A stretch of DNA of 64,000 nt from the NCBI GenBank assembly GCA_028343615.1, contig JAOLZA010000001.1:51166-115165 (forward strand), read 5' to 3'. The notes beneath the pieces are model-generated. The model did not search any database. It was not told where the DNA came from and was given only the letters and a program-made list of their open reading frames with translations. The translations under genes were made by a program, and so were the position numbers. This document shows, one piece after another, positions 1 through 64,000 of the stretch. Numbering within the stretch: the first letter of the stretch is position 1; each line of letters begins with the position of its first letter. This DNA is from Verrucomicrobiota bacterium (lineage in GTDB: Bacteria; Verrucomicrobiota; Verrucomicrobiia; Limisphaerales; UBA1100).

Positions 1-200
1 TCCACTTCCGTGACCGCGCCAGGAATGCGGCGGTCCACTTCGCAATAGATACAATCGAAATTGCAGACCTTATCAGGGTTCAAATTCACCCCGATGGAAA
101 GCCCCTTACTCCGGCGCGAGATAACGGGGTAGACAAAAGTAAAATCCGAAAAATGCCGCGTGTGATCCTGCACCGCCGCCCAGCTTGATTTGATTTCCAT
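1..200 (-). CDS. Radical SAM protein, N-terminal part (truncated by window edge)
   Basis: Minus-strand reading from ATG at 200: MEIKSSWAAVQDHTRHFSDFTFVYPVISRRSKGLSIGVNLNPDKVCNFDCIYCEVDRRIPGAVTEV; contains CNFDCIYC = CxxxCxxC cluster motif. Missing from the ORF track because it is partial. Confidence 0.75.
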   Translation of the reverse strand, partial: MEIKSSWAAVQDHTRHFSDFTFVYPVISRRSKGLSIGVNLNPDKVCNFDCIYCEVDRRIPGAVTEV

Positions 201-263
201 GGCACCTTCGTCCATGCGCGATACTGTACGCCGACTGCGGTCCCGTGCCAACGCTCAAGCGTG

Positions 264-1676
264 TCACGCCCCGAATCGATTTGTAACTTTGCCGTACGTG
301 CGCGACTTGCCATCTCCGCCAAACTGCTCCCAAGTGTGGAGTTCGCCCTCGCGGTATTCCGAACGAAAGCTGGGCGAACCGTCTTCGTGCCAGCCCTGCC
401 AAATACCTGCGCGGCGATTGAGGATAAAGAAGCCTTCCATCTCTTTCTTGCCGTTGGAGTAGTAATATACAACCGATCCGTGCTTTTTGCCGCGGAGTAA
501 TTCTATCTCCTCCCGCAGCTGCCCCTCCTCGTCCCAGCGCTGCTTCAGCCCTTCTCGATGTCCGTCGACTAGCTTGTATTTTAGCTGTGGGGTACCATTC
601 GGGTATTCCACGATGACAGTGCGATTGTTTAAAAGATACCGCTCGCGCGCCTTGTGTTCTGATTCTTCCTTCTCCTTACGTTCTCGTTCTCTGGCCTCAC
701 GCTGTTCTTTCTCGTGCCGTTTCTTATCGCGCCGCATTTTCTCGGCAAACTCGCGTTCTTTGCGTTCGCGCTCCTCGCGTTCCAAACGCCCTTTATGCTG
801 TAAATACCATCCTGCGTAATCAGCCGCGGCCACCCCGTCGGGCCATGAATCTATCTCTTCACTTTTGGATTGCCAAGTGGACCGGCGCATCCAATCACTC
901 CATTGGTCACAACGCTCGTCCGCCAAATCCGCCTGACTGATGCGTTCGGGCCACTCGGCCGGATCCATCTGGTAAATACGCACCATCCAGTCATAAAGAT
1001 CCCGTCGCATAAATTTCACCATTTCAGACCGCTCAAAGAATGCCTCCGTGGCGCAGGTTAAAAACTCAGCTTTATCGGTGGTGGCATATTTGCGAATGAT
1101 TTCGTTGCCTGTTTTCTTCTCCCATGCGCTGCAAATATCGGCGTATTCTTCTTCAAGGAAAAGTTGGTAGTCAAACCTGGCGGCCTTGCTGTCAAAGTGC
1201 GGAACACTATCAAAATCGGAATCTTTGTAATCGAGCATGTGGCCGAACTCGTGTAACGTGAGGTTATGATTGTCGATTCCATCCCTCATCCCGTATCTTG
1301 TGCTCTCCCACCGCTGCCGAATGGTTCCCCCCGGCTCTGCCCATCCTGCACATTTGTCGCCGTCCTTTGACACTAGGTACTTTTCATGGAACACAAAAGT
1401 ATGGAAATGCTGGTAATCCTTCTTGGATCGTCGCGCGATCAAAAGACAGGCTTCGCATGCGACGCAGACTTTTTGCATTTCCTTGTCGGGTGTGTAGCCC
1501 ACCCAATCCTCCCATTTCCAGAACACCTTTTCGACAAACCACGGGATCATTTCTTCCAACACCAATGTCAGATCCTCCGGCAACCGCCGATACAACGCCA
1601 CGTTTTTCTCAAGGATATCCCGCCACTTCGGCTTGAAGCCGGGCGGAAATGGGGCAGGGTGAGAAACGATGGCCAT
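264..1676 (-). CDS. MtfA/M90-like zinc metallopeptidase with charged coiled-coil linker and MORN-like C-terminal repeats
   Basis: HEFGH zincin motif in LTLHEFGHMLDYKDSDFDSVPHFDS (MtfA-like); long E/K/R-rich segment; C-term YPNGTPQLKYKLVDGHREGLKQRWDEEGQLREE.. MORN-variant repeats. Confidence 0.83.
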   Translation of the reverse strand: MAIVSHPAPFPPGFKPKWRDILEKNVALYRRLPEDLTLVLEEMIPWFVEKVFWKWEDWVGYTPDKEMQKVCVACEACLLIARRSKKDYQHFHTFVFHEKYLVSKDGDKCAGWAEPGGTIRQRWESTRYGMRDGIDNHNLTLHEFGHMLDYKDSDFDSVPHFDSKAARFDYQLFLEEEYADICSAWEKKTGNEIIRKYATTDKAEFLTCATEAFFERSEMVKFMRRDLYDWMVRIYQMDPAEWPERISQADLADERCDQWSDWMRRSTWQSKSEEIDSWPDGVAAADYAGWYLQHKGRLEREERERKEREFAEKMRRDKKRHEKEQREARERERKEKEESEHKARERYLLNNRTVIVEYPNGTPQLKYKLVDGHREGLKQRWDEEGQLREEIELLRGKKHGSVVYYYSNGKKEMEGFFILNRRAGIWQGWHEDGSPSFRSEYREGELHTWEQFGGDGKSRTYGKVTNRFGA

Positions 1677-1725
1677 GGAGAGAGGCCATTACGCAATGAA
1701 GCGGATTTGTTTCCAAGCAAAAAGG

Positions 1726-2499
1726 CTACATGCCCATCACTTGATATCCGCAATCGACATAGAGCACTTGGCCTGTGATCGCCGCCGCGCCGTCGCTGGC
1801 GAGGAAGGTGCCGGTGGCGCCCAGCTCTTCGGGCAGCACATTACGCTTGAGCGGCGCGTGCGCTTCGTAATGTTTAAGCATGCTGCTAAAACCCGCTATG
1901 CCACGCGCGGCTAACGTATTTACCGGTCCTGCACTGATACAATTAACGCGGATTTTTTGCTCACCCAAATCGCTGGCCAAATAACGCGTGCTCGCTTCGA
2001 GCGCAGCCTTGGCCACACCCATCACGTTGTAATGCGGGATCACCTTTTCCGCGCCGTAATAACTCATCGCCACAACGCTGCCGCCTTCGGTCATCAACGG
2101 AGCCGCCGCGCGGGTCAGCGCCACCAACGAGTACGCACTCACATCATGCGCCACGCGGAAGGCCTCGCGAGTGGTAGCCACAAATGTTCCCTCGAGCGCT
2201 TCCTTCGGCGCGAAGGCCACTGCGTGCAGCATCAAATCCAGCTTGCCGCCAAACTTGTCGCCCACTTCATTGAACACACGGTCGATATGGTCATCCTGTG
2301 TCACGTCGCATTCGGTAATCAGCGTGTCGTCGCCAAAGGTCTCTGCCAATTGGCTCACGTTGTCCTTCAACCGTTCGCCTTGATACGTAAACGCCAAGTT
2401 GGCGCCCGCCTCTTTCCACGCCTGCGCGATGGCCCACGCAATGGATCGCTTATTCGCCACGCCAAAAACTACGCCTGTTTTGCCCGATAAAATTCCCAT
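1726..2499 (-). CDS. fabI: Enoyl-[acyl-carrier-protein] reductase (NADH)
   Basis: MGILSGKTGVVFGVANKRSIAWAIAQAWKEAGANLAFTYQGERL; SYYGAEKVIPHYNVMGVAKAALEASTRYLASDLG. Start placed at internal Met (2499). Confidence 0.93.
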   Translation of the reverse strand: MGILSGKTGVVFGVANKRSIAWAIAQAWKEAGANLAFTYQGERLKDNVSQLAETFGDDTLITECDVTQDDHIDRVFNEVGDKFGGKLDLMLHAVAFAPKEALEGTFVATTREAFRVAHDVSAYSLVALTRAAAPLMTEGGSVVAMSYYGAEKVIPHYNVMGVAKAALEASTRYLASDLGEQKIRVNCISAGPVNTLAARGIAGFSSMLKHYEAHAPLKRNVLPEELGATGTFLASDGAAAITGQVLYVDCGYQVMGM

Positions 2500-2657
2500 A
2501 ACGCCGCCAGCCCTACGGAAAACCAGCCCTCGGTGCAAGGCACAAATTCGTGTGGCGCAGCAGGTAGGGTGGCTTCTCCACGCGCGCCACGGGGATTTCG
2601 GAGAAGCCGCCCCACCCCTGCGTTGAAAACTTCTCTCTCAGCGGCTACCTTCGCCCA

Positions 2658-3782
2658 ATGAAACGTCGCGTGTATCTCAACCACCTTTCGGGCACCCCCC
2701 TTGCGCCCGAAGTGCACGAGGCGATGCGACCGTTTTTCGAGAAGCACCATCACGGCCTAGCCGCGCGCGAGGCTATTGCCACCGCGCGCGGGCAATGCGC
2801 CCAGCTCATTGGCGGCACGCCCGAAGAAATCCTCTTCACCAGCAGCGGCACCGAGGCTAACAACCTCGCCATAAAAGGCACGGCCTACGCCCAACGCGAG
2901 CGCGGCAATCACATTGTGCTTTCAAACATCGAGCATCCGTCCATCGAGCAATCCGTTACGTGGCTGGAGGAAAATGGTTTCAAAACCTCGCGCGTGCCCG
3001 TGGATGCCGAAGGATTTGTTTCGCCGAATGCCATTGCCGAAGCCGTTACGGACAAAACAATCCTCATCGCCACCCATCACGCCAGCCACGACCTCGGCAC
3101 AATCCAAGACATCACCGCCATCGGAGTCATCGCCGCCGAACGCGGCATTCCGTTTTTGGTCGATGCCACCGCAAGCGGCGGTTGGCTTTCCGTTGACGTC
3201 GCGGTGGCGAACATTTCCCTGCTGTCCCTCGCGCCCCATCGCTTCGGAGGTCCACAAGGCGCGGGCGTGTTGTTCCGCAACCGCCGCACGCCGCTCGCTC
3301 CCATCATCCACGGAGGTGCGCAGGAAGACGGCCTCCGCGCCGGCACGGAAAACCTCGCCGCCATCGTCGGCGCTGGCGCGGCTGCCGCGTTGCCGGCGGT
3401 CGATGTATCCGCGCTGCAGCGACAACTGCACGCTGGTTTGATGAGAGCCCTCGTGCCCATCCGCCTCAACGGGGCTGAGCTTGGCACGGGCCGTTTGCCC
3501 TCGCACCTCAATTATTCCATCGATGGTATCGAAGGCGAAGGGCTCGCGTTGGCGTTGGATTTGCAGGGCATCGCCATTGCCAGCGGGGCGGCGTGTGTCA
3601 CCAAAAATCTCGCCGTGCCACCCGCGCTGACGGCAATCGGGCTTGACGCCGCCTCGGCCAAGGGCAACGTTCTCCTCTCCCTCGGCCGCGATACCACGGC
3701 GGCGGACATCGACCACGTGCTGGAAGTCGTTCCAAAACAAGTCGACAAGCTCCGCAGTCTATCGCCCGCGTGGGATGCCTAA
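2658..3782 (+). CDS. NifS/IscS-fold class V aminotransferase-like protein, PLP-lysine apparently lost
   Basis: SGTEANNLAIKG, HPSIEQSV, LRAGTENL, SGAAC motifs of the cysteine desulfurase family; the SAHK(PLP) motif reads LAPHRFGGPQG. Confidence 0.85.
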   Translation: MKRRVYLNHLSGTPLAPEVHEAMRPFFEKHHHGLAAREAIATARGQCAQLIGGTPEEILFTSSGTEANNLAIKGTAYAQRERGNHIVLSNIEHPSIEQSVTWLEENGFKTSRVPVDAEGFVSPNAIAEAVTDKTILIATHHASHDLGTIQDITAIGVIAAERGIPFLVDATASGGWLSVDVAVANISLLSLAPHRFGGPQGAGVLFRNRRTPLAPIIHGGAQEDGLRAGTENLAAIVGAGAAAALPAVDVSALQRQLHAGLMRALVPIRLNGAELGTGRLPSHLNYSIDGIEGEGLALALDLQGIAIASGAACVTKNLAVPPALTAIGLDAASAKGNVLLSLGRDTTAADIDHVLEVVPKQVDKLRSLSPAWDA

Positions 3783-3783
3783 A

Positions 3784-4821
3784 ATGACTTTAGAACAATC
3801 CATCGAAGACGCCCTCAAAGGCGTGAACTATCCTGGCTACTCGCGCGACATCGTGTCATTCGGCCTCGTGAAAAATATCGCGACGGCCAATGGCTCCGCC
3901 AGCATCGCGCTGGAGTTGACCACCCATAACCCTGAAGTCGCTGACCAACTCAAAGCCGCCGTCGAAACCGCTACCACCACCGTAGAGGGCATCGACCGCG
4001 CGATGGTGCAAATCAAAATGCCGCCCGCCGGCGAAGCTCCCGCCAGCGGCCAAGCCGGGCCTAATCGAATGCCGGGCATTAACAAAGTCATCGCCGTGGC
4101 CTCCGGCAAAGGCGGCGTGGGCAAGAGCACTTGCGCGGTAAACCTCGCCTGTGCGTTGGCACAGGACGGCGGCGAGGTCGGCCTGCTCGATTGCGACATC
4201 TACGGCCCGAGCGTGCCGTTGATGATGGGCGTAAACGAACGCCCGCTCGTAAGCCCCGAAGAAAAGCTAGTGCCTTTAATGAGCCACGGCGTGAAGCTGA
4301 TGAGTATGGGGTTTTTGTTGGAGGGCGATCAACCGGTCATCTGGCGCGGGCCGATGATTATGAAAACCATCCAACAGTTTGTGATGCAAGTGGACTGGGG
4401 CACGCTAGATTATTTGTTGATCGATTTGCCGCCGGGCACGGGCGATGCGCAGCTCTCGCTGTGCCAAACGGTGCCGCTTGATGGCGGCGTGATTGTCACC
4501 ACCCCGCAGGAAGCCTCGCTCGGCGTGGTGCGCAAAGGCATCGCGATGTTTGAGCGCGTGAATGTGCCCATCCTCGGCATCGTGGAAAATATGAGCTACT
4601 TCACCGCGCCTAATGGTGACCGCATCGAAATCTTCGGCCACGGAGGCGGCGCGGCGGAGGCGAAGCGGCAAGGCACAGCATTTCTCGGCGAAGTTCCACT
4701 GTTCACCGAAATCCGCGAAGGCGGCGATGCGGGCATTCCGGTGGTGGTCAAATCCCCTGAAGGCCCGCCTGCCCAAGCCTTCGGCACGGTGGCCGCCGCT
4801 TTGCGCGATTGCCTCGATTGA
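3784..4821 (+). CDS. Mrp/ApbC-type P-loop Fe-S cluster carrier ATPase with N-terminal MIP18-like domain
   Basis: ASGKGGVGKST deviant Walker A, LLDCDIYGPSVPLMMG, DYLLIDLPPGTGDAQL, ENMSYF; start at ATG 3784 after the previous stop. Confidence 0.92.
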   Translation: MTLEQSIEDALKGVNYPGYSRDIVSFGLVKNIATANGSASIALELTTHNPEVADQLKAAVETATTTVEGIDRAMVQIKMPPAGEAPASGQAGPNRMPGINKVIAVASGKGGVGKSTCAVNLACALAQDGGEVGLLDCDIYGPSVPLMMGVNERPLVSPEEKLVPLMSHGVKLMSMGFLLEGDQPVIWRGPMIMKTIQQFVMQVDWGTLDYLLIDLPPGTGDAQLSLCQTVPLDGGVIVTTPQEASLGVVRKGIAMFERVNVPILGIVENMSYFTAPNGDRIEIFGHGGGAAEAKRQGTAFLGEVPLFTEIREGGDAGIPVVVKSPEGPPAQAFGTVAAALRDCLD

Positions 4822-4962
4822 GTGCTTATCCACTCTTTCCACCCGTTGTTCACCAGTGACTCGGGATAATTTGCCCCAAATTCCTATTTTTCGCTGAAAA
4901 TTGTGTTGTTTGTGTTGAACAGACGGTGCTATCTTCACGTCCCATTTGGCAGAGAAATCCCT

Positions 4963-5175
4963 ATGGCCAAGTCTACTGAAAATCAGGAATTGCTGAAGCG
5001 TTCGTCGCTATACCGCGAATTTTTGGCGGAGCGCGAGGAGATCTTGCGACACAAGTGGATCGAATCCGAAAAAGCTGGCATCGACGTCGGCTTCGAGGAA
5101 GCGCTCACGGGATGGATGCTGAAGCACCGCTCCGAATGGCGCAAACGCCGGCACGCCGCTCGGCAATGTGTGTAA
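4963..5175 (+). CDS. Small conserved protein of unknown function
   Basis: MAKSTENQELLKRSSLYREFLAEREEILRHKWIESEKAGIDVGFEEALTGWMLKHRSEWRKRRHAARQCV; charged, compact, well-placed ATG. Confidence 0.55.
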   Translation: MAKSTENQELLKRSSLYREFLAEREEILRHKWIESEKAGIDVGFEEALTGWMLKHRSEWRKRRHAARQCV

Positions 5176-5190
5176 ACTGAAGCCCTTTAA

Positions 5191-5293
5191 CGCGGTCCCG
5201 CGAGGCCGCCAAGGACGATGATGAAACTAAACGGATTTTATCCGCGTTGGATTCACGTGCAATCAAGCACGCGGAATCGGCGCGGGTTTTTTT
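5191..5293 (+). promoter_or_regulatory. PyrR-type mRNA-binding leader and intrinsic-terminator attenuator upstream of pyrR-pyrB
   Basis: PyrR binding-loop-like GCGGTCCCGCGAGGCCGCCAAGGAC (5192-5216), then long hairpin CCGCGTTGGATTC-A-CGTGC-AATCAA-GCACG-CG-GAATCGGCGCGG (5242-5284) followed by T7 ending directly at the pyrR ATG. Confidence 0.78.
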
Positions 5294-5836
5294 ATGGCTG
5301 ACCCAAACGTATCGCGCACCGTCCTTGAAGCCGACGCCCTCGTTCGCGCGTGGCGGCGCGTGGCGCACGAGATCGCCGAAGCCCACACCGCCGGTGGCGC
5401 GGTCATCCTCGTCGGCATCCAACGCGGCGGCGTGGCGCTGGCGCAACAACTCGGCGAAACACTCGGCAGCATTTACGATCAAGCCGTCGCCGTGGGTTCC
5501 GTGGAACCAGGCTTGCACCGCGATGATCTCTCCCAACGCGGCATGGCCGAACTGCTCCCCACCGAATTGCCCGGCGATATGACAGACAAAGTGGTCGTGC
5601 TCGTCGATGACGTCCTCAGCACCGGCAGGACCGTGCGGGCCTCCATCGATGCCGTGATGGCCTTTGGCCGCCCGCGCTGCATTCGGCTCGCAGTGCTCAT
5701 TGATCGCGGGCACCGCGAGCTGCCCATTCGCCCGGATTTCGTTGGAAAAAATCTCCCCACCCATCCCGACGAACACGTAGAGCTACACTTGTCTGAACAA
5801 GGCGCGCCGAACACGGTAGAAATTTTATCCTTATGA
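5294..5836 (+). CDS. pyrR: Bifunctional pyr operon transcriptional regulator / uracil phosphoribosyltransferase
   Basis: PRPP loop VVLVDDVLSTGRTVRASIDAVM; RCIRLAVLIDRGHRELPIRPDFVGKNLPT. Confidence 0.94.
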   Translation: MADPNVSRTVLEADALVRAWRRVAHEIAEAHTAGGAVILVGIQRGGVALAQQLGETLGSIYDQAVAVGSVEPGLHRDDLSQRGMAELLPTELPGDMTDKVVVLVDDVLSTGRTVRASIDAVMAFGRPRCIRLAVLIDRGHRELPIRPDFVGKNLPTHPDEHVELHLSEQGAPNTVEILSL

Positions 5837-6771
5837 GTTGGCATCGCAAACATCTGCTGGACATCGAAAGCCTCACCGCCGGAGAACTGACCACCGTGCT
5901 CGACACCGCGCGTGAGTTCAAAGCCGTGGGCGAGCGCGACATCAAAAAAGTCCCCGCGCTCCAGGGCAAAACGGTGGTGAACTTTTTCGTGGAACCCTCC
6001 ACCCGCACGCGCGTGAGCTTCGAGCTTTCCGCAAAACGCTTGAGCGCAGACATCATTAATTTTTCCGCCGACGCCTCGTCTTTCCAAAAAGGCGAAAGCC
6101 TCAAGGACACCGCGCGCACGCTTGAAGCGCTCAATGCCGACATCATTGTCATCCGCCACAAAGCCGCCGGCGCGCCGCATTTCCTCGCGCGCTTTCTTAA
6201 CGCCCACGTGGTGAACGCCGGCGACGGCGCGCACGAGCACCCCACGCAGGCGCTGCTCGATGTGTTTACCATTCGCGAAAAGAAAGGCAACATCGCCGGA
6301 CTCAACGTCACCATTCTCGGCGACATTTTATTCAGTCGCGTCGCGCGCTCCAACATTTGGGCCCTGCGCAAGCTCGGCGCAAACGTCACCCTCTGCGGAC
6401 CGAGCACGCTCGTGCCCCGCGTCTTCGAGCAAATGGGCTGCCGCGTCACATACGATCTCGATGAAGCGTTGGCTAACGCCGACGTAATCAACCTCCTGCG
6501 AATCCAACACGAACGCCAACGCAAATCGATGTTCCCTAGCATCGGCGAATACGCCCACCTCTTCGGCCTCAACCGTACGAGATTGGCCAAAGCCAAGCCT
6601 AACGCACTCATAATGCACCCCGGCCCAATGAACCGCGGCGTGGAAATCAAAAGCGAACTCGCCGACTGTGACCGCGCCGTCATCCTCGAACAAGTCACCA
6701 ACGGCATCGCCGTACGAATGGCGGTGTTGTACTTGGTGAACGGCGGGAACGCCGACGAGATGAATGCCTAA
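5833..6771 (+). CDS. pyrB: Aspartate carbamoyltransferase catalytic subunit
   Basis: FFVEPSTRTRVSFELSAKRL; HPTQALLDVFTI; MHPGPMNRGVEI; overlaps pyrR by 4 nt. Confidence 0.96.
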   Translation: MSWHRKHLLDIESLTAGELTTVLDTAREFKAVGERDIKKVPALQGKTVVNFFVEPSTRTRVSFELSAKRLSADIINFSADASSFQKGESLKDTARTLEALNADIIVIRHKAAGAPHFLARFLNAHVVNAGDGAHEHPTQALLDVFTIREKKGNIAGLNVTILGDILFSRVARSNIWALRKLGANVTLCGPSTLVPRVFEQMGCRVTYDLDEALANADVINLLRIQHERQRKSMFPSIGEYAHLFGLNRTRLAKAKPNALIMHPGPMNRGVEIKSELADCDRAVILEQVTNGIAVRMAVLYLVNGGNADEMNA

Positions 6772-7343
6772 AGATTTTCTTCGAGCACCGCTTGGCTTGC
6801 CTCGGCGACTTCGGCGTGCAACGATTTGCAGTGGCTGTCCATCGTTACGACCGCCGGAAACTGATCGACCTCCAGTTCCCAAATCGCTTCGGGACTTCCG
6901 AACTCCTCCATAAAATACACGTTCCGCACTTGGGTGATGTGCTCGGCCAACACTTGCGCCGCGCCGCCGATGGCGTGCAAATACACGCTGCCGTTTTCCG
7001 CGCAACCCGCGAGCGTTTTCGGCCCCATGCCGCCTTTGCCAATCACACCGCGCACGCCAAACTTTTTCATGATGCCTGCCTGATACGGCTCCTCGCGAAT
7101 GGAAGTCGTGGGCCCGGCCGCCGTTACCTGCCAATCGCCAGCATCATCCTTCACCACCACGGGGCCGCAATGATAAATAATGCCGCCTTCCAAGCTTACC
7201 CCTGCTGGTAGTTCGCCGCCTTCATGCAAATATTTGTGAACCGCATCGCGACCGGTGTACACCACCCCTGAAATCGCCACCGAATCGCCCACCTTGAGTG
7301 TACGAATTTGTCCTTCTGAAATGGGTGTGGTCAGCTCGGTCAT
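6768..7343 (-). CDS. Class I (Fe-S) fumarate hydratase, beta/C-terminal subunit
   Basis: MTELTTPISEGQIRTLKVGDSVAISGVVYTGRDAVHKYL; GPTTSIREEPYQAGIMKKFGVRGVIGKGGM. Confidence 0.9.
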   Translation of the reverse strand: MTELTTPISEGQIRTLKVGDSVAISGVVYTGRDAVHKYLHEGGELPAGVSLEGGIIYHCGPVVVKDDAGDWQVTAAGPTTSIREEPYQAGIMKKFGVRGVIGKGGMGPKTLAGCAENGSVYLHAIGGAAQVLAEHITQVRNVYFMEEFGSPEAIWELEVDQFPAVVTMDSHCKSLHAEVAEASQAVLEENL

Positions 7344-7344
7344 C

Positions 7345-8223
7345 TCAATAAAGCCACTCCGTGATTTCTCCCGCTTCATTCAATGTTGCCCCGTGGCGGC
7401 GGAAGGCCCAGCACATATAGCTGACGCTGACGAAGTACGAAGCTGGCACGCGATTGGCGGCGCGGATTTTTACGCCGAGCAACGTCGTATTGCCGCCGAA
7501 GCCCATCGGACCGATCCCGAGTTTATTGGCAGTGGCGTGGATGTCGTTTTCCAACTCGGCCAATTCGGCGTTATCGTTTTCGTCATCGAGAGTGCGCAGG
7601 AACTGTGTTTTCGAAAGCTCATAGCCCGTGGCTCGATCACCTCCGATGCACACGCCGAGAATGCCCGGCCCGCAGCCTTTGCCTTGGGCTTGTTGCACGG
7701 CATCGAGAATGACCTTGCGGCAGCCATCGAGATCGCGATTTGCGTTGAGCTTCGTGTTTGGCAGTGAGTATTGCGCGCCGACATTTTCGCATCCGCCACC
7801 CTTGAGCACCAGCCGCACAATCACATTCGTTTTGCGGGTTTGATGAAAATGAAAGGCCGGCGTGCCGGGACCGATATTGGTGCCATCGTTTTTGCCGGTC
7901 AATGAATCGACGGAATTTTGACGAAGGAACCCTCGCTTCGTCGCCTCGGTGACCGCACCGCGCGCGACGTCGGCAAACTCTATTTGATCGTACCCCACCG
8001 GACAATCCACATAAAAAAGTACGCTGCCGGTATCCTGACACAACGGTTGTGATTTCTCTTTGGCCAGCGCGATATTGCGCTCAATGATTTCCATCGCGCT
8101 CTTGGCAATGGTGTCCTGCTTTTCGTTTTCGAGGGACGCAAGGATAGCGCGCTGCACATCATCGGGAATTTCCGCCGACGTGCGGCGAATGATTTCAATC
8201 AGCGATTCAAACAGCGAATCCAT
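7345..8223 (-). CDS. Class I (Fe-S) fumarate hydratase, alpha/N-terminal subunit
   Basis: PLCQDTGSVLFYVDCPVG; KGGGCENVGAQYSLPN; GPGILGVCIGGDRATG; immediately upstream of the beta subunit. Confidence 0.91.
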   Translation of the reverse strand: MDSLFESLIEIIRRTSAEIPDDVQRAILASLENEKQDTIAKSAMEIIERNIALAKEKSQPLCQDTGSVLFYVDCPVGYDQIEFADVARGAVTEATKRGFLRQNSVDSLTGKNDGTNIGPGTPAFHFHQTRKTNVIVRLVLKGGGCENVGAQYSLPNTKLNANRDLDGCRKVILDAVQQAQGKGCGPGILGVCIGGDRATGYELSKTQFLRTLDDENDNAELAELENDIHATANKLGIGPMGFGGNTTLLGVKIRAANRVPASYFVSVSYMCWAFRRHGATLNEAGEITEWLY

Positions 8224-8316
8224 TGCTCCAACACATTAATACGCGAACGCATCGATGTCAATCTGAGGACGGTTGGCGTTGACCTTGGCGGGCCAAGCGG
8301 GCAACGTGCCGTCGAG

Positions 8317-9132
8317 ATGAGCAAGGGCTCCCAAACAAAATCAAGCAAAGCCAACGTGCCAAGGGCGCTACCGCTGCCTGTGGCTGTTCCCAAATGGCCG
8401 TTTCTATTAGCGGATATTATTTTCATCGGACTCGGCTATTGGATCAGCACACTCATCACCGGCCCAGCCGAGCAATGGCACATTATCAGCATCCTCGTTT
8501 GCGCCGGATTTGGCGCAGCGTTTGCTGTAGCACCATTTTATTTTGAGTACCGAGCCGAGGCCAAGGCGGTGGAGATCGCTCAGCTCACCACCGTAGCCAA
8601 GGAGGTCAACAAAATGGAAAGCGTAGCCGCGCAAATCGCCGAGGCCACCGAGCGTTGGAATGCCGTGCAGGAATCCTCCGGCCAAACCGCCCAGCTCGCT
8701 GAGGAGATCGCCACCGGCATCGCCGCCACAGTGAAGGAGCATCACGAGTTTATGGCCAAAGCCGGCGAAGACGAATACGCCACACTCAAGCTCGAAGTGG
8801 AAAAGCTCCGCCGCGCCGAACAGGATTGGGCGACGACGTTGGTTGGCCAGCTCGATCTTGTGTATCGCCTCGAACGCTCTGCCGCTGCATCCGGCAAAGA
8901 GCCGTTCATGCAAACGATGGCCACCTTCCAATCTCATTGCCGCGACCTCGCCAAGCGCGTGGGGCTCGTGGCGTTTGAAGCAGAACTGGGCGTCGCCTTC
9001 GACGATGAACAACACGGTCTGCTCGACAACGAACCCAAACCCGCCGACGCCGCAAAGGTCACCGAGACCCGGCTACCCGGCATCCGCCTCCAAGGCCGGT
9101 TGATTCGCAAGCCTTTGGTGTCCGTTGCTTAG
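8317..9132 (+). CDS. Membrane protein of unknown function with coiled-coil segment
   Basis: Two hydrophobic segments (WPFLLADIIFIGLGYWIST; IISILVCAGFGAAFAVAPFYF) followed by helical E/A/K-rich region. Confidence 0.6.
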   Translation: MSKGSQTKSSKANVPRALPLPVAVPKWPFLLADIIFIGLGYWISTLITGPAEQWHIISILVCAGFGAAFAVAPFYFEYRAEAKAVEIAQLTTVAKEVNKMESVAAQIAEATERWNAVQESSGQTAQLAEEIATGIAATVKEHHEFMAKAGEDEYATLKLEVEKLRRAEQDWATTLVGQLDLVYRLERSAAASGKEPFMQTMATFQSHCRDLAKRVGLVAFEAELGVAFDDEQHGLLDNEPKPADAAKVTETRLPGIRLQGRLIRKPLVSVA

Positions 9133-9899
9133 CCAGACTTGCGGCTCGCGTGCGCGCACACGCCGCGTTCGCTGGCGGCGATGAATTCCAGCAATTCCCG
9201 CGTGCGATCCCCCATGGATTCCGCCAGCAATTCCGCTGCCTTCGCGCCTTCCAAAAAAACCCGACGATAACACGCCTTCAGTTCCGTGCGTTCCTCCACC
9301 CCGATTCCCGCGCGGCGCAGGCCCACGATGTTGAGGCCACACAATTTGTTCACGCCGAACTCCATTGTAAAAGGCGGCAAATCCTGGCTCACCGCCGCGT
9401 TGCCCTGCATCATCGCCAGCGTCCCAATGCGCACAAACTGATGCACGGCGCAGTTGCCGGAAAGAAATACGCTATCGGCAATCACCGCGTGTCCGCCCAC
9501 AAGCGCACCGTTGGCAAAAATATTATGTTTGCCCACCACCGCATTATGTCCCACGTGACTGTGCGCCATAAAAAAATTGTGGCTTCCTATGACTGTTTCC
9601 TCATCCGGCGAATTGGAACGATGCAGCGTGACATGTTCTCGAATTACATTGTATTCACCCATGCGCAGCCGTGTCGGCTCGCCGTTGTACTTCAGATCCT
9701 GCGGTGAATCTCCGATCACCGCACCAGTGTGGATACGATTGTTTTTGCCAAGCGTGATTTCGCCCATTAGATGCACGTGCGACCCAATCTCACAGCCCGC
9801 ACCCACCGTCACGCCTGCCTCGATGATCGCGTACGGACCAACGGCCACGGTTTCGTGCAGCTCGGCTTTGGGGTTAATGATGGCGGTGGGATGAATCAT
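9129..9899 (-). CDS. lpxA: Acyl-ACP--UDP-N-acetylglucosamine O-acyltransferase
   Basis: MIHPTAIINPKAELHETVAVGPYAIIEAGVTVGAGCEIGSHV hexapeptide repeats; NFFMAHSHVGHNAVVGKHNIFANGALVGGHAVI. Confidence 0.95.
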   Translation of the reverse strand: MIHPTAIINPKAELHETVAVGPYAIIEAGVTVGAGCEIGSHVHLMGEITLGKNNRIHTGAVIGDSPQDLKYNGEPTRLRMGEYNVIREHVTLHRSNSPDEETVIGSHNFFMAHSHVGHNAVVGKHNIFANGALVGGHAVIADSVFLSGNCAVHQFVRIGTLAMMQGNAAVSQDLPPFTMEFGVNKLCGLNIVGLRRAGIGVEERTELKACYRRVFLEGAKAAELLAESMGDRTRELLEFIAASERGVCAHASRKSG

Positions 9900-10106
9900 A
9901 TGAATGACCAAAATCCAATACCCAAGGAATGCCTAAACCCCAAGCCCAAAATTGGGTTTTAGTCATTTGTAAATATACCCGTGCTCCTTCATGGAATAAT
10001 AATCATGTTCGCTGATCCGTGGTGCATTGAGCGGGTCACGGGGAAAGAACGACTTTGTTAATATCATCGGAAATTATTTAGTTAGGAGCACGCTTCTGCT
10101 TTGTCC

Positions 10107-11378
10107 CTAGCGAGTGAACCCAGAAAACTCCTTGCGTGCGTGTTCAGGAATGCGGGCTTTGAGGTGGACGATGTCGTCTTCGTAGCGTTCCTCATCCACT
10201 TGGCCGAGGGCGCGGATGCGGGCGAGCGTGGCACCGTCGCCGGCAGGGACCTGCAGCTCCAAACAACTGCGCAGCGGCCGCAGCATGATGCCAAGCTCGG
10301 CTTCCAGCTCTTCGAGGCCTTCGCCGGTCTTGGCTGAAACGCTCACCGCGTGAGGGTATTCTTTCAACCAGTGAGGTTTGTCTTTGCATTCGAAGAGTTG
10401 GTCTGTTTTGTTGAAGACCATCAGTGTCGGCTTGTCGTCGGCATCGATTTCCTTGAGCACTTCGTTTACGGACGCAATTTGGTCGGCGGTTGATTCGCTG
10501 GAAACATCGACCACGTGCAACAGCAAATCCGCTTCCACGACTTCCTCAAGCGTGGCTTTGAATGATTCCACTAGCTGATGCGGCAGCTTTCGAATGAAGC
10601 CCACCGTGTCGCTGAGGAGCGCGTTTTGGTTGGTCGGCAAATTGATCCGGCGCGTGGTGGGATCGAGCGTGGCGAAGAGTTTGTCCTCGGCCAAAACCTC
10701 CGCTCCGGTGAGCGCGTTGAGCAGTGTAGACTTGCCGGCATTCGTGTAACCCACGATGGACGCCAGTGGCCACTGACTGCGCTGGCGGCCTTGGCGTTGT
10801 GTTTGGCGCACGCGTTTGACCTCCTTCAAATCGCGCCGCAATTTGGAGATTCGTTCCTGAATGCGGCGGCGATCCACTTCGAGTTGGCTCTCGCCATCGC
10901 CTCGCATTCCGATGCCGCCTTTCTGCCGCGAAAGGTGCGTCCACAATCCCGTGAGGCGCGGCAGGATATGTTGCAACTGCGCCATCTCGATTTGCATTTT
11001 GCCTTCCCGCGTGCGAGCTCGTTGGGCGAAGATATCGAGGATGAGCGCGGTGCGATCGAGTACCTTGCAATCGAACATACGCTCGAGATTGCGCGTTTGG
11101 GCTGGCGAAAGTTCGTCATCAAAAATGACGGTGTCGACGTCGCCTTGTTTGCATATTTCTGCAAATTCGGTTGCCTTGCCTTTGCCGATGTACGTTGCGG
11201 CATGGGGCCGGTCGAGGCGCTGGGTGCCTTCTCCGATGATTTGCGCGCCGGCGGTCCGAGCGAGTTCTGCCAGTTCTGCCATCGTTTCCGTGAGTTCCGT
11301 TCCGGTGCGTTTACGCAGTTCCGCGCCAATTAGGAAGACTCGTTCGGTTGCTCCAATTTGTTCCGCGAGGGCTTTCAC
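10107..11378 (-). CDS. hflX: GTPase HflX
   Basis: DTVIFDDELSPAQTRNLERMFDCKVLDRTALILDIFAQRARTREGKMQIEMAQL; GYTNAGKSTLLNALTGAEV. Confidence 0.96.
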   Translation of the reverse strand: MKALAEQIGATERVFLIGAELRKRTGTELTETMAELAELARTAGAQIIGEGTQRLDRPHAATYIGKGKATEFAEICKQGDVDTVIFDDELSPAQTRNLERMFDCKVLDRTALILDIFAQRARTREGKMQIEMAQLQHILPRLTGLWTHLSRQKGGIGMRGDGESQLEVDRRRIQERISKLRRDLKEVKRVRQTQRQGRQRSQWPLASIVGYTNAGKSTLLNALTGAEVLAEDKLFATLDPTTRRINLPTNQNALLSDTVGFIRKLPHQLVESFKATLEEVVEADLLLHVVDVSSESTADQIASVNEVLKEIDADDKPTLMVFNKTDQLFECKDKPHWLKEYPHAVSVSAKTGEGLEELEAELGIMLRPLRSCLELQVPAGDGATLARIRALGQVDEERYEDDIVHLKARIPEHARKEFSGFTR

Positions 11379-12259
11379 GTGTGTTGCTCAATCAATCGCT
11401 GCGCCGTTTCCGCCACCGGTTCGTTGGCAGGGATGGCCAGCGTGTGGGATCCTTGCAGTTTGCGGAACCACGTCATTTGTCTGCGAGCGAATTGCCACGT
11501 GCGTGACTTAACCAACGCGACGGTTTCCGGCAAGCCTTGTTCGCCTTTGAGGTGCCCAATAACCTGTCGATATCCGAGGGCTTGTTGCGCGACGGGATTG
11601 CCCTCCAAGGCTGAACGTAGCGAACAAGTTTCCGCGACCAAACCGGCGGCAAACATCACGTCCACGCGCGTGTTGATGCGTTGGCGCAAATCTACGCGGC
11701 TCCGCTCGAGCAGGAAAAAATTTGGCGGTACTTGGCCGGTCCATTCGGCGCGTTGTTCGGAATAGGGTTTTCCGGTGAGACGAATGACTTCAACGGCGCG
11801 CACCACGCGTCGTCGATTTTTGCGATCTATGGTTGCGTGGGTGGCAGGGTCGTGCTCGAGCAATTCGGTAACTAGTGTTTCCAAATCCTCTTCTTCCAAC
11901 TCTGCGCGCAGTGTTGCGTTCGCTTGCGGTGCTTCACCCAATCCTTCGAGCCACGCGCTGAAATACAATCCGGTGCCGCCACAAAAAATAGGCTGCTTGA
12001 TTTTTTTTATGATCGTTTTGGTGCGCGCCACGAACCTGGCCGCGTCAAAGGATTCGCTTAACTTAAGTATGTCTATGTGATGATGCAGAACTCTCGCGCG
12101 TTCTTCGACCGTGGGCTTGGCGGTGCCGAGATCGAGCCCACGATATACCTGCATTGAGTCGACGGATATAATTTCTCCGTTGAGTCGTTGGGCGATCTCG
12201 TATGCCACGGCGGATTTCCCGCTGGCGGTGGGGCCGGCGATGAAAACGGGGGCACCCAT
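11375..12259 (-). CDS. miaA: tRNA dimethylallyltransferase
   Basis: IAGPTASGKSAVAYEIAQRLNGEIISVDSMQVYRGLDLGTAKPT; ATG/stop overlap with hflX. Confidence 0.96.
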   Translation of the reverse strand: MGAPVFIAGPTASGKSAVAYEIAQRLNGEIISVDSMQVYRGLDLGTAKPTVEERARVLHHHIDILKLSESFDAARFVARTKTIIKKIKQPIFCGGTGLYFSAWLEGLGEAPQANATLRAELEEEDLETLVTELLEHDPATHATIDRKNRRRVVRAVEVIRLTGKPYSEQRAEWTGQVPPNFFLLERSRVDLRQRINTRVDVMFAAGLVAETCSLRSALEGNPVAQQALGYRQVIGHLKGEQGLPETVALVKSRTWQFARRQMTWFRKLQGSHTLAIPANEPVAETAQRLIEQHT

Positions 12260-12262
12260 CGT

Positions 12263-12826
12263 TTAGGATTCCTTTTGGGTTTTTTCTTCTTCCTCTTCCT
12301 CGGTTGGTGGTCCTTCGCGCCATGCGAGGAGGAAGAGCAAGCCCACGCCTATGCAGATGCCCATATCCGCGATATTGAACGCCGGATAGCCCATCTCTGT
12401 GCCATCACTGCGAATGAGATAAAATCTTATGAAATCTATAACATACTGATACGCCACTCGGTCGATCAGATTGCCTAGGATGCCGCCGATGAGAAGACCG
12501 AGAGCAAGTTTGCCGGCTGGTGTGTGTGTTGCGAAATGATGGCGATAACGAATAAGCGCAATCAAGGCCACCAGTGAGAGTGCGGCGAGTGGCAGACTGC
12601 TGCCTTGAAACATACTCCACGCGGCTCCAGTATTTTGCCAATTAACGAAGCGAAGAAATCCTTCGATGACCACTTTTGTTTCGCTTCCGCTGAGGTCGCG
12701 AATGACGAGTTGCTTGGTGAGCTGATCGGCCGCCAACACAATTGCGGCCGTAACGAGGATTCTTTTTTCCTTAAAAAACGGTCCGGGTTCGCCGGGTTTT
12801 GTCCGGTCTGCCGTTGGGTTTTCCAT
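12263..12826 (-). CDS. lspA: Lipoprotein signal peptidase II with N-terminal extension
   Basis: AADQLTKQLV; NTGAAWSMFQG; GGILGNLIDRVAYQYVIDFI; AFNIADMGICIGVGLL. Confidence 0.94.
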   Translation of the reverse strand: MENPTADRTKPGEPGPFFKEKRILVTAAIVLAADQLTKQLVIRDLSGSETKVVIEGFLRFVNWQNTGAAWSMFQGSSLPLAALSLVALIALIRYRHHFATHTPAGKLALGLLIGGILGNLIDRVAYQYVIDFIRFYLIRSDGTEMGYPAFNIADMGICIGVGLLFLLAWREGPPTEEEEEEKTQKES

Positions 12827-12831
12827 ACCTC

Positions 12832-13935
12832 CTAGTTCGTGCGCATCGGCATCAACACGTAGAGAAAGGGGGTGTTGCTCTTGAGTACTCCGGGGCTGAG
12901 ACTGTCGGTGAGCTCAAAAAATACTTCGTCTCCTTCCAGTACCTTGAGGGGATCCATCAAGAATGTGGGGTTGAAGGCTACTTCAATTTCTGGTCCTTTG
13001 TATTTGATGGCGATGGACTCGCTACCGGAGCCTACATCAGGCGTGTTGGCGGTGATGGCTAGTTTGTCATTGGCGAACGTAAGCTTCACGGAGTTCGCCT
13101 TGTCGCTGGTTATTTGATCGGTACGTCGCAAGGCGTGATGAAGTTCTTCTTTGCCGAGGGTAACCCGCTCCTTGAATTCGCCCGGTATCACTTGTTTAAA
13201 ATTTGGGTAATTCCCTTCTACTAATTTACTATGAAGCACGATGTCTTCGCCGCCTTCCTGTGGCAGCGTAAATTCCACATGCGTGTCGCCGAGGCGAATT
13301 TCAACGTCTCCGCTGCTTTGCAACAATCGTTGCAATTCGGAGACCGCTTTGTTGGGAACGATAAATTCTCCTTTGGTCCCTCCTTCTATTTCCTCTTCCA
13401 CTAACGCTAGTCGTCGTCCATCCGTAGCCACCAACGTGAGGCGGTCTGGCGTGATAACTATATTGATGCCGTTTAGAACGTGACGTGATTCGTCGTTGCT
13501 CACCGCGTAGCCCGTCTTGCGGATCATTTCCTTGAACTTCGATTGCGGAACTTTTACTTTGCCGCTCTCTTTGTATTTTGCCTGTTGCGGATATTCATCC
13601 GCTCCAATTCCGTTGAGTTTATACTTCGATGCCCCCGCTTGAACGGTAGCAACCTCTTTGTCGCTGACTTCAATTTCGATTTCCCTTGCTTCTATTTCTC
13701 GCACCAACCCGAATAGCCGTTTGGCCGGCATTGACGTGGCTCCTTCGCGCTCGACTTCGGCCGAAACCGTCGCGTACACGCTCACCTCGAGGTCTGTGGC
13801 GCGCAACTCCAGGCGCTTGGCTCCCGCAACGAGCAGCACGTTTGAAAGAATGGGTAGCGTGGAACGAGTGCCGACTATATTTTGGACCGCCTGCAATCCG
13901 CTGGCAAGGTCCTCCTTGGTTACCGTGATTTTCAC
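12832..13935 (-). CDS. dnaN: DNA polymerase III beta clamp
   Basis: MKITVTKEDLASGLQAVQNIVGTRSTLPILSNVLL; VATDGRRLALVE; C-terminal YVLMPMRTN. Confidence 0.97.
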   Translation of the reverse strand: MKITVTKEDLASGLQAVQNIVGTRSTLPILSNVLLVAGAKRLELRATDLEVSVYATVSAEVEREGATSMPAKRLFGLVREIEAREIEIEVSDKEVATVQAGASKYKLNGIGADEYPQQAKYKESGKVKVPQSKFKEMIRKTGYAVSNDESRHVLNGINIVITPDRLTLVATDGRRLALVEEEIEGGTKGEFIVPNKAVSELQRLLQSSGDVEIRLGDTHVEFTLPQEGGEDIVLHSKLVEGNYPNFKQVIPGEFKERVTLGKEELHHALRRTDQITSDKANSVKLTFANDKLAITANTPDVGSGSESIAIKYKGPEIEVAFNPTFLMDPLKVLEGDEVFFELTDSLSPGVLKSNTPFLYVLMPMRTN

Positions 13936-14128
13936 AAAGACTAATTAGATGATTGTTTCAAACAGTATCACACTATTATTAAGGGCCGTGAATAAGGCAA
14001 ACAAAGCACGGAGTCAAGGCAGAGCGCTGGAAAAAAGCCAGATTTTACGGCACACGGCAGGGAATAAAAAAGTGGGCAAATACCGGCAAGAAGCAAAAGA
14101 TGGGGAAAAAAGAGTTGTTGGCGACATT

Positions 14129-15301
14129 TCATCGTGTGATTCCCATCTTATTACCCACACGACAACGCGCAACAACGCGCGGGATGATTTCGCATGCGGC
14201 GGAGATGTCGTCGGCCGAAGATTCACGCCCCAGAGAAAGCCGCACCAACGCGTTGGCCTCGGCAGGGGGGGCACCCATTGCGAGCGCCACGTGCGAGGGG
14301 GTCACCGATCCACTAGCGCACGCAGAACCCGCAGAAGCGCAAAGCCCTTCCATATCCAAACCGCTCAAAAGCGCAATACTGTCGGTGCCTTCTACGGTAA
14401 AGGAAATGGTATTGGAAAGGCGAATGGCGGAATCACGGGAGCCAAGGAAAGATACGCCATCGGTGGCGTCCACCATTTCAATCAACTTCTCCGCGAGCGG
14501 AGCCAGTGTTTTCATTGGGAAAACAGGGATTGGGAAAAAACGTATAATCGCTTCGGCAAGGCCGATGATGCCGGCAAGATTCTCGGTACCGGCGCGGCGT
14601 TCGTTTTCGTGCGGGGCGCCGTGCACAATAGGATCCGGCAACAAAGGCGATTTGGCGTACAGCAGACCGGCGCCATTGGGGCCGTAGAATTTATGAGCGC
14701 AGAGGGAAACCAGATCCGCATTGAAATCGGCGATGCCCGAAAGGGGAATTTTCCCAAAGCACTGCACGGCGTCCGTGTGAAAAACCACACCCCTAGACGC
14801 ACAAAGTTCACCGATTTCCGCCACAGGTTGAAGGGTACCCACCTCGTTATTTGCGGCCATTATGCTTACCAGCACAGTGTCCGGACGCAACGCATTGCGC
14901 ACAGAATCCACCGCCACGCGCCCAACAGAATCTACAGGGAGAAAAGTGACCTCAAACCCCTCGTTATTCGCAAGATATTCACAAGGTTGCAGAACCGCGT
15001 GATGTTCCACGGCGGAGGTGATGATATGCCGACCTTTATTGCGAAGAAGCCGCGAAATTCCGTGCAAAGCGAGGTTGGTGCTTTCGCTGCCGCCACTGGT
15101 AAAAATGAGTTCGCTGGGCTTGCACTTCAGGACGGCGGCAACGCGATCGCGTGCATCATCTAGCAACGACCGAGCGCGTTGGCCCACGTGATGCACGCTG
15201 GAAGGATTTCCCCAAACCTCATCGAGGATGGGCAACATCGCCGCGCGTACGTCGGTGTCCAGCGGAGTGGTGGCGTTGTAATCCAAATAAATAGTGCGCA
15301 C
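14129..15301 (-). CDS. Cysteine desulfurase (NifS/IscS family), intact PLP lysine
   Basis: MRTIYLDYNATTPLDTDV; AANNEVGTLQPV; HTDAVQCFGKI; LCAHKFYGPNGAGLLY; SGSACASGSVTPSHVALAMG. Confidence 0.93.
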   Translation of the reverse strand: MRTIYLDYNATTPLDTDVRAAMLPILDEVWGNPSSVHHVGQRARSLLDDARDRVAAVLKCKPSELIFTSGGSESTNLALHGISRLLRNKGRHIITSAVEHHAVLQPCEYLANNEGFEVTFLPVDSVGRVAVDSVRNALRPDTVLVSIMAANNEVGTLQPVAEIGELCASRGVVFHTDAVQCFGKIPLSGIADFNADLVSLCAHKFYGPNGAGLLYAKSPLLPDPIVHGAPHENERRAGTENLAGIIGLAEAIIRFFPIPVFPMKTLAPLAEKLIEMVDATDGVSFLGSRDSAIRLSNTISFTVEGTDSIALLSGLDMEGLCASAGSACASGSVTPSHVALAMGAPPAEANALVRLSLGRESSADDISAACEIIPRVVARCRVGNKMGITR

Positions 15302-15330
15302 GCCACGTGTTTACTCCATACTTCGCGCAG

Positions 15331-16143
15331 ATGCCAGACTGGCTTCAAGTGATCTTATTGGGGGTTGTGGAAGGGATCACAGAATTCCTGCCCGTTTCGT
15401 CGACGGGTCATCTGCTGCTGGCCGAGCCATGGCTAGGCGCACGTCCGGATCACTTTACCATATGCATCCAAAGTGGCGCGGTGTTGGCTGTGCTTGCCGT
15501 TTTTCGCGAACGCGTGCGTTCGCTCTGGGAGAAAAGGAACGAAGTAGAAACGCAAGATTATCTCAAAAAGCTCGGGTTTTCCTTTGTTTTAACAGGGATC
15601 GGCGGGTTAACCCTCAAAGCCGCCGGATGGGAATTGCCCAACACAATCGCACCTATCGGCTGGGCGTTGCTCATTGGCGGACTGTTCTTTATTGCGCACG
15701 AACTGCGCCAATCCAAAAAAAAGGAGAGCAATGCAGAAGAAAACAAACCGCTGAGCCTCACGTGGACCATAGCGATTGCGTTTGGCTTGGCGCAGTTGGT
15801 GGCGATGGTTTTTCCAGGAGCTTCGCGTAGTGGCGCGACGATTTTCGTCGGGCTCATCCTTGGGATGGCGCGGCGCGATGCGGTGGAGTTTTCGTTTCTG
15901 CTCGGCGTCCCCACTTTACTTGCGGCGGGCGGATACGAAATCGCTTCAGCGTTAAAGGAAAACACAAACGCCGTGATAAGTGAATTGGACAGCCTCCTGA
16001 TCGGTACCGCAGCCTCGGCGGTGACGGCGTTCATTGTGGTGAATTGGTTGCTCGGCTATTTACAGCGGAACACGTTTTTGGTCTTCGGTTGGTATCGCTT
16101 TGGGGTGGGACTTTTGGTGCTGGGGATGGCAGCGATGGCTTAA
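15331..16143 (+). CDS. uppP: Undecaprenyl-diphosphatase (alternative GTG start 15307)
   Basis: LLGVVEGITEFLPVSSTGHLLL; MVFPGASRSGATIFVGLILGMAR. Confidence 0.94.
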   Translation: MPDWLQVILLGVVEGITEFLPVSSTGHLLLAEPWLGARPDHFTICIQSGAVLAVLAVFRERVRSLWEKRNEVETQDYLKKLGFSFVLTGIGGLTLKAAGWELPNTIAPIGWALLIGGLFFIAHELRQSKKKESNAEENKPLSLTWTIAIAFGLAQLVAMVFPGASRSGATIFVGLILGMARRDAVEFSFLLGVPTLLAAGGYEIASALKENTNAVISELDSLLIGTAASAVTAFIVVNWLLGYLQRNTFLVFGWYRFGVGLLVLGMAAMA

Positions 16144-16218
16144 ATAGAAACCGGCGAAAAGGCAGGTTTTGGAAAAACCGGACTTTTTAACCGATTTATT
16201 CACAGGTAAAATGAAGGA

Positions 16219-17388
16219 TCAAAATTCGTATATGAAATTGAGGTGAAAACCTTGATTATTGTGGCGGCCATTGATGGGGTCCTCCGTGTTATCCCAGCGG
16301 TATTCAAGGCGCGAGATGACGTTTTCCCAGATTTTGTAATTCAGAGTGAGAGTTAGCCCTTGGCCATCGGATTGCTCGGTGGCGCTTTCGCTGGAATATA
16401 GCTTTGCGCCTTCCTGATAAACCTCACCGCGGACGGAGAGCGTGAGCTCATCAGAAAGCGTGCGGCCCACGTACAGGCCGAACACCGAGTCATCATTGCC
16501 CGTACCCGGCAAGATGCGCGAATCGTGGGTGAGACTGAGATTCCATTTCTCAGAATTGGGTAACAAGCCCAACCCGAGCGAAAGATTTTGGATGGGGTCG
16601 CTCCCCGTGCGAGCGCGGCCATTTACGTAACCCAATGAAAATCGGGAGCCTCTCAAAGGGCCAAGCGCTTCGGGAAACTCCCACATAAAACCGGCGAGCA
16701 ACGTCTTGCGATCGGCGTTGGCAGGGGTACCGTTGATGCGAGGGTCATTGGTATTGGCCACGCCCAAGGCGATTTGGTAGCGGCTATCCCATTCATAAAG
16801 TGGATCCACCCCAGGGCGACCGGTGCCTGGGAAAAACGCCAGCAGCCCTGTGTGGACTGTCGGTTGAATGGTATACCCCCACGAGCGGGTGTAATGCGCA
16901 TTGGCATTGTGATCGGGCGACTCAAAACCAACGATGGAATTAAACGTGCCAATGCGCAGATCAAGGCTGGTCGTTTCGCCCGTGATGAGCGGATTAACCA
17001 AGGCAAAACGCAAATCCAAATAAGCCTGCCGAAGCTCAACGCCGTCACCAGTAGTTTCATTGGCAGCGGTGTTCAAGTCACTCGCATCTGGTCCGAGCCA
17101 AAGATCCACACGGTATCCTGAATCGAGCAACCAATTTTCCATCGGCCGGTGCAGCGAGAGTGCCACCACATCTAGCGAAAACGCATTTGCGCGGCTGGTG
17201 GATCCCGAAAGCCCATAAGCAAAATTCCCCGTGCCCGGCCCCCAACGATACCCCGTGCTTACATACCCCGAGAGCGTGGCAGAAGCCGCCAACGCCGGCG
17301 CGGACTCCGCCGCATCCTGCGCCCACCCGCTGGCCTTCAGAAAAAACAAAAACAAAAACGCACCACGCATACAAACCTCCATACCCAT
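16219..17388 (-). CDS. Outer-membrane beta-barrel porin-like protein (paralogue of next)
   Basis: Signal peptide; ATLSGYVSTGYRWGPGT..NAFSLDVVALSL, NETTGDGVELRQAYLDLR, C-terminal YRWDNTEDPINGRHNNQGFHLNFIYEF (terminal aromatic). Confidence 0.82.
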   Translation of the reverse strand: MGMEVCMRGAFLFLFFLKASGWAQDAAESAPALAASATLSGYVSTGYRWGPGTGNFAYGLSGSTSRANAFSLDVVALSLHRPMENWLLDSGYRVDLWLGPDASDLNTAANETTGDGVELRQAYLDLRFALVNPLITGETTSLDLRIGTFNSIVGFESPDHNANAHYTRSWGYTIQPTVHTGLLAFFPGTGRPGVDPLYEWDSRYQIALGVANTNDPRINGTPANADRKTLLAGFMWEFPEALGPLRGSRFSLGYVNGRARTGSDPIQNLSLGLGLLPNSEKWNLSLTHDSRILPGTGNDDSVFGLYVGRTLSDELTLSVRGEVYQEGAKLYSSESATEQSDGQGLTLTLNYKIWENVISRLEYRWDNTEDPINGRHNNQGFHLNFIYEF

Positions 17389-17420
17389 TAAGCACCCGGC
17401 ACCCCATCACATCAAGGCAT

Positions 17421-17455
17421 TAAAAAACCCCTTCGGTTTCCCGAAGGGGTTTCAA
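17421..17455 (-). terminator. Intrinsic terminator of the 17473-18585 porin gene
   Basis: Minus strand AACCCCTTCGG-GAAA-CCGAAGGGGTT stem followed by T6. Confidence 0.88.
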
Positions 17456-17472
17456 AGGTTTCTAACGGTAAG

Positions 17473-18585
17473 TTAGAAGTGGTAGATCAAGTTCAGAGCG
17501 ACCACGCTGTTGGCGTCATCGACGGAACCGGTTGTGTCCTTCGTGTCGTTGCGATACTCGATACGAGAGGTTACATTCTCCCAGATCTTGCGGTTCACAC
17601 CGATCGTCAAGGACTGAAGGTTATCAGCATTATCAGCCCACGTACCTAGCAGGTTCGTGTCATTGATGTTGCCCACTTCGTAACGAACGTTGATGTTGGT
17701 ATCCGCATCAAGTGCGTAGCCCAAGTTCAAGCCAGTCACATTGGAGCTAGCAATGGCGTTGCCATAATCCACGTGAGTGTGGTTAACACTGATGGACAGG
17801 TTGGAGACCAACTCAGGCAGCGCAATGCTACCGTAATGGTACTCATCGTCATCACCACTTGCGCCAGAGGCGTTACCCGAAACGATACCATAGTACAATT
17901 CGGTGCCAGCCAACATGCCAGTACCCGAACCCAACGTGTAGGAAACCGAGCCGAGGTAAGTTTTGCCCGAACCGTTACCGGCACCAGCATCATTGAGCGC
18001 GCTTCCAGTGGTGTTAGCCAAGCCGACAGCGACGTTCAAACCGTCGGAAACGGTGTAAGAAGCCAACAGACCGGTGTGCTGTGTGGGTTCGATGGCGAAT
18101 CCGTAGGAATGCGTGTAGAACGTGTTACTGGAATAATTGTAGGTTTCATTGCCCACGACGGTACCAAACTGACCGATCTTCAGATCGACGCCGCTAATAC
18201 GCAGATCGATGTTGGCCTGCATGAGCTCAACGCTGTCACCAGTAGTTTCATTGGCAGCGGTGTTAATGCCGGCAGCGGCAGGGCCCATCCACAGCTCAAC
18301 GGTGTAACCGGTGTCCATGGCGCCGTCGCCCTGTGCGGACGAGAGCTTCAGGTCCACCACGTCCAAGCTGAACGCATTCCGGCCTTCGTCGGCGCGGTAG
18401 TAGCCCCCAGTGGTGCTTCCATTGTTGAATTTGTAGCCAGTGCTCACATAACCGCTTAGGGTTGTGGAAGCAGCCAGCGCTTCTGCGCCCGCGGCGGCAT
18501 CTTGCGCCTGAGCAACAGACGAGAGAGACACGACGCCAGCGGCAGCGAGTCCCATAGTCCATTTATTCATTTTCATATTTTTCAT
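17473..18585 (-). CDS. Outer-membrane beta-barrel porin-like protein
   Basis: Signal peptide; TTLSGYVSTGYKFNNGST.., NETTGDSVELMQANIDLR, C-terminal VVALNLIYHF. Confidence 0.85.
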   Translation of the reverse strand: MKNMKMNKWTMGLAAAGVVSLSSVAQAQDAAAGAEALAASTTLSGYVSTGYKFNNGSTTGGYYRADEGRNAFSLDVVDLKLSSAQGDGAMDTGYTVELWMGPAAAGINTAANETTGDSVELMQANIDLRISGVDLKIGQFGTVVGNETYNYSSNTFYTHSYGFAIEPTQHTGLLASYTVSDGLNVAVGLANTTGSALNDAGAGNGSGKTYLGSVSYTLGSGTGMLAGTELYYGIVSGNASGASGDDDEYHYGSIALPELVSNLSISVNHTHVDYGNAIASSNVTGLNLGYALDADTNINVRYEVGNINDTNLLGTWADNADNLQSLTIGVNRKIWENVTSRIEYRNDTKDTTGSVDDANSVVALNLIYHF

Positions 18586-18807
18586 TTACTCCTGTAATAG
18601 GTTGTTAACTTTATACTGCAGTTTACTGATATGGGGAGAATGCCAAGGCACAAACCCCACGCCCAAAAAGGCGCGTTGGGGGGGGATATACGGGAATTCG
18701 CATACTCAATGCAAGAAAAATATCACAAAAAAGTTACGTGTCCGTACTTTATTTGAACGGATTACAGATGGGTTGATTTTATTCGGATAACCCTTATCCT
18801 CCCGCGC

Positions 18808-19830
18808 ATGCACAGGTTGCTTTTAATCGTTCCCGCCGTCTCTTTCCTCGCCCTTTTGACAGGGAAAACTCAGGACTCTCCCAAGCTCGCAGCGCCACCC
18901 GCTCAGGATGCTGCTGCAATGTCAGCCATTTTTCAGCCGCCACTCACCGCGCTGGACCGCCTCCCACGCAGTGCGGAGGACCAAGCCAAGGTGGACCTAG
19001 GGCGGCATTTGTACTATGAAAAACGCCTGTCCAGTAATAACAAAATTTCCTGTAATTCGTGCCATTTGCTCGATAAATACGGGGTGGATGGGGTGGATTT
19101 CTCGCTGGGCGTACCCGGCGAACCGGTGGGGCGCAATTCGCCGACCACATATAACGCGTTTTTCCATATCGCCCAGTTCTGGGATGGACGTGCCGCCACA
19201 GTTGAGGAACAGGCCAAAGGCCCAATTTTAGCTGGAAAAGAGATGGGAATGCCCAGTGCCGCCGCAGTGGTGGCCAAGCTGAAAGGTATCCCGGAATACC
19301 CGCCACTCTTTAAGAGGGCGTTTCCACGGGATGATGATGCGGTTAATTATATGAACGTCGGCACAGCGATTGGGGCTTTTGAGCGGAATCTGGTTACGCC
19401 TGGGCGCTTCGATGATTTCCTCGCTGGCAAAAACACGGCCCTTACAAAACGAGAGCAAAAAGGCCTGAAAACGTTTGTTACCATCGGTTGCGTGAGCTGC
19501 CACACGGGCCCGCTTGTGGGCGGGAATAGTTACCAAAAGCTTGGCCTTGTGAAGCCTTGGCCTAATCAAGCCGACCCCGGCCGCTCGGCGGTTGTGGGAG
19601 ATGATGCGTTAAAAATGTTTTTCAAAGTGCCGAGTTTGCGAAATATTGAGAAAACCGGCCCGTATTTCCATGATTCCAGTTCAAAAACCCTTGAAGACGC
19701 CGTTACAAAAATGGCCAAGCATCAGTTGGGCCGCCAATTGAGCGGTGAACAGCTTGGGGATATCGTGGCATTCCTCAAAAGCCTAACTGGCAAAACACCG
19801 GCGCAATACATCAAAAAACGCCAATTTTAG
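18808..19830 (+). CDS. Di-haem cytochrome c peroxidase (CcpA/MauG family)
   Basis: Two CxxCH motifs: CNSCHLLDKYGVDGVDFS and CVSCHTGPLVGG; PTTYNAFFHIAQFWDGRA. Confidence 0.92.
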   Translation: MHRLLLIVPAVSFLALLTGKTQDSPKLAAPPAQDAAAMSAIFQPPLTALDRLPRSAEDQAKVDLGRHLYYEKRLSSNNKISCNSCHLLDKYGVDGVDFSLGVPGEPVGRNSPTTYNAFFHIAQFWDGRAATVEEQAKGPILAGKEMGMPSAAAVVAKLKGIPEYPPLFKRAFPRDDDAVNYMNVGTAIGAFERNLVTPGRFDDFLAGKNTALTKREQKGLKTFVTIGCVSCHTGPLVGGNSYQKLGLVKPWPNQADPGRSAVVGDDALKMFFKVPSLRNIEKTGPYFHDSSSKTLEDAVTKMAKHQLGRQLSGEQLGDIVAFLKSLTGKTPAQYIKKRQF

Positions 19831-19964
19831 GCTAATTTGCCCTTATTTATGAGCGTATAAAAATTCACTTTGGCGAGTGAATAAAGCCCCCTCCATCACG
19901 TCTCAATATCAGACACGCCACTCAGGCAGTCGAACAGGAGGAAGACATTACAGACAGGTTGGGT

Positions 19965-20002
19965 AGCCCGTCGGCTCTGGCAACAGACCGGCGGGCTTTT
20001 TT
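19965..20002 (+). terminator. Intrinsic terminator
   Basis: AGCCCGTCGG ... CCGGCGGGCT stem followed by T6. Confidence 0.8.
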
Positions 20003-20041
20003 ATTACGGACATCACGCCAACGCCTTGGCATCCTCCGCCC

Positions 20042-20596
20042 ATGGGCGAACTCGACCCCCAACTCGAACGATTCCTCCGCCGCCAACCCACCATCGGCGA
20101 AAGTGTTTACCTTGCCAGCACGGCAGTCGTTGTAGGCGATGTCTCGCTAGGTCCACACTCCAGCGTATGGTATCATGCGGTGTTGCGTGGCGATATCAAC
20201 TTCATCAAGATTGGCCATCACACAAATATCCAGGACGGTGCCGTCGTCCATCTCGCCGACGATTATCCCTGCGAAATTGGCAACTGGACCACCATCGGCC
20301 ACAGCGCCGTCGTCCACGCGTGTCGCATTGGCGATGAATGCCTCATCGGAATGAACAGCACCGTGCTCGACGGCGCCGTCATTGGCTCTCAATCCATCAT
20401 TGGCGCAAATGCATTAGTCACCGGCGGCACCCAAATCCCCGAAGGTTCATTAGTCCTCGGGAGCCCCGCGAAGGTCATCCGTCCCCTCACGCCTGAAGAA
20501 AGAGCAGACCTTAAACCTTGGGCACAAAAATATGTCGACAACTCTGCTTACTGCTTGAAGCACAAACTGAATGTTGGAGTGCCTCTAGCCACTTGA
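20042..20596 (+). CDS. Gamma-carbonic anhydrase-like left-handed beta-helix protein
   Basis: SSVWYHAVLRGDINFIKIGHHTNIQDGAVVHL; CEIGNWTTIGHSAVVHACRIGDECLIGMNSTVLDGAVIGSQSIIGANALV. Confidence 0.92.
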   Translation: MGELDPQLERFLRRQPTIGESVYLASTAVVVGDVSLGPHSSVWYHAVLRGDINFIKIGHHTNIQDGAVVHLADDYPCEIGNWTTIGHSAVVHACRIGDECLIGMNSTVLDGAVIGSQSIIGANALVTGGTQIPEGSLVLGSPAKVIRPLTPEERADLKPWAQKYVDNSAYCLKHKLNVGVPLAT

Positions 20597-20655
20597 ATTT
20601 CCTCGATTGAGCTTATCACCCGCTCCTGAGTTTGGCACACAGAACGACCTCAATT

Positions 20656-20699
20656 ACGCGGTTAGCGGAGTTGTTAGAGCATCACCACGACACAAGGTG
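20656..20699 (+). pseudogene. Decayed tRNA-Val 5'-half remnant (old integration-site scar)
   Basis: ACGCGGTTAGCGGAGTTGTTAGAGCATCACCACGACAC versus tRNA-Val GCGCGGTTAGCTCAGTTGGTAGAGCATCACCTCGACAC: about 33/38 identical; upstream flank TTGAGCTTATCACCCGCTC..GTTTGGCACACA also resembles the flank of the 40129 copy. Confidence 0.7.
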
Positions 20700-20877
20700 C
20701 CTCTAATTCACCATAACTACATCGCGCAGCACGTCCCCCTTCTTTGAGAATAAAAAACTTACTAATCCCAAAGATTAAAATATTGCTAAAATTCGTCCGT
20801 CTCTCCCTCGCCTCGGCAATCGCCAGGGCAAACAATCCGGCAACAAATAACTAACTAACTAGCCCCTCTGGGCATGG

Positions 20878-20913
20878 AACCCCTCGTCAGCCTTGCGCCG
20901 GCGAGGGGTTTTT
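20878..20913 (+). terminator. Orphan intrinsic terminator (no upstream ORF within about 280 nt)
   Basis: ACCCCTCGTC-agccttgcgc-CGGCGAGGGGTTTTT. Confidence 0.72.
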
Positions 20914-21151
20914 GATGGCGACTTTTTATGTAGCGACCGTGTGAATCAGCATTATGCCCCGAACTAATCCGAGACATCATTCCACTTTCTGAAACAAGCT
21001 TCACCTGCAAGGCCATCCAATGGGCAGAAAAGGAAAAAATTTAAAGGAAAAATTACTTATGGACATTTTACACCAGATTGCTACATTTGTTACCACCCAT
21101 GCAGGATTCCGTGAATAAGTCATGCTTACATTCGTCTGTAAAAAATTAGCC

Positions 21152-23107
21152 ATGAACCGATATCTCCTCCCCAGTTCCCCTTTCAGAATCCTTTTTTGCA
21201 GCTTAATCTGCCTGGCTACAGTCCTCCTTCGCTCATCGGGGGAAGCAGCGGAAACGCACAGGATTATTTTGATTGATACCTCTTCAACCATGCGCTGGAA
21301 GCAGAATATAAATGCAATACCAAATAAAACTTTACGTGAAAGATCACGTATTGATGCCATTAAAAAACCGCTTAAGGCATACATTAAGACAAAGGCAAAA
21401 GCAGGCGACACTCTACGTATCTACACATTCGCTAAACCGGTTGAACTGCAACAGGAAGAAGAAAAAGGTATAATAGGAATAGCCAAAAATGTGTTTAAAA
21501 ACCAAAACACCCTTGTCCTCACATTTAGTAAAGCTAAATTAGAAGATGACCTTGAAGAGGCTGATGACTTTGTGGATAAGATGGACTTAATCGTCGGGAC
21601 TGGCCGCAGCCGCCCCACTCATCTATACGAGTCAATGGATAAAATCCTTGGTTTGGCAACGGGTTTAATAAAAGACGGCAAGAAGGTCTCAGTTTTGATC
21701 ATTAGCGATGGCGTGGATTCATCCGAAGGAAAGCCGTTTAAGGACATGGGTGCAGTGATGAAGAATCACAATGCGACAATTAAGAATTTATCAGGAAAGG
21801 TTTTCTGTAAAATAGTTAAGTTTAACTTATCTGATTCGGACAAGACTGCATTGGAAAAAGCTAAAATTGGAATTAAAGATGCTCGTAACCTAGAGGACGA
21901 GGAGGTGTTTGAACCAAAACCAGAACCGAAGATTGCTATTAAGGCGGCATTCGAGGTGCAACTAAACGAAAAGGCAGTTAAGGAAAGGGATGTGATCTGG
22001 GTGAACGAAAAGCCTTTAGTATTTACCCTTACAGACAAGACAATCGCGAAGAAAATGGATAAATTGCTAGAGGCGGACCAAAAAGACGAAAACCTTAATT
22101 ATGCATGGAGCTTCAACGAAAAGACAAAAAATAAACCAGATAAGAATCAGGGGCCCATTGATGTTCGACTCGGACCGGGTGATCACGAAATCAACCTCAC
22201 GGTAAATGAAATAACGAAAGGGGGGCTTGAGGATTCGGCTGAAACCCTGAATTTTACCATCAAAAAGGTGGCGGTTAACGCTGCCATAGTTAAAGCCAAT
22301 GCCGAGAAGCGCAGGGCAGTTCAGCAGGGGGAGGCGGTTGATTTCAAATTCGATTTCTTTGGCCCAGAAGGTGCGGAGATCGAGTGGCATTACGGAGATG
22401 GGGAAAAAGAGAAGGGAAAGAAAGGGGAGGGAAAGAAACATATTTATCAAGTGCCAAGCCCACCAGGAGCTCCCTACGAAGTGGTAGTTGAGATTACTTT
22501 GCCAAATGAAGAAGTAATAAAAAAACCGCTTGGAAGCGTTCAAGTGGCGATGCTAAATGCCCGCGCTGTGGCCAAACCCAATAATCCGTGGCCTGGAGAA
22601 GAGGTGACGTTCACTACGAGTGCAAAAAATGTGGATAGCGTGATCTGGAACGTTGATGGTGTCGAGATGGAGCCCAATGATTTGAATTTCGCTTTAACAC
22701 ACACCTTTGAAATGGAAGGCAAAGTGAGGGTGTTTGCGATGGTTAAGCAGAAGGGCATCGACAAACCGCTCTTGGCTGACGCAAACATCGTCGTTAAAGA
22801 CGTGCTCCCAAAAATAGTGGTGGACAATGCGAACCTCTTCGTTGGAGAGGAAACGAAATACACGGTTACACAAGCCAATAATGGCCAGCCTTTCCCGCCT
22901 GGCTTCAAGGTGGAAGTGGATCTGCCTGAGGGAGGCGAAGAAAAACCAGCTGAGATAATATTTTTTACCAAGGCAGCGAAGAAGCATGAGGTAAAGGCCA
23001 AGATTACTCCGAAAGGATCTAAAAAAACGTTCCTAAGCGAAGATGCTGCTATTTTAATAGTTAAAGACATCAAAATAAATATTGATGTTGAAAAAGCAAA
23101 GGAATAA
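21152..23107 (+). CDS. Secreted vWA-domain protein with C-terminal PKD/Ig-like domains (gene 1 of tubulin-like operon)
   Basis: Signal peptide, then RIILIDTSSTMRWKQN (MIDAS-like DxSxT), LIISDGVDSSEGK; PKD-like IEWHYGDGEKEKGKKGEGKKHIYQV. Confidence 0.85.
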   Translation: MNRYLLPSSPFRILFCSLICLATVLLRSSGEAAETHRIILIDTSSTMRWKQNINAIPNKTLRERSRIDAIKKPLKAYIKTKAKAGDTLRIYTFAKPVELQQEEEKGIIGIAKNVFKNQNTLVLTFSKAKLEDDLEEADDFVDKMDLIVGTGRSRPTHLYESMDKILGLATGLIKDGKKVSVLIISDGVDSSEGKPFKDMGAVMKNHNATIKNLSGKVFCKIVKFNLSDSDKTALEKAKIGIKDARNLEDEEVFEPKPEPKIAIKAAFEVQLNEKAVKERDVIWVNEKPLVFTLTDKTIAKKMDKLLEADQKDENLNYAWSFNEKTKNKPDKNQGPIDVRLGPGDHEINLTVNEITKGGLEDSAETLNFTIKKVAVNAAIVKANAEKRRAVQQGEAVDFKFDFFGPEGAEIEWHYGDGEKEKGKKGEGKKHIYQVPSPPGAPYEVVVEITLPNEEVIKKPLGSVQVAMLNARAVAKPNNPWPGEEVTFTTSAKNVDSVIWNVDGVEMEPNDLNFALTHTFEMEGKVRVFAMVKQKGIDKPLLADANIVVKDVLPKIVVDNANLFVGEETKYTVTQANNGQPFPPGFKVEVDLPEGGEEKPAEIIFFTKAAKKHEVKAKITPKGSKKTFLSEDAAILIVKDIKINIDVEKAKE

Positions 23108-23166
23108 CTATCCCGCCCCAATGACCTACCTGCCTACAAGCACCCACTCAACTCCTGCTTCTCCGA

Positions 23167-24798
23167 ATGTTGCTTAGGATTAGTATAACATGCGGTCTTT
23201 TATCCCTGGCACTTGCTGGGGTCGGGCAGACGATTGAGCCAACAGTGACCGTTCGCATCGGGGAAAGCATCACGTTTGCCAACAAGAGTGAGGCACCTGA
23301 AGGAACAACATGGCTCTGGACTTTTGGTGATGGCGATACGAGTAAGGAAAAGGAACCAACCCATAAATACGCAAAAGAGGGCATATATAAAGTCAGACTT
23401 ACTGCAAAAGTGCCTAACCTAGATCCCGTTCAATCGCGCGAACTGTTGGTTGAGGTCAAGAAGGCAACAGCATTCACACCTCCTTCCGAAAAAATTTATA
23501 TTGGACAGGAATTTCAATTTAAGAACCCAAACCCACCAAGGCCTGGTGAAACGTATAAGTGGCTTTTTGGAGATGGGAACTCAAGTGGGGAGCATTCACC
23601 TACGCATTATTATAAAACTCATGGCTCTAAATCATATACTTGGACGTTGACTGTTGGCGGCATCGCTCAGGTTTTTTCGGGCACAATTGAAATTCACCCA
23701 ATCACTCCCAAAGTATCATCAGATTCAACCACGGTAAATAAAGGGGATGAATTCCAGTTTAAGAATGACACCGAAGGTCCCCCAAACATGGAGTGGGAAT
23801 GGGATTTTGGAGATGATAGCCCAAAGAGTAACGAGAAAGAGCCATATCATGTCTACGAGAAAGATGGGGGATTTGAGGTTACCCTAACGGTGAAGGCGCC
23901 AAATGTAGGCCCCTTATATTCCAAGCTAAAAGTCATTGTAAAACCCGTTTTTACTAAGCCCGCTATCGGCAGCATCACCATCGATCGCAGCGAAATGGGA
24001 GCTGATGGTAATTATACCGCCAAAATTATCGTGGAGGCTACAGGCACCTATGAAAAATTGCAGCTGAAGGTTGATGGAGACCCCATAAGCGGCATTTCAC
24101 CATCCGAACCGCAGTCATCAGGTGATGCCGAGAAAGGAACTAATACCTTTAAGCACACCTTTAAGATAACCGTGCCCACGCCACCGACCTCCGTCACACA
24201 AGAACCCGTTGCGGAGAAGCTGAAGGTCACGGCCACAATCTTCCCTGACGATCCTGCTGATGAGAAAAAAGCCACTGGTTATGCCAAGACAGAAACACTG
24301 AATCTCACGTTGATTCCAAAAAAACCATGGTGGTTATTGTACGTTTATATTTTGGCCGGATGTATTTTGCTCGCCATTATAATCACGCTTGTGGTTCTGG
24401 CGAAACGCCCCGTGATTCCGGGCACAATTACCTTGAATGGAGCAGATCATTATTTAACCAGTTCCCCATTGGGCCCCAAGAAGGGCAAACTCGAAATAGA
24501 CTTGGGTAATTTGGATTCTGATTACGATGGATTTGTGATGACTGTATCGGCGGAGAAACGGAGCAACAGCACGCAACTCAGAATTAATTCGGCGATTAAT
24601 TCTAAGAACGGAGCTGAAGGGGAAGTAGCTGCCAATAGCGAATACTTCGATTTCGGGCGAGGGTTTCCCTGTGTCGAAGTGATGACCATTGAGTGGCCCC
24701 ATGAAGAGCGGGGAAGATTAAGTTTGATCTACGATACACATCAATCTGATAGCTATGACTATGGAGATGATCAGGATGATGACACATATGAATATTAA
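23167..24798 (+). CDS. PKD-repeat, single-pass membrane protein with acidic C-terminal tail (gene 2)
   Basis: Three PKD repeats (LWTFGDGDTSKEKEPTHKYAKEG; KWLFGDGNSSGEHSPTHYY; EWDFGDDSPKSNEKEPYHVYEKDG), TM segment PWWLLYVYILAGCILLAIIITLVVLA, C-terminal SYDYGDDQDDDTYEY. Confidence 0.88.
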   Translation: MLLRISITCGLLSLALAGVGQTIEPTVTVRIGESITFANKSEAPEGTTWLWTFGDGDTSKEKEPTHKYAKEGIYKVRLTAKVPNLDPVQSRELLVEVKKATAFTPPSEKIYIGQEFQFKNPNPPRPGETYKWLFGDGNSSGEHSPTHYYKTHGSKSYTWTLTVGGIAQVFSGTIEIHPITPKVSSDSTTVNKGDEFQFKNDTEGPPNMEWEWDFGDDSPKSNEKEPYHVYEKDGGFEVTLTVKAPNVGPLYSKLKVIVKPVFTKPAIGSITIDRSEMGADGNYTAKIIVEATGTYEKLQLKVDGDPISGISPSEPQSSGDAEKGTNTFKHTFKITVPTPPTSVTQEPVAEKLKVTATIFPDDPADEKKATGYAKTETLNLTLIPKKPWWLLYVYILAGCILLAIIITLVVLAKRPVIPGTITLNGADHYLTSSPLGPKKGKLEIDLGNLDSDYDGFVMTVSAEKRSNSTQLRINSAINSKNGAEGEVAANSEYFDFGRGFPCVEVMTIEWPHEERGRLSLIYDTHQSDSYDYGDDQDDDTYEY

Positions 24799-24816
24799 AG
24801 AGTAAAGAAATTAACT

Positions 24817-27800
24817 ATGAGCAGTAATATTGAAGCAAAAGAATATCCGTGCCTTCTGATTGGCATGGGAGGCACCGGTGTGAAGGTTTTGCAGAAACTC
24901 AAGACTCAATTCCTACAAAAGACACCGGGACTGATCGCTGAAAACGGTGGCAGCGTAATGTTTTTAGGAATTGATACCGAGCCTTTCGAGCGGTCTGTTA
25001 AACACAGACCTCTGAAGCAGGGTGAGTATGAGCCTATTGGATTGGATACAAATCCCAAGAAGTTTGTGGAGAATAACCTAAAGGCCGATGGAAACTTCGG
25101 TATTAAGACAGTTTGGCCTGAAGTCGATGGACAACCTTATATACTAAATCACTCGGCTCCGATTACCATGGGGGCCTCACAGAATCGCCTAATTGGGAGG
25201 ACGGCACTCTTCATCAGCGCCAAAGATGTTTTTTCAAAGATAAGGAAAACAATTGATGACTTCTTTCGTATGGAGAAAGTGAGTGAAGACGATTTTTTAG
25301 TTCCACAAGTGCATATTATTTCGTCGATTGCCGGCGGAACCGGATCCTCTCTTATTTTTGATGTTCCCTATCTGGTTAAGCTGGCGGCAAAGGCAGCGGA
25401 CAGACATGTCTATCAGACTGGCCATTTTGTTATGGCTGGAGCTTTTCAAGGAGTGCTGAAAGGAAACGAGCAACAAATGCGGACCAAGGCAAATACGTAT
25501 ACTTGCCTACGAGAGCTAGATAATCTCTACCGTAAAAACGCTGAAAATCAGGCGGGGCAGGGCCAACCATTGTGGGAAGTGCGCTATAATGCAGTAACCG
25601 GGACTATTGATGATGTCGGTGATCCTAAAGATATCGCTTTAGATGTTCCGATGGACTGGATAAACATCTATCACAACCAAAATGAGGAGAATATCGGGAT
25701 TACCAAGCCGGACGCCATGTACGATATTATTTCTCAAGCAATCTCCTATAGCATTAATGGCGGGATTAATGGGAAAATGTTGTCTGCAAATGATAATATA
25801 AAACAAAAAATCTCGAATTTGAGCTCCACCCACAAAGCCAAGCCATATTCCACGTTGGGGGTCTCGACGTTAGAGTTGCCGCTTGAGGGACTCCAAAAGT
25901 ATTTGGCTTACAGCTGGGCTGAGCAGTTGACCCGAAAGAAGGCGGATCATCCCTATCAACAACCCGAACATCAGGGCCGGGAGGGAGAGCAGATATGGCA
26001 TTTAATGCAACAATGGGAGTTGGAGCCTTTACAGAACATCGTGATACCATCCTGCCCTCTATTCAGGACTAATCCAGCTTCCGGGAAGTGGGAGGAAGTT
26101 GAAGGGGAAAAGGAAATACGCCAAAATTGGCCGAGACTGGCCGAGGGATTCGGCATAGCTAAATTCAAACATAATTTCCAACCGGACATCAACGAGCACA
26201 TTGATAAGTTTTATGACAGGAGGCTTGTGGACGGCAAAAAATTTTATGAGAAGGCGGAAATAGCTTTTGATAAATACCGTGACCAAGTGAAGGCGAACCA
26301 GAAAGAGCACGTTAGCAAAGTTAGAAAGGCTCTGAATGATGAATTAGCTTCATTGATTAATTACAAGCACAGTCTCTCTTCCGACAATCATGAAGAGGCG
26401 GTTTTGCGGAGCACGGATGCCTTTTCAGAGGCGGTGGATGATCTCCAGCGGGCATTGGGTCGGATCATCGTTGAAGTATCTGCTGAGCAGCAAAAACTGG
26501 AGTCGAAACAATCGGCTGCAGAAAGAAATGCTAATCCCGAAGGCGCGCTTAGGGAAAGTAAGGTCAGCGTTCTAGGTTTCGGTGGTCGTAGCGGCCAGAT
26601 TTCAGATTGGTCTGAAGCTGTCAAGCTGGCCATCACCAGTAAAGCCGGAGCCGAGCAGGCCCGGTTGCTCAAAGCAGCACTTGAAGAACTAAGGGAATAT
26701 CTGGGTGAAGAGATTAAGCTTAAGGTGGACAAGGCTGATAGCGAGATGACCCGATATGTTCAGGAAGCTAAAGGCAAGGCTGAGGATATTAAGAGTGAAG
26801 CGAAGCGGGATGAACGAGAGAAAGCCGTATCAGTATTTCTGATCAGGGCGGATCAGTTTCCCGCATTTGCGGCAACAAAACTTCCCAGCCTGGATCAAAG
26901 GGCCGAGGCAATTTGGCAAAAGACCGATCAACTTATCCGAGAGAAGATAAAGAAAGGAAGTAATACCCTCATTGAGACTTTAGCAGCCGGGCGGAAGCAT
27001 CTGATTCTTGGGGATGCGGATCTTGAAGCAGTATCGGGCTGTTTAGAGGAAGCATGTTTAGAAGCTGCAAGGGAGGAATTAGGCAACTTGAACTTCCAGC
27101 AATTTGTAAACGATGAGTTTCTGGATGTGGGCAAAAAAGAGGATTTCAGGAAACTCCTGGTTGAATTAGATAGAAAAGCCGCGCCGTGGCTCACCGCGGA
27201 TAGAGAGTTTCAGGCTGCAAATTTCACCGATGAGATAGAATGTTTGGACTATTTACTCTATCCGAGTGGTGCTGAAGATGTTGCCACAGTACTGGAGGAT
27301 TTTGTTGAAAGAGGAGATTTTCGGGAAGACCCTGACATAGTCAAAATGCCTGAAGGAGTTACTGAAGGAATTGTGCGGGTTTCGATGCGTTTCGGTTACA
27401 CCTTGGAATCCCTTGATTTCATGAATGCATTTAAAGAGTGTGAGAAATCGATGGTAGCAAACGCACCGAAGATTCGCAGGTCAATATTGAAGGACTATGA
27501 AGATACGCTTTGTCCTCTTGATGAGTCTTCAGGCCAGAGAACTATAATAAATCTGACGACAAAGGATTACACAAAATTTGCGCACACATTTATTCGGTCA
27601 CATTACTACGGTCTGATCGAACAGCAAATTGAAGCGGGCGAAGCAAGGTGGGTGTATATCAAGGAAGATGAGTATACGGGCAGAAAGGCCATCGATATCC
27701 CTTCCAAAAGTCATAAGGTTAACTTCGCCGCACCGGTGAACACGGCGGCTAGCGATATGGATTTTGAGATTCTTAAGGGAGTTTATAGGGATGCACGAAA

Positions 27801-28062
27801 TGATCCGAAATCTATCCTGAGAGTAGCCGCAATTATGGAAGATGAGTACAAAGAGTCCCTGATTCATAAAGAAAGAGAATTCCGTCAGGCCTGCGCACAG
27901 GATCCTGAGTTAAACGCCCTTTCCCCCGTGGAGTTGGACAGGCGGATGTTCGCCGAATATGCCGAGAAAAAAGTCAAAGAGATCGGGTATGCGAAGCGCC
28001 CTGCTGCAAAAATTGAGGAAGAATTCCTCACCGCGGTTATCCGATCTGAACTTGCTCGGTAG
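24817..28062 (+). CDS. Tubulin/FtsZ-like GTPase-fold protein (Tubulin_2-type), 1081 aa (gene 3)
   Basis: N-terminal LLIGMGGTGVKVLQKLK; FLGIDTEP; tubulin-signature-like IISSIAGGTGSSLIFDVPYLVK; long helical/coiled-coil C-terminal region. Confidence 0.82.
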   Translation: MSSNIEAKEYPCLLIGMGGTGVKVLQKLKTQFLQKTPGLIAENGGSVMFLGIDTEPFERSVKHRPLKQGEYEPIGLDTNPKKFVENNLKADGNFGIKTVWPEVDGQPYILNHSAPITMGASQNRLIGRTALFISAKDVFSKIRKTIDDFFRMEKVSEDDFLVPQVHIISSIAGGTGSSLIFDVPYLVKLAAKAADRHVYQTGHFVMAGAFQGVLKGNEQQMRTKANTYTCLRELDNLYRKNAENQAGQGQPLWEVRYNAVTGTIDDVGDPKDIALDVPMDWINIYHNQNEENIGITKPDAMYDIISQAISYSINGGINGKMLSANDNIKQKISNLSSTHKAKPYSTLGVSTLELPLEGLQKYLAYSWAEQLTRKKADHPYQQPEHQGREGEQIWHLMQQWELEPLQNIVIPSCPLFRTNPASGKWEEVEGEKEIRQNWPRLAEGFGIAKFKHNFQPDINEHIDKFYDRRLVDGKKFYEKAEIAFDKYRDQVKANQKEHVSKVRKALNDELASLINYKHSLSSDNHEEAVLRSTDAFSEAVDDLQRALGRIIVEVSAEQQKLESKQSAAERNANPEGALRESKVSVLGFGGRSGQISDWSEAVKLAITSKAGAEQARLLKAALEELREYLGEEIKLKVDKADSEMTRYVQEAKGKAEDIKSEAKRDEREKAVSVFLIRADQFPAFAATKLPSLDQRAEAIWQKTDQLIREKIKKGSNTLIETLAAGRKHLILGDADLEAVSGCLEEACLEAAREELGNLNFQQFVNDEFLDVGKKEDFRKLLVELDRKAAPWLTADREFQAANFTDEIECLDYLLYPSGAEDVATVLEDFVERGDFREDPDIVKMPEGVTEGIVRVSMRFGYTLESLDFMNAFKECEKSMVANAPKIRRSILKDYEDTLCPLDESSGQRTIINLTTKDYTKFAHTFIRSHYYGLIEQQIEAGEARWVYIKEDEYTGRKAIDIPSKSHKVNFAAPVNTAASDMDFEILKGVYRDARNDPKSILRVAAIMEDEYKESLIHKEREFRQACAQDPELNALSPVELDRRMFAEYAEKKVKEIGYAKRPAAKIEEEFLTAVIRSELAR

Positions 28063-28093
28063 CTTATTGTGTCTCGGACGGAAATCCAAATTC

Positions 28094-30733
28094 ATGGTTT
28101 TTAGCCCTACAGTTGTCTTCTGCCCTCATCAGGAGGTTGCAAATGCGTTACATACAATTGAGTATGGGTTGGAGGCAGACCCACCTTGGGGCCGGGTGAC
28201 AGGCTGGATTGGGCCAGTGCCGGATAATTTTTTCCTTAACGAAAACCATCCTGTTTTAGGAGAAAGTGAAGGCCGGGTTTTGCCAAGCATCCTGAGCCAA
28301 GAGGCGGCTGGTGATTTCTACTTCTCACTGCAGAATAGGCTAGAAATGGATTTAGCCAAGCTGGGTCACGAGTCCTCGATTGGCACCTTCAGAATCCTTA
28401 TTCTTCTGGAAGGAAATGAGAAGGGCCTGGCTCTTGACGATGCACAGTTGAGCGATTTTCGGGAATCGATTACGAATTTTTGTGTATCCTCAGAAATACC
28501 AGAAGCACTTTCATTCGAAGTACTTTTTGTTCTCCTGCAGCACAAAGGGTTGTCTAAGAAGACCATTGACTTCATCGAAGATATTAACGTTTTAGTAACG
28601 AATGATAATGGGACCAGGCAACCCAGATGTCACGCCCACGGTGATGGAGCCAATCCCCCTAAGGTGCTTTTGGCAACGACTTGGGATCAGTATAACCGAC
28701 CGACCACAACTGAAGAATTGAGGTATCTCGGCGCAACAATTGCGCACCTGTCTTTTGTGGAGAGCAATTGGAAAAACTCTCTTCTAAGCGGTTCGGGCTG
28801 GATCGACGGACGTATTAGTCCTGCGGTGATCGGACTACGGGCATTTTTCTGGGAAAGGATTCGGGCGATCGATTTGTCGAGGAAGAAACATTTCAAAGAA
28901 TGTTTTGTTCAGAAATGGTTGGATCAAGGTTGGGCTAATCCGGAACATGATCTCCCAAAAGTATCATACGGTGGGGAAATTAAGATCGAGGGCGGTGCAC
29001 AGCCCGACAGATGGGGCTGCCTTCACACAGATTGGAACCGTGAATTGTGGCGGCGCCTAAAAATGCTGAAAAAAGAAGAGGGGCAGGCAACGGACGAATT
29101 AGAAAAGGCTACGAGTATTGATAAGTACCGGCATAGTCTTCAAAAACAAGTATTTGGAAAAATTAACCGAGAGCTCACCCGGGAGATGGAGGAGGCCCGT
29201 GAAAAAGGAAAACCCAAGGGGAAAGCTGTCCGGCGAATACTCAATGTAATCACTCTGCTTACTAAGAATGAAATCAGCGACAAATTTAAGCTACTTCATG
29301 AGGCAGCCGACCAAGTGAAGGTGGGATTTGATGCGGATTTTGATGAATTCCATAAATCGATGATCAGTTCGGGCACTGGGCTCACATTGCTGAAGACGCG
29401 TTACCGGGATCTAGCAAATGAATTAGAAGGGCAATCTGCAGAGTTTGCTCATGATAAACGCACCGATTTTAAAACAACGGAGATCATGCGATTTGCCCTA
29501 GGGGCAATCGTAGCGCAATTGGAAAGGCCGCATGGCAGAACATTGAAAACCAGTTGGGCACTGATGTTCGCCTTTTTTGCAGTTATCTTCTTCAACTTAT
29601 TCGAAATGCTAAGGCTGAGTGATACAATTATTAGCCCGATCCTCGGGATAGCTGCCCCTATGGCCTTGTTTTATTTAATAGCAAACTCTAGATATGATGG
29701 TCGGCTGAAACGAATATTTTCCGGAATAGGATGGGGGTGGTTGTTATTATTCCCGCCCACTGGCTATGGGGTTTATTTTGCATTGACGAATTATCCCATT
29801 GGTAATTTCGCCGTTCATATTTCAGCCGGGATGGCTGTGGCTCTTTGCTTTTCGCTGGGACTAGTGGCTTATCACTTGAGAACGACACTGCATGATTACG
29901 AACGGAGAAAAAATAGATTCACCAGCGAAATAAAAATGATGGTCGAAGCCATTGTTAACCATAAGATGGTATCCTCGATAAGGGAAGTAATGAGCCACGC
30001 CAGAGAGGTGCTCCAATCAAAAGCTGATGAAATGGAGAAGCAGATTGAGGAGGCGAACCAACAGCTGGAGACGTATTACAACTGTCCTGAAGAATATCCT
30101 GAGGCTCCGACTGACCTGGAACTGGTTACTATGCTGAATCCGGCTACTTTTCCTCAGACCAGAGACACGTGGGAAAAACATGTCAGAAATGAGACAATTG
30201 GATGGGCGGAAGAATTTTGGCGCAACGACGAACAAATACCCGACCATTTGGGACATGGAGATTGGTGGTATAGGGTTTTGCGCCGAATTTCGGACAACTC
30301 ACACCGGAGGTTTTTACTGAATGGATATAGCCGTGGTTCGGATCATAATCTAGGCAAGGATGAGAGGGGGTTTGAGTTGTGGCATTATATGAAACAGCAA
30401 AAATTCAGAAAGCAGCCCCCTCTTCAGGCATATATCGAAAGGGCAATAATAGCCTCACATTATTTCGATAATGTGGGTGAGCAATTCTGGGCTTTCCACC
30501 CTGAGGGGAAAATCGCGGAGGAACCGGAGTTTGGAATCAAGGACCATTACGAGTCAAATTATCAATCCAGAGGAACCAAGCGGAGCATAACAGACTTTTA
30601 TAACCCAAGTCTGGTCTGTTTTCTTTATTTGGCCCATGGATATACTTGGGATGCGATTCAGCAAGCAACGGGGGATGTGGAAGGGGTACATGTGAACATT
30701 CCCGAGGAGAAGGTTCCTGAAGAAGGATTATAA
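28094..30733 (+). CDS. Large multi-domain membrane protein of unknown function (gene 4)
   Basis: Start at ATG 28094, 31 nt after previous stop; TM cluster SWALMFAFFAVIFFNLFEMLRL / ILGIAAPMALFYLIA / GWLLLFPPTGYGVYFAL / ISAGMAVALCFSLGLVAYHL, then coiled coil. Confidence 0.78.
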   Translation: MVFSPTVVFCPHQEVANALHTIEYGLEADPPWGRVTGWIGPVPDNFFLNENHPVLGESEGRVLPSILSQEAAGDFYFSLQNRLEMDLAKLGHESSIGTFRILILLEGNEKGLALDDAQLSDFRESITNFCVSSEIPEALSFEVLFVLLQHKGLSKKTIDFIEDINVLVTNDNGTRQPRCHAHGDGANPPKVLLATTWDQYNRPTTTEELRYLGATIAHLSFVESNWKNSLLSGSGWIDGRISPAVIGLRAFFWERIRAIDLSRKKHFKECFVQKWLDQGWANPEHDLPKVSYGGEIKIEGGAQPDRWGCLHTDWNRELWRRLKMLKKEEGQATDELEKATSIDKYRHSLQKQVFGKINRELTREMEEAREKGKPKGKAVRRILNVITLLTKNEISDKFKLLHEAADQVKVGFDADFDEFHKSMISSGTGLTLLKTRYRDLANELEGQSAEFAHDKRTDFKTTEIMRFALGAIVAQLERPHGRTLKTSWALMFAFFAVIFFNLFEMLRLSDTIISPILGIAAPMALFYLIANSRYDGRLKRIFSGIGWGWLLLFPPTGYGVYFALTNYPIGNFAVHISAGMAVALCFSLGLVAYHLRTTLHDYERRKNRFTSEIKMMVEAIVNHKMVSSIREVMSHAREVLQSKADEMEKQIEEANQQLETYYNCPEEYPEAPTDLELVTMLNPATFPQTRDTWEKHVRNETIGWAEEFWRNDEQIPDHLGHGDWWYRVLRRISDNSHRRFLLNGYSRGSDHNLGKDERGFELWHYMKQQKFRKQPPLQAYIERAIIASHYFDNVGEQFWAFHPEGKIAEEPEFGIKDHYESNYQSRGTKRSITDFYNPSLVCFLYLAHGYTWDAIQQATGDVEGVHVNIPEEKVPEEGL

Positions 30734-32823
30734 TGAACCAGTATTTTTCGAAGCCAAAGAAACGTTTCTCGGATGATTTGCATGAATTTGATGTAACTCG
30801 GCTGTCGGGCTGGAGTGCTGTCAGGATTTATTCTTATTTGATCTTCTTTAGCTTATTATCGATTGGATTAATCCAAAATGTAGAAATATTACAGAAATGG
30901 GGTGGCTGGGTTGAGAGAATTATGTGGTCCTTGCTTGTCCTAATTCCTCTGCTGACCTTCTTGGTGTATTACTTCGCTAGAAAACAAAGCACGGTTTTGG
31001 ATTTTGCCGACTATTTCCCACGATACCATACACTCGAGCATTATCGAGGAATCATCCTTGGCGCTGGGTTCTTTGCGATAGCAATGAGTATACTACCCTT
31101 CATCCTTGGCAAGGAGGCGAAAGGCCATGATTCGGTATACTTTGGACTGATTCTTATATTGGCACTGACAACTACTTTATTTTGGTACATTTGCACGCAG
31201 TCCAAAACGGAGGTTCCAAAGGAAATAGAGAGTGCACGTCGGTGTTCCTGGACTCCAGAGGAGGAGGAGGAACTGGAATTGCGGTTAAAACGCGAACTTC
31301 AAGAACTCGATGAAAAAATGGAAATTATGGTTGAGAATAGGGGGAGCCATCCGTGTATGAAATGCAACGGGACGGGAGTGCTTTCTGAGAGAAAAGAAAA
31401 TGAAGAGGATTCGGAAGAGGATTCGGAAGAGCAAGCGCCTCCGGTTCTTGAAGAAACCGCATGTGAGGAATGCACAGGAACGGGGATGTTAGAGTGGCTT
31501 AACAAAGCTCAAAAGCAATCATATGATAATGCAAAAAGACAGAGAGATAGATGTGTTGCCGAATTGCGTAAGTTAGATGATTCAGGTGATTGGAAGCAAA
31601 TGTCTCTAGAGGAGGTTCGGTTCCCATGGTTCACCGAACATGGTCATCCGAATGGAGATCCGGTCCCTGAACTGCACTTTCAAGCCAGCGCGAATGGGTT
31701 GGGAACATTTCAGGATAAGAACAAAGAGCTATTCACAGAATGGCAGAGCGTCTTGGAAGATAAGGATGCGGCGGATACCTACAACGATAATATTGGGAAT
31801 TGGGGCAAGACTTATGTCAGCCATAAAATCCATGCTGCTGAGTCCCGTGAGGTGAAAACCTTGTCCTACCACCTATATCAGGTTGTACGTAACAACAGCC
31901 TCTCAGAGTTACAACAAATAGAGCTTTGCTTGGCAGCCGTTCAATCCCTTGTTAAGCAAAGGGAAGATATCCCTCCCCCGGAATTGGATGTATTTGTTAA
32001 ACCGGATGAGGCAGCTGCTGATCTGCCCAAACTCGACAGAGTCAAGGCTGTGGCTACTACACTTTGGGAAGTAGTTGGCTTCTGGCGAGATCCAATGTCA
32101 AAAACTGAGGAAGATTCTTTATGGGAGAGCATAAAGAAATGGCATATTAATATTCAGAGAACCGATGATGACGACGAAGACGGAGAGATTGAGGAAATTG
32201 TGAATTACGTAGGAAAACTTGAAGAATGGTTTAAGGAGAATAAGCCGGAAAGCGAATGGCCCGGGGGAGAATATAAACAAATAGTAACGGAAAGCCTTAC
32301 GCCCAAAGAACACGCTGCACTACTAAGAAATTTAGAACAATTAAATGACATTAACATAGAAAAAAATACTGAAAAACATAATCACTTTAGTATTCGTATC
32401 AGTGATCTAAGGCATGCTTTTGATAAATTCAACAATCTTCGGGCTGGCAAGAACACTTTCCAGCCAAATCATTATCCGAAATTTCCGACTGAAACCTTGA
32501 TCCAGATGGAAGGAACCGTTGATGATGGCGCAATACTATTGGCGGCTTTACTGCATGATTGTGGCTATAAGGTGCGACTCTATCGCTCAACTTATACAGA
32601 TATCGAAAAAGGAGAAATCAATCGCATGGGAGTTGCTGTTGAAATTGAGGGATCGAAAGACACAAGGTTAGTTGAGCCGAGCCGTGTTCACAAAGGAATG
32701 GTGTATTGCGAAGCAACACCCAAAAGATGGTATTGCAATGATCTGGATATAACAGAGAGACGCCCTAAGGGAATAGACATCAATCCTCCAAAGATAAAAG
32801 AAGAATCAAGTTTTCAGTTCTAG
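30733..32823 (+). CDS. Membrane protein with DnaJ-type CxxCxGxG zinc modules and degenerate transglutaminase-like C-terminus (gene 5)
   Basis: Four N-terminal TM segments; CMKCNGTG and CEECTGTG; C-terminal PTETLIQMEGTVDDGAILLAALLHDCGYKVRLY. Confidence 0.8.
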   Translation: MNQYFSKPKKRFSDDLHEFDVTRLSGWSAVRIYSYLIFFSLLSIGLIQNVEILQKWGGWVERIMWSLLVLIPLLTFLVYYFARKQSTVLDFADYFPRYHTLEHYRGIILGAGFFAIAMSILPFILGKEAKGHDSVYFGLILILALTTTLFWYICTQSKTEVPKEIESARRCSWTPEEEEELELRLKRELQELDEKMEIMVENRGSHPCMKCNGTGVLSERKENEEDSEEDSEEQAPPVLEETACEECTGTGMLEWLNKAQKQSYDNAKRQRDRCVAELRKLDDSGDWKQMSLEEVRFPWFTEHGHPNGDPVPELHFQASANGLGTFQDKNKELFTEWQSVLEDKDAADTYNDNIGNWGKTYVSHKIHAAESREVKTLSYHLYQVVRNNSLSELQQIELCLAAVQSLVKQREDIPPPELDVFVKPDEAAADLPKLDRVKAVATTLWEVVGFWRDPMSKTEEDSLWESIKKWHINIQRTDDDDEDGEIEEIVNYVGKLEEWFKENKPESEWPGGEYKQIVTESLTPKEHAALLRNLEQLNDINIEKNTEKHNHFSIRISDLRHAFDKFNNLRAGKNTFQPNHYPKFPTETLIQMEGTVDDGAILLAALLHDCGYKVRLYRSTYTDIEKGEINRMGVAVEIEGSKDTRLVEPSRVHKGMVYCEATPKRWYCNDLDITERRPKGIDINPPKIKEESSFQF

Positions 32824-32873
32824 CCCGAGCTTCCTCTCGCCTCCAGATAGCCACACATACAATCCAAGCGGGG

Positions 32874-32934
32874 GGCGGCCGCCTCTTTGTGAGATGTTTG
32901 CCCTTGAGAAGTCGGGCAAAGGGGTGCTTCCGCC
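32874..32934. other. Nested hairpin downstream of the operon
   Basis: Outer GGCGG/CCGCC arms, inner perfect TTTGCCC-ttgagaagtc-GGGCAAA stem (32897-32920); no U-tract. Confidence 0.5.
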
Positions 32935-33484
32935 CGTAAAACTGGTTAACCTAGGCCTTGATTCAAAGACGCCTTTAAGTTAGCAACCAGTGAATTCCGG
33001 ATAATCACCATTTTGGCGTAGCCACAGCTGTTTTTCCGGAGATCAGTCTCAATCGCCTGCATGGCGGCAGTGATTGCTTTATCGGTAATAATGTCGTTTT
33101 TCATTTTTTTGTTGGTTCGTATTGTATTCGCACCCCAAGTGAGCAGCAGATGTCGTGCCAGAACGGATTAAACCCTATTCTACAGGACGATTTTTCCACA
33201 TACAATTTGAAGCGCGCATTTACACGTTTTTCGCAGAGTTTACGCCCATATTTGAATAGAAACGGTATATATTATTATACATACCGCTTTGGGATTCAGG
33301 GGGTTTCAGGTTGATATATTCGCACACCAACTACACAACCCACCGCAAATTCCAATTATTGGTTAGCGTTCCAAAAGTAAAAATACGCAGCGGCTATAGG
33401 TCTTTCTCTTGCCGTTGGCATCTCGGTCGACTGCTATCCAGTAATTAGAGTTTACCACCCTTGAATTTCTCATCCTAGGCAGGA

Positions 33485-33605
33485 CCATGCGCTTCTTTAC
33501 CGAAAAGGAACGCGCAAATTCAAGACCGAGGGCTCAAAATACGGCGACAACACCGCCTACAGCTTCAACGGAAACTTGAATGTTGGAGCCCCCTGTCCAC
33601 TTGAA
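33485..33605 (+). pseudogene. Decayed fragment of gamma-carbonic anhydrase C-terminus
   Basis: MRFFTEKERANSRPRAQ (frameshift) KYGDNTAYSFNGNLNVGAPCPLE versus intact IRPLTPEERADLKPWAQKYVDNSAYCLKHKLNVGVPLAT at 20480-20596; DNA similarity continues into the downstream flank. Confidence 0.78.
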
Positions 33606-33780
33606 CTTCCGGTTGAGGCTACCAATCGCCGAAGTGTTTGGTTTGGAGCAGAAGATTTTAAATTTCTTTAGAATTAGAATTGACTCATTTCATTACCATG
33701 GAACGCGCGAATGAAAGACTTACTATCTACGTCAGAGTAAAGTTGACTCGGAAAGGGTTGGGCATTCACAATTTCATCCA

Positions 33781-36717
33781 ATGAATCGCGCGTTATCGAC
33801 AATCCTCGTTATTTCGCCAATGGTCGCCTTGTTGGCGGCTGCCGAGGAACCCACCACAGAGGGACTGAATTTCTTCGAGACCAAGATTCGCCCTGTTTTG
33901 GTAGAACGCTGCTACAAGTGCCATTCCGCCGAGGCGCTTAGGCAGAATAAACTGAAGGGCGAACTGCAGCTTGATACCCGCGAGGCGGTGCTTAAAGGAG
34001 GGGAGACAGGGCCGGCGATCGTGCCGGGCGACGTGAAGGCGAGCCTGTTACTTCAGGCGATCCGCCACGAGAAGTCGCTCGAGATGCCGCCTAAGAGCAA
34101 GTTGCCAAAAGAGGTTATTGCCGATTTTGAAAAGTGGGTGAAGATCGGAGCACCTGACCCCCGCGATGGCAAGGCGGCAGAGATAGCCAAAGAAAAGATC
34201 AATATTGAAACCGGGCGGAAGTTTTGGTCGTTTCAACCACTCCGCAAGGTTGCGCCTCCACAAGTAAAGGACTCCGATTGGGTACGCACGGATATCGATC
34301 GATTCATCTTGGCGCTGCTCGAGGATAAGGGGCTAAAGCCTAACGGTGAGGCAAATCGTCGCTCCCTCATCCGCCGGTCGTATTTTGATTTGTGGGGATT
34401 GCCTCCCGAACCGGCCGAGGTGGAAGCATTCGCCAACGATACCTCTACGGATGCCTACGAGCGACTGATCGACAGGCTGATCGCCGGTCAGCACTACGGC
34501 GAACGCTGGGCCCGCCACTGGCTCGACTTGGCGAGGTTTGCAGAGAGCAACGGTTTCGCCTTTGATAGGGATAGGCCTGCGGCTTTCCACTACCGCGATT
34601 TCGTCATCAAGGCCCTCAACGAGGATATGCCCTACGACCGGTTCGTGCGGCTACAAATTGCCGGAGATCAGATCGGGCCGGATGACTACACAAGCCAGGC
34701 CGCGACCGGTTTTCTCGCCGCCGGGCCATTTACCTCGCAGCAAACGCAGAAAGAGCGGGAACGAAGCCGCTACGAACAGTTGGATGATGTCGTTGGCACG
34801 ATCGGAACGTCGATGTTGGGGTTAACTATCGGATGTGCTCGCTGTCACGACCATAAATTTGACCCTCTGCCGATCCGTGATTACTACCGGCTAACTGCGG
34901 CATTTGCCGAAACCGGGTTCCAAGATTTTGATTACGATCCCGATCCCGCCGCGACGAAGGCCGCCAAAGATAAGTTCGACAAGGCGCATAAGCCGTTTGT
35001 AGATGCTCGGGTAAAGTTCGAAAAGGAGCATCTACCGAAACGGCTGGATGATTGGTTGAATACTAAAGCGGAGCCACCACCGCTCGAGAAACTGGGAGTC
35101 TGGCAGGTGATCGGACCTTTCAAAGCTGCTGATTTCAAGATGGCTTACAATAAGGCGTTCGCACCAGAGAAAGAAGTGAATCTTGAAAAGACCTACGAAG
35201 ACCTGAAGTGGACGCCCCAGCCCGATTGGAAAGACGGACAAATCCACAATACGCTGACCGGAAACAATAGCGCAAACTACCTCTTTCGAACAATTGAGGT
35301 GGCCAAGAAGTCGCCGTTGGAGATCTCGTTGGGACGCGATGATGCGATCAAGGTGTTTCTCAATGGGAACCAGGTGTTGGCCAAAGAGGTGACCGGAGGC
35401 GTGGCGGCAGATCAGGACAAGGTCACGCTCAAACTGAATGCGGGCACTAACAAACTACTGGTGAAGATCATCAATGCCTCCGGACCGTCAGGGTTCTACT
35501 TCAGCACGCGACCGAACATTCCTAAGAATATCCAAGACATCTTAAAGCTGGCCGCAGACAAGCGGAACGACGGACAAAAACAGGCGTTACTGAAATGGTA
35601 TTCACCGCGTGACTCGGATTGGGCCAGCCTTAATCAAGCTGAACAGGAGCATCTCAAAGAACAGCCCAAGCCAAAAATCACTAAGGTATTCGCCGCTCGG
35701 AAGAACGGCGCGACTTACAATTTTGGCGCCGACACGCGCAAGGTGTACTTCCTCGCCCGCGGCAATTCGAATGCGAAGCAGGGGTTAGCATCCCCCGGTT
35801 TCCTCAGGGTGCTGACCTCGGTCAACACGCCGGAGGATCGGTGGCTTGTATCCACGGAGGCCGCCAACGCGAAGCCCGTCTCCCGCCACCCCCGCGCGGC
35901 TGTGGCGGACTGGCTGACAGATCACCAAAAAGGAGCCGGCCATCTGCTCGCTCGGGTAATCGTGAACCGCCTTTGGCAGCACCACATGGGGCGCGGCATC
36001 GTGACGACCCCCAGCGATTTCGGTAAGCAAGGGGTCGCTCCTTCGCACCCCGAGCTCTTAGATTTTCTTGCCTCGGAGCTGATACGCGGTGGCTGGAAAC
36101 TTAAACCAATCCACAAGTTGATCATGTTGAGTGCGGTGTACCGGCAGTCGGGCGAAAGCAACCCGGCAGCAGCAAAGGCGGATCCTGACAACCAGCTCAT
36201 GTGGCGGCGAAGGGCGGTGCGATTGGATGCCGAAGCTATCCGCGATACGCTTCTGGCCGTGAGTGGGACGCTGGACAAAACGATGTTCGGAAAGGGGACG
36301 CTGAATCAGGCGATCCCTCGGCGGAGCATCTACCTCACTGTGAAACGCGGCAATCTGATTCCGATGCTGCAGCTATTTGACGCGCCTGATGCCATCCAGA
36401 GCATCGGGCACCGTGATATCACCACTGTCCCGCCGCAGGCGCTAGCGCTGATGAATTCACCGCTCGCACGGCAGTTGGCGGAGAAGTTTGCCCAGCGTAT
36501 TCAATCCACACCGTCGATGGCGCCGGAGAAGGTGGTTGATACGGCCTATGCTACAGCATTATCCCGTCCGCCGACCGATGCCGAAAGGCAACAGATGGTC
36601 GACTTTATCAATAAGCAGACCGCGTCCTACGGTGAAGATGGCAAGGCGATGGAGCGTGCCGTGGCTGATTTCTGCCAGCTTATGCTCTGCCTCAACGAGT
36701 TTATTTTTATCGATTAG
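33781..36717 (+). CDS. DUF1549/DUF1553 protein with N-terminal Planctomycete-type cytochrome c domain
   Basis: IRPVLVERCYKCHSAEA; HWLDLARFAESNGFAFDRDRPAAFHYRDFVIKALNEDMPYDRFVRLQIAGD; LARVIVNRLWQHHMGRGIVTTPSDFG. Confidence 0.94.
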   Translation: MNRALSTILVISPMVALLAAAEEPTTEGLNFFETKIRPVLVERCYKCHSAEALRQNKLKGELQLDTREAVLKGGETGPAIVPGDVKASLLLQAIRHEKSLEMPPKSKLPKEVIADFEKWVKIGAPDPRDGKAAEIAKEKINIETGRKFWSFQPLRKVAPPQVKDSDWVRTDIDRFILALLEDKGLKPNGEANRRSLIRRSYFDLWGLPPEPAEVEAFANDTSTDAYERLIDRLIAGQHYGERWARHWLDLARFAESNGFAFDRDRPAAFHYRDFVIKALNEDMPYDRFVRLQIAGDQIGPDDYTSQAATGFLAAGPFTSQQTQKERERSRYEQLDDVVGTIGTSMLGLTIGCARCHDHKFDPLPIRDYYRLTAAFAETGFQDFDYDPDPAATKAAKDKFDKAHKPFVDARVKFEKEHLPKRLDDWLNTKAEPPPLEKLGVWQVIGPFKAADFKMAYNKAFAPEKEVNLEKTYEDLKWTPQPDWKDGQIHNTLTGNNSANYLFRTIEVAKKSPLEISLGRDDAIKVFLNGNQVLAKEVTGGVAADQDKVTLKLNAGTNKLLVKIINASGPSGFYFSTRPNIPKNIQDILKLAADKRNDGQKQALLKWYSPRDSDWASLNQAEQEHLKEQPKPKITKVFAARKNGATYNFGADTRKVYFLARGNSNAKQGLASPGFLRVLTSVNTPEDRWLVSTEAANAKPVSRHPRAAVADWLTDHQKGAGHLLARVIVNRLWQHHMGRGIVTTPSDFGKQGVAPSHPELLDFLASELIRGGWKLKPIHKLIMLSAVYRQSGESNPAAAKADPDNQLMWRRRAVRLDAEAIRDTLLAVSGTLDKTMFGKGTLNQAIPRRSIYLTVKRGNLIPMLQLFDAPDAIQSIGHRDITTVPPQALALMNSPLARQLAEKFAQRIQSTPSMAPEKVVDTAYATALSRPPTDAERQQMVDFINKQTASYGEDGKAMERAVADFCQLMLCLNEFIFID

Positions 36718-36722
36718 CTAAG

Positions 36723-38162
36723 ATGCAAAAACCATTCAATTTTCATTCACGCCGGGCCTTCCTAAAAAATGCAGGACTCGGATGTGGCTCTCTCGCCCTG
36801 ACTGGCCTGCTTGGTGAACAGGGGCTGCTTTCCGCCGCCGCGGCCACTCCCAACAAACAGTCGGCGCAGACGCAAGGACCACACTTCGCGCCTAAAGCAA
36901 AGTCAATCATCTGGCTTTTCATGCCCGGCAGCCCATCGCAGATGGACACGTTCGACTACAAGCCGGAGTTACAAAAACGCAATGGGATGAAACTTGAAGG
37001 GGCTGACCCTAAGACCGGATTCTTCACCACCAGCGGCAAAGTGTTGAAGTCGCCGTTCGCCTTCAAACAACACGGTCAGTCCGGTGCGTGGGTTTCGGAG
37101 ATATTCCCGCACATGGCGCAGCACGTCGATGATCAGGCATTCATCTACTCGTGCTTTTCGCAGTCGAACAACCATACCCCGGCAATGCTGGAGATGAACT
37201 CCGGCATGTTCCTTCAGGGGCGCCCGTGCATGGGGTCGTGGCTTAACTACGGCCTGGGAAGCGAGAACAAGAACCTGCCCGGATTTGTGGTCCTGCACGG
37301 TGCGATGCCGCGTGGCGGTAAGCCGATCTGGTCACCAGGATTTCTGCCCAAAGTGTATCAGCCGACCTCCATTGATGGACAAAAGCCCATCGCCGACCTG
37401 GCGCGCCTGAAGGGCATGACCGACGGGCAGCAGCGGGCGCAGCTCGATATTCTTAAGGAGATGAACCGCAAGCATCAGGAACTACGACCGCACGAGGCTG
37501 ATCTGGCAGCGAGGCTTGAGTCATTTGAGTTGGCCTACCGGATGCAGACAGCTGCCCCCGAAGCGATGGATCTCACTAAGGAAACCGAGCTCACCCACAA
37601 GGCCTACGGTACGGACCAGAAAGAGACGCAACTCGTAGCCAAGCAGTGCATTACAGCGCGCCGCCTGATCGAACGCGGCGTGCGCTTTGTTCAGTTATAT
37701 GCAGGGACAAATGGCGGAGGAGGCGGTGTGGCCGACGTGCCTTGGGATGGCCACAACGATATTGGGGCCAATCACCGTATCGCCGCCAAGAGCGTCGACC
37801 AGCCGATAGGTGCCCTGCTCGCCGACCTGAAGGCACGCGGGATGCTTGACGAAACGCTGGTAGTTTGGGGTGGGGAGTTTGGGCGGACTTCAGATGCGCA
37901 GGGCAGTTTGGGACGGGATCACAACCCTCACGCCTTCACCATGTGGATGGCGGGCGGCGGAATCAAAGGCGGCGTGCAATATGGCGCCAGTGATGAATTC
38001 GGATACAAGGCGATCGAAAACCGTGTCAGCGTAAATGACCTGCACGCTACTATCTTACAGCTGATGGGCATCGACCATAAGAGGCTGACGTATCGGTTCA
38101 ACGGGCGTGACTACCGGCTTACCGATGTTGCGGGAGAGGTCATCGATGCACTTCTTGCCTGA
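36723..38162 (+). CDS. DUF1501 family (sulfatase-like) protein
   Basis: SRRAFLKNAGLGCGSLALTGLL leader; WLFMPGSPSQMDTFDYKPEL; VVWGGEFGRTSDAQGSLGRDHNPHAFTMWMAGGGIKGG. Confidence 0.95.
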   Translation: MQKPFNFHSRRAFLKNAGLGCGSLALTGLLGEQGLLSAAAATPNKQSAQTQGPHFAPKAKSIIWLFMPGSPSQMDTFDYKPELQKRNGMKLEGADPKTGFFTTSGKVLKSPFAFKQHGQSGAWVSEIFPHMAQHVDDQAFIYSCFSQSNNHTPAMLEMNSGMFLQGRPCMGSWLNYGLGSENKNLPGFVVLHGAMPRGGKPIWSPGFLPKVYQPTSIDGQKPIADLARLKGMTDGQQRAQLDILKEMNRKHQELRPHEADLAARLESFELAYRMQTAAPEAMDLTKETELTHKAYGTDQKETQLVAKQCITARRLIERGVRFVQLYAGTNGGGGGVADVPWDGHNDIGANHRIAAKSVDQPIGALLADLKARGMLDETLVVWGGEFGRTSDAQGSLGRDHNPHAFTMWMAGGGIKGGVQYGASDEFGYKAIENRVSVNDLHATILQLMGIDHKRLTYRFNGRDYRLTDVAGEVIDALLA

Positions 38163-38277
38163 TCTGAATTCTCGTAATTGTCCACCGAAAGCTTGGGAAC
38201 AGAGATGTCATAGAGCCTAATACCAAGCCAGCAAATATAAATCTCTTAAGTGAGGTCAATTACATAACTTTACTCAC

Positions 38278-38763
38278 TTAATTGCCAGGTCCTCCTCCTC
38301 CGCTTAATCCAATCCCTACACAACCTACGACGAGAGAAGCAGCAGCGTCCAAAACCCCAAACACCGTAAGGTCGTGCCATTCTCTCTCCCCATTCGCTTG
38401 CCTGAAATTTGCCTTCTGCCTCGAATTTGCCTTCTCCAAGTCATCGCGATTGCTAAATGCTTCCAGCTCGAAAACATCGAACCATAGGCCTTTGCATTCC
38501 ATGCAAAAGTCTAATTCGATTCCCTTATAAGAAAACACGTGTAAATCAGAGTAGTCCTGCGGGCATTTTAAAGACGGACTTTTTTCAGATTTTAAATCCC
38601 AGATGGCCCGGAAGGCTTTGGCTGTCATCTCATCTCTCTCGACCAAATAGGACTCTACCGGCTTGTAATCGAGCCAGTGGCTGGAGCAGTTGCCGCACCG
38701 GTAAATTCCTGAGCCAAGAGAAAGCTCAATTAATTGGTGATTCTTACATTTAAGGCAAAGCAT
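38278..38763 (-). CDS. Zinc-ribbon (zf-TFIIB-like) protein
   Basis: MLCLKCKNHQLIEL..YRCGNCSSHWLDYKPVES; CPQDYSDLHVFSYKGIELDFCMECKGLWFDVFELEAF. Confidence 0.75.
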   Translation of the reverse strand: MLCLKCKNHQLIELSLGSGIYRCGNCSSHWLDYKPVESYLVERDEMTAKAFRAIWDLKSEKSPSLKCPQDYSDLHVFSYKGIELDFCMECKGLWFDVFELEAFSNRDDLEKANSRQKANFRQANGEREWHDLTVFGVLDAAASLVVGCVGIGLSGGGGPGN

Positions 38764-38950
38764 GGTTAATTGAGCTGTTTTAGGATTAAATTAAGAGAAG
38801 TGAAGGAGAGCTGTTTCATGTGCCGCAACCTTACAGGAAACTACTCGCTCTCACCTACTACAATAAAACAGAAAGATTATAATGGGATCCTGTAACAAGA
38901 GTCGCCTGTTGCGAAAACCTTACCATAACAATTCCCTTCCAACATAACCA

Positions 38951-39060
38951 AAAAGGCTAACTTATCGGCTAAACGGGCGTGACTACCGGCTTAACGACGT
39001 TGTGGGAGAGGTCTTCGAGGCTCTTCTTGCCAGTTCTGAATTCTCGTAGTTGTTAGTCGA
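38951..39060 (+). pseudogene. Fragment duplicating the 3' end of the DUF1501 gene
   Basis: NGRDYRLNDVVGEVFEALLASSEFS* versus intact NGRDYRLTDVAGEVIDALLA*; similarity continues past the stop (CTGAATTCTCGTA[A/G]TTGT). Confidence 0.85.
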
Positions 39061-39152
39061 AAGCCAGCGAAGGGGCGTTATCAATCGAACATGAGTTTTC
39101 TTAGTTACAGCGGCCATCGTTAATGATTGCCGCTTATTTATATGGCCCCGCC

Positions 39153-39896
39153 CTACTTCTTAATTGGGATGAGCATCTTTTTTACACGGGCCTGTTCTTT
39201 TTCGAGAGCTCGACCTGTTACTGCCATCGGGACAAAGTCGGGGTCAGGGATGATCGTTTCTTTATCGGGGATGACTCGCATACGAAGATTGCGAAACCAG
39301 ACATCCTGTCCGTGATCTTGTAGCCAAAGCTTTCCGTTACGGCCTGTAAGGTTGCCTCCACGAATGCCAAGCAGTTTCACATATTCAGCCCACTTGACTG
39401 CGGTGTAGTCAAAGGAGAGTACTCGTTCGCCATTCAGCCAGTGTTCGATCACTGTGTTCTTGCACAGGATGCGGGCCGTATTCCATTTGCCGACAGGTCG
39501 GGTCACATCCTTTTTAGGCGCCATACAAAAAAAGATCGAAGCTGCTGCTTGGCGGGCATTTTCGCCGTAGGGGCTGTTGACGTTGTCCAGAATCTGGTAT
39601 TCGACCTGACCTGGGCGATAGTAGACACCGGAGTTGCAACCCTTCGACACTTTCCATTCGAATCGCAATTCGAAATCATCGGGTACGGTGGTGGTGGTGT
39701 AGGTCAGGGAGCCGCCTTTGGCGTTGCGATAAAATGCACCGTCTTCAATGACCCAGTTACCCGTATGTTCCCAGCCCTCAAAGGATTTTCCGTCAAACAG
39801 AGAGACAAATCCGAGACGCTGTTCATTGGGTTCGAGTGCGCTGGCGAGGATGGGGCATAAGAGAGCGAATGCGGAAAGGAGAACAGGAATTTTCAT
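39153..39896 (-). CDS. DUF1080 (3-keto-disaccharide hydrolase-like) secreted protein
   Basis: GFVSLFDGKSFEGWEHTGNWVIEDGAFYRNAKGGSLTYT; NSGVYYRPGQVEYQILDN. Confidence 0.9.
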   Translation of the reverse strand: MKIPVLLSAFALLCPILASALEPNEQRLGFVSLFDGKSFEGWEHTGNWVIEDGAFYRNAKGGSLTYTTTTVPDDFELRFEWKVSKGCNSGVYYRPGQVEYQILDNVNSPYGENARQAAASIFFCMAPKKDVTRPVGKWNTARILCKNTVIEHWLNGERVLSFDYTAVKWAEYVKLLGIRGGNLTGRNGKLWLQDHGQDVWFRNLRMRVIPDKETIIPDPDFVPMAVTGRALEKEQARVKKMLIPIKK

Positions 39897-39929
39897 GAGT
39901 CAGGTCGGATTGAATAAAGCGGATACGAT

Positions 39930-40077
39930 TTATGGGTTCTTGGGGCTTTGACGATGTAGTTCACTAGGGATTCAATTTGTGCCTCAGTCAGAATGGTCCG
40001 ATCGGTGGCATAAGATTTTCAGGGTAGCCGTCAGCAAGGAGCGCATTGGGCTCCAGGATGGACTGGAGAATATAGTC
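39930..40077 (-). pseudogene. Remnant of a cytochrome c domain C-terminus
   Basis: Minus strand DYILQSILEPNALLADGYPENLMPPIGP (frameshift) ILTEAQIESLVNYIVKA; resembles the C-terminal mono-haem domain found in caa3-type CoxB. Confidence 0.65.
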
Positions 40078-40128
40078 CGATTGAGCTTGCCACTCGCTCA
40101 AGTGTTTGGCACACAAACAATCTCATTT

Positions 40129-40166
40129 GCGCGGTTAGCTCAGTTGGTAGAGCATCACCTCGACAC
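40129..40166 (+). pseudogene. tRNA-Val 5' half (positions 1-38), att-like repeat at left end of island
   Basis: GCGCGGTTAGCTCAGTTGGTAGAGCATCACCTCGACAC is identical to 51787-51824 and diverges after the anticodon loop. Confidence 0.9.
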
Positions 40167-40376
40167 TGGGTGGCTAAAAAGCCAATATATTACGAAAAAA
40201 CAGGCTTAATAGTCAAATCCTATGTTATACATCAAGTATAACGCTCCACACATAAAAGGAGAATTTAAAGCATTTCTGTGGATTGATTACGAATTAATAA
40301 GTTAACTAAATCTCCGTTTTTAGTTTACTTAATTAACTTATTAGGCCACTATCTAACCAGCGAGAGGAAAACAGCG

Positions 40377-40565
40377 ATGCACACAAAAAACACTAAAAAG
40401 ACGGACTATATCATCGAATTCATAGAAGAGGGCAGAAAGATCGGTGGCCGCTACGCGAGCGCGGCAGAGGCCATCAAGATCAACTCTCTTTTCGGTAAGG
40501 TTAAGAGTGTGAGGGAGGGATCAATGAGAGACAGTTGGCGAAATGAGTGGCGCACCGCTGCGTAA
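40377..40565 (+). CDS. Small protein of unknown function upstream of serine recombinase
   Basis: MHTKNTKKTDYIIEFIEEGRKIGGRYASAAEAIKINSLFGKVKSVREGSMRDSWRNEWRTAA; short gap to the next gene. Confidence 0.5.
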   Translation: MHTKNTKKTDYIIEFIEEGRKIGGRYASAAEAIKINSLFGKVKSVREGSMRDSWRNEWRTAA

Positions 40566-40592
40566 GCAGCACAACCAAAGGGAAAAACGACA

Positions 40593-41321
40593 ATGAAGAA
40601 AGGCCCAAAGAAAAAAGCCCTCGCATACCTGAGGCGTAGCAATGGGGTTAACGATTCAGCGAGCGAAAAAAGGCAACGCGAAGCCATTGATCGTGCCGCC
40701 GCCCATGCTGGGTATGTGATCGAGGAAGACGGTTACTTTTTTGACGCTAAGATTTCAGGTGCTTCCGAATTGGAAGATCGCCCTGCACTTCAAAAACTCT
40801 TTGCTATTTTAGAGGACGGTGATTACGACACGATTTTTTGTGAAGCGATTGACCGTATCGCCCGATCCACGCTTTGCGGCCAAGTCTTATGCAACCAGCT
40901 AAAAGAGATGGGCGTGACTGCCTACGATTCCTTTGGGAAAAACTTAACCACATCGACGGACGGTGAGCAGAATCTTATTCGCGATATTATGCTCTGCATT
41001 GCATCTTACGAGCGTGAGAAAATCGTTGCTCGTATGTTGCACGGGCGTAAGCGGAAGAAGAAGGATTTGAAGGCCAAGGCCAGAAAGAACAACCGCATCT
41101 CCACCAAGGTCGAAGGTAAAAAAGCTTTTGGCGAAGACAGCAAGATCGAGCAAGCCATAATCAAAAAAATCAAAACCTTGCGGAAGTCCAAGTCAAAAAA
41201 ACACAGCACTTGGGGCGGCATTGCCTTAGCTTTAAATGAGTCTGGGTTTACCAATAGGGCAGGGAACCCTTGGCGAATGGCGAACGTTCGCAAGATCGGG
41301 ATGGCCAATGGTTTGAATTAG
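40593..41321 (+). CDS. Serine recombinase/resolvase-family protein
   Basis: ALAYLRRSNGVNDSASEKRQREAIDRAAAHAGY..FFDAKISGASELEDRPALQKLFAIL; DRIARST; MLCIASYEREKIVARM. Confidence 0.88.
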   Translation: MKKGPKKKALAYLRRSNGVNDSASEKRQREAIDRAAAHAGYVIEEDGYFFDAKISGASELEDRPALQKLFAILEDGDYDTIFCEAIDRIARSTLCGQVLCNQLKEMGVTAYDSFGKNLTTSTDGEQNLIRDIMLCIASYEREKIVARMLHGRKRKKKDLKAKARKNNRISTKVEGKKAFGEDSKIEQAIIKKIKTLRKSKSKKHSTWGGIALALNESGFTNRAGNPWRMANVRKIGMANGLN

Positions 41322-41391
41322 CAATGAGTCCCGCGATTAAACAAACAGAAATCGCTCGGTGGTTTGTTGGATCGGGGGAGGGAATTGAGGT

Positions 41392-42465
41392 TCAATTCCC
41401 TTCATCAAAAACCCCCATTTCACCCGCTATTTTCACGAGCGCAATAGCAAGAAGCTTGTATGCTTCAGTAAATTGCTCCGCCGCCATTAGGTTTCTGTAT
41501 TGATCTGCTTCTTGAGAAGCTAGGACTCCCTCTTCCACGCATTCTGTAATCTTTTCCTTCAGGTTATCTACTGCTTGTTTTATCTCTATCGGCCTCGATC
41601 TTTGATCTTTATGATATAAGACTAATCTTTCGTGTGAATTGATCAATTCTGAAAGTAAATCATTCTTCTCGATAATTCGGGTGGTCGCATCGTATGAAGA
41701 TTTTATTCTCTGATATGCTGCTTCTTCCTCGCCTTGTTTTTTGAGCGTCCACAAAACCAGTAATATTAGAGCAACGATTACAGAAACTGAGACGAACCAA
41801 GCCAGCTTATTGGAATTTTGTTTGCCGGGCTTAGGCTGATTGGGGCTTTGAAAATTCTGACTAACTCGCTTCTTTGGGCTTGAGGTCTGATTGGGGCTTT
41901 TAAAATTCTGGCCAACCCTAGATTCCGTTGGCCCTTCAGAAATGAATTCATACTCTTCTTCTGTGAGCTTAGACTTGCATGATGGGCAGACTCTCATGTC
42001 GTCCATATCTCTGCTCCAAATTTTATTGAATTCTAAACATTTAGGGCATTGGTTGCGGCACCAACCACCCGATAAATCTTTGGTTATATTAGTCTCCCTT
42101 TGCTTTATAGCTTTCGATCTACTTTTCTCAGCATCGCTTGTTGATATTTTTTGTTCACTGCTGTAGCTACATGATAAGCAAAACTTTCCGCCTTTTGGTG
42201 TGGCAACGACAGTGCCCGATTGGCACTTAGGGCATTTCTCTCTGGGTGTAGTCGGTTTGGTTTTCTTGGGAGAGGAAGTGCGTTCGTGATGAGTTGCAGT
42301 GGGTGTGGGTGATTCTATGGCGGCTGGTGCGGGTTCTACTTCAAATGGTTTTGGATTTCCGCAGTGAGGACAGGTGTTTGCCTGTTTAGAAACAAGGCCG
42401 CCGCAATCTGTGCAGTTACCGACACGTGATTCAGTTTGATCTGCATCATCAGATTTCTGTTTCAT
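41392..42465 (-). CDS. Multi zinc-ribbon membrane protein
   Basis: CTDCGGLVSKQANTCPHCG; CPKCQSGTVVATPKGGKFCLSC; CPKCLEFNKI..CPSCKSKL; TM LAWFVSVSVIVALILLVLWTL. Confidence 0.7.
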   Translation of the reverse strand: MKQKSDDADQTESRVGNCTDCGGLVSKQANTCPHCGNPKPFEVEPAPAAIESPTPTATHHERTSSPKKTKPTTPREKCPKCQSGTVVATPKGGKFCLSCSYSSEQKISTSDAEKSRSKAIKQRETNITKDLSGGWCRNQCPKCLEFNKIWSRDMDDMRVCPSCKSKLTEEEYEFISEGPTESRVGQNFKSPNQTSSPKKRVSQNFQSPNQPKPGKQNSNKLAWFVSVSVIVALILLVLWTLKKQGEEEAAYQRIKSSYDATTRIIEKNDLLSELINSHERLVLYHKDQRSRPIEIKQAVDNLKEKITECVEEGVLASQEADQYRNLMAAEQFTEAYKLLAIALVKIAGEMGVFDEGN

Positions 42466-42687
42466 TCCCAAAACCTCACCATAACAAACAAAGAAAAACA
42501 ACCCTTCCCGCCAACATAATCGCGGGGGGGTAATTTATTTTTGGATTGGGTTGGTTTGGGGATTCACCAACTTATGAGCAACTTTTGGGGTGTTGGTTGA
42601 AGGAAGATTTCCACAATTAAATAGAATTAGCCCGGTGATTTGTTGGGTCGGGGAATTAGTCGTTTATGGGAACGCTTTAGCTTGGAC

Positions 42688-43146
42688 TCAAGTTTTAGTA
42701 TCAATATTTTCAAGATGGTACACGCCCTTTTCTAGTAACTCTAAAATGTACGAAAAAAACAATGAAGCTGACCCTGAAGCCGTGATTCCTAAACCAGTCC
42801 ATAATAAACTTCCCTCATCTTCAATATGTGCAGCCAGCATCCAATACGAAAAAAGGCAAACGCCTGTAAGCATCTGTAACCAACCAGTCAAAAAGTAGCC
42901 AAATACCCACCATGAAGATTTAAAATGAATTATAGGTGTACCTGAAGATGCTGGCGGCGGCGCAGAGTTGGTCGAAATGCGTTCGGGATTTCCCAAAGTG
43001 GGATGGCCAGTATAAACCTCTATGCTCACGTAATCTTGATTTGCCCACTCGATAGCTTGCCTAAGAGCGTCATCGGGGTCAGGTGCATCAATCGTAAAGA
43101 TTTGTTCTTCATCCGAAACTCTGGCCTTTATGTGGTATTCATTCAT
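42688..43146 (-). CDS. Small membrane protein, tandem paralogue A
   Basis: MNEYHIKARVSDEEQIFTIDAPDPDDALRQAIEWANQDYVSIEVYTGHPTLGNPERIS plus C-terminal TM segments. Confidence 0.65.
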   Translation of the reverse strand: MNEYHIKARVSDEEQIFTIDAPDPDDALRQAIEWANQDYVSIEVYTGHPTLGNPERISTNSAPPPASSGTPIIHFKSSWWVFGYFLTGWLQMLTGVCLFSYWMLAAHIEDEGSLLWTGLGITASGSASLFFSYILELLEKGVYHLENIDTKT

Positions 43147-43175
43147 GCTTTGATTTCCTTTAGTCTTATTAATGG

Positions 43176-43739
43176 CTAATTCCGCTTTTTACTCAGTACC
43201 GAACCTGAGATGAATAGCGTACAAGCGAACATCATTATCATCTCTCGATTTTGCAACAAGCCGAGATTGTGCATTCCGTTTTTATGTGTGGGGATAAGAA
43301 ATGCCGCAACAATACCAAGAGCACCAATGAAGATAAGGATACGTCCAAAAATTATTTGATAGTCTTCATTCTTTGTCCCAGCGTCGGATTTTTTCATGCG
43401 GGGCGAGCCACCAAAGCTCCAGAAGTCGCTCACAAACTCTGGTATAGGGGCAGAATCTTTAGGTGGTGGCGCAGATTTTTTAGGCGGTGGCGCAGGTCTT
43501 TCAGACTTGGGCGCGATCTTTAGTTCATTTATTTTTGGGTTTGCCTTGAACGGAGCAGAGTCGATTGACATGCATTCGAGATTTCCCAGAGTAGGATGGC
43601 CAGTATAAACCTCTATGCTTTCGTAATCTTGATCTGCCCACTCGATGCCTTGCCTGAGAGCGTCATGGGGGTCCGATGCTTCAATAATGAAGATTTGTTC
43701 TTCATTCGAAACTCGAGTCTTTAGGTGGTATTCCTTCAT
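43176..43739 (-). CDS. Small membrane protein, tandem paralogue B
   Basis: MKEYHLKTRVSNEEQIFIIEASDPHDALRQGIEWADQDYESIEVYTGHPTLGNLECMS plus TM segments; start overlaps the HNH gene stop. Confidence 0.65.
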   Translation of the reverse strand: MKEYHLKTRVSNEEQIFIIEASDPHDALRQGIEWADQDYESIEVYTGHPTLGNLECMSIDSAPFKANPKINELKIAPKSERPAPPPKKSAPPPKDSAPIPEFVSDFWSFGGSPRMKKSDAGTKNEDYQIIFGRILIFIGALGIVAAFLIPTHKNGMHNLGLLQNREMIMMFACTLFISGSVLSKKRN

Positions 43740-44371
43740 GCTTTGAGTTTCTTTAGCTCTGCCATAGTCAGCCACGGGGATTTTCTGTGAATCATCCTGT
43801 GGCAGTTCGAGCAAACTAATGCCAAATCTGATAACTTAGTTACCTCTCCCTCTTTGAGTTGTGAAACAGGCGTTATATGGTGACACTCAATGTATCCAGC
43901 CCCTCGCTCACCATATTTGCTTTCAAAATCAAACCCACACCCTTCACAAAACACTCTTCCATGCTCAGCATAAAACAGTTCTTTTTTCTTCTTAGCTAAT
44001 TGCGGGTCTCGCTCATATGATTTATGGCTGCGATATACAACCGCCCCTTCTGATGACTCCCAGTCTTCATCCGTATAATCACTATCAAAAACAAAGCCCT
44101 TTTTTATGGAAATGGTAAACCCTAATTCACGCAGAATTGAAAAACACTTAGAGCTTTCACCCGCGCTAAAGTCGCTTGGAACAAGCGGCTTCCCTGCGTT
44201 TAATCTCATCGCTGAAAGCCCTAATATAGCCTTTGGCGGGAAAGCTTCCCCTTTGTAGATTAAGTCGTATTTGGTCGAATCAATGAACCGTGATGGAGTG
44301 TTGTTTTTATATGCGGCAATACCATTCAAGACATCATCTCTTGTGATTCCTTTTGGGATGTTCGCTGGCAT
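43736..44371 (-). CDS. HNH endonuclease with ScoMcrA-like N-terminal head domain
   Basis: FCEGCGFDFESKYGERGAGYIECHHITPVSQLKEGEVTKLSDLALVCSNCHRMIHR (HNH); N-term SKYDLIYKGEAFPPKAILGLSAMRLNAGKPLVPSDFSAGE..FSILRELGF. Confidence 0.83.
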   Translation of the reverse strand: MPANIPKGITRDDVLNGIAAYKNNTPSRFIDSTKYDLIYKGEAFPPKAILGLSAMRLNAGKPLVPSDFSAGESSKCFSILRELGFTISIKKGFVFDSDYTDEDWESSEGAVVYRSHKSYERDPQLAKKKKELFYAEHGRVFCEGCGFDFESKYGERGAGYIECHHITPVSQLKEGEVTKLSDLALVCSNCHRMIHRKSPWLTMAELKKLKA

Positions 44372-44381
44372 TGCTGGTCTC

Positions 44382-45011
44382 CTACTTTGTTGGCGGGGCG
44401 CATTTGCTACAAGCCCCGTAAGCCTTGATGGCTCTTTGTAGAGGAATTGGAATTTTAGACTTAGACAAAAAACGGCAACCTTCGCGGTGGTACTTCTTGC
44501 CAGTCGCAGTCACAAAGACGGCGTTATTAGCTGCGGGGTTGTTTGGCTGCTTCACTGCCCCGCCTCTTCTGAAATCCCACGGAGCAATGGCATTCTTATC
44601 TGCCCAAAGACCCGTTTTAGCTGCCCGTGCTTTTAGCTCTGATTGAGCTATACCTTTGTCCTTTGAATATTGCTTGTAATGCCAAGCCATACCCTCGGTT
44701 ACCATCTCAGCATTGATGTGGCGTTTACTTATGTAAACTTCGTCAAGAATTCTTTTGTATCGGTCATGCTCAGCCCAGCGGATGGTAACCACCTTCCCAA
44801 AAACCTTGTTTGAAAGTGCCTGTTTAGATTTTACGCCGAAAGCTTGGTGGCCCTCTGGGGCGTCTATGTGCATTAACCTTATTTTATGCTGCGTACTTTG
44901 GCGCAGTACCGTGATGGTGTCACCGTCGGTTACGCCAACCACCTTGGCGGTGAACTCGAAAGCTCCGACTAGGAGCGGTGAAAGAAGTATTAAAGATAAA
45001 AGTTTTCTCAT
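44382..45011 (-). CDS. Secreted thermonuclease (SNase family)
   Basis: Signal peptide; VVGVTDGDTITVL..HKIRLMHIDAPEG..GKVVTIRWAEHDRYKRILDEVYISKRHINAEMVTEGMAWHYKQYS. Confidence 0.92.
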   Translation of the reverse strand: MRKLLSLILLSPLLVGAFEFTAKVVGVTDGDTITVLRQSTQHKIRLMHIDAPEGHQAFGVKSKQALSNKVFGKVVTIRWAEHDRYKRILDEVYISKRHINAEMVTEGMAWHYKQYSKDKGIAQSELKARAAKTGLWADKNAIAPWDFRRGGAVKQPNNPAANNAVFVTATGKKYHREGCRFLSKSKIPIPLQRAIKAYGACSKCAPPTK

Positions 45012-45394
45012 ACGATCTGATCAGAGTACTCCCACTGTGCCCCTCCGCAAGCTTTTATCAAGATGTCGGTTTGTTCATCACAAACTCTGAGCAACTCGAA
45101 CCGCCAAGGCGGTGACTGGACGGGCGCATCGGTGAGGAACATTTTAGTTAGGTGAAGGGTGCTGCCCAGTTTTTGAAAATAGTTAATTAACTAATTATCG
45201 TATATCGGGGCTGGGGCTGCGGCTTTGCTTTTTCAAGGTTTCTCCAACCAACCATAAACCGATACGTTCACATCCTTGTAATTTGCTAAGGCGATTTGGT
45301 GCGGGGAAAACAAGGGGCAAAAGCATCGTTACTACCCATCTGTTTTATCTTTTTCAAAATAACTCAGTGATTATTTTCTGGTAGGATACGTTTC

Positions 45395-45856
45395 TCACTT
45401 TTTCACTACGGTCACGCCGTAGCACATATCTTTCGGCGGCTGTTGATACGTCACATCGCAGTAATTCTTATCCTGCTGCGTCGCCTCCCACGTAGTCGCC
45501 AACACATCAGGAATTGTATAACCCGCGTTCTTCCACCGCGCATATTCGCGTCTGATTTCGCTATCGGCCAAGGGCTTCCCATTAGGCTTTTTGCCAAAGA
45601 GATTAGACAGCCAGACAGATTGAAGGTTGCTGTGATTTCTCTGTGACTTGATCGAGTAGTCAGTCTTGGTCAACCAGTTCCGAGCCTTTGCGGTGCGGAA
45701 TAACGCCCCCGTTAATTTACATGCTTCATCGTCGGAGAAGCCGCCTTCAATCAAAGACACAAAAACAATATCTGCGTTGATCGATCTTAGGCGTCGGGCC
45801 AAGGTTTTAAGTACATCGAGAGCTTCTTCCCGACGTGGATTTTCTGTGTGTTTCAT
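45395..45856 (-). CDS. Hypothetical protein
   Basis: 153-aa ORF, no recognised motif; lies in the island minus-strand gene run. Confidence 0.5.
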   Translation of the reverse strand: MKHTENPRREEALDVLKTLARRLRSINADIVFVSLIEGGFSDDEACKLTGALFRTAKARNWLTKTDYSIKSQRNHSNLQSVWLSNLFGKKPNGKPLADSEIRREYARWKNAGYTIPDVLATTWEATQQDKNYCDVTYQQPPKDMCYGVTVVKK

Positions 45857-45887
45857 AAATTGTTAGCGCGTGACCCGGAGGTTGCGA

Positions 45888-46835
45888 TCATTGCTCAAGC
45901 TCGTGCCGTCGCTTGATCAGCCCAGTTAGGGTTTGATGTCTAATTTTCTGCGCGGTCAAAGGATCAACTTGCGTGATTCGCTTACGTTGAATGGCGTTCC
46001 ATTCCTTGATTCGGCGCACATCAAATTTTGTTAATTCGCTCCACGCCGCGCCGCCGATCTCAGCCTTGATTCCCTGCGCGATCTGATCTGAGAGAAGGTG
46101 AATCTCTTTTGCTTCAAGCACATCAATTAAACCTTGCTCGACTTGAATTATTTCGGCTGGCGAGGGGATAAAGCCGAGGCGCATATAAAACAGCCAAAGC
46201 TTATTGACGAAGATAGGCCGCAGCCGAGAATCGTAGCCCATGAATTTAAAGCTGCGCCGCCAATCCTTGGCCTTAGTTGGATTGCCTCTAACTGGATGGT
46301 CTATCGAATATGTTGCGCGGCCCCAGATTGAGTTAAAGCCGCAATGCTCTAACAGTATGGGTTTCAACTGATCGTGCCAAAATCGTTTGCATGAAATCCA
46401 TGATCCTTGCTCGTGCTGATCGACCTCGTACATAACGACGTGGATGCGGCCCATGCCGTCATCATCATCATCAAGATCGAATCGAAGAATGTGATTTTCT
46501 TCATTGGTGATTTTCCACTGATCGATGGTCTTAGTGACCTTGCTTTCCAAATCGCCGCCTTCCCAGCAATGTGATTTGGCGTTGCCTTTGTAAAGTTTTA
46601 GAGGGATGCCGAGCGTTTTGATCCCATCTATAATTGTTTGGATTCTTTTGTTGTTTGATTGGGTTATTGGCTTGCTCGAAAAGACTTCCCCGTAGAGGTA
46701 AGGGTTTTGGTTTTCCCAGTTTTTGGCCATCCACTGATCATGCTTATGTATCGCCTCGGATACCTCTGGCGGCGCAAATGAATGCCCTGTGCTTAGGGCA
46801 TCATTAATGTGATTGCTAAGATTTGATCCCCTCAT
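45888..46835 (-). CDS. Hypothetical protein (possible replication/mobilisation accessory)
   Basis: 315-aa ORF with FDLDDDDDGMGRIHVVMYEVDQHEQGSWISCKRFWHDQLKPILLEHCGFNSIWGRATYSIDHPVRGN; no family recognised. Confidence 0.55.
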   Translation of the reverse strand: MRGSNLSNHINDALSTGHSFAPPEVSEAIHKHDQWMAKNWENQNPYLYGEVFSSKPITQSNNKRIQTIIDGIKTLGIPLKLYKGNAKSHCWEGGDLESKVTKTIDQWKITNEENHILRFDLDDDDDGMGRIHVVMYEVDQHEQGSWISCKRFWHDQLKPILLEHCGFNSIWGRATYSIDHPVRGNPTKAKDWRRSFKFMGYDSRLRPIFVNKLWLFYMRLGFIPSPAEIIQVEQGLIDVLEAKEIHLLSDQIAQGIKAEIGGAAWSELTKFDVRRIKEWNAIQRKRITQVDPLTAQKIRHQTLTGLIKRRHELEQ

Positions 46836-47039
46836 GGCGTTACCATCTATTACACTTTAAAAGGGTCAACGGACGGTTTTTTCTCTCTATATTTATTTAA
46901 CTATTCTTCCCGCGAAAAAGTGCTAAGTTTGAAAATGCCCGACATAGGGAGATGTAGTGATGTTTAATTTATTAAGATTAAGAAATGGTATGTGTTATTA
47001 TTTAGAGTATAGGTAATTGTAGAAAATTTTATTCTTCCG

Positions 47040-48413
47040 ATGATCCGTAGAGACCCAGAGTCAAAACAAATTGTTCTATACCGCCCGTGCAGTTGTGACT
47101 TAGAGGCGATGCTGAAAACGAGTGATATTATTTCAAATGAGCTTAAATCTTTTTTCCTCCGCTCCAAGAAATCAAAACAAGGCGAAAAATTCAATCTGAC
47201 TAAGGCTTATATTTTTTTAACTCGTTTGCTATGGGGCGAGATAGCCCAGCGTTACTATGATGAGGCTAGGCATTGGGTGAATTTGTCTGTGACTAACTTA
47301 ACTAATGTGATCGGGCGAGGTTCCTGCGTTCAGAAAGTTATTAAATTATTGGTGGCTCTAAAGATTATTGAGGCCAACCACGCTTACTCTGCTGGGCGAT
47401 TTTCAAAGTCGTATAGATTTACAGATGAATGGCAGGGATCAAAGCGAGAGAGAGTTCCAGAGCCGTATTATATTTCCCCCGCTATGGATTCGCATCTTGC
47501 TACGCAGGTTAAACCGCGATGCCAAGTTAATGATGATCTTGAGGCGTGGCTACTTGCTAATCTGAAGAAAATTACTCTGGCTGAAGAGGTTCATGAATAC
47601 ATTGAAGGCCGCAGTTATCGCAATGCGGATGGGCTTAATTACGCGCGGCACTATGTCGATGCCATAGAGGCGTTTAAAGGCTCTGAGGTTCAATTCTCAC
47701 GCGCTAAACGAACGGGCAGGGTGGATACAGTGATCACGCGTATGCATCGTGATGTGCGCTCGTTTCTCCGTTATCAAGGCGAGCCATTGTTTGAAGTTGA
47801 TATGGTCGCTAGCCAGCCTTTTTTGATTGGAGCGTTGCTTAAAGACCCGGCGATGCAAAATGAAAAAGACGAGGCGGCGCGTTGGTATCGAATGTGGGAC
47901 GGTGGTGATTTTTATGAGGCGTTGCGCTGTTACCCACAGTGTTCAGGAATCTCCCGCGATGGAATCAAGGCCGCGATCATCAAAGGTGGCCTCAATGCCC
48001 AGACCCCACACCGTGCGCCCGTGGCGATCCGTAAGTCAGCCAAGGCGGTCTGGTTAGTTATCGAATCGGAGTTCCCGTGTTTGGCTCACAAGATTCATTT
48101 TCTGAAGACAGTTAGAAACAAAAACGAATTTCCTGTGCTAGAGGAAAGTGAGCATGGCAAAGAAAAAGTTTTTAGCCAGTTCGCGCTAAAGCTCCACCGC
48201 CAAGAGAGCAGCATAATTATCGACGGTGCGTGTGAGTCACTCAGATCAAAAAGCATATTCTGTTATACGATTCACGATGCTATTGGTTGTCTTGAATGTG
48301 ACATTGATGAAGTTAAGGCCGCGATCACCACGGCCACGGAGAAGGTGATCGGGCATAAGCCGCGATTGGATGCAAAGCGGCCAGCATTACAGTCACTCGA
48401 TATATTTAAATGA
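47040..48413 (+). CDS. PolA-palm-like replication protein (predicted)
   Basis: Motif A-like PLFEVDMVASQPFLIGALL, motif B-like ISRDGIKAAIIKGGLNA, motif C-like YTIHDAIGCLECDIDEV; winged-helix-like N-terminus. Confidence 0.6.
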   Translation: MIRRDPESKQIVLYRPCSCDLEAMLKTSDIISNELKSFFLRSKKSKQGEKFNLTKAYIFLTRLLWGEIAQRYYDEARHWVNLSVTNLTNVIGRGSCVQKVIKLLVALKIIEANHAYSAGRFSKSYRFTDEWQGSKRERVPEPYYISPAMDSHLATQVKPRCQVNDDLEAWLLANLKKITLAEEVHEYIEGRSYRNADGLNYARHYVDAIEAFKGSEVQFSRAKRTGRVDTVITRMHRDVRSFLRYQGEPLFEVDMVASQPFLIGALLKDPAMQNEKDEAARWYRMWDGGDFYEALRCYPQCSGISRDGIKAAIIKGGLNAQTPHRAPVAIRKSAKAVWLVIESEFPCLAHKIHFLKTVRNKNEFPVLEESEHGKEKVFSQFALKLHRQESSIIIDGACESLRSKSIFCYTIHDAIGCLECDIDEVKAAITTATEKVIGHKPRLDAKRPALQSLDIFK

Positions 48414-48568
48414 ATTAAATTATTTGGCGCGAGCGGCTACCTTGTCGCCAAACAGCTTTAGAGCTTTGATTGTGATCTTTTTTGTTTTCTCAGTGATCAT
48501 TGCAATTGGGCCCGAATTCTATCGAATAAATTCTTGCCAGATACAATCGGGAGCCTTAGTTTTTTCTC

Positions 48569-49288
48569 ATGAAGCAACTCCTCTTGATGATTGTGGCTGT
48601 GGTGATGGTTGGGTGTGGGCTGAATGAAGATAACACGGAAGTGAAGATTAATGATCCCATCCTAAATGATATACTGGCACAGCTGTTAGGCAAGCCTCAT
48701 GGTGAACTCGCCCCAGAAGCGATATTCACCAAGTCGGAATTGTCAACAGTCTTCGAATTAGGTGACACTGACGGTAGGGATGAACTTTTCACCGATGCAA
48801 CGATACGTGAGTTTTTCAAGTTGCCAAATCTTCATGATCTTGGTTTAGGCGATCAAATTACCGACGAAGCCCTTAGAGACGTTGCTAAAATGAAAAATGT
48901 CCGCAGCCTAGTCTTGGGAAAACAAATTACCGACGAGGGGCTGGAAACCATTTCCAATATGAAACACATCGTTTGGCTTTCTTTGTCTTCATCACAAATT
49001 ACCGACAAGGGTTTAAAAACTATTTCCGAAAGGGACAATCTGAGAAGTTTAAGTTTTAGGAGACAAAAAATCACTAAAGAAGGTTTTAAGGAGATTTTTA
49101 AGATGCATAACCTCACGAATCTTGAATTAGGTTATTTGCCAGTTGACGACTCTATGCTTAGCGACATTGTAAAAATGCGCGGCTTAAAAGAAGGGAGACT
49201 TGCTATATCAAATACCAAAATTACTTCTCAAGGGGCAAGCAAGTTGAGGGCGGCGATGCCAAATTGTGAAATCATTAGGCGACCCTAG
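48569..49288 (+). CDS. LRR-like lipoprotein
   Basis: Lipobox MKQLLLMIVAVVMVGCG; repeats QITDEALRDVAKMKNVRSL / QITDEGLETISNMKHIVWL / QITDKGLKTISERDNLRSL. Confidence 0.78.
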   Translation: MKQLLLMIVAVVMVGCGLNEDNTEVKINDPILNDILAQLLGKPHGELAPEAIFTKSELSTVFELGDTDGRDELFTDATIREFFKLPNLHDLGLGDQITDEALRDVAKMKNVRSLVLGKQITDEGLETISNMKHIVWLSLSSSQITDKGLKTISERDNLRSLSFRRQKITKEGFKEIFKMHNLTNLELGYLPVDDSMLSDIVKMRGLKEGRLAISNTKITSQGASKLRAAMPNCEIIRRP

Positions 49289-49761
49289 AGTGGGTAATGA
49301 AAATCTGCCATCATAGACGGCAAGGTTGCTGGCTGGGGTCGTAACTTTTACGACGACACCATTAAGATTCGCAAAGAGATAATTCGAAAGTAAGTAGTCG
49401 AGGTTTACTGTTCCCCCCAAGCTCGACTGCTTTCACAGTCTCACCTGTCGCTAAAATCTCAAGCCGCCGCGTCCCAATTTAACCTTCCGAATTGGCCCTT
49501 TAAAAAATCGGCCAATTTCAGACACCTAAAATTTTCCTATAGGTCAGACAGCAATTGTCCTACCGACATGTTATAATGATCGAATGAAAAATTTGAGGCA
49601 TCAAGCAATCAGCGGAAACGCTAGAGGCCAGTGCCCCCAGCCGCGACCCGTTCGCACCAAAACCGTGACCAATACAGACGGCGTCTCGGCTGAAAATTCT
49701 AAACACCAAGTGATTAGACGCTAAAAGAAAACTAACAAGTAAATGGACATAAAAAGCTAAA

Positions 49762-50040
49762 ATGAAAACTAACACCAATACCCCCGTTATGAAACCCTCC
49801 ACTAAATCCTGCGTCGTTTGCGGCGAATCCTTTTATGGCCACGGCAGCAATCCCGACCCTGTAGCACCTGCTGCGAGTGGCTGGGTCGGTGATAAAACAG
49901 GTTTATGTTGTGAGATGTGTGATGGTCGAATTGTAATTCCTTCAAGGGCGACATGGGGGAGGCTTCCCTTGAGTCCCACTGATTCGGTCCATTTAAAAAT
50001 TGCTGTCAGTGACCGTCTGGGCATCACCAACACCAACTAA
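49762..50040 (+). CDS. Small Cys-rich (zinc-binding?) hypothetical protein
   Basis: CVVCGESFYG..LCCEMCDGRIVI; followed by a terminator. Confidence 0.45.
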   Translation: MKTNTNTPVMKPSTKSCVVCGESFYGHGSNPDPVAPAASGWVGDKTGLCCEMCDGRIVIPSRATWGRLPLSPTDSVHLKIAVSDRLGITNTN

Positions 50041-50160
50041 TCAGCTGCGTGAATAGAGTCGTGAGAGAGCCACGGACGGGGTTTAAGTTTTTCAGCCCTC
50101 ACTGAACACACGCAAAAACATTTAGAGAACAGGGAGTAATTCCAAACTCTAACACACAAA

Positions 50161-50199
50161 CCTCACCGAGTTATTGTCTTTCCTCGGCGGGGTTTTTTT
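50161..50199 (+). terminator. Intrinsic terminator
   Basis: CCTCACCGAG-ttattgtctttc-CTCGGCGGGG followed by T7. Confidence 0.78.
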
Positions 50200-51697
50200 A
50201 ATCTTCGTACTCTTGAGTGAAAGTCACCTCGTTATCTGCATCTAATTGAATGCCAATGACTGTTGTGCCGCTAGCTACTTGCTCGGCTTGTTCCCTGTTT
50301 AGCCCGGCGTCGTCCATGATTTCTTGAATCTTGTTTTCGTGCGCGATCTCTTTTTCCTCGTCGTCTGGCCTGAATTCAAAGTGAGCTTTTGCCCCGTCGC
50401 TATCAATCGCATTGTAATACCATTTTTTAAGCGTGGCTGGATTATTCTCACCCATGCCGTAAAGCGTCTTATCCTGACCTATGACAATCAAAGCGCAGGA
50501 CGCGAACGTGTCTCTTACTCTATTTTGTTCCAAGCGTTGGAAAGGTCGATTGTTTGCCTTGGCCCATGCTTCCCAACGACTACCCCAAGACGATTTTTTC
50601 GAGTGGCCAAGGTGTTGCCGCCAACCACCTGTGGTAATGCGCTCCTTCGCAATCTTTTGGTGTGTATCCGTTTTTGGCATAAGCCAATCGTCGTCCTTTG
50701 GCTTTTGGCCCTTGGGGAAACGATCCATAAAATGGTTCAACCATTCTATCGTTGCAGGTTGCAGGTCAGGATTACGGGCAAAGGTTTTAGGCTCATCATT
50801 AGGCGTGATACGAATGATACCCTTGTTGCGATCTTTAATGGCTCGAAACCTCAGCGTGTACGTTTCTCTTGCGCGGAAACCAACAAAGACGCGAATCGCT
50901 AAAATGATTCCAATATTGAGGTCTCTAGGAGTCTGCCCCAGCGCACAAAAATCTAGTGCCGAGCGTAGCACCTCAACAGAAACAATGCGTTCATCTGCTC
51001 CTTTTTTCGGAGCGTCTTTACCGTACTTGATCCCGTCTAAAGGCTTGGTTTGATTTGAGAAGAAACCCTTAGTGATGCACCACCCCAGCCATGTTCGGAG
51101 CTTGTTAGTGTGTTCTTTTTTTTGCGCGTGTGACACGCCTGTTTTGACTTCAAAAAGATAGTGTACAAAATCTTCTTTGGTGAGCGTTGTTATTTGCCGA
51201 TCTGGGAAGGTCTTCTTGAATGGGCTCAAATAGGTATCTTTCATACCTTGCCAATAAGCCTCGGACTTGTTGGTTTTTCCTGTCTTGAAATGGTGTTCCT
51301 CGACCCACAGATCGACGGCCTCGGTAACACTCACATAATGTTTAATTGAATCATGCCATTTTTTCCACCATGCCACGACCTCGACAATATCCACGTTGTA
51401 AGGTGCAAGCTCGGAAGCTGCATAATCGAATGCCTCCTTTGAGGTGGTTACAGAGGCAGCGTCTCGGCCCTCAGATTGCGCCCTAGCGGCGAGGACGGCC
51501 TTCTTGGCTATTTCAGTGGCATCGGCCTTGTCACGGCGAGCTACGACCTTTTGTTTGTCGTTGGCATCGTAACCATAAAGAATTGTGTATTGGGGCTTAC
51601 CACGGAAGGTTGTTGTCCTGACCTTTGCGTCTGGATTGTAGCGGACGGCCACAGGCAGGTGTGCCTTCTTGCTTGAATTTTGACCCTTGCTCGCCAT
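50198..51697 (-). CDS. Tyrosine recombinase/integrase (divergent)
   Basis: GFRARETYTLRFRAI (first Arg region), NRVRDTFASCALIVIG (HxxR region), ATLKKWYYN (Tyr); adjacent to the intact tRNA. Confidence 0.82.
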   Translation of the reverse strand: MASKGQNSSKKAHLPVAVRYNPDAKVRTTTFRGKPQYTILYGYDANDKQKVVARRDKADATEIAKKAVLAARAQSEGRDAASVTTSKEAFDYAASELAPYNVDIVEVVAWWKKWHDSIKHYVSVTEAVDLWVEEHHFKTGKTNKSEAYWQGMKDTYLSPFKKTFPDRQITTLTKEDFVHYLFEVKTGVSHAQKKEHTNKLRTWLGWCITKGFFSNQTKPLDGIKYGKDAPKKGADERIVSVEVLRSALDFCALGQTPRDLNIGIILAIRVFVGFRARETYTLRFRAIKDRNKGIIRITPNDEPKTFARNPDLQPATIEWLNHFMDRFPKGQKPKDDDWLMPKTDTHQKIAKERITTGGWRQHLGHSKKSSWGSRWEAWAKANNRPFQRLEQNRVRDTFASCALIVIGQDKTLYGMGENNPATLKKWYYNAIDSDGAKAHFEFRPDDEEKEIAHENKIQEIMDDAGLNREQAEQVASGTTVIGIQLDADNEVTFTQEYED

Positions 51698-51786
51698 ATC
51701 TTATTGCTCCTACGGGCCTTTGTATAACATATGTATAACAGAGGCGAGTGGAAATTGCCCAGAATATGCAGTTTTTCTGGGAAAAA

Positions 51787-51862
51787 GCGCGGTTAGCTCA
51801 GTTGGTAGAGCATCACCTCGACACGGTGGAGGTCATTGGTTCGAGCCCAATACCGCGCACCA
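51787..51862 (+). tRNA. tRNA-Val (anticodon GAC), CCA encoded
   Basis: GCGCGGT/ACCGCGC acceptor, GCTC/GAGC D-stem, TCACC/GGTGG anticodon stem, ATTGG/CCAAT T-stem, standard 5-nt variable loop, ACCA 3' end. Confidence 0.95.
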
Positions 51863-51921
51863 TCTTTAACCCGGTTTGTTTAGAGCCAGAACGACAAGGT
51901 TCGGATAATTGTGGCGTTAGG

Positions 51922-53085
51922 CTACTTGGTGTATTTCGGAATGGATCCATCCCCGGTTGATTTCCCGCCATCAAGAATCCAAGAGAGGTTGAATCGTGCT
52001 ACTGTTGAGCCGCCTTTGGGTCCGCCTTCAAAGTGGTGGAAGATCATTCCTTCAGTGATTGTCCCCGGGCGGCCGGAGGTGATTGAGGAGTAGGCGTGTC
52101 TGCCTGCATAAACTAATTTTTTGATTGGCCAGCTTTTGCCGCCGTCGAAGCTGGCCCACACGGTTCCGTGGTCGCGACCGCTGGGACTGTCGCAATTGCT
52201 ATAGATCAGGATATCGTGACCTTTGATTGCCAGTCGGGTGAGGCCACCCATGCAGCCGTAATTAGTGTTTTGAGGACCATCGGGAAGGACTTCGCAAAAT
52301 TTCAGGTCTTGCCATGTTTTACCTCCATCCGTGCTGGTTGCGGTCCAACGACGACGAGGGTTGGCCCCTTCCTCGGCCCAGTGTCGACGTGAGTTATAAT
52401 AAATTGTCCCATCACTCAACTCAGCAAGGGTTGCTTCGCCGGTTCCGTTAGCAGGAAAAGGTTCACTGCTGTGCCAGGTTTTGCCTTCGTCATCACTATA
52501 GATGGCGTTGGTGTAATGATTCGGCCAAGCGTCACGGGCATTCTTTCCCGCATAGAAACGGGAAGGGCGAATGAGCCTCCCCTTATGTTTACCATGACGC
52601 AGGGTAATGCCGTGCTCATTCATATGCATAGAAGGCGCATTGCCTTTTGAGTCAGGCTTAATGTTGGTCTCAATTTTCCCCCATGATTTGCCATCATCAC
52701 TGCTGCGGAAGACGTGAATTGGGGCCGGTGGATGACGGTCCTCGATAAATGCGATGATGTCCCCATTGGTTTCGTTGACGGTAAGTCCACCGGTCTGGAA
52801 CCCAGGTTTGGCGATGACAATTTCTGGCCCCCAGGTTTTGCCGCCATCTTCACTGCGTTTGGCCCGGACATGGCTGGTGCCCCAGGTGGCAATCACCGTG
52901 CCCTTCATGCTGACCACGATATTGCCAAAGCGTTCGCCTTTGAAAACCTGTTGGAGATCATGGTGCGGTTTAGTGAGGTGCGGCTTTAATGGCCCCTCTA
53001 CTTCGGCACCCTGAGAATTCCTTACCGAAAGAATGATGGCAAATAATAAAATAAATGTAAGTGAAGATTTGAGCATACGTGGCAA
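51922..53085 (-). CDS. Secreted sialidase/neuraminidase-family (BNR/Asp-box) protein
   Basis: Asp-box-like RSEDGGKTWGPEIV, RSSDDGKSWGKIE, YSDDEGKTWHSSE, STDGGKTWQDL, SFDGGKSWPI. Confidence 0.9.
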   Translation of the reverse strand: MPRMLKSSLTFILLFAIILSVRNSQGAEVEGPLKPHLTKPHHDLQQVFKGERFGNIVVSMKGTVIATWGTSHVRAKRSEDGGKTWGPEIVIAKPGFQTGGLTVNETNGDIIAFIEDRHPPAPIHVFRSSDDGKSWGKIETNIKPDSKGNAPSMHMNEHGITLRHGKHKGRLIRPSRFYAGKNARDAWPNHYTNAIYSDDEGKTWHSSEPFPANGTGEATLAELSDGTIYYNSRRHWAEEGANPRRRWTATSTDGGKTWQDLKFCEVLPDGPQNTNYGCMGGLTRLAIKGHDILIYSNCDSPSGRDHGTVWASFDGGKSWPIKKLVYAGRHAYSSITSGRPGTITEGMIFHHFEGGPKGGSTVARFNLSWILDGGKSTGDGSIPKYTK

Positions 53086-53205
53086 CAGAATCGCACATGG
53101 AAGGCGGAAGGCAATCGGAAAAACACCAGGTTTAGAGTGCTACGAGAATAGAGATAGATTTGAAGGAGCGTTGGAGGGAGACAGAAAACTAGAACCGATT
53201 CCCGC

Positions 53206-54486
53206 TTACTTCTGAGGCGCGGGCGCGGGGGCACTGGCTTCCGGATTGACGTAGGTGTAGGAGCCGCCGTTTTCTTTGGCGATGATCATCAATAACGCTT
53301 CGCCGCGGCGTCCGCGTATTTCATCGCCGAGGCCGAGGGTGTTTACCTTGATCTCTTTGCCGGAGTTGAGTTTATTGACCGTCTCCATCACGCGCGGATG
53401 GAATTGGCCATCGGTGAGCAGCCAAATCTCCGTGGGCTCATGCCCGAAAGCGCCGCTCAGCGCAGGAATAGGATCTGTGCCGCCCTGCGCATCGCGTGTT
53501 TCTAGCCAATCAGCCATGCGATTAATATTATCTGGTGTGGAATCAAGCATGGCGCTGGAGGGCATGGCGTCGGCATCGCGGTTGAAAAAATAAATGTAAA
53601 ATTTACTACCTTCCTCCATTTGCTGTAGAGTGTTCATTAGTGCCTTCTTAGCTACAGCTAGCCGCTCTCCTCGCATGCTCCCGGATTTATCAATGAGAAA
53701 AATATACCTGCCATCGGAGGAGCCATCATCATCGTTATCGATGTCGAATCCGTCTTCACCAAACACAACGCCCGCGACGTTGGTGGTAGCCCCGATGCCA
53801 GGGACACCACTTGCGTGAGAAGCTGCGTTTGCGTATACGGCTATTTCCTTGGCTCGTGGTGTTTGATTTTCGTGCGTGGCAAGATTCACGCGGGCGAGTC
53901 GCGGCAGGGCATTGGTTGAATCCCACCCCGGCTGCCATGTTGCGTTCGGTCCGTGAGGGCGGAAGTTAATGAAAAATTGTGTGACCTGCGGCAGCAACAC
54001 CGTGCGGTGTATATGTGTTGCGGAATTGGTGTCGGACAAAAGCGCTTCCTGCTGCAGTACCAGTTGGTGGCCACCATCTGGTATGGGTTCCACAATAAAT
54101 CGTACGCGGCGTAAGGGCGATTGGTTAAGCGTTCGGCTGCCCCAAAAGCCAGGCGGCACGCGGGAGACCAGTTCTAGGTGGCTGAACCCTTCCCCTCCCT
54201 GTCCCGCAACAAATTGCCCTGGCCCGTGTTGGCGATACCATGAGGTGCCGGCCAATGCATCGGCGAGGGCGCGCAAGGCAATGCGCTCGCGCTGGGTAGA
54301 GTCGGCGGTTTCCACACCGGAGCGGGTGGCGGTTAGCAGCGAGCCGAACACACCAAACACCATTGTCATCACCAAGGCTAAAATGGCCACGGCGACGAGC
54401 ACTTCCGGTAAGGTGAAGCCGGCCTTGGATTGTTTGTGTGCCACGGGTACGATGTAATTTCTAACGCAAAACGCGAGTGCACACAA
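53206..54486 (-). CDS. Prepilin-type (GspJ-like) pseudopilin fused to vWA domain
   Basis: KAGFTLPEVLVAVAILALVMTMVFGVFGSLL prepilin leader; YIFLIDKSGSMRGERLAVAKKALMNTL (MIDAS DxSxS), WLLTDGQFHPRVMETVNKLNSG. Confidence 0.88.
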   Translation of the reverse strand: MCALAFCVRNYIVPVAHKQSKAGFTLPEVLVAVAILALVMTMVFGVFGSLLTATRSGVETADSTQRERIALRALADALAGTSWYRQHGPGQFVAGQGGEGFSHLELVSRVPPGFWGSRTLNQSPLRRVRFIVEPIPDGGHQLVLQQEALLSDTNSATHIHRTVLLPQVTQFFINFRPHGPNATWQPGWDSTNALPRLARVNLATHENQTPRAKEIAVYANAASHASGVPGIGATTNVAGVVFGEDGFDIDNDDDGSSDGRYIFLIDKSGSMRGERLAVAKKALMNTLQQMEEGSKFYIYFFNRDADAMPSSAMLDSTPDNINRMADWLETRDAQGGTDPIPALSGAFGHEPTEIWLLTDGQFHPRVMETVNKLNSGKEIKVNTLGLGDEIRGRRGEALLMIIAKENGGSYTYVNPEASAPAPAPQK

Positions 54487-54493
54487 GCAGGAA

Positions 54494-55858
54494 TTACACC
54501 TCCAACGCTTCGCCTGGCGCGGGTTGGTGGATGATCAATTTTGGCAGGCGCTCGCGCAGGGCTTGCTCTATCCAATCGCGAGCCTTGGGTTCACCGTGGC
54601 CGAGGAGGATGGTGCGGGGGTTTAGTCGTACGGCAAAATCCACCAGCTCATCGCGATCGGCGTGGGCGGAGAGATCAAAGCAATTCATCTCGCAATGGCG
54701 CGTGAGTTCCCCGCCGCTTTCGCTGAAGTGAAAGGCCTCACCGCGAGAGGCAGCACGCAGTTTGCCGGCGGGTGTGTCGGGCGCGGCGTAGCCGACGAAG
54801 TGAATGGAATGGCGCTCTACTGGTGCCATACGCACCGCCAACTCGTGCGCTAAAGTATGTTCGCTCATCATGCCGGCGGTGATGACAAACAACGAACCGT
54901 CGAGTTTAATTTTGTTCAGCTCTTTGCGCTCGAGCACGCGGAGATCCAGCGCCTCGCGCAAATTCAAATCTGGCCGCCGATTGGGTGCGCGCCCAGAGAA
55001 GAGATCGTAAATTTCTGTAAACACTCGGCCGAGCCCACCGATGTAAACCGGTTGTTTGCGCAAATCCCCTCGTTGCATGGCCAGCGCGATCATACCCAAA
55101 ACTTCCTGCGTGCGTCCGAGCGCGAACACCGGCACAAGCACGCCCGCATTGCGATCGAGCCCTGCGCGGATGGCGTCCAAAAACCGTTTAGCTTCTTTGT
55201 CGCGAGTGAAGCCCTCGGGTGTTTCGGTGTTGCCGCGTGTGGTTTCCAAAATCAACACATCCGCCTTCAAGCCATCAAAATCGGCTTTGGGTAAAAGTGA
55301 TTGGTCGTGGAAACAGACGTCGCCGGTATAAAATAAACTCTCTTTATTATGCGCCACGCGAATGCCGGCGGAGCCAAGTACGTGGCCGGCATGATGGAAA
55401 GAAAGCGTAGGCGATTCTCCTTCACGCGCGAATGCGCCCCACGGTTCCACGTGTCCATATTTAAACCCTTGAAATAAATAAGAAAGCTCATCTATCTCTT
55501 CATGGCTGTACAGAGGATAATCCAAATTATTTTTTTCCACGCGCTGACGTTTCATTACGTTTACGGAATTGTGGAGTACGCGTTCCACGATGAAATGGCT
55601 CGGCTCAGTCATCAACACTCGTGCGCGGGGAAAGTGGCGCAACGCGACGGGCAGCGAGCCGCAATGATCGTGATGACAATGCGAGAGCGCAATGGCCTCC
55701 ACATCGGCATCGGCCACCTGCGAATAGCTCGGCAATCCTTCGCGCCCTTCGGAGCCTGGATGCGTGCCGGCATCGAGCAGCATCGTGTGTCCGCCGGTTT
55801 CAACGAGCCACGCGCTGGCGCCGATGGTGTCGGCGGGGTTAAGATTGGTCACACGCAC
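54494..55858 (-). CDS. Metallo-beta-lactamase/beta-CASP RNA-exonuclease-like protein
   Basis: LSHCHHDHCGSLP (HxHxDH-like), FYTGDV, HAGHVLGSAGIRV, C-terminal LSAHADRDELVDF..ILLGHGEPKA. Confidence 0.9.
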   Translation of the reverse strand: MRVTNLNPADTIGASAWLVETGGHTMLLDAGTHPGSEGREGLPSYSQVADADVEAIALSHCHHDHCGSLPVALRHFPRARVLMTEPSHFIVERVLHNSVNVMKRQRVEKNNLDYPLYSHEEIDELSYLFQGFKYGHVEPWGAFAREGESPTLSFHHAGHVLGSAGIRVAHNKESLFYTGDVCFHDQSLLPKADFDGLKADVLILETTRGNTETPEGFTRDKEAKRFLDAIRAGLDRNAGVLVPVFALGRTQEVLGMIALAMQRGDLRKQPVYIGGLGRVFTEIYDLFSGRAPNRRPDLNLREALDLRVLERKELNKIKLDGSLFVITAGMMSEHTLAHELAVRMAPVERHSIHFVGYAAPDTPAGKLRAASRGEAFHFSESGGELTRHCEMNCFDLSAHADRDELVDFAVRLNPRTILLGHGEPKARDWIEQALRERLPKLIIHQPAPGEALEV

Positions 55859-55944
55859 CGCGGGAGCCTAATGACGTGAGCGCGTAGGTGCGAGCCATTT
55901 GCCCGTCTTGCTTCACGGCCCGCTCGCGGGTAGCCTCTGTCTGC

Positions 55945-57048
55945 ATGCGCTTGTTGGATCGCTATTTGCTGCGCGAATTATTCGCGCCGTTATTTTACTG
56001 CCTCGTGGGATTTCAAATTTTTTGGACGGCCTTCGATTTGTTCAGCCGAATGGACGTGTATCAAAACGCGAAGATGAGCAGCGGAGAGATAGCGCGTTAT
56101 TATTTGCTGCAAACGCCCGAGCTGCTGGCCACGGTACTGCCTATCGCGCTATTATTGGCGTTGCTGTATGCACTCACCAACCACGCTCGCCACAACGAGC
56201 TGGTGGCTATGCGTGCGGCGGGTGTGAGTTTGGCGCGGCTGAGCGTTCCCTACTTCGTGGTGGCGGCGTTGTTGGGCGGCGGACTGTTTTTGGTCACCGA
56301 ATTCATCGCACCCAAGGCTACCGCCGAAGCCACACGAATGGTAGCCGCGAAGGAGGAAACCAATTCACAGTGGTTGATGAATCTTGATTTTCGCGATGAC
56401 TCAAAGAATCAGGTTTGGCACATCAAACGATACAATCCCGCCACCGGCGAAATGGATCAGCCAGCCGTAGAGTGGAGAGAGCGTGATGTCCGATACGAAT
56501 TATTTGCCGCACGGGCTGAATGGAAGAAGAGCACATGGGTATTTTATGATGCCCAACTGCAGATTTTCCGGCCGCCTAGCAATGATCTTCCCCAGTTGCT
56601 TTCGACCAACGTATGGACGGGTCAGCTGGTTGGCGGATCGCCCGCACAGTTGCGGGCGGAAATTAAGGTCAGCCAGATGGATAAAATCATGGCGGCCAAA
56701 CGCCTTCGGCTCTCGCTCAGTGAAATTATGGAATACCGAAAATTACACCCAGGAATGAAAACAGATCGCGCAGCACTCTTGATGACGCAGTTTCACGGTA
56801 GATTGGCACAGCCGTTCACCTGTTTGGTGGTGGTGCTGGTGGCGCTGCCCTTTGGCGCGATGGGGGGTCGGCGTAATGTGTACGCGGGCGTGGCGGGCAG
56901 CGTCGGGATTTGTTTTTTTTACTTCGTGCTTCTACGTTGGGGATTGGCGCTCGGCACGGCGGATCACATTCCGGCGGTGTTGGCGGCGTGGTTGCCTAAT
57001 CTAATTTTTGCCAGCACTGGGATAGTGTTAATGCGCAAAGTGCCATGA
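55945..57048 (+). CDS. LptF/LptG-family permease (YjgP/YjgQ)
   Basis: MRLLDRYLLRELFAPLFYCLVGFQIFWTAFDLF; LPIALLLALLYALTNHARHNELVAMRAAGVSLARL. Confidence 0.9.
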   Translation: MRLLDRYLLRELFAPLFYCLVGFQIFWTAFDLFSRMDVYQNAKMSSGEIARYYLLQTPELLATVLPIALLLALLYALTNHARHNELVAMRAAGVSLARLSVPYFVVAALLGGGLFLVTEFIAPKATAEATRMVAAKEETNSQWLMNLDFRDDSKNQVWHIKRYNPATGEMDQPAVEWRERDVRYELFAARAEWKKSTWVFYDAQLQIFRPPSNDLPQLLSTNVWTGQLVGGSPAQLRAEIKVSQMDKIMAAKRLRLSLSEIMEYRKLHPGMKTDRAALLMTQFHGRLAQPFTCLVVVLVALPFGAMGGRRNVYAGVAGSVGICFFYFVLLRWGLALGTADHIPAVLAAWLPNLIFASTGIVLMRKVP

Positions 57049-58703
57049 CGTTTTCGCCGGAACAAATAACGCAGCTGTATGACGGCGTGCGGGCGATCCA
57101 TTCGACCTTGGAACCGGAGGCGGCATTGCGGCTGGTGGTGCACGAGGCGGTGGGATTGGTGAATGCAAATAGCGGCGCACTTGTGTTGGTGAATCCGAAT
57201 ACGGGCTTGCTGGAAATTGAAGCTTCAGAAGGCTTGCCCGAATTCGACGTGGCCCATCTCGGCGCGTCGCTGGAAGGAATTGTGAGTCAAGTGGTACGTC
57301 ACGGCGAGCCACTACGTGAGTGCGGATTAGACAGCGGTACGTACAGCGAATTGGCCGTTCCACTAAGTATGGACGGGCGGGTGCGCGCGGTGCTCAATGT
57401 TTCAGCCGCAAGGCCCGATGCATTTTCTGAAGCGGATCAGGCCTTGCTCGAAGAGCTTGCGGTCCATGCCACGCAGGTGATTCAAAACACTTGGCTCTAT
57501 GAACAACTGCGCCAACGCACGGAACTTTTGGAGTCGTTAGTGAGTGTGGGACAAACGATCAATCGCACACTGATCCTCGATGACGTGCTGGAAGCGATCA
57601 CGCGCGAGGCGGCGGGGTTAGGCCGTGTACGGGCGTGCTCGCTGCAGCTGCTCGATGCCACGGGCGAATGGCTCGAGGTGCGCGCTCAGCACGGCGCGGG
57701 GAAGGAATACCAACAACGTCCGCCATTGAGCGTGGCGGAAAGTTTGATGGGCTCGGTCGTGCGCCGTCGTAAGCCAATGCAGGAAGGTGATTTGCAAAAC
57801 TCAGCGCAATATCAACACGCGGAAATCGCTCGGCTCGAAGGCTTTGTATCACTGCTCAGCGTGCCGTTGGTTTACTCCGAAACATGCCTCGGCACCTTGA
57901 ATGTGTACACGGCGGAGCCCCATGTTTTTTCCAATGAAGAAGTAAGCACGCTCGCCGCACTGGCGGAGCTTTCGGCGGTGGCAATGGAAAAAGCGCGGCT
58001 GTACGAGCGCACGGTGGATGTAGAGGAACAACTGCGGCGCAACGAACAGCTTAGCGCGCTGGGATTATTGGCGGCGGAGGTCGCGCATGAAATCCGTAAT
58101 CCGCTTACGGTGATGAAGATGCTGTATCACTCGCTGGATTTAAAATTTCCGGAAGGCGACCTGCGCCGCGAGGATGCCCGAGTATTGGGCGATAAGATGG
58201 ATCACCTCGATGGTATTGTGGATAACATCGTCAACTTTGCTCGCAACGCCGAGCCATGTATGGCCCCGGTGCAAGTGTCGGAGTTGCTCGATGATCTCGC
58301 GCTGCTCACGCGCCACAAGCTGCAACACCATTCCATCGCACTCGAACGCGATGACGTGCCGGAATTGGCACCGGTGAATGCTGATGCAACCCAACTTTCG
58401 CAGGCGTTTCTCAATGTAATTCTCAATGCCGCTGAAGCCATGCCCGAAGGCGGCACACTGCGCATCTCCACGCACCGTAATGCAGACGAGCTGCGCGTGG
58501 CCTTTGCTGATACTGGGCCGGGGATGACTGCTGCCCAGCGCGAACGCGCTTTCACCGGTATGCTCAGCACCACCAAGGAAAAAGGCGGCGGCTTGGGGTT
58601 GGCCATCGTGGCCAAGGTGGCCGAGGCCCATGGTGGGCGTGTGGAATTGGGATCTGAGGAGGGCTGGGGCACGGTGATTACCTTTTGTTTGCCGGCGGAA
58701 TAA
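57045..58703 (+). CDS. GAF-domain sensor histidine kinase
   Basis: Two GAF-like regions; LLAAEVAHEIRNPLTVMKML (H box); VILNAAEAMPEGGTLRI (N box); FADTGPGM, GGGLGLAIVAKVAEAHGG (G boxes). Confidence 0.94.
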   Translation: MTFSPEQITQLYDGVRAIHSTLEPEAALRLVVHEAVGLVNANSGALVLVNPNTGLLEIEASEGLPEFDVAHLGASLEGIVSQVVRHGEPLRECGLDSGTYSELAVPLSMDGRVRAVLNVSAARPDAFSEADQALLEELAVHATQVIQNTWLYEQLRQRTELLESLVSVGQTINRTLILDDVLEAITREAAGLGRVRACSLQLLDATGEWLEVRAQHGAGKEYQQRPPLSVAESLMGSVVRRRKPMQEGDLQNSAQYQHAEIARLEGFVSLLSVPLVYSETCLGTLNVYTAEPHVFSNEEVSTLAALAELSAVAMEKARLYERTVDVEEQLRRNEQLSALGLLAAEVAHEIRNPLTVMKMLYHSLDLKFPEGDLRREDARVLGDKMDHLDGIVDNIVNFARNAEPCMAPVQVSELLDDLALLTRHKLQHHSIALERDDVPELAPVNADATQLSQAFLNVILNAAEAMPEGGTLRISTHRNADELRVAFADTGPGMTAAQRERAFTGMLSTTKEKGGGLGLAIVAKVAEAHGGRVELGSEEGWGTVITFCLPAE

Positions 58704-58913
58704 AAAAACCGCCACGAACTCAATTGAATCCGCGGCGGTGCCCGACCGGAAATGACCCAACGCAGACTATTCCAGCCGAACCCAGAGACCCTATCGCAAA
58801 ATCTTTCAGGGGCGTTAATTGAAAAAAAACGTTCCAGTATTGATCCAATCAATGGTGACAGTTTGTGACCAAGTTGCGATTGCGTCCGCGCGGTTCGGCG
58901 ATAAACTGGCTGT

Positions 58914-59267
58914 GTGAAGAGCACGCTTATTTTGGCAGGTGCGGTCGCCGCGACGCTCGTGTGCGCGGCCGGCTGTAGCGATGCCGGCCCTAACACCGAA
59001 GCCGGCCACCGACATGCCGCTATTATCGCCAAGCTCAAAGCTGTTGATCAGGATATTAAATCCACTACGGACGTTGAGACTGCCTTGGAGAAATATGAAG
59101 TCACCATCACGGAGATTCAGGCTTTTATAGAACAGTTCTCCGAGACTGACGAGGCGTTGGAGCTTTCCAAAGCTTTGACTTGGGTGGAGAAAGAAAAAGC
59201 ACGGCTGCGAATCATTCAGGAAGCGAATTATCCGTTTCCGACACAATCCACGGATTTAAATAAATAA
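58914..59267 (+). CDS. Small lipoprotein (GTG start)
   Basis: MKSTLILAGAVAATLVCAAGCSDAGPN lipobox; helical acidic remainder. Confidence 0.7.
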   Translation: MKSTLILAGAVAATLVCAAGCSDAGPNTEAGHRHAAIIAKLKAVDQDIKSTTDVETALEKYEVTITEIQAFIEQFSETDEALELSKALTWVEKEKARLRIIQEANYPFPTQSTDLNK

Positions 59268-59322
59268 GTGAATTAATAAGGATTCAAGTTGTCTTGGTGG
59301 GGCAGAACGCCACACTTTTTGC

Positions 59323-59664
59323 ATGCAGGCATGGGGGCATCGGCAGCTGGATGTGCCGGAAAAAGAGATGGAGAAAGTGCTCCAAAGATTTGACCAAAAT
59401 GGTTGGGAACTGGTGAGTGTAATTGACGAGACCACAGATCCCAGTCGCCAAACGAGTCACAAAATGTCCTGGCTGTTTTTAAACGGCCCGCCGACGCGGG
59501 CGAGGACGAGGCTGATTAGTTTGCTGGCGAGCCGTCGGCATTCCAAGAATGGAGCACCACCGGGCTTCCATCTTGATCCCAGGCACGCACAAAAACGCGC
59601 ACCCCCTTTTCGTATTTCTCCTCCCAGCGAATGGAGTCTTGTTCGTGGACCACGGTACCACTAA
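59323..59664 (+). CDS. DUF4177-like small protein; C-terminal part doubtful
   Basis: KEMEKVLQRFDQNGWELVSVIDETTDPSRQTSHKMSWLFLNGP looks coding; the remainder is antisense to the 59516-59872 lipoprotein. Confidence 0.35.
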   Translation: MQAWGHRQLDVPEKEMEKVLQRFDQNGWELVSVIDETTDPSRQTSHKMSWLFLNGPPTRARTRLISLLASRRHSKNGAPPGFHLDPRHAQKRAPPFRISPPSEWSLVRGPRYH

Positions 59665-59872
59665 AAATATTTCCGCCGTTGGTTTCATGCCATAAACCGT
59701 CGCCTTGCCGGACAATGGTTCCGGCTGTTGAAAGTGCTGGAAGGTTATTATGTTCCTCGCCGGCACCATCCAACTCATCGGTGACTTCTTCCGTGTCCTT
59801 CGTTTTGGAACACGCTCCTAACAGCATGAGCAAAGCAGCTGTCCAAGCGAGTACTGGAGTGTAAAGTTTCAT
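59516..59872 (-). CDS. Small lipoprotein with MORN-like segment
   Basis: MKLYTPVLAWTAALLMLLGACSKTKD lipobox; VRQGDGLWHETNGGNIFSGTVVHEQDSIRWEEKYEKGVRV. Confidence 0.7.
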   Translation of the reverse strand: MKLYTPVLAWTAALLMLLGACSKTKDTEEVTDELDGAGEEHNNLPALSTAGTIVRQGDGLWHETNGGNIFSGTVVHEQDSIRWEEKYEKGVRVFVRAWDQDGSPVVLHSWNADGSPAN

Positions 59873-61677
59873 CGAATGTCCAGTCCCGGCGAATAATATT
59901 TCAATTGTTTCACGATCTTCGTGGACATGCGTGTGCGGCCAAGCTTCAGAATGCGCAAGCTCGCCCAGCCGGCCAAGTGACTGGAGGCGCGATCCGTGAT
60001 GTCCGTATCCGTGAGGTCCAACTCGCGTGGTTGGAAGAACTCTGCCATGTGCTCGAGGTCATCATTGTTAATGCGAGAGCTAGCGAGGTTTAACGTAAGC
60101 ACTTCACGAGTGACGGGATGTCTTTCCAGTTTTCCGCCCACCGCTTGAAGAGCGGCTTCGGCATTCATACCGTTGGCGCGCAACGCCATAGTGAATGGCC
60201 CTTTGGCGGACGCCTTTAGCTCAGGCTTGGGCAGCGGCAGGGGCTGACCGATATGCGAGGTGAATAGATTGGTGAAAATCATGTTCGCCTGCCAGGCATC
60301 GAGCCCTTCCCAGCGAAAATTTTCCGGTGGCAGGCGCGTGCTGCTAAGGTAAGGCGGTCGGGCATGCTCACCCAATGAGGGGTCAATCCCCAAGTACCAC
60401 GACATCGGGTGGTACGGCACAGTTTTCCGATACAACGGATCTGCTCCGTTGGGCCGGGTGCGAATGAGGCCGGCTCGGTGGTTCTTCGTTATCCCCTCTC
60501 GCATCGCGTGATCCTTGTTGGCAAACTGTTGCACCTGTAAAAGTCGGGCACGCAGCAGGGCGGTTTCACCGCGGTGGTAAGATTCAGCTCGCTTCTTGGA
60601 AAGGTCATCCATTTCCAGTCGCGTGAAGGCCAACCATTGGCTCACCAGTGCGTATCGGTCAGCATTCGTTACCACCGGATTGTTGCGTACGGTCGACAGC
60701 AACTGATGGAAATGCTTGCGGTTGGCATCCACAAATGGATTCAATTCGTTGGTCTTCTTCGGTTGTGCCTGAATTTTATACCAACTCTTCCAACCCTTGA
60801 GCAGCATGGGGATGCCTTGGGGCCAGTTGGCTTGCACATTTTTAGCCCAGTTTGTACTGCGATCAAACTGCCACTCACTGTCCGTCTTCGCTTGCAACAA
60901 GGCCCCGCGGAAATAAGGTTGAGCGGTGGGATTCCCCAGAAAAAAATCCACCAGCGTTTGCGCCAAAAAATAACCCACACCCACATCACCAATCACCTTC
61001 TTCCAGTCATCATATTGGGTTGACTCAATAAAATCCACAAACTGCGCCGTGCTCATCTTCTGCACCAAATCCATGTAACGTTGGTACTGTTGCATGGTGG
61101 CAATTTTCTTTTGCACCCCCAGATGTTGCTTTCTATTGGAGTACCACTCAGGCAGCCCCTCTGAGAGCCACAGCGGCATCACCCCGTAATTAGCCGCGTG
61201 TACCGCATGGCACATCTCGTGCAATAATGTGGGTACAATCTCCCATGGCAAATCGTGATTCCAGTAGCACACGATGGGCGTTGGCACCTGCGGCTTCATA
61301 CTTCGGTCGTCCTGACGGTTGACCTGCACTTGGATGCGTGTATAGCCCAGAGTGCCTGGGCCCACCTTGTTACCCAGAGCCGCCGAGTATTTCTGGTACG
61401 CCTCGAAGTTGGGCAGAAAATCAATTTTGTAATGGAAATCCTTCGGCACCGTAATGCCGATGGCGCGGTACTTGGTGATGAGCAATTCTCCTTCACGCGC
61501 AATATATTGCACCAGCGAAGCCGGCACGGCAGAACCGTGCGTGTTGATGTAAACCCGTCCGAATCGTTGGTAGCCCTGCTGTGCCTTGGCGTACTCAGGC
61601 TGGAGCAGGAAAAGAAAAGCCACGCTCGCATATAAAACACGGCAAAGGCCCACTCGCGTCAATTTGAATTTAATCAT
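59869..61677 (-). CDS. Secreted gluzincin-like metallopeptidase with LRR-like C-terminus
   Basis: Signal peptide; LLHEMCHAVHAANYGVMPLWLSEGLPEWYS (HExxH plus downstream Glu); C-terminal SRINNDDLEHMAEFFQPRELDLTDTDITDRASSHLAGWASLRILKL. Confidence 0.78.
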   Translation of the reverse strand: MIKFKLTRVGLCRVLYASVAFLFLLQPEYAKAQQGYQRFGRVYINTHGSAVPASLVQYIAREGELLITKYRAIGITVPKDFHYKIDFLPNFEAYQKYSAALGNKVGPGTLGYTRIQVQVNRQDDRSMKPQVPTPIVCYWNHDLPWEIVPTLLHEMCHAVHAANYGVMPLWLSEGLPEWYSNRKQHLGVQKKIATMQQYQRYMDLVQKMSTAQFVDFIESTQYDDWKKVIGDVGVGYFLAQTLVDFFLGNPTAQPYFRGALLQAKTDSEWQFDRSTNWAKNVQANWPQGIPMLLKGWKSWYKIQAQPKKTNELNPFVDANRKHFHQLLSTVRNNPVVTNADRYALVSQWLAFTRLEMDDLSKKRAESYHRGETALLRARLLQVQQFANKDHAMREGITKNHRAGLIRTRPNGADPLYRKTVPYHPMSWYLGIDPSLGEHARPPYLSSTRLPPENFRWEGLDAWQANMIFTNLFTSHIGQPLPLPKPELKASAKGPFTMALRANGMNAEAALQAVGGKLERHPVTREVLTLNLASSRINNDDLEHMAEFFQPRELDLTDTDITDRASSHLAGWASLRILKLGRTRMSTKIVKQLKYYSPGLDIR

Positions 61678-61767
61678 GGCTCGGGTGCTGCGTTGGGGCC
61701 TACACAAACTACCACCCGTACCTGATAATCACAACAGCCAACTCGTTTAACTTGAAACGCAAATTAT

Positions 61768-63078
61768 TTAAATAAACTCGTTGATGAGGTTCTCCAGAAA
61801 TTCCTGACGGCCGCTGGTGTTAGGCGTCACATCTCCTTTTTCGAGCATGTAGGCTTCCAAGGTTTTGAAGCTGGCATCACCGGACTCGATTTCTTTGCCA
61901 ATGCTGGCATCCCAGCTACCGTAGCGTTCCTTCACAAAATTTCCCAGACGGCCGTCGGCACGGATGGCTGCTGCAATTTTCAGCCCGCGTGCGAAAGCAT
62001 CCATGCCGCCGATGTGGGCGTGGAAAAGGTCGATCGGCTCGTGGCTTTCGCGGCGCACTTTGGCATCAAAATTCACACCTCCCGGCTCGAGGCCTCCGTG
62101 TTTCATCACCGCGAGCATGCATTTGGTGGTGAGATAAATATCGGTCGGGAATTGGTCGGTGTCCCAACCGAGCAACAGATCGCCGGTGTTGGCGTCCATC
62201 GAGCCGAGGAAACCCTGCCCGCCGGCGAAGTCGATTTCGTGCTCCATCGAGTGGCCTGCCAGCGTGGCGTGATTGGTCTCAAGGTTCAGCTTCACGTGAG
62301 CTTCCAAACCATAAGTGCGAAGGAAATTAATGCATGCCGCCGCATCGAAATCGTACTGATGCTTCGTTGGCTCCTTCGGCTTGGGTTCGAACATAAACTG
62401 GCCGGTGAAGCCAATCTCCTTCGCGTAATCCACCGCCATGTGCATGAACGCGGCGAGATGATCCAACTCGCGGTGCATGTCCGTGTTCAGCCAATTTTGA
62501 TACCCCTCGCGGCCGCCCCAAAACACGTAGCCTGCTCCGTCGAGATCCTTCGTCACCTCCAGCATCTTTTTCACCTGAGCTGCCGCAAACGCAAACGCGT
62601 CCGCATTGCAACTCGTTGCAGCACCGTGCATGTAGCGGGGGTTGCTGAATAAATTTGCCGTGCCCCAAAGCAGCCGCTTGCCCGTTCGCGCCTGTTCCTC
62701 CTTCAGCACCGCAGCCACCGCATCGAGATTCGCATTGCTCTCCGCCAGCGACGCCCCTTCAGGCGCCACATCGCGATCGTGGAAACAATAAAACGGCGCT
62801 CCTAACTTTTCCAAAAACTCAAAAAACACTCGCGCGCGATTCTGCGCATTCGCCACATCATCCGCCCCTTCCCAAGGCCGCAAAGCCGTCCCCGGTCCGA
62901 AAGGGTCCGCGCCACCGCCGCGCATCGTGTGCCAATACGCCACGCCGAAGCGCAGGTGTTCCGTCATCGACTTGCCCTCGACTTGCTCGGTGGCGTTGTA
63001 GTGCTTAAAGGAGAGCGGGTTCTTGGAATCCGCGCCCTCGTACTCGATTTTGTTTACGTCAGGAAAAAATTCAGCCAT
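61768..63078 (-). CDS. xylA: Xylose isomerase
   Basis: [100 protein letters not shown]. Confidence 0.97.
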
Positions 63079-63140
63079 GAGATTTAATGGGTTCGCGCGC
63101 ATTGAAGGGAACCGACGCGGCCAAGTCAAGGGAAAGGCAA

Positions 63141-64000
63141 CTACCAAACTTCCACCGGCCCTTTGGGGACGGGGATGGCTTTGCGTTTTTCGACGGCGGT
63201 TTCGGGTTCCTGCATGAACGAGGCGATCATGGGGGGTAATTGATATTGGGGGAGAAGCTGGCCATTCGTGTCAGTGAATTTTTCACGCCAGTCAAGGTAG
63301 GCGGCGAGGACAGTTTCAAAATCCTCGCGAGTGCTGATTTGAACTACGGCCTTGTTGAAGGGCTTGGCCGGGCCGAAACGTTTGGCGTACCATGGGGCGA
63401 CTTTACGGAACATCACGCTGCCGCGATTTTCTCCAAAGACTTCCAACATCAAATCGTAATGCCGTCGCAGCACGCGGATGCGTTCATCAAAGGTCGGATC
63501 GGGCAACAGCTCGCCGGTTTCGATGTAGTGCTGCGTGTGTTTGAAAATCCATGGATTATAAAACGCGCCGCGCCCAATGCTCACGCCTGCGCAGCCAGTG
63601 GCCTCAAACATAAGCTTCGCGGCCTCGGCGGTTGTGACGTCGCCATTGCCTACCACCGGCAAGTCGGGGACCGCCTCGACAACTTTTCGAATGCCCTCGA
63701 GATTCACCGTGCCTTCAAACCCCTGCGCGCGAGTGCGGCCGTGGACGAAGATGGCGGCGATGCCAGCGTCCTGTAACGTGCGCGCCAGGTCGGGCGCGGT
63801 AAGATTTTGGTCATCCCAGCCGAGCCGCATCTTGGCGGTGACGGGAATCTTCAGGGCGTCGACCATGCCGCGCACGAGCGCGTGCGTTTTGTCGAGCTCA
63901 GTCATCATCGCCGAGCCGCCGCCGGTCTTCACCACCTTGCGCACGGGACAACCCATGTTGATGTCGATAGCCGAGATGCCGAGCGACTCGAGCTGCAGCG
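63141..64000 (-). CDS. tRNA-dihydrouridine synthase (DusB-like), truncated by window edge
   Basis: Reading continues to the window edge as ..[88 protein letters not shown]. Confidence 0.93.

Follow-up and report, generated by a model that had tools for sequence, protein, structure and literature searches.

The five genes at positions 21152-32823 of the window (the whole 64,000-nucleotide stretch of DNA analysed here, from an uncultured bacterium that is probably a member of the Verrucomicrobiota) form a tight operon of the FtsZl1-vWA kind, in a distinct version that usually comes with a further membrane-spanning partner. We put at roughly 45 % the probability that this operon is a mobile, accessory envelope machine that is tubulin-like, attached to the membrane and able to sense the cell surface. 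We favour this reading because of the tubulin family and fold of gene 3, a gene layout that recurs at related loci, a vWA-FtsZl1 fusion protein (L169), an FHA domain in a receptor tail (L161), a planctomycete locus with the full set of parts (L190) and the location of the operon in an island.

The operon and its tubulin-superfamily protein

The first-pass annotation had described five closely spaced genes on one strand, and we found the open reading frames as placed there, all on the + strand with spacings of 59, 18, 31 and -1 nt. Promoter-like and terminator-like sites are no more frequent than in shuffled sequence. Searches of the five genes with PADLOC, NCBIfam and PHROGs returned nothing informative.

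21152..23107, + strand: gene 1, a secreted protein with a vWA domain and PKD/Ig-like domains, putative outer half of a split receptor (Pfam, signal peptide, domain order of relatives)
23167..24798, + strand: gene 2, signal peptide, three PKD domains, one transmembrane (TM) helix and a cytosolic tail, putative membrane half of the split receptor (Pfam, TM prediction, PKD match to L190)
24817..28062, + strand: gene 3, FtsZl1/Tubulin_2 protein, tubulin fold followed by a long coiled coil and a C-terminal alpha/beta region (PF13809, invariant GGTGS, AlphaFold2 and Foldseek)
28094..30733, + strand: gene 4, 879 aa, block of 4 TM helices at about 484-590 and then a coiled coil, in the third-protein position, putative membrane partner of gene 3 (TM reading, place, census)
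30733..32823, + strand: gene 5, 4 TM helices, a DnaJ-like CxxCxGxG pair and a C-terminal pseudo-transglutaminase (Pfam, alignment to L190 and L198)

The proposal that gene 3 is a relative of tubulin and FtsZ is borne out by both family and predicted fold. Its N-terminal part matches Tubulin_2 (PF13809) over the whole model at 2.7e-41 (142.5 bits; the cut-off is 27). The two glycine motifs noticed earlier are present, GMGGTG at 16-21 and AGGTGSS at 172-178, and their core (G18, G19, G21 and GGTGS) is invariant across 31 relatives. A Foldseek search with the AlphaFold2 model gave only the tubulin superfamily in the top 50, with FtsZ, CetZ, TubZ and PhuZ as the only top matches. Beyond the tubulin domain the model shows helices at 458-668 and then a mixed C-terminal region. 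Weak PADLOC matches of gene 3 to Cas10 and ZorA lie past the tubulin domain, within the helices, and were rejected.

Few branches of the tubulin superfamily have diverged as far as FtsZl1. Gene 3 is itself a long branch, with a best identity of 27 % to any relative, which we count against our preferred explanation. No close relatives were found in 58 near genomes or, by peptide patterns, in genome contigs. A search of solved structures with FtsZl1 returned only chance matches, largely to helical or coiled-coil chains, and in the literature we found no solved structure or tested function of FtsZl1, 16 years after its description.

Gene 3 shares with classical FtsZ and CetZ/TubZ the fold of its N-terminal domain and a GGTG-type nucleotide loop. 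It differs from them in the long helical region past the tubulin domain, in its sub-threshold match to PF00091 (E = 0.23) and in its operon setting among surface proteins. We reject the identification of gene 3 as the cell-division FtsZ on the PF00091 score and on the presence of a separate classical FtsZ elsewhere in the genome (G000:C106).

Putative receptor genes and related loci

Gene 1, open from 21122, had been described as a secreted vWA and PKD protein. The signal peptide and both domains are there, although both domains score weakly in Pfam: VWA_2, with the motif DTSSTM, falls under the curated cut-off (E = 0.0096), and PKD_4 reaches 26.8 bits against a cut-off of 27 (5e-6). The MIDAS is near-intact (DTSST). 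The weak vWA assignment is backed by the location of such domains upstream of FtsZl1 in relatives, where vWA, PKD and TM all lie within a single protein; its sub-cut-off score is nonetheless entered against the preferred explanation.

In gene 2, three PKD domains (1.8e-33) precede a TM helix near residue 386, and the protein ends in a cytosolic tail roughly 130 aa long. The PKD repeats and TM helix thus stand as first described, while the purely acidic tail does not: on inspection most of the tail looks like an ordinary domain with a short acidic end. This tail has no recognised domain and no detectable likeness to other receptor tails, another point that weighs against the preferred explanation. 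Gene 2 matches the vWA-PKD-TM protein of L190 at 1.2e-29, with the signal carried by the PKD repeats; because such repeats are common, PKD likeness between receptors is weak proof by itself. Within the preferred explanation, to which we give slightly less than even odds as a whole, genes 1 and 2 would jointly form one receptor, whose vWA head and PKD stalk lie outside the cell and are joined by a single TM helix to a domain in the cytosol.

The earlier suggestion that secreted vWA/PKD partners are coupled across the membrane to a tubulin-like protein finds its counterpart in loci from many phyla, where a vWA(+PKD)-TM protein lies immediately upstream of FtsZl1. The recurrent layout starts with a secreted vWA and PKD/Ig protein that has a single TM helix and a cytosolic domain; FtsZl1 comes next, followed by a large third protein that mostly bears TM helices. 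Large third ORFs follow FtsZl1 in 17 of 21 vWA-type loci compared to 11 of 81 others, and those with a mid-protein TM in 13 of 21 compared to 5 of 81. The third proteins of several groups are distantly related to FtsZl1 (3e-18 to 1.2e-6, compared to 8.5e-4 for the best of 120 controls), and in several lineages the third protein is a tubulin relative that lacks the GGTGS nucleotide loop.

Neither of the two refuting outcomes named in the first-pass annotation came about: gene 3 is a tubulin relative by predicted fold, and homologues of these genes do co-occur in other genomes. The planctomycete locus L190 holds every part of the window operon in matching order. The receptor of L161 carries an FHA domain in its cytosolic tail (1.5e-7). 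L169 encodes a vWA-TM-PD40-TM-FtsZl1 fusion in a single frame; only the second half of its 3513-aa ORF was used, since the ORF crosses a 100-N scaffold gap. The census narrows the question to an upstream receptor (vWA, Ig/PKD, TM, cytosolic domain) beside FtsZl1 in many lineages and, at a large subset of FtsZl1 loci, a downstream membrane-spanning tubulin relative without the nucleotide loop. The resulting arrangement, in which a receptor and a membrane-embedded partner flank an active tubulin, is concrete and testable, and if right it would make a tubulin system cued by the cell surface.

The two downstream membrane proteins

As first described, the hydrophobic block of gene 4 (about 484-590) reads as 4 TM helices and is followed by a coiled coil. 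Gene 4 lies directly after FtsZl1, exceeds 650 aa and has its TM block in mid-protein with the coiled coil following, as third proteins do. In sister systems the membrane-embedded partner is another tubulin-like protein, one that lacks the GGTGS loop, so gene 4 may by analogy be a very diverged tubulin-like protein.

A rival view, to which we give even odds, is that gene 4 is a membrane scaffold unrelated to tubulin, sharing only its place in the operon with the third proteins of other lineages. Phmmer, hhalign and combined profiles gave no usable signal of tubulin likeness, the third-protein profile ranks gene 4 below 201 of 499 background ORFs, and the single-sequence AlphaFold2 model is of low confidence (pLDDT 38) with no tubulin fold visible; we hold this lack of sequence or structural signal against the preferred explanation. 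On the other side, the place, length, TM block and coiled coil of gene 4 match third proteins of which many are tubulin-like, and L190b, L114b and L115b occupy the equivalent place while being just as invisible by sequence.

For gene 5, the 4 TM helices, zinc modules and transglutaminase-like tail noted in the first reading were all seen, with the refinement that the tail lacks catalytic residues. The CxxCxGxG pair is DnaJ-like (E = 0.04, Pfam) and the C-terminal stretch matches DUF553 (E = 0.0036, Pfam). We take this stretch to be real because it matches the intact transglutaminase in the equivalent operon slot of L190 (2e-5). The catalytic Cys is replaced by Val (GTVDD where L190 and L198 have GDCED), and alignment and inspection show that the catalytic His is lost as well (INRMGVAV compared to LHGAVGLAV at the aligned place). 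An active transglutaminase-like peptidase is thereby rejected; gene 5 resembles transglutaminase-like proteins (PF01841, PF04473) at the level of the fold and differs from them in the absence of both residues.

Described systems and possible function

The idea that the system is undescribed did not hold: FtsZl1-vWA operons have been in the literature since 2010 (PMC2875224), and a paper of 2020 added related tubulin-vWA conflict systems (PMC7159879). Makarova and Koonin 2010 (PMC2875224) describe FtsZl1-vWA operons that also encode membrane proteins and a cysteine-rich domain of the DnaJ type; GTPase, kinase or OmpA genes are frequent in them but not universal. The window operon belongs here, with a vWA gene (weak by Pfam) and membrane proteins (genes 1, 2, 4 and 5) around FtsZl1. 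It shares the gene 3 family with its coiled coil and C-terminal region, the vWA partner, several TM proteins, the DnaJ-type cysteine motif and the predicted membrane association. It differs in having no P-loop GTPase, kinase or OmpA gene, none of which membership requires (domain and motif searches found no P-loop, GTPase, kinase or OmpA in the five genes), in a receptor that carries PKD repeats and is divided between two genes, and in the pseudo-transglutaminase protein; the main text of that paper mentions neither PKD nor transglutaminase.

Kaur et al. 2020 (PMC7159879) proposed as conflict systems a set of loci centred on a GAP1-N2 GTPase with tubulin and vWA genes, and described the tubulin theme as limited to Firmicutes and Actinobacteria. 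Shared features are a tubulin domain with a C-terminal coiled coil, extracellular vWA proteins with TM helices and, in Firmicutes, two tubulin genes. The window operon has neither the TRAFAC GTPase nor the GAP1 component of these systems, and because the five genes contain no P-loop we do not file it as a GAP1-N2 member. The paper mentions no PKD receptor and no membrane-embedded tubulin relative.

We infer the following scheme for nucleotide use and assembly, for the direction in which signals pass, for what gene 4 does and for the physiological output. Gene 3 would be a tubulin-superfamily protein that binds a nucleotide and sits on the inner side of the membrane, held there by gene 4 as a membrane-embedded partner. 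Gene 5 would be an accessory subunit with 4 TM helices, and its inactive transglutaminase fold would probably serve to bind a ligand, either a peptide or one from the wall, without cutting it. Binding or clustering of the receptor outside would change its cytosolic tail, and the changed tail would nucleate or release assembly of gene 3 on a patch of membrane that gene 4 organises. This assembly could then reshape or permeabilise the membrane, or cluster receptors. A more specific version, which we regard as doubtful, is a transmembrane two-tubulin system in which a nucleotide-binding FtsZl1 protein and a loop-less, membrane-embedded tubulin relative (gene 4 and the third proteins of other lineages) hetero-assemble under control from outside by the vWA/PKD receptor. 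Such a cytoskeleton-like device would read the cell surface directly.

The first-pass annotation had placed the operon on an island, and precise empty sites in congeners without the operon confirm this. The island lies at a tRNA-Val gene.

20657..20693, + strand: incomplete tRNA-Val copy at the left boundary of the island, perhaps an attachment site (37 nt aligned at 89 % with the intact tRNA-Val at 51787)
33486..33641, + strand: right boundary of the operon segment, marked by a degenerate copy of the 3' end of the hexapeptide-repeat gene that lies upstream
40129..40166, + strand: another incomplete tRNA-Val copy, within the composite island (38/38 nt identical to the 5' part of the tRNA-Val at 51787)
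51787..51862, + strand: intact tRNA-Val (GAC) that bounds the composite island on the right

In the congener L217 the end of the hexapeptide-repeat gene and the site of its degenerate copy are joined directly. No close relatives of gene 3 turned up on plasmids, a contig classed as phage gave a single weak match, and viral contigs contained no relatives of genes 4 and 5.

The absence of this tRNA-gene island from congeners and the patchy distribution (12 of 390 genomes of the phylum) would also suit a conflict or immunity system, in which the vWA/PKD receptor detects an attacker, a neighbour or some change that goes with infection, and assembly of the tubulin-like proteins then kills the cell or walls it off. 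The conflict reading of tubulin-vWA loci by Kaur et al. 2020 (PMC7159879) and the presence next to FtsZl1, at L198, of a STAND-like NTPase domain with a transglutaminase point the same way. We nevertheless think it unlikely: none of the five genes has a toxin, nuclease or pore domain, there is no PADLOC match beyond those rejected above, the Kaur-type GTPase is absent, and the extracellular part suits surface contact more than sensing of phage DNA. Such a system is compatible with an envelope machine; the two differ in output.

Less probable still is an apparatus for surface adhesion or predation, with genes 1 and 2 as adhesins patched by the tubulin-like protein and no regulated membrane remodelling: vWA and PKD are typical adhesion modules and several relatives have three to five PKD repeats, but this leaves the multi-TM and transglutaminase parts of gene 5 unexplained, many relatives have lost PKD or carry other Ig-like domains instead, and the receptors retain a conserved TM helix and cytosolic domain beyond what an anchor requires.

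Composition of the operon

The first-pass annotation proposed five closely spaced genes on one strand, centred on a tubulin/FtsZ-like protein with vWA and PKD partners, and our analysis bears out each of these points.

21152-32823, + strand: five-gene operon with intergenic gaps of 59, 18, 31 and -1 nt

By sequence and structural model, gene 3 is a tubulin relative. It matches Tubulin_2 (PF13809, the FtsZl1 family) at 2.7e-41, and the GGTGS loop is unchanged in all 31 of its aligned relatives. Modelled alone with AlphaFold2 from this alignment, it adopts a tubulin-superfamily fold, most of the N-terminal domain being good (pLDDT mostly 70-90, some loops below this range), and the first 50 Foldseek matches in the PDB are all FtsZ, CetZ, TubZ or PhuZ (at probability 0.99-1.00; best E 1.2e-4). 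Behind the tubulin domain come a long coiled coil and a C-terminal region, as in the published FtsZl1 architecture. A separate FtsZ (PF00091) is encoded in this genome as well.

Gene 1 encodes a secreted protein with a PKD/Ig-like domain and a weak vWA match (VWA_2 0.0096); its MIDAS region reads DTSSTM, so that a threonine replaces the last serine of the DxSxS motif. Gene 2 carries three PKD domains, one TM segment and a cytosolic tail. Profile searches gave no confident family match for genes 4 and 5, and none of the five genes has a P-loop.

The system had also been put forward as a candidate undescribed one, which does not hold: this FtsZl1-vWA kind of system is already known. Makarova & Koonin 2010 (PMC2875224) described FtsZl1 with a vWA partner, reported membrane proteins, GTPases, kinases, OmpA proteins and a DnaJ-type cysteine-rich domain among its associates and proposed a role in membrane remodelling. 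Related systems built around a GTPase, in which one or two tubulin-coiled-coil genes occur together with extracellular vWA proteins, were interpreted as conflict systems by Kaur et al. 2020 (PMC7159879). Tubulin_2 proteins serve only as the divergent root group in a 2023 phylogeny (PMC9871819), and a full-text literature search found no experimental work on the family.

Recurrence of the layout

Among the sampled genomes, many of them incomplete (completeness of the genome that holds the window: 59%), Tubulin_2 is rare, occurring in 12 of 390 from the phylum and 5 of 320 from the order; six congeners have neither Tubulin_2 nor a relative of gene 3. We took a census of Tubulin_2 neighbourhoods in the order, the phylum, the phyla of genomes G708 (locus L028, Chloroflexi) and G711 (locus L043, Gemmataceae) and 80 named loci, with mechanical ORF calling and TM segments from hydropathy. 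The vWA-FtsZl1 layout recurs: FtsZl1 comes after a secreted vWA protein that has a C-terminal TM, in many cases PKD domains, and mostly also a cytosolic domain of ~110-250 aa; downstream there is often a large third ORF, and after it often a small protein with 3-4 TM segments. The cytosolic domain is FHA in the receptor of locus L161 (1.5e-7, above cut-off), and at a few other loci it resembles FHA on inspection. At locus L169 (5299-15840) one open frame fuses a vWA protein, by way of TM helices and PD40 repeats, to FtsZl1; an upstream FtsZl1 is linked to this frame solely through a scaffold gap of 100 N.

The vWA-type loci, those with a vWA partner, cluster in the FtsZl1 tree (6 changes vs 19.2 in shuffles). 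A fully supported split (100/99) separates them and gene 3, whose long branch leaves its exact place uncertain, from Bacteroidota and other genomes of the same class (families f42 and f43). L098, from a named Verrucomicrobia record, sits close to a same-class genome, which makes Verrucomicrobiota the probable phylum of the window. Two tandem FtsZl1 genes with multi-TM neighbours and no vWA gene occur in a same-class genome of family f42 (L022:5791-12182). A protein-kinase-like N-terminal domain is fused to FtsZl1 in a record titled Bacteroidales (L079:800-4357); such fusions were reported for Planctomycetes in 2010 (PMC2875224). A further relative of gene 3 (27.5%, 1e-8) lies at 6940-7950 of GenBank MT836542.1, a 9.8-kb contig from human faeces filed as Bacteriophage sp. 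that may be a cellular fragment.

The vWA, PKD and TM parts form a single protein in relatives vs two proteins, genes 1 and 2, in the window. The gene order of our operon recurs at locus L190, which belongs to the phylum of the Gemmataceae record: a vWA-PKDx5-TM protein, FtsZl1, a 752-aa protein with a TM pair mid-way and a transglutaminase protein with four TM segments. Gene 2 resembles the first of these through its PKD repeats (1.2e-29). The match of gene 5 to the last covers the transglutaminase part (4.5e-4 among all neighbours, 2e-5 pairwise). The proposed transglutaminase-like tail of gene 5 thus finds a counterpart, but its catalytic residues are lost: GTVDD stands in place of the GDCED of L190 and L198, and the histidine is also gone, so that gene 5 is, judged from these residues, a pseudoenzyme. 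The L198 domain, which keeps its Cys, belongs to a 1663-aa protein with several TM segments and a STAND-like NTPase near FtsZl1 and a vWA gene (L198:101-5092).

The third protein and gene 4

Where enough downstream sequence was available, the third ORF reaches at least 650 aa in 17 of 21 vWA-type loci vs 11 of 81 other FtsZl1 loci, and has a TM mid-way in 13 of 21 vs 5 of 81. Sequence comparison indicates that the third proteins of several groups are themselves remote FtsZl1 relatives. Those of L028 and L161 match FtsZl1 at 3e-18 and exceed the Pfam Tubulin_2 cut-off; an eight-sequence profile from the phylum of G708 matches at 3e-9 over 302 columns, and the third proteins of L162 and L168 at 6e-7 and 1.2e-6, compared with a best value of 8.5e-4 for 120 unrelated control ORFs. 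By inspection, the GGTGS loop is gone in those of L028, L161 and the Chloroflexota group. In the accessible parts of the literature we found no mention of third proteins as tubulin relatives; the 2010 supplementary gene lists may include them unrecognised.

Gene 4 fits the third-protein position in its place, its 879 aa, its mid-protein TM block and the coiled coil afterwards. Sequence and profile comparison gave no signal to third proteins or FtsZl1, as for the proteins in the same place at L190, L114 and L115, and its single-sequence AlphaFold2 model (pLDDT 38) is too low to prove anything. We consider it about equally likely that gene 4 is a diverged tubulin relative and that it is not.

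The island and a proposed working

The suggested island location is supported by sites that do not contain the operon in two congeners, G001 and G005.

20657-20693 and 40129-40166: partial tRNA-Val copies, candidate attachment sites
51787: intact tRNA-Val (GAC), candidate attachment site
20657-51862: composite island at tRNA-Val (GAC); the corresponding site is empty or only partly occupied in G001 and G005 (loci L217 and L214)

The upstream hexapeptide-repeat gene, tRNA-Val and the gene at 51922-53085 are in direct succession in G005, so that ~20.7-51.8 kb of the window has no counterpart at that site. In G001 the PSCyt gene (window 33781) directly follows the hexapeptide gene, so that the operon segment alone (~20.65-33.48 kb) is missing there. 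The partial copies and the intact tRNA are apparently the attachment sites of a composite island. The G+C content of the operon is 45-47% vs 51-61% across the first 20 kb of the window.

Beyond the established parts, gene 3 fold, predicted topology, recurrent layout, single fusion and island, we propose that receptor binding outside the cell would control assembly of gene 3 on the membrane; gene 4 would be a possible anchor or partner of this assembly and gene 5 a putative accessory that binds a ligand. Such a system could act by remodelling the membrane, by killing the cell or by clustering the receptors. The island location and the patchy spread speak somewhat in favour of an accessory role, possibly one connected with conflict.

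The same hotspot holds a PSCyt/PSD1 and DUF1501 gene pair (33781-38162), which looks like a separately gained unit since in G001 the PSCyt gene adjoins the hexapeptide gene with no operon between them. In the second island unit a serine recombinase (Resolvase, PF00239; 40593-41321) is encoded beside the second partial tRNA copy; this unit further encodes a staphylococcal-nuclease-like protein (PF00565; 44382-45011), which matches a PADLOC model as well (4.8e-10).
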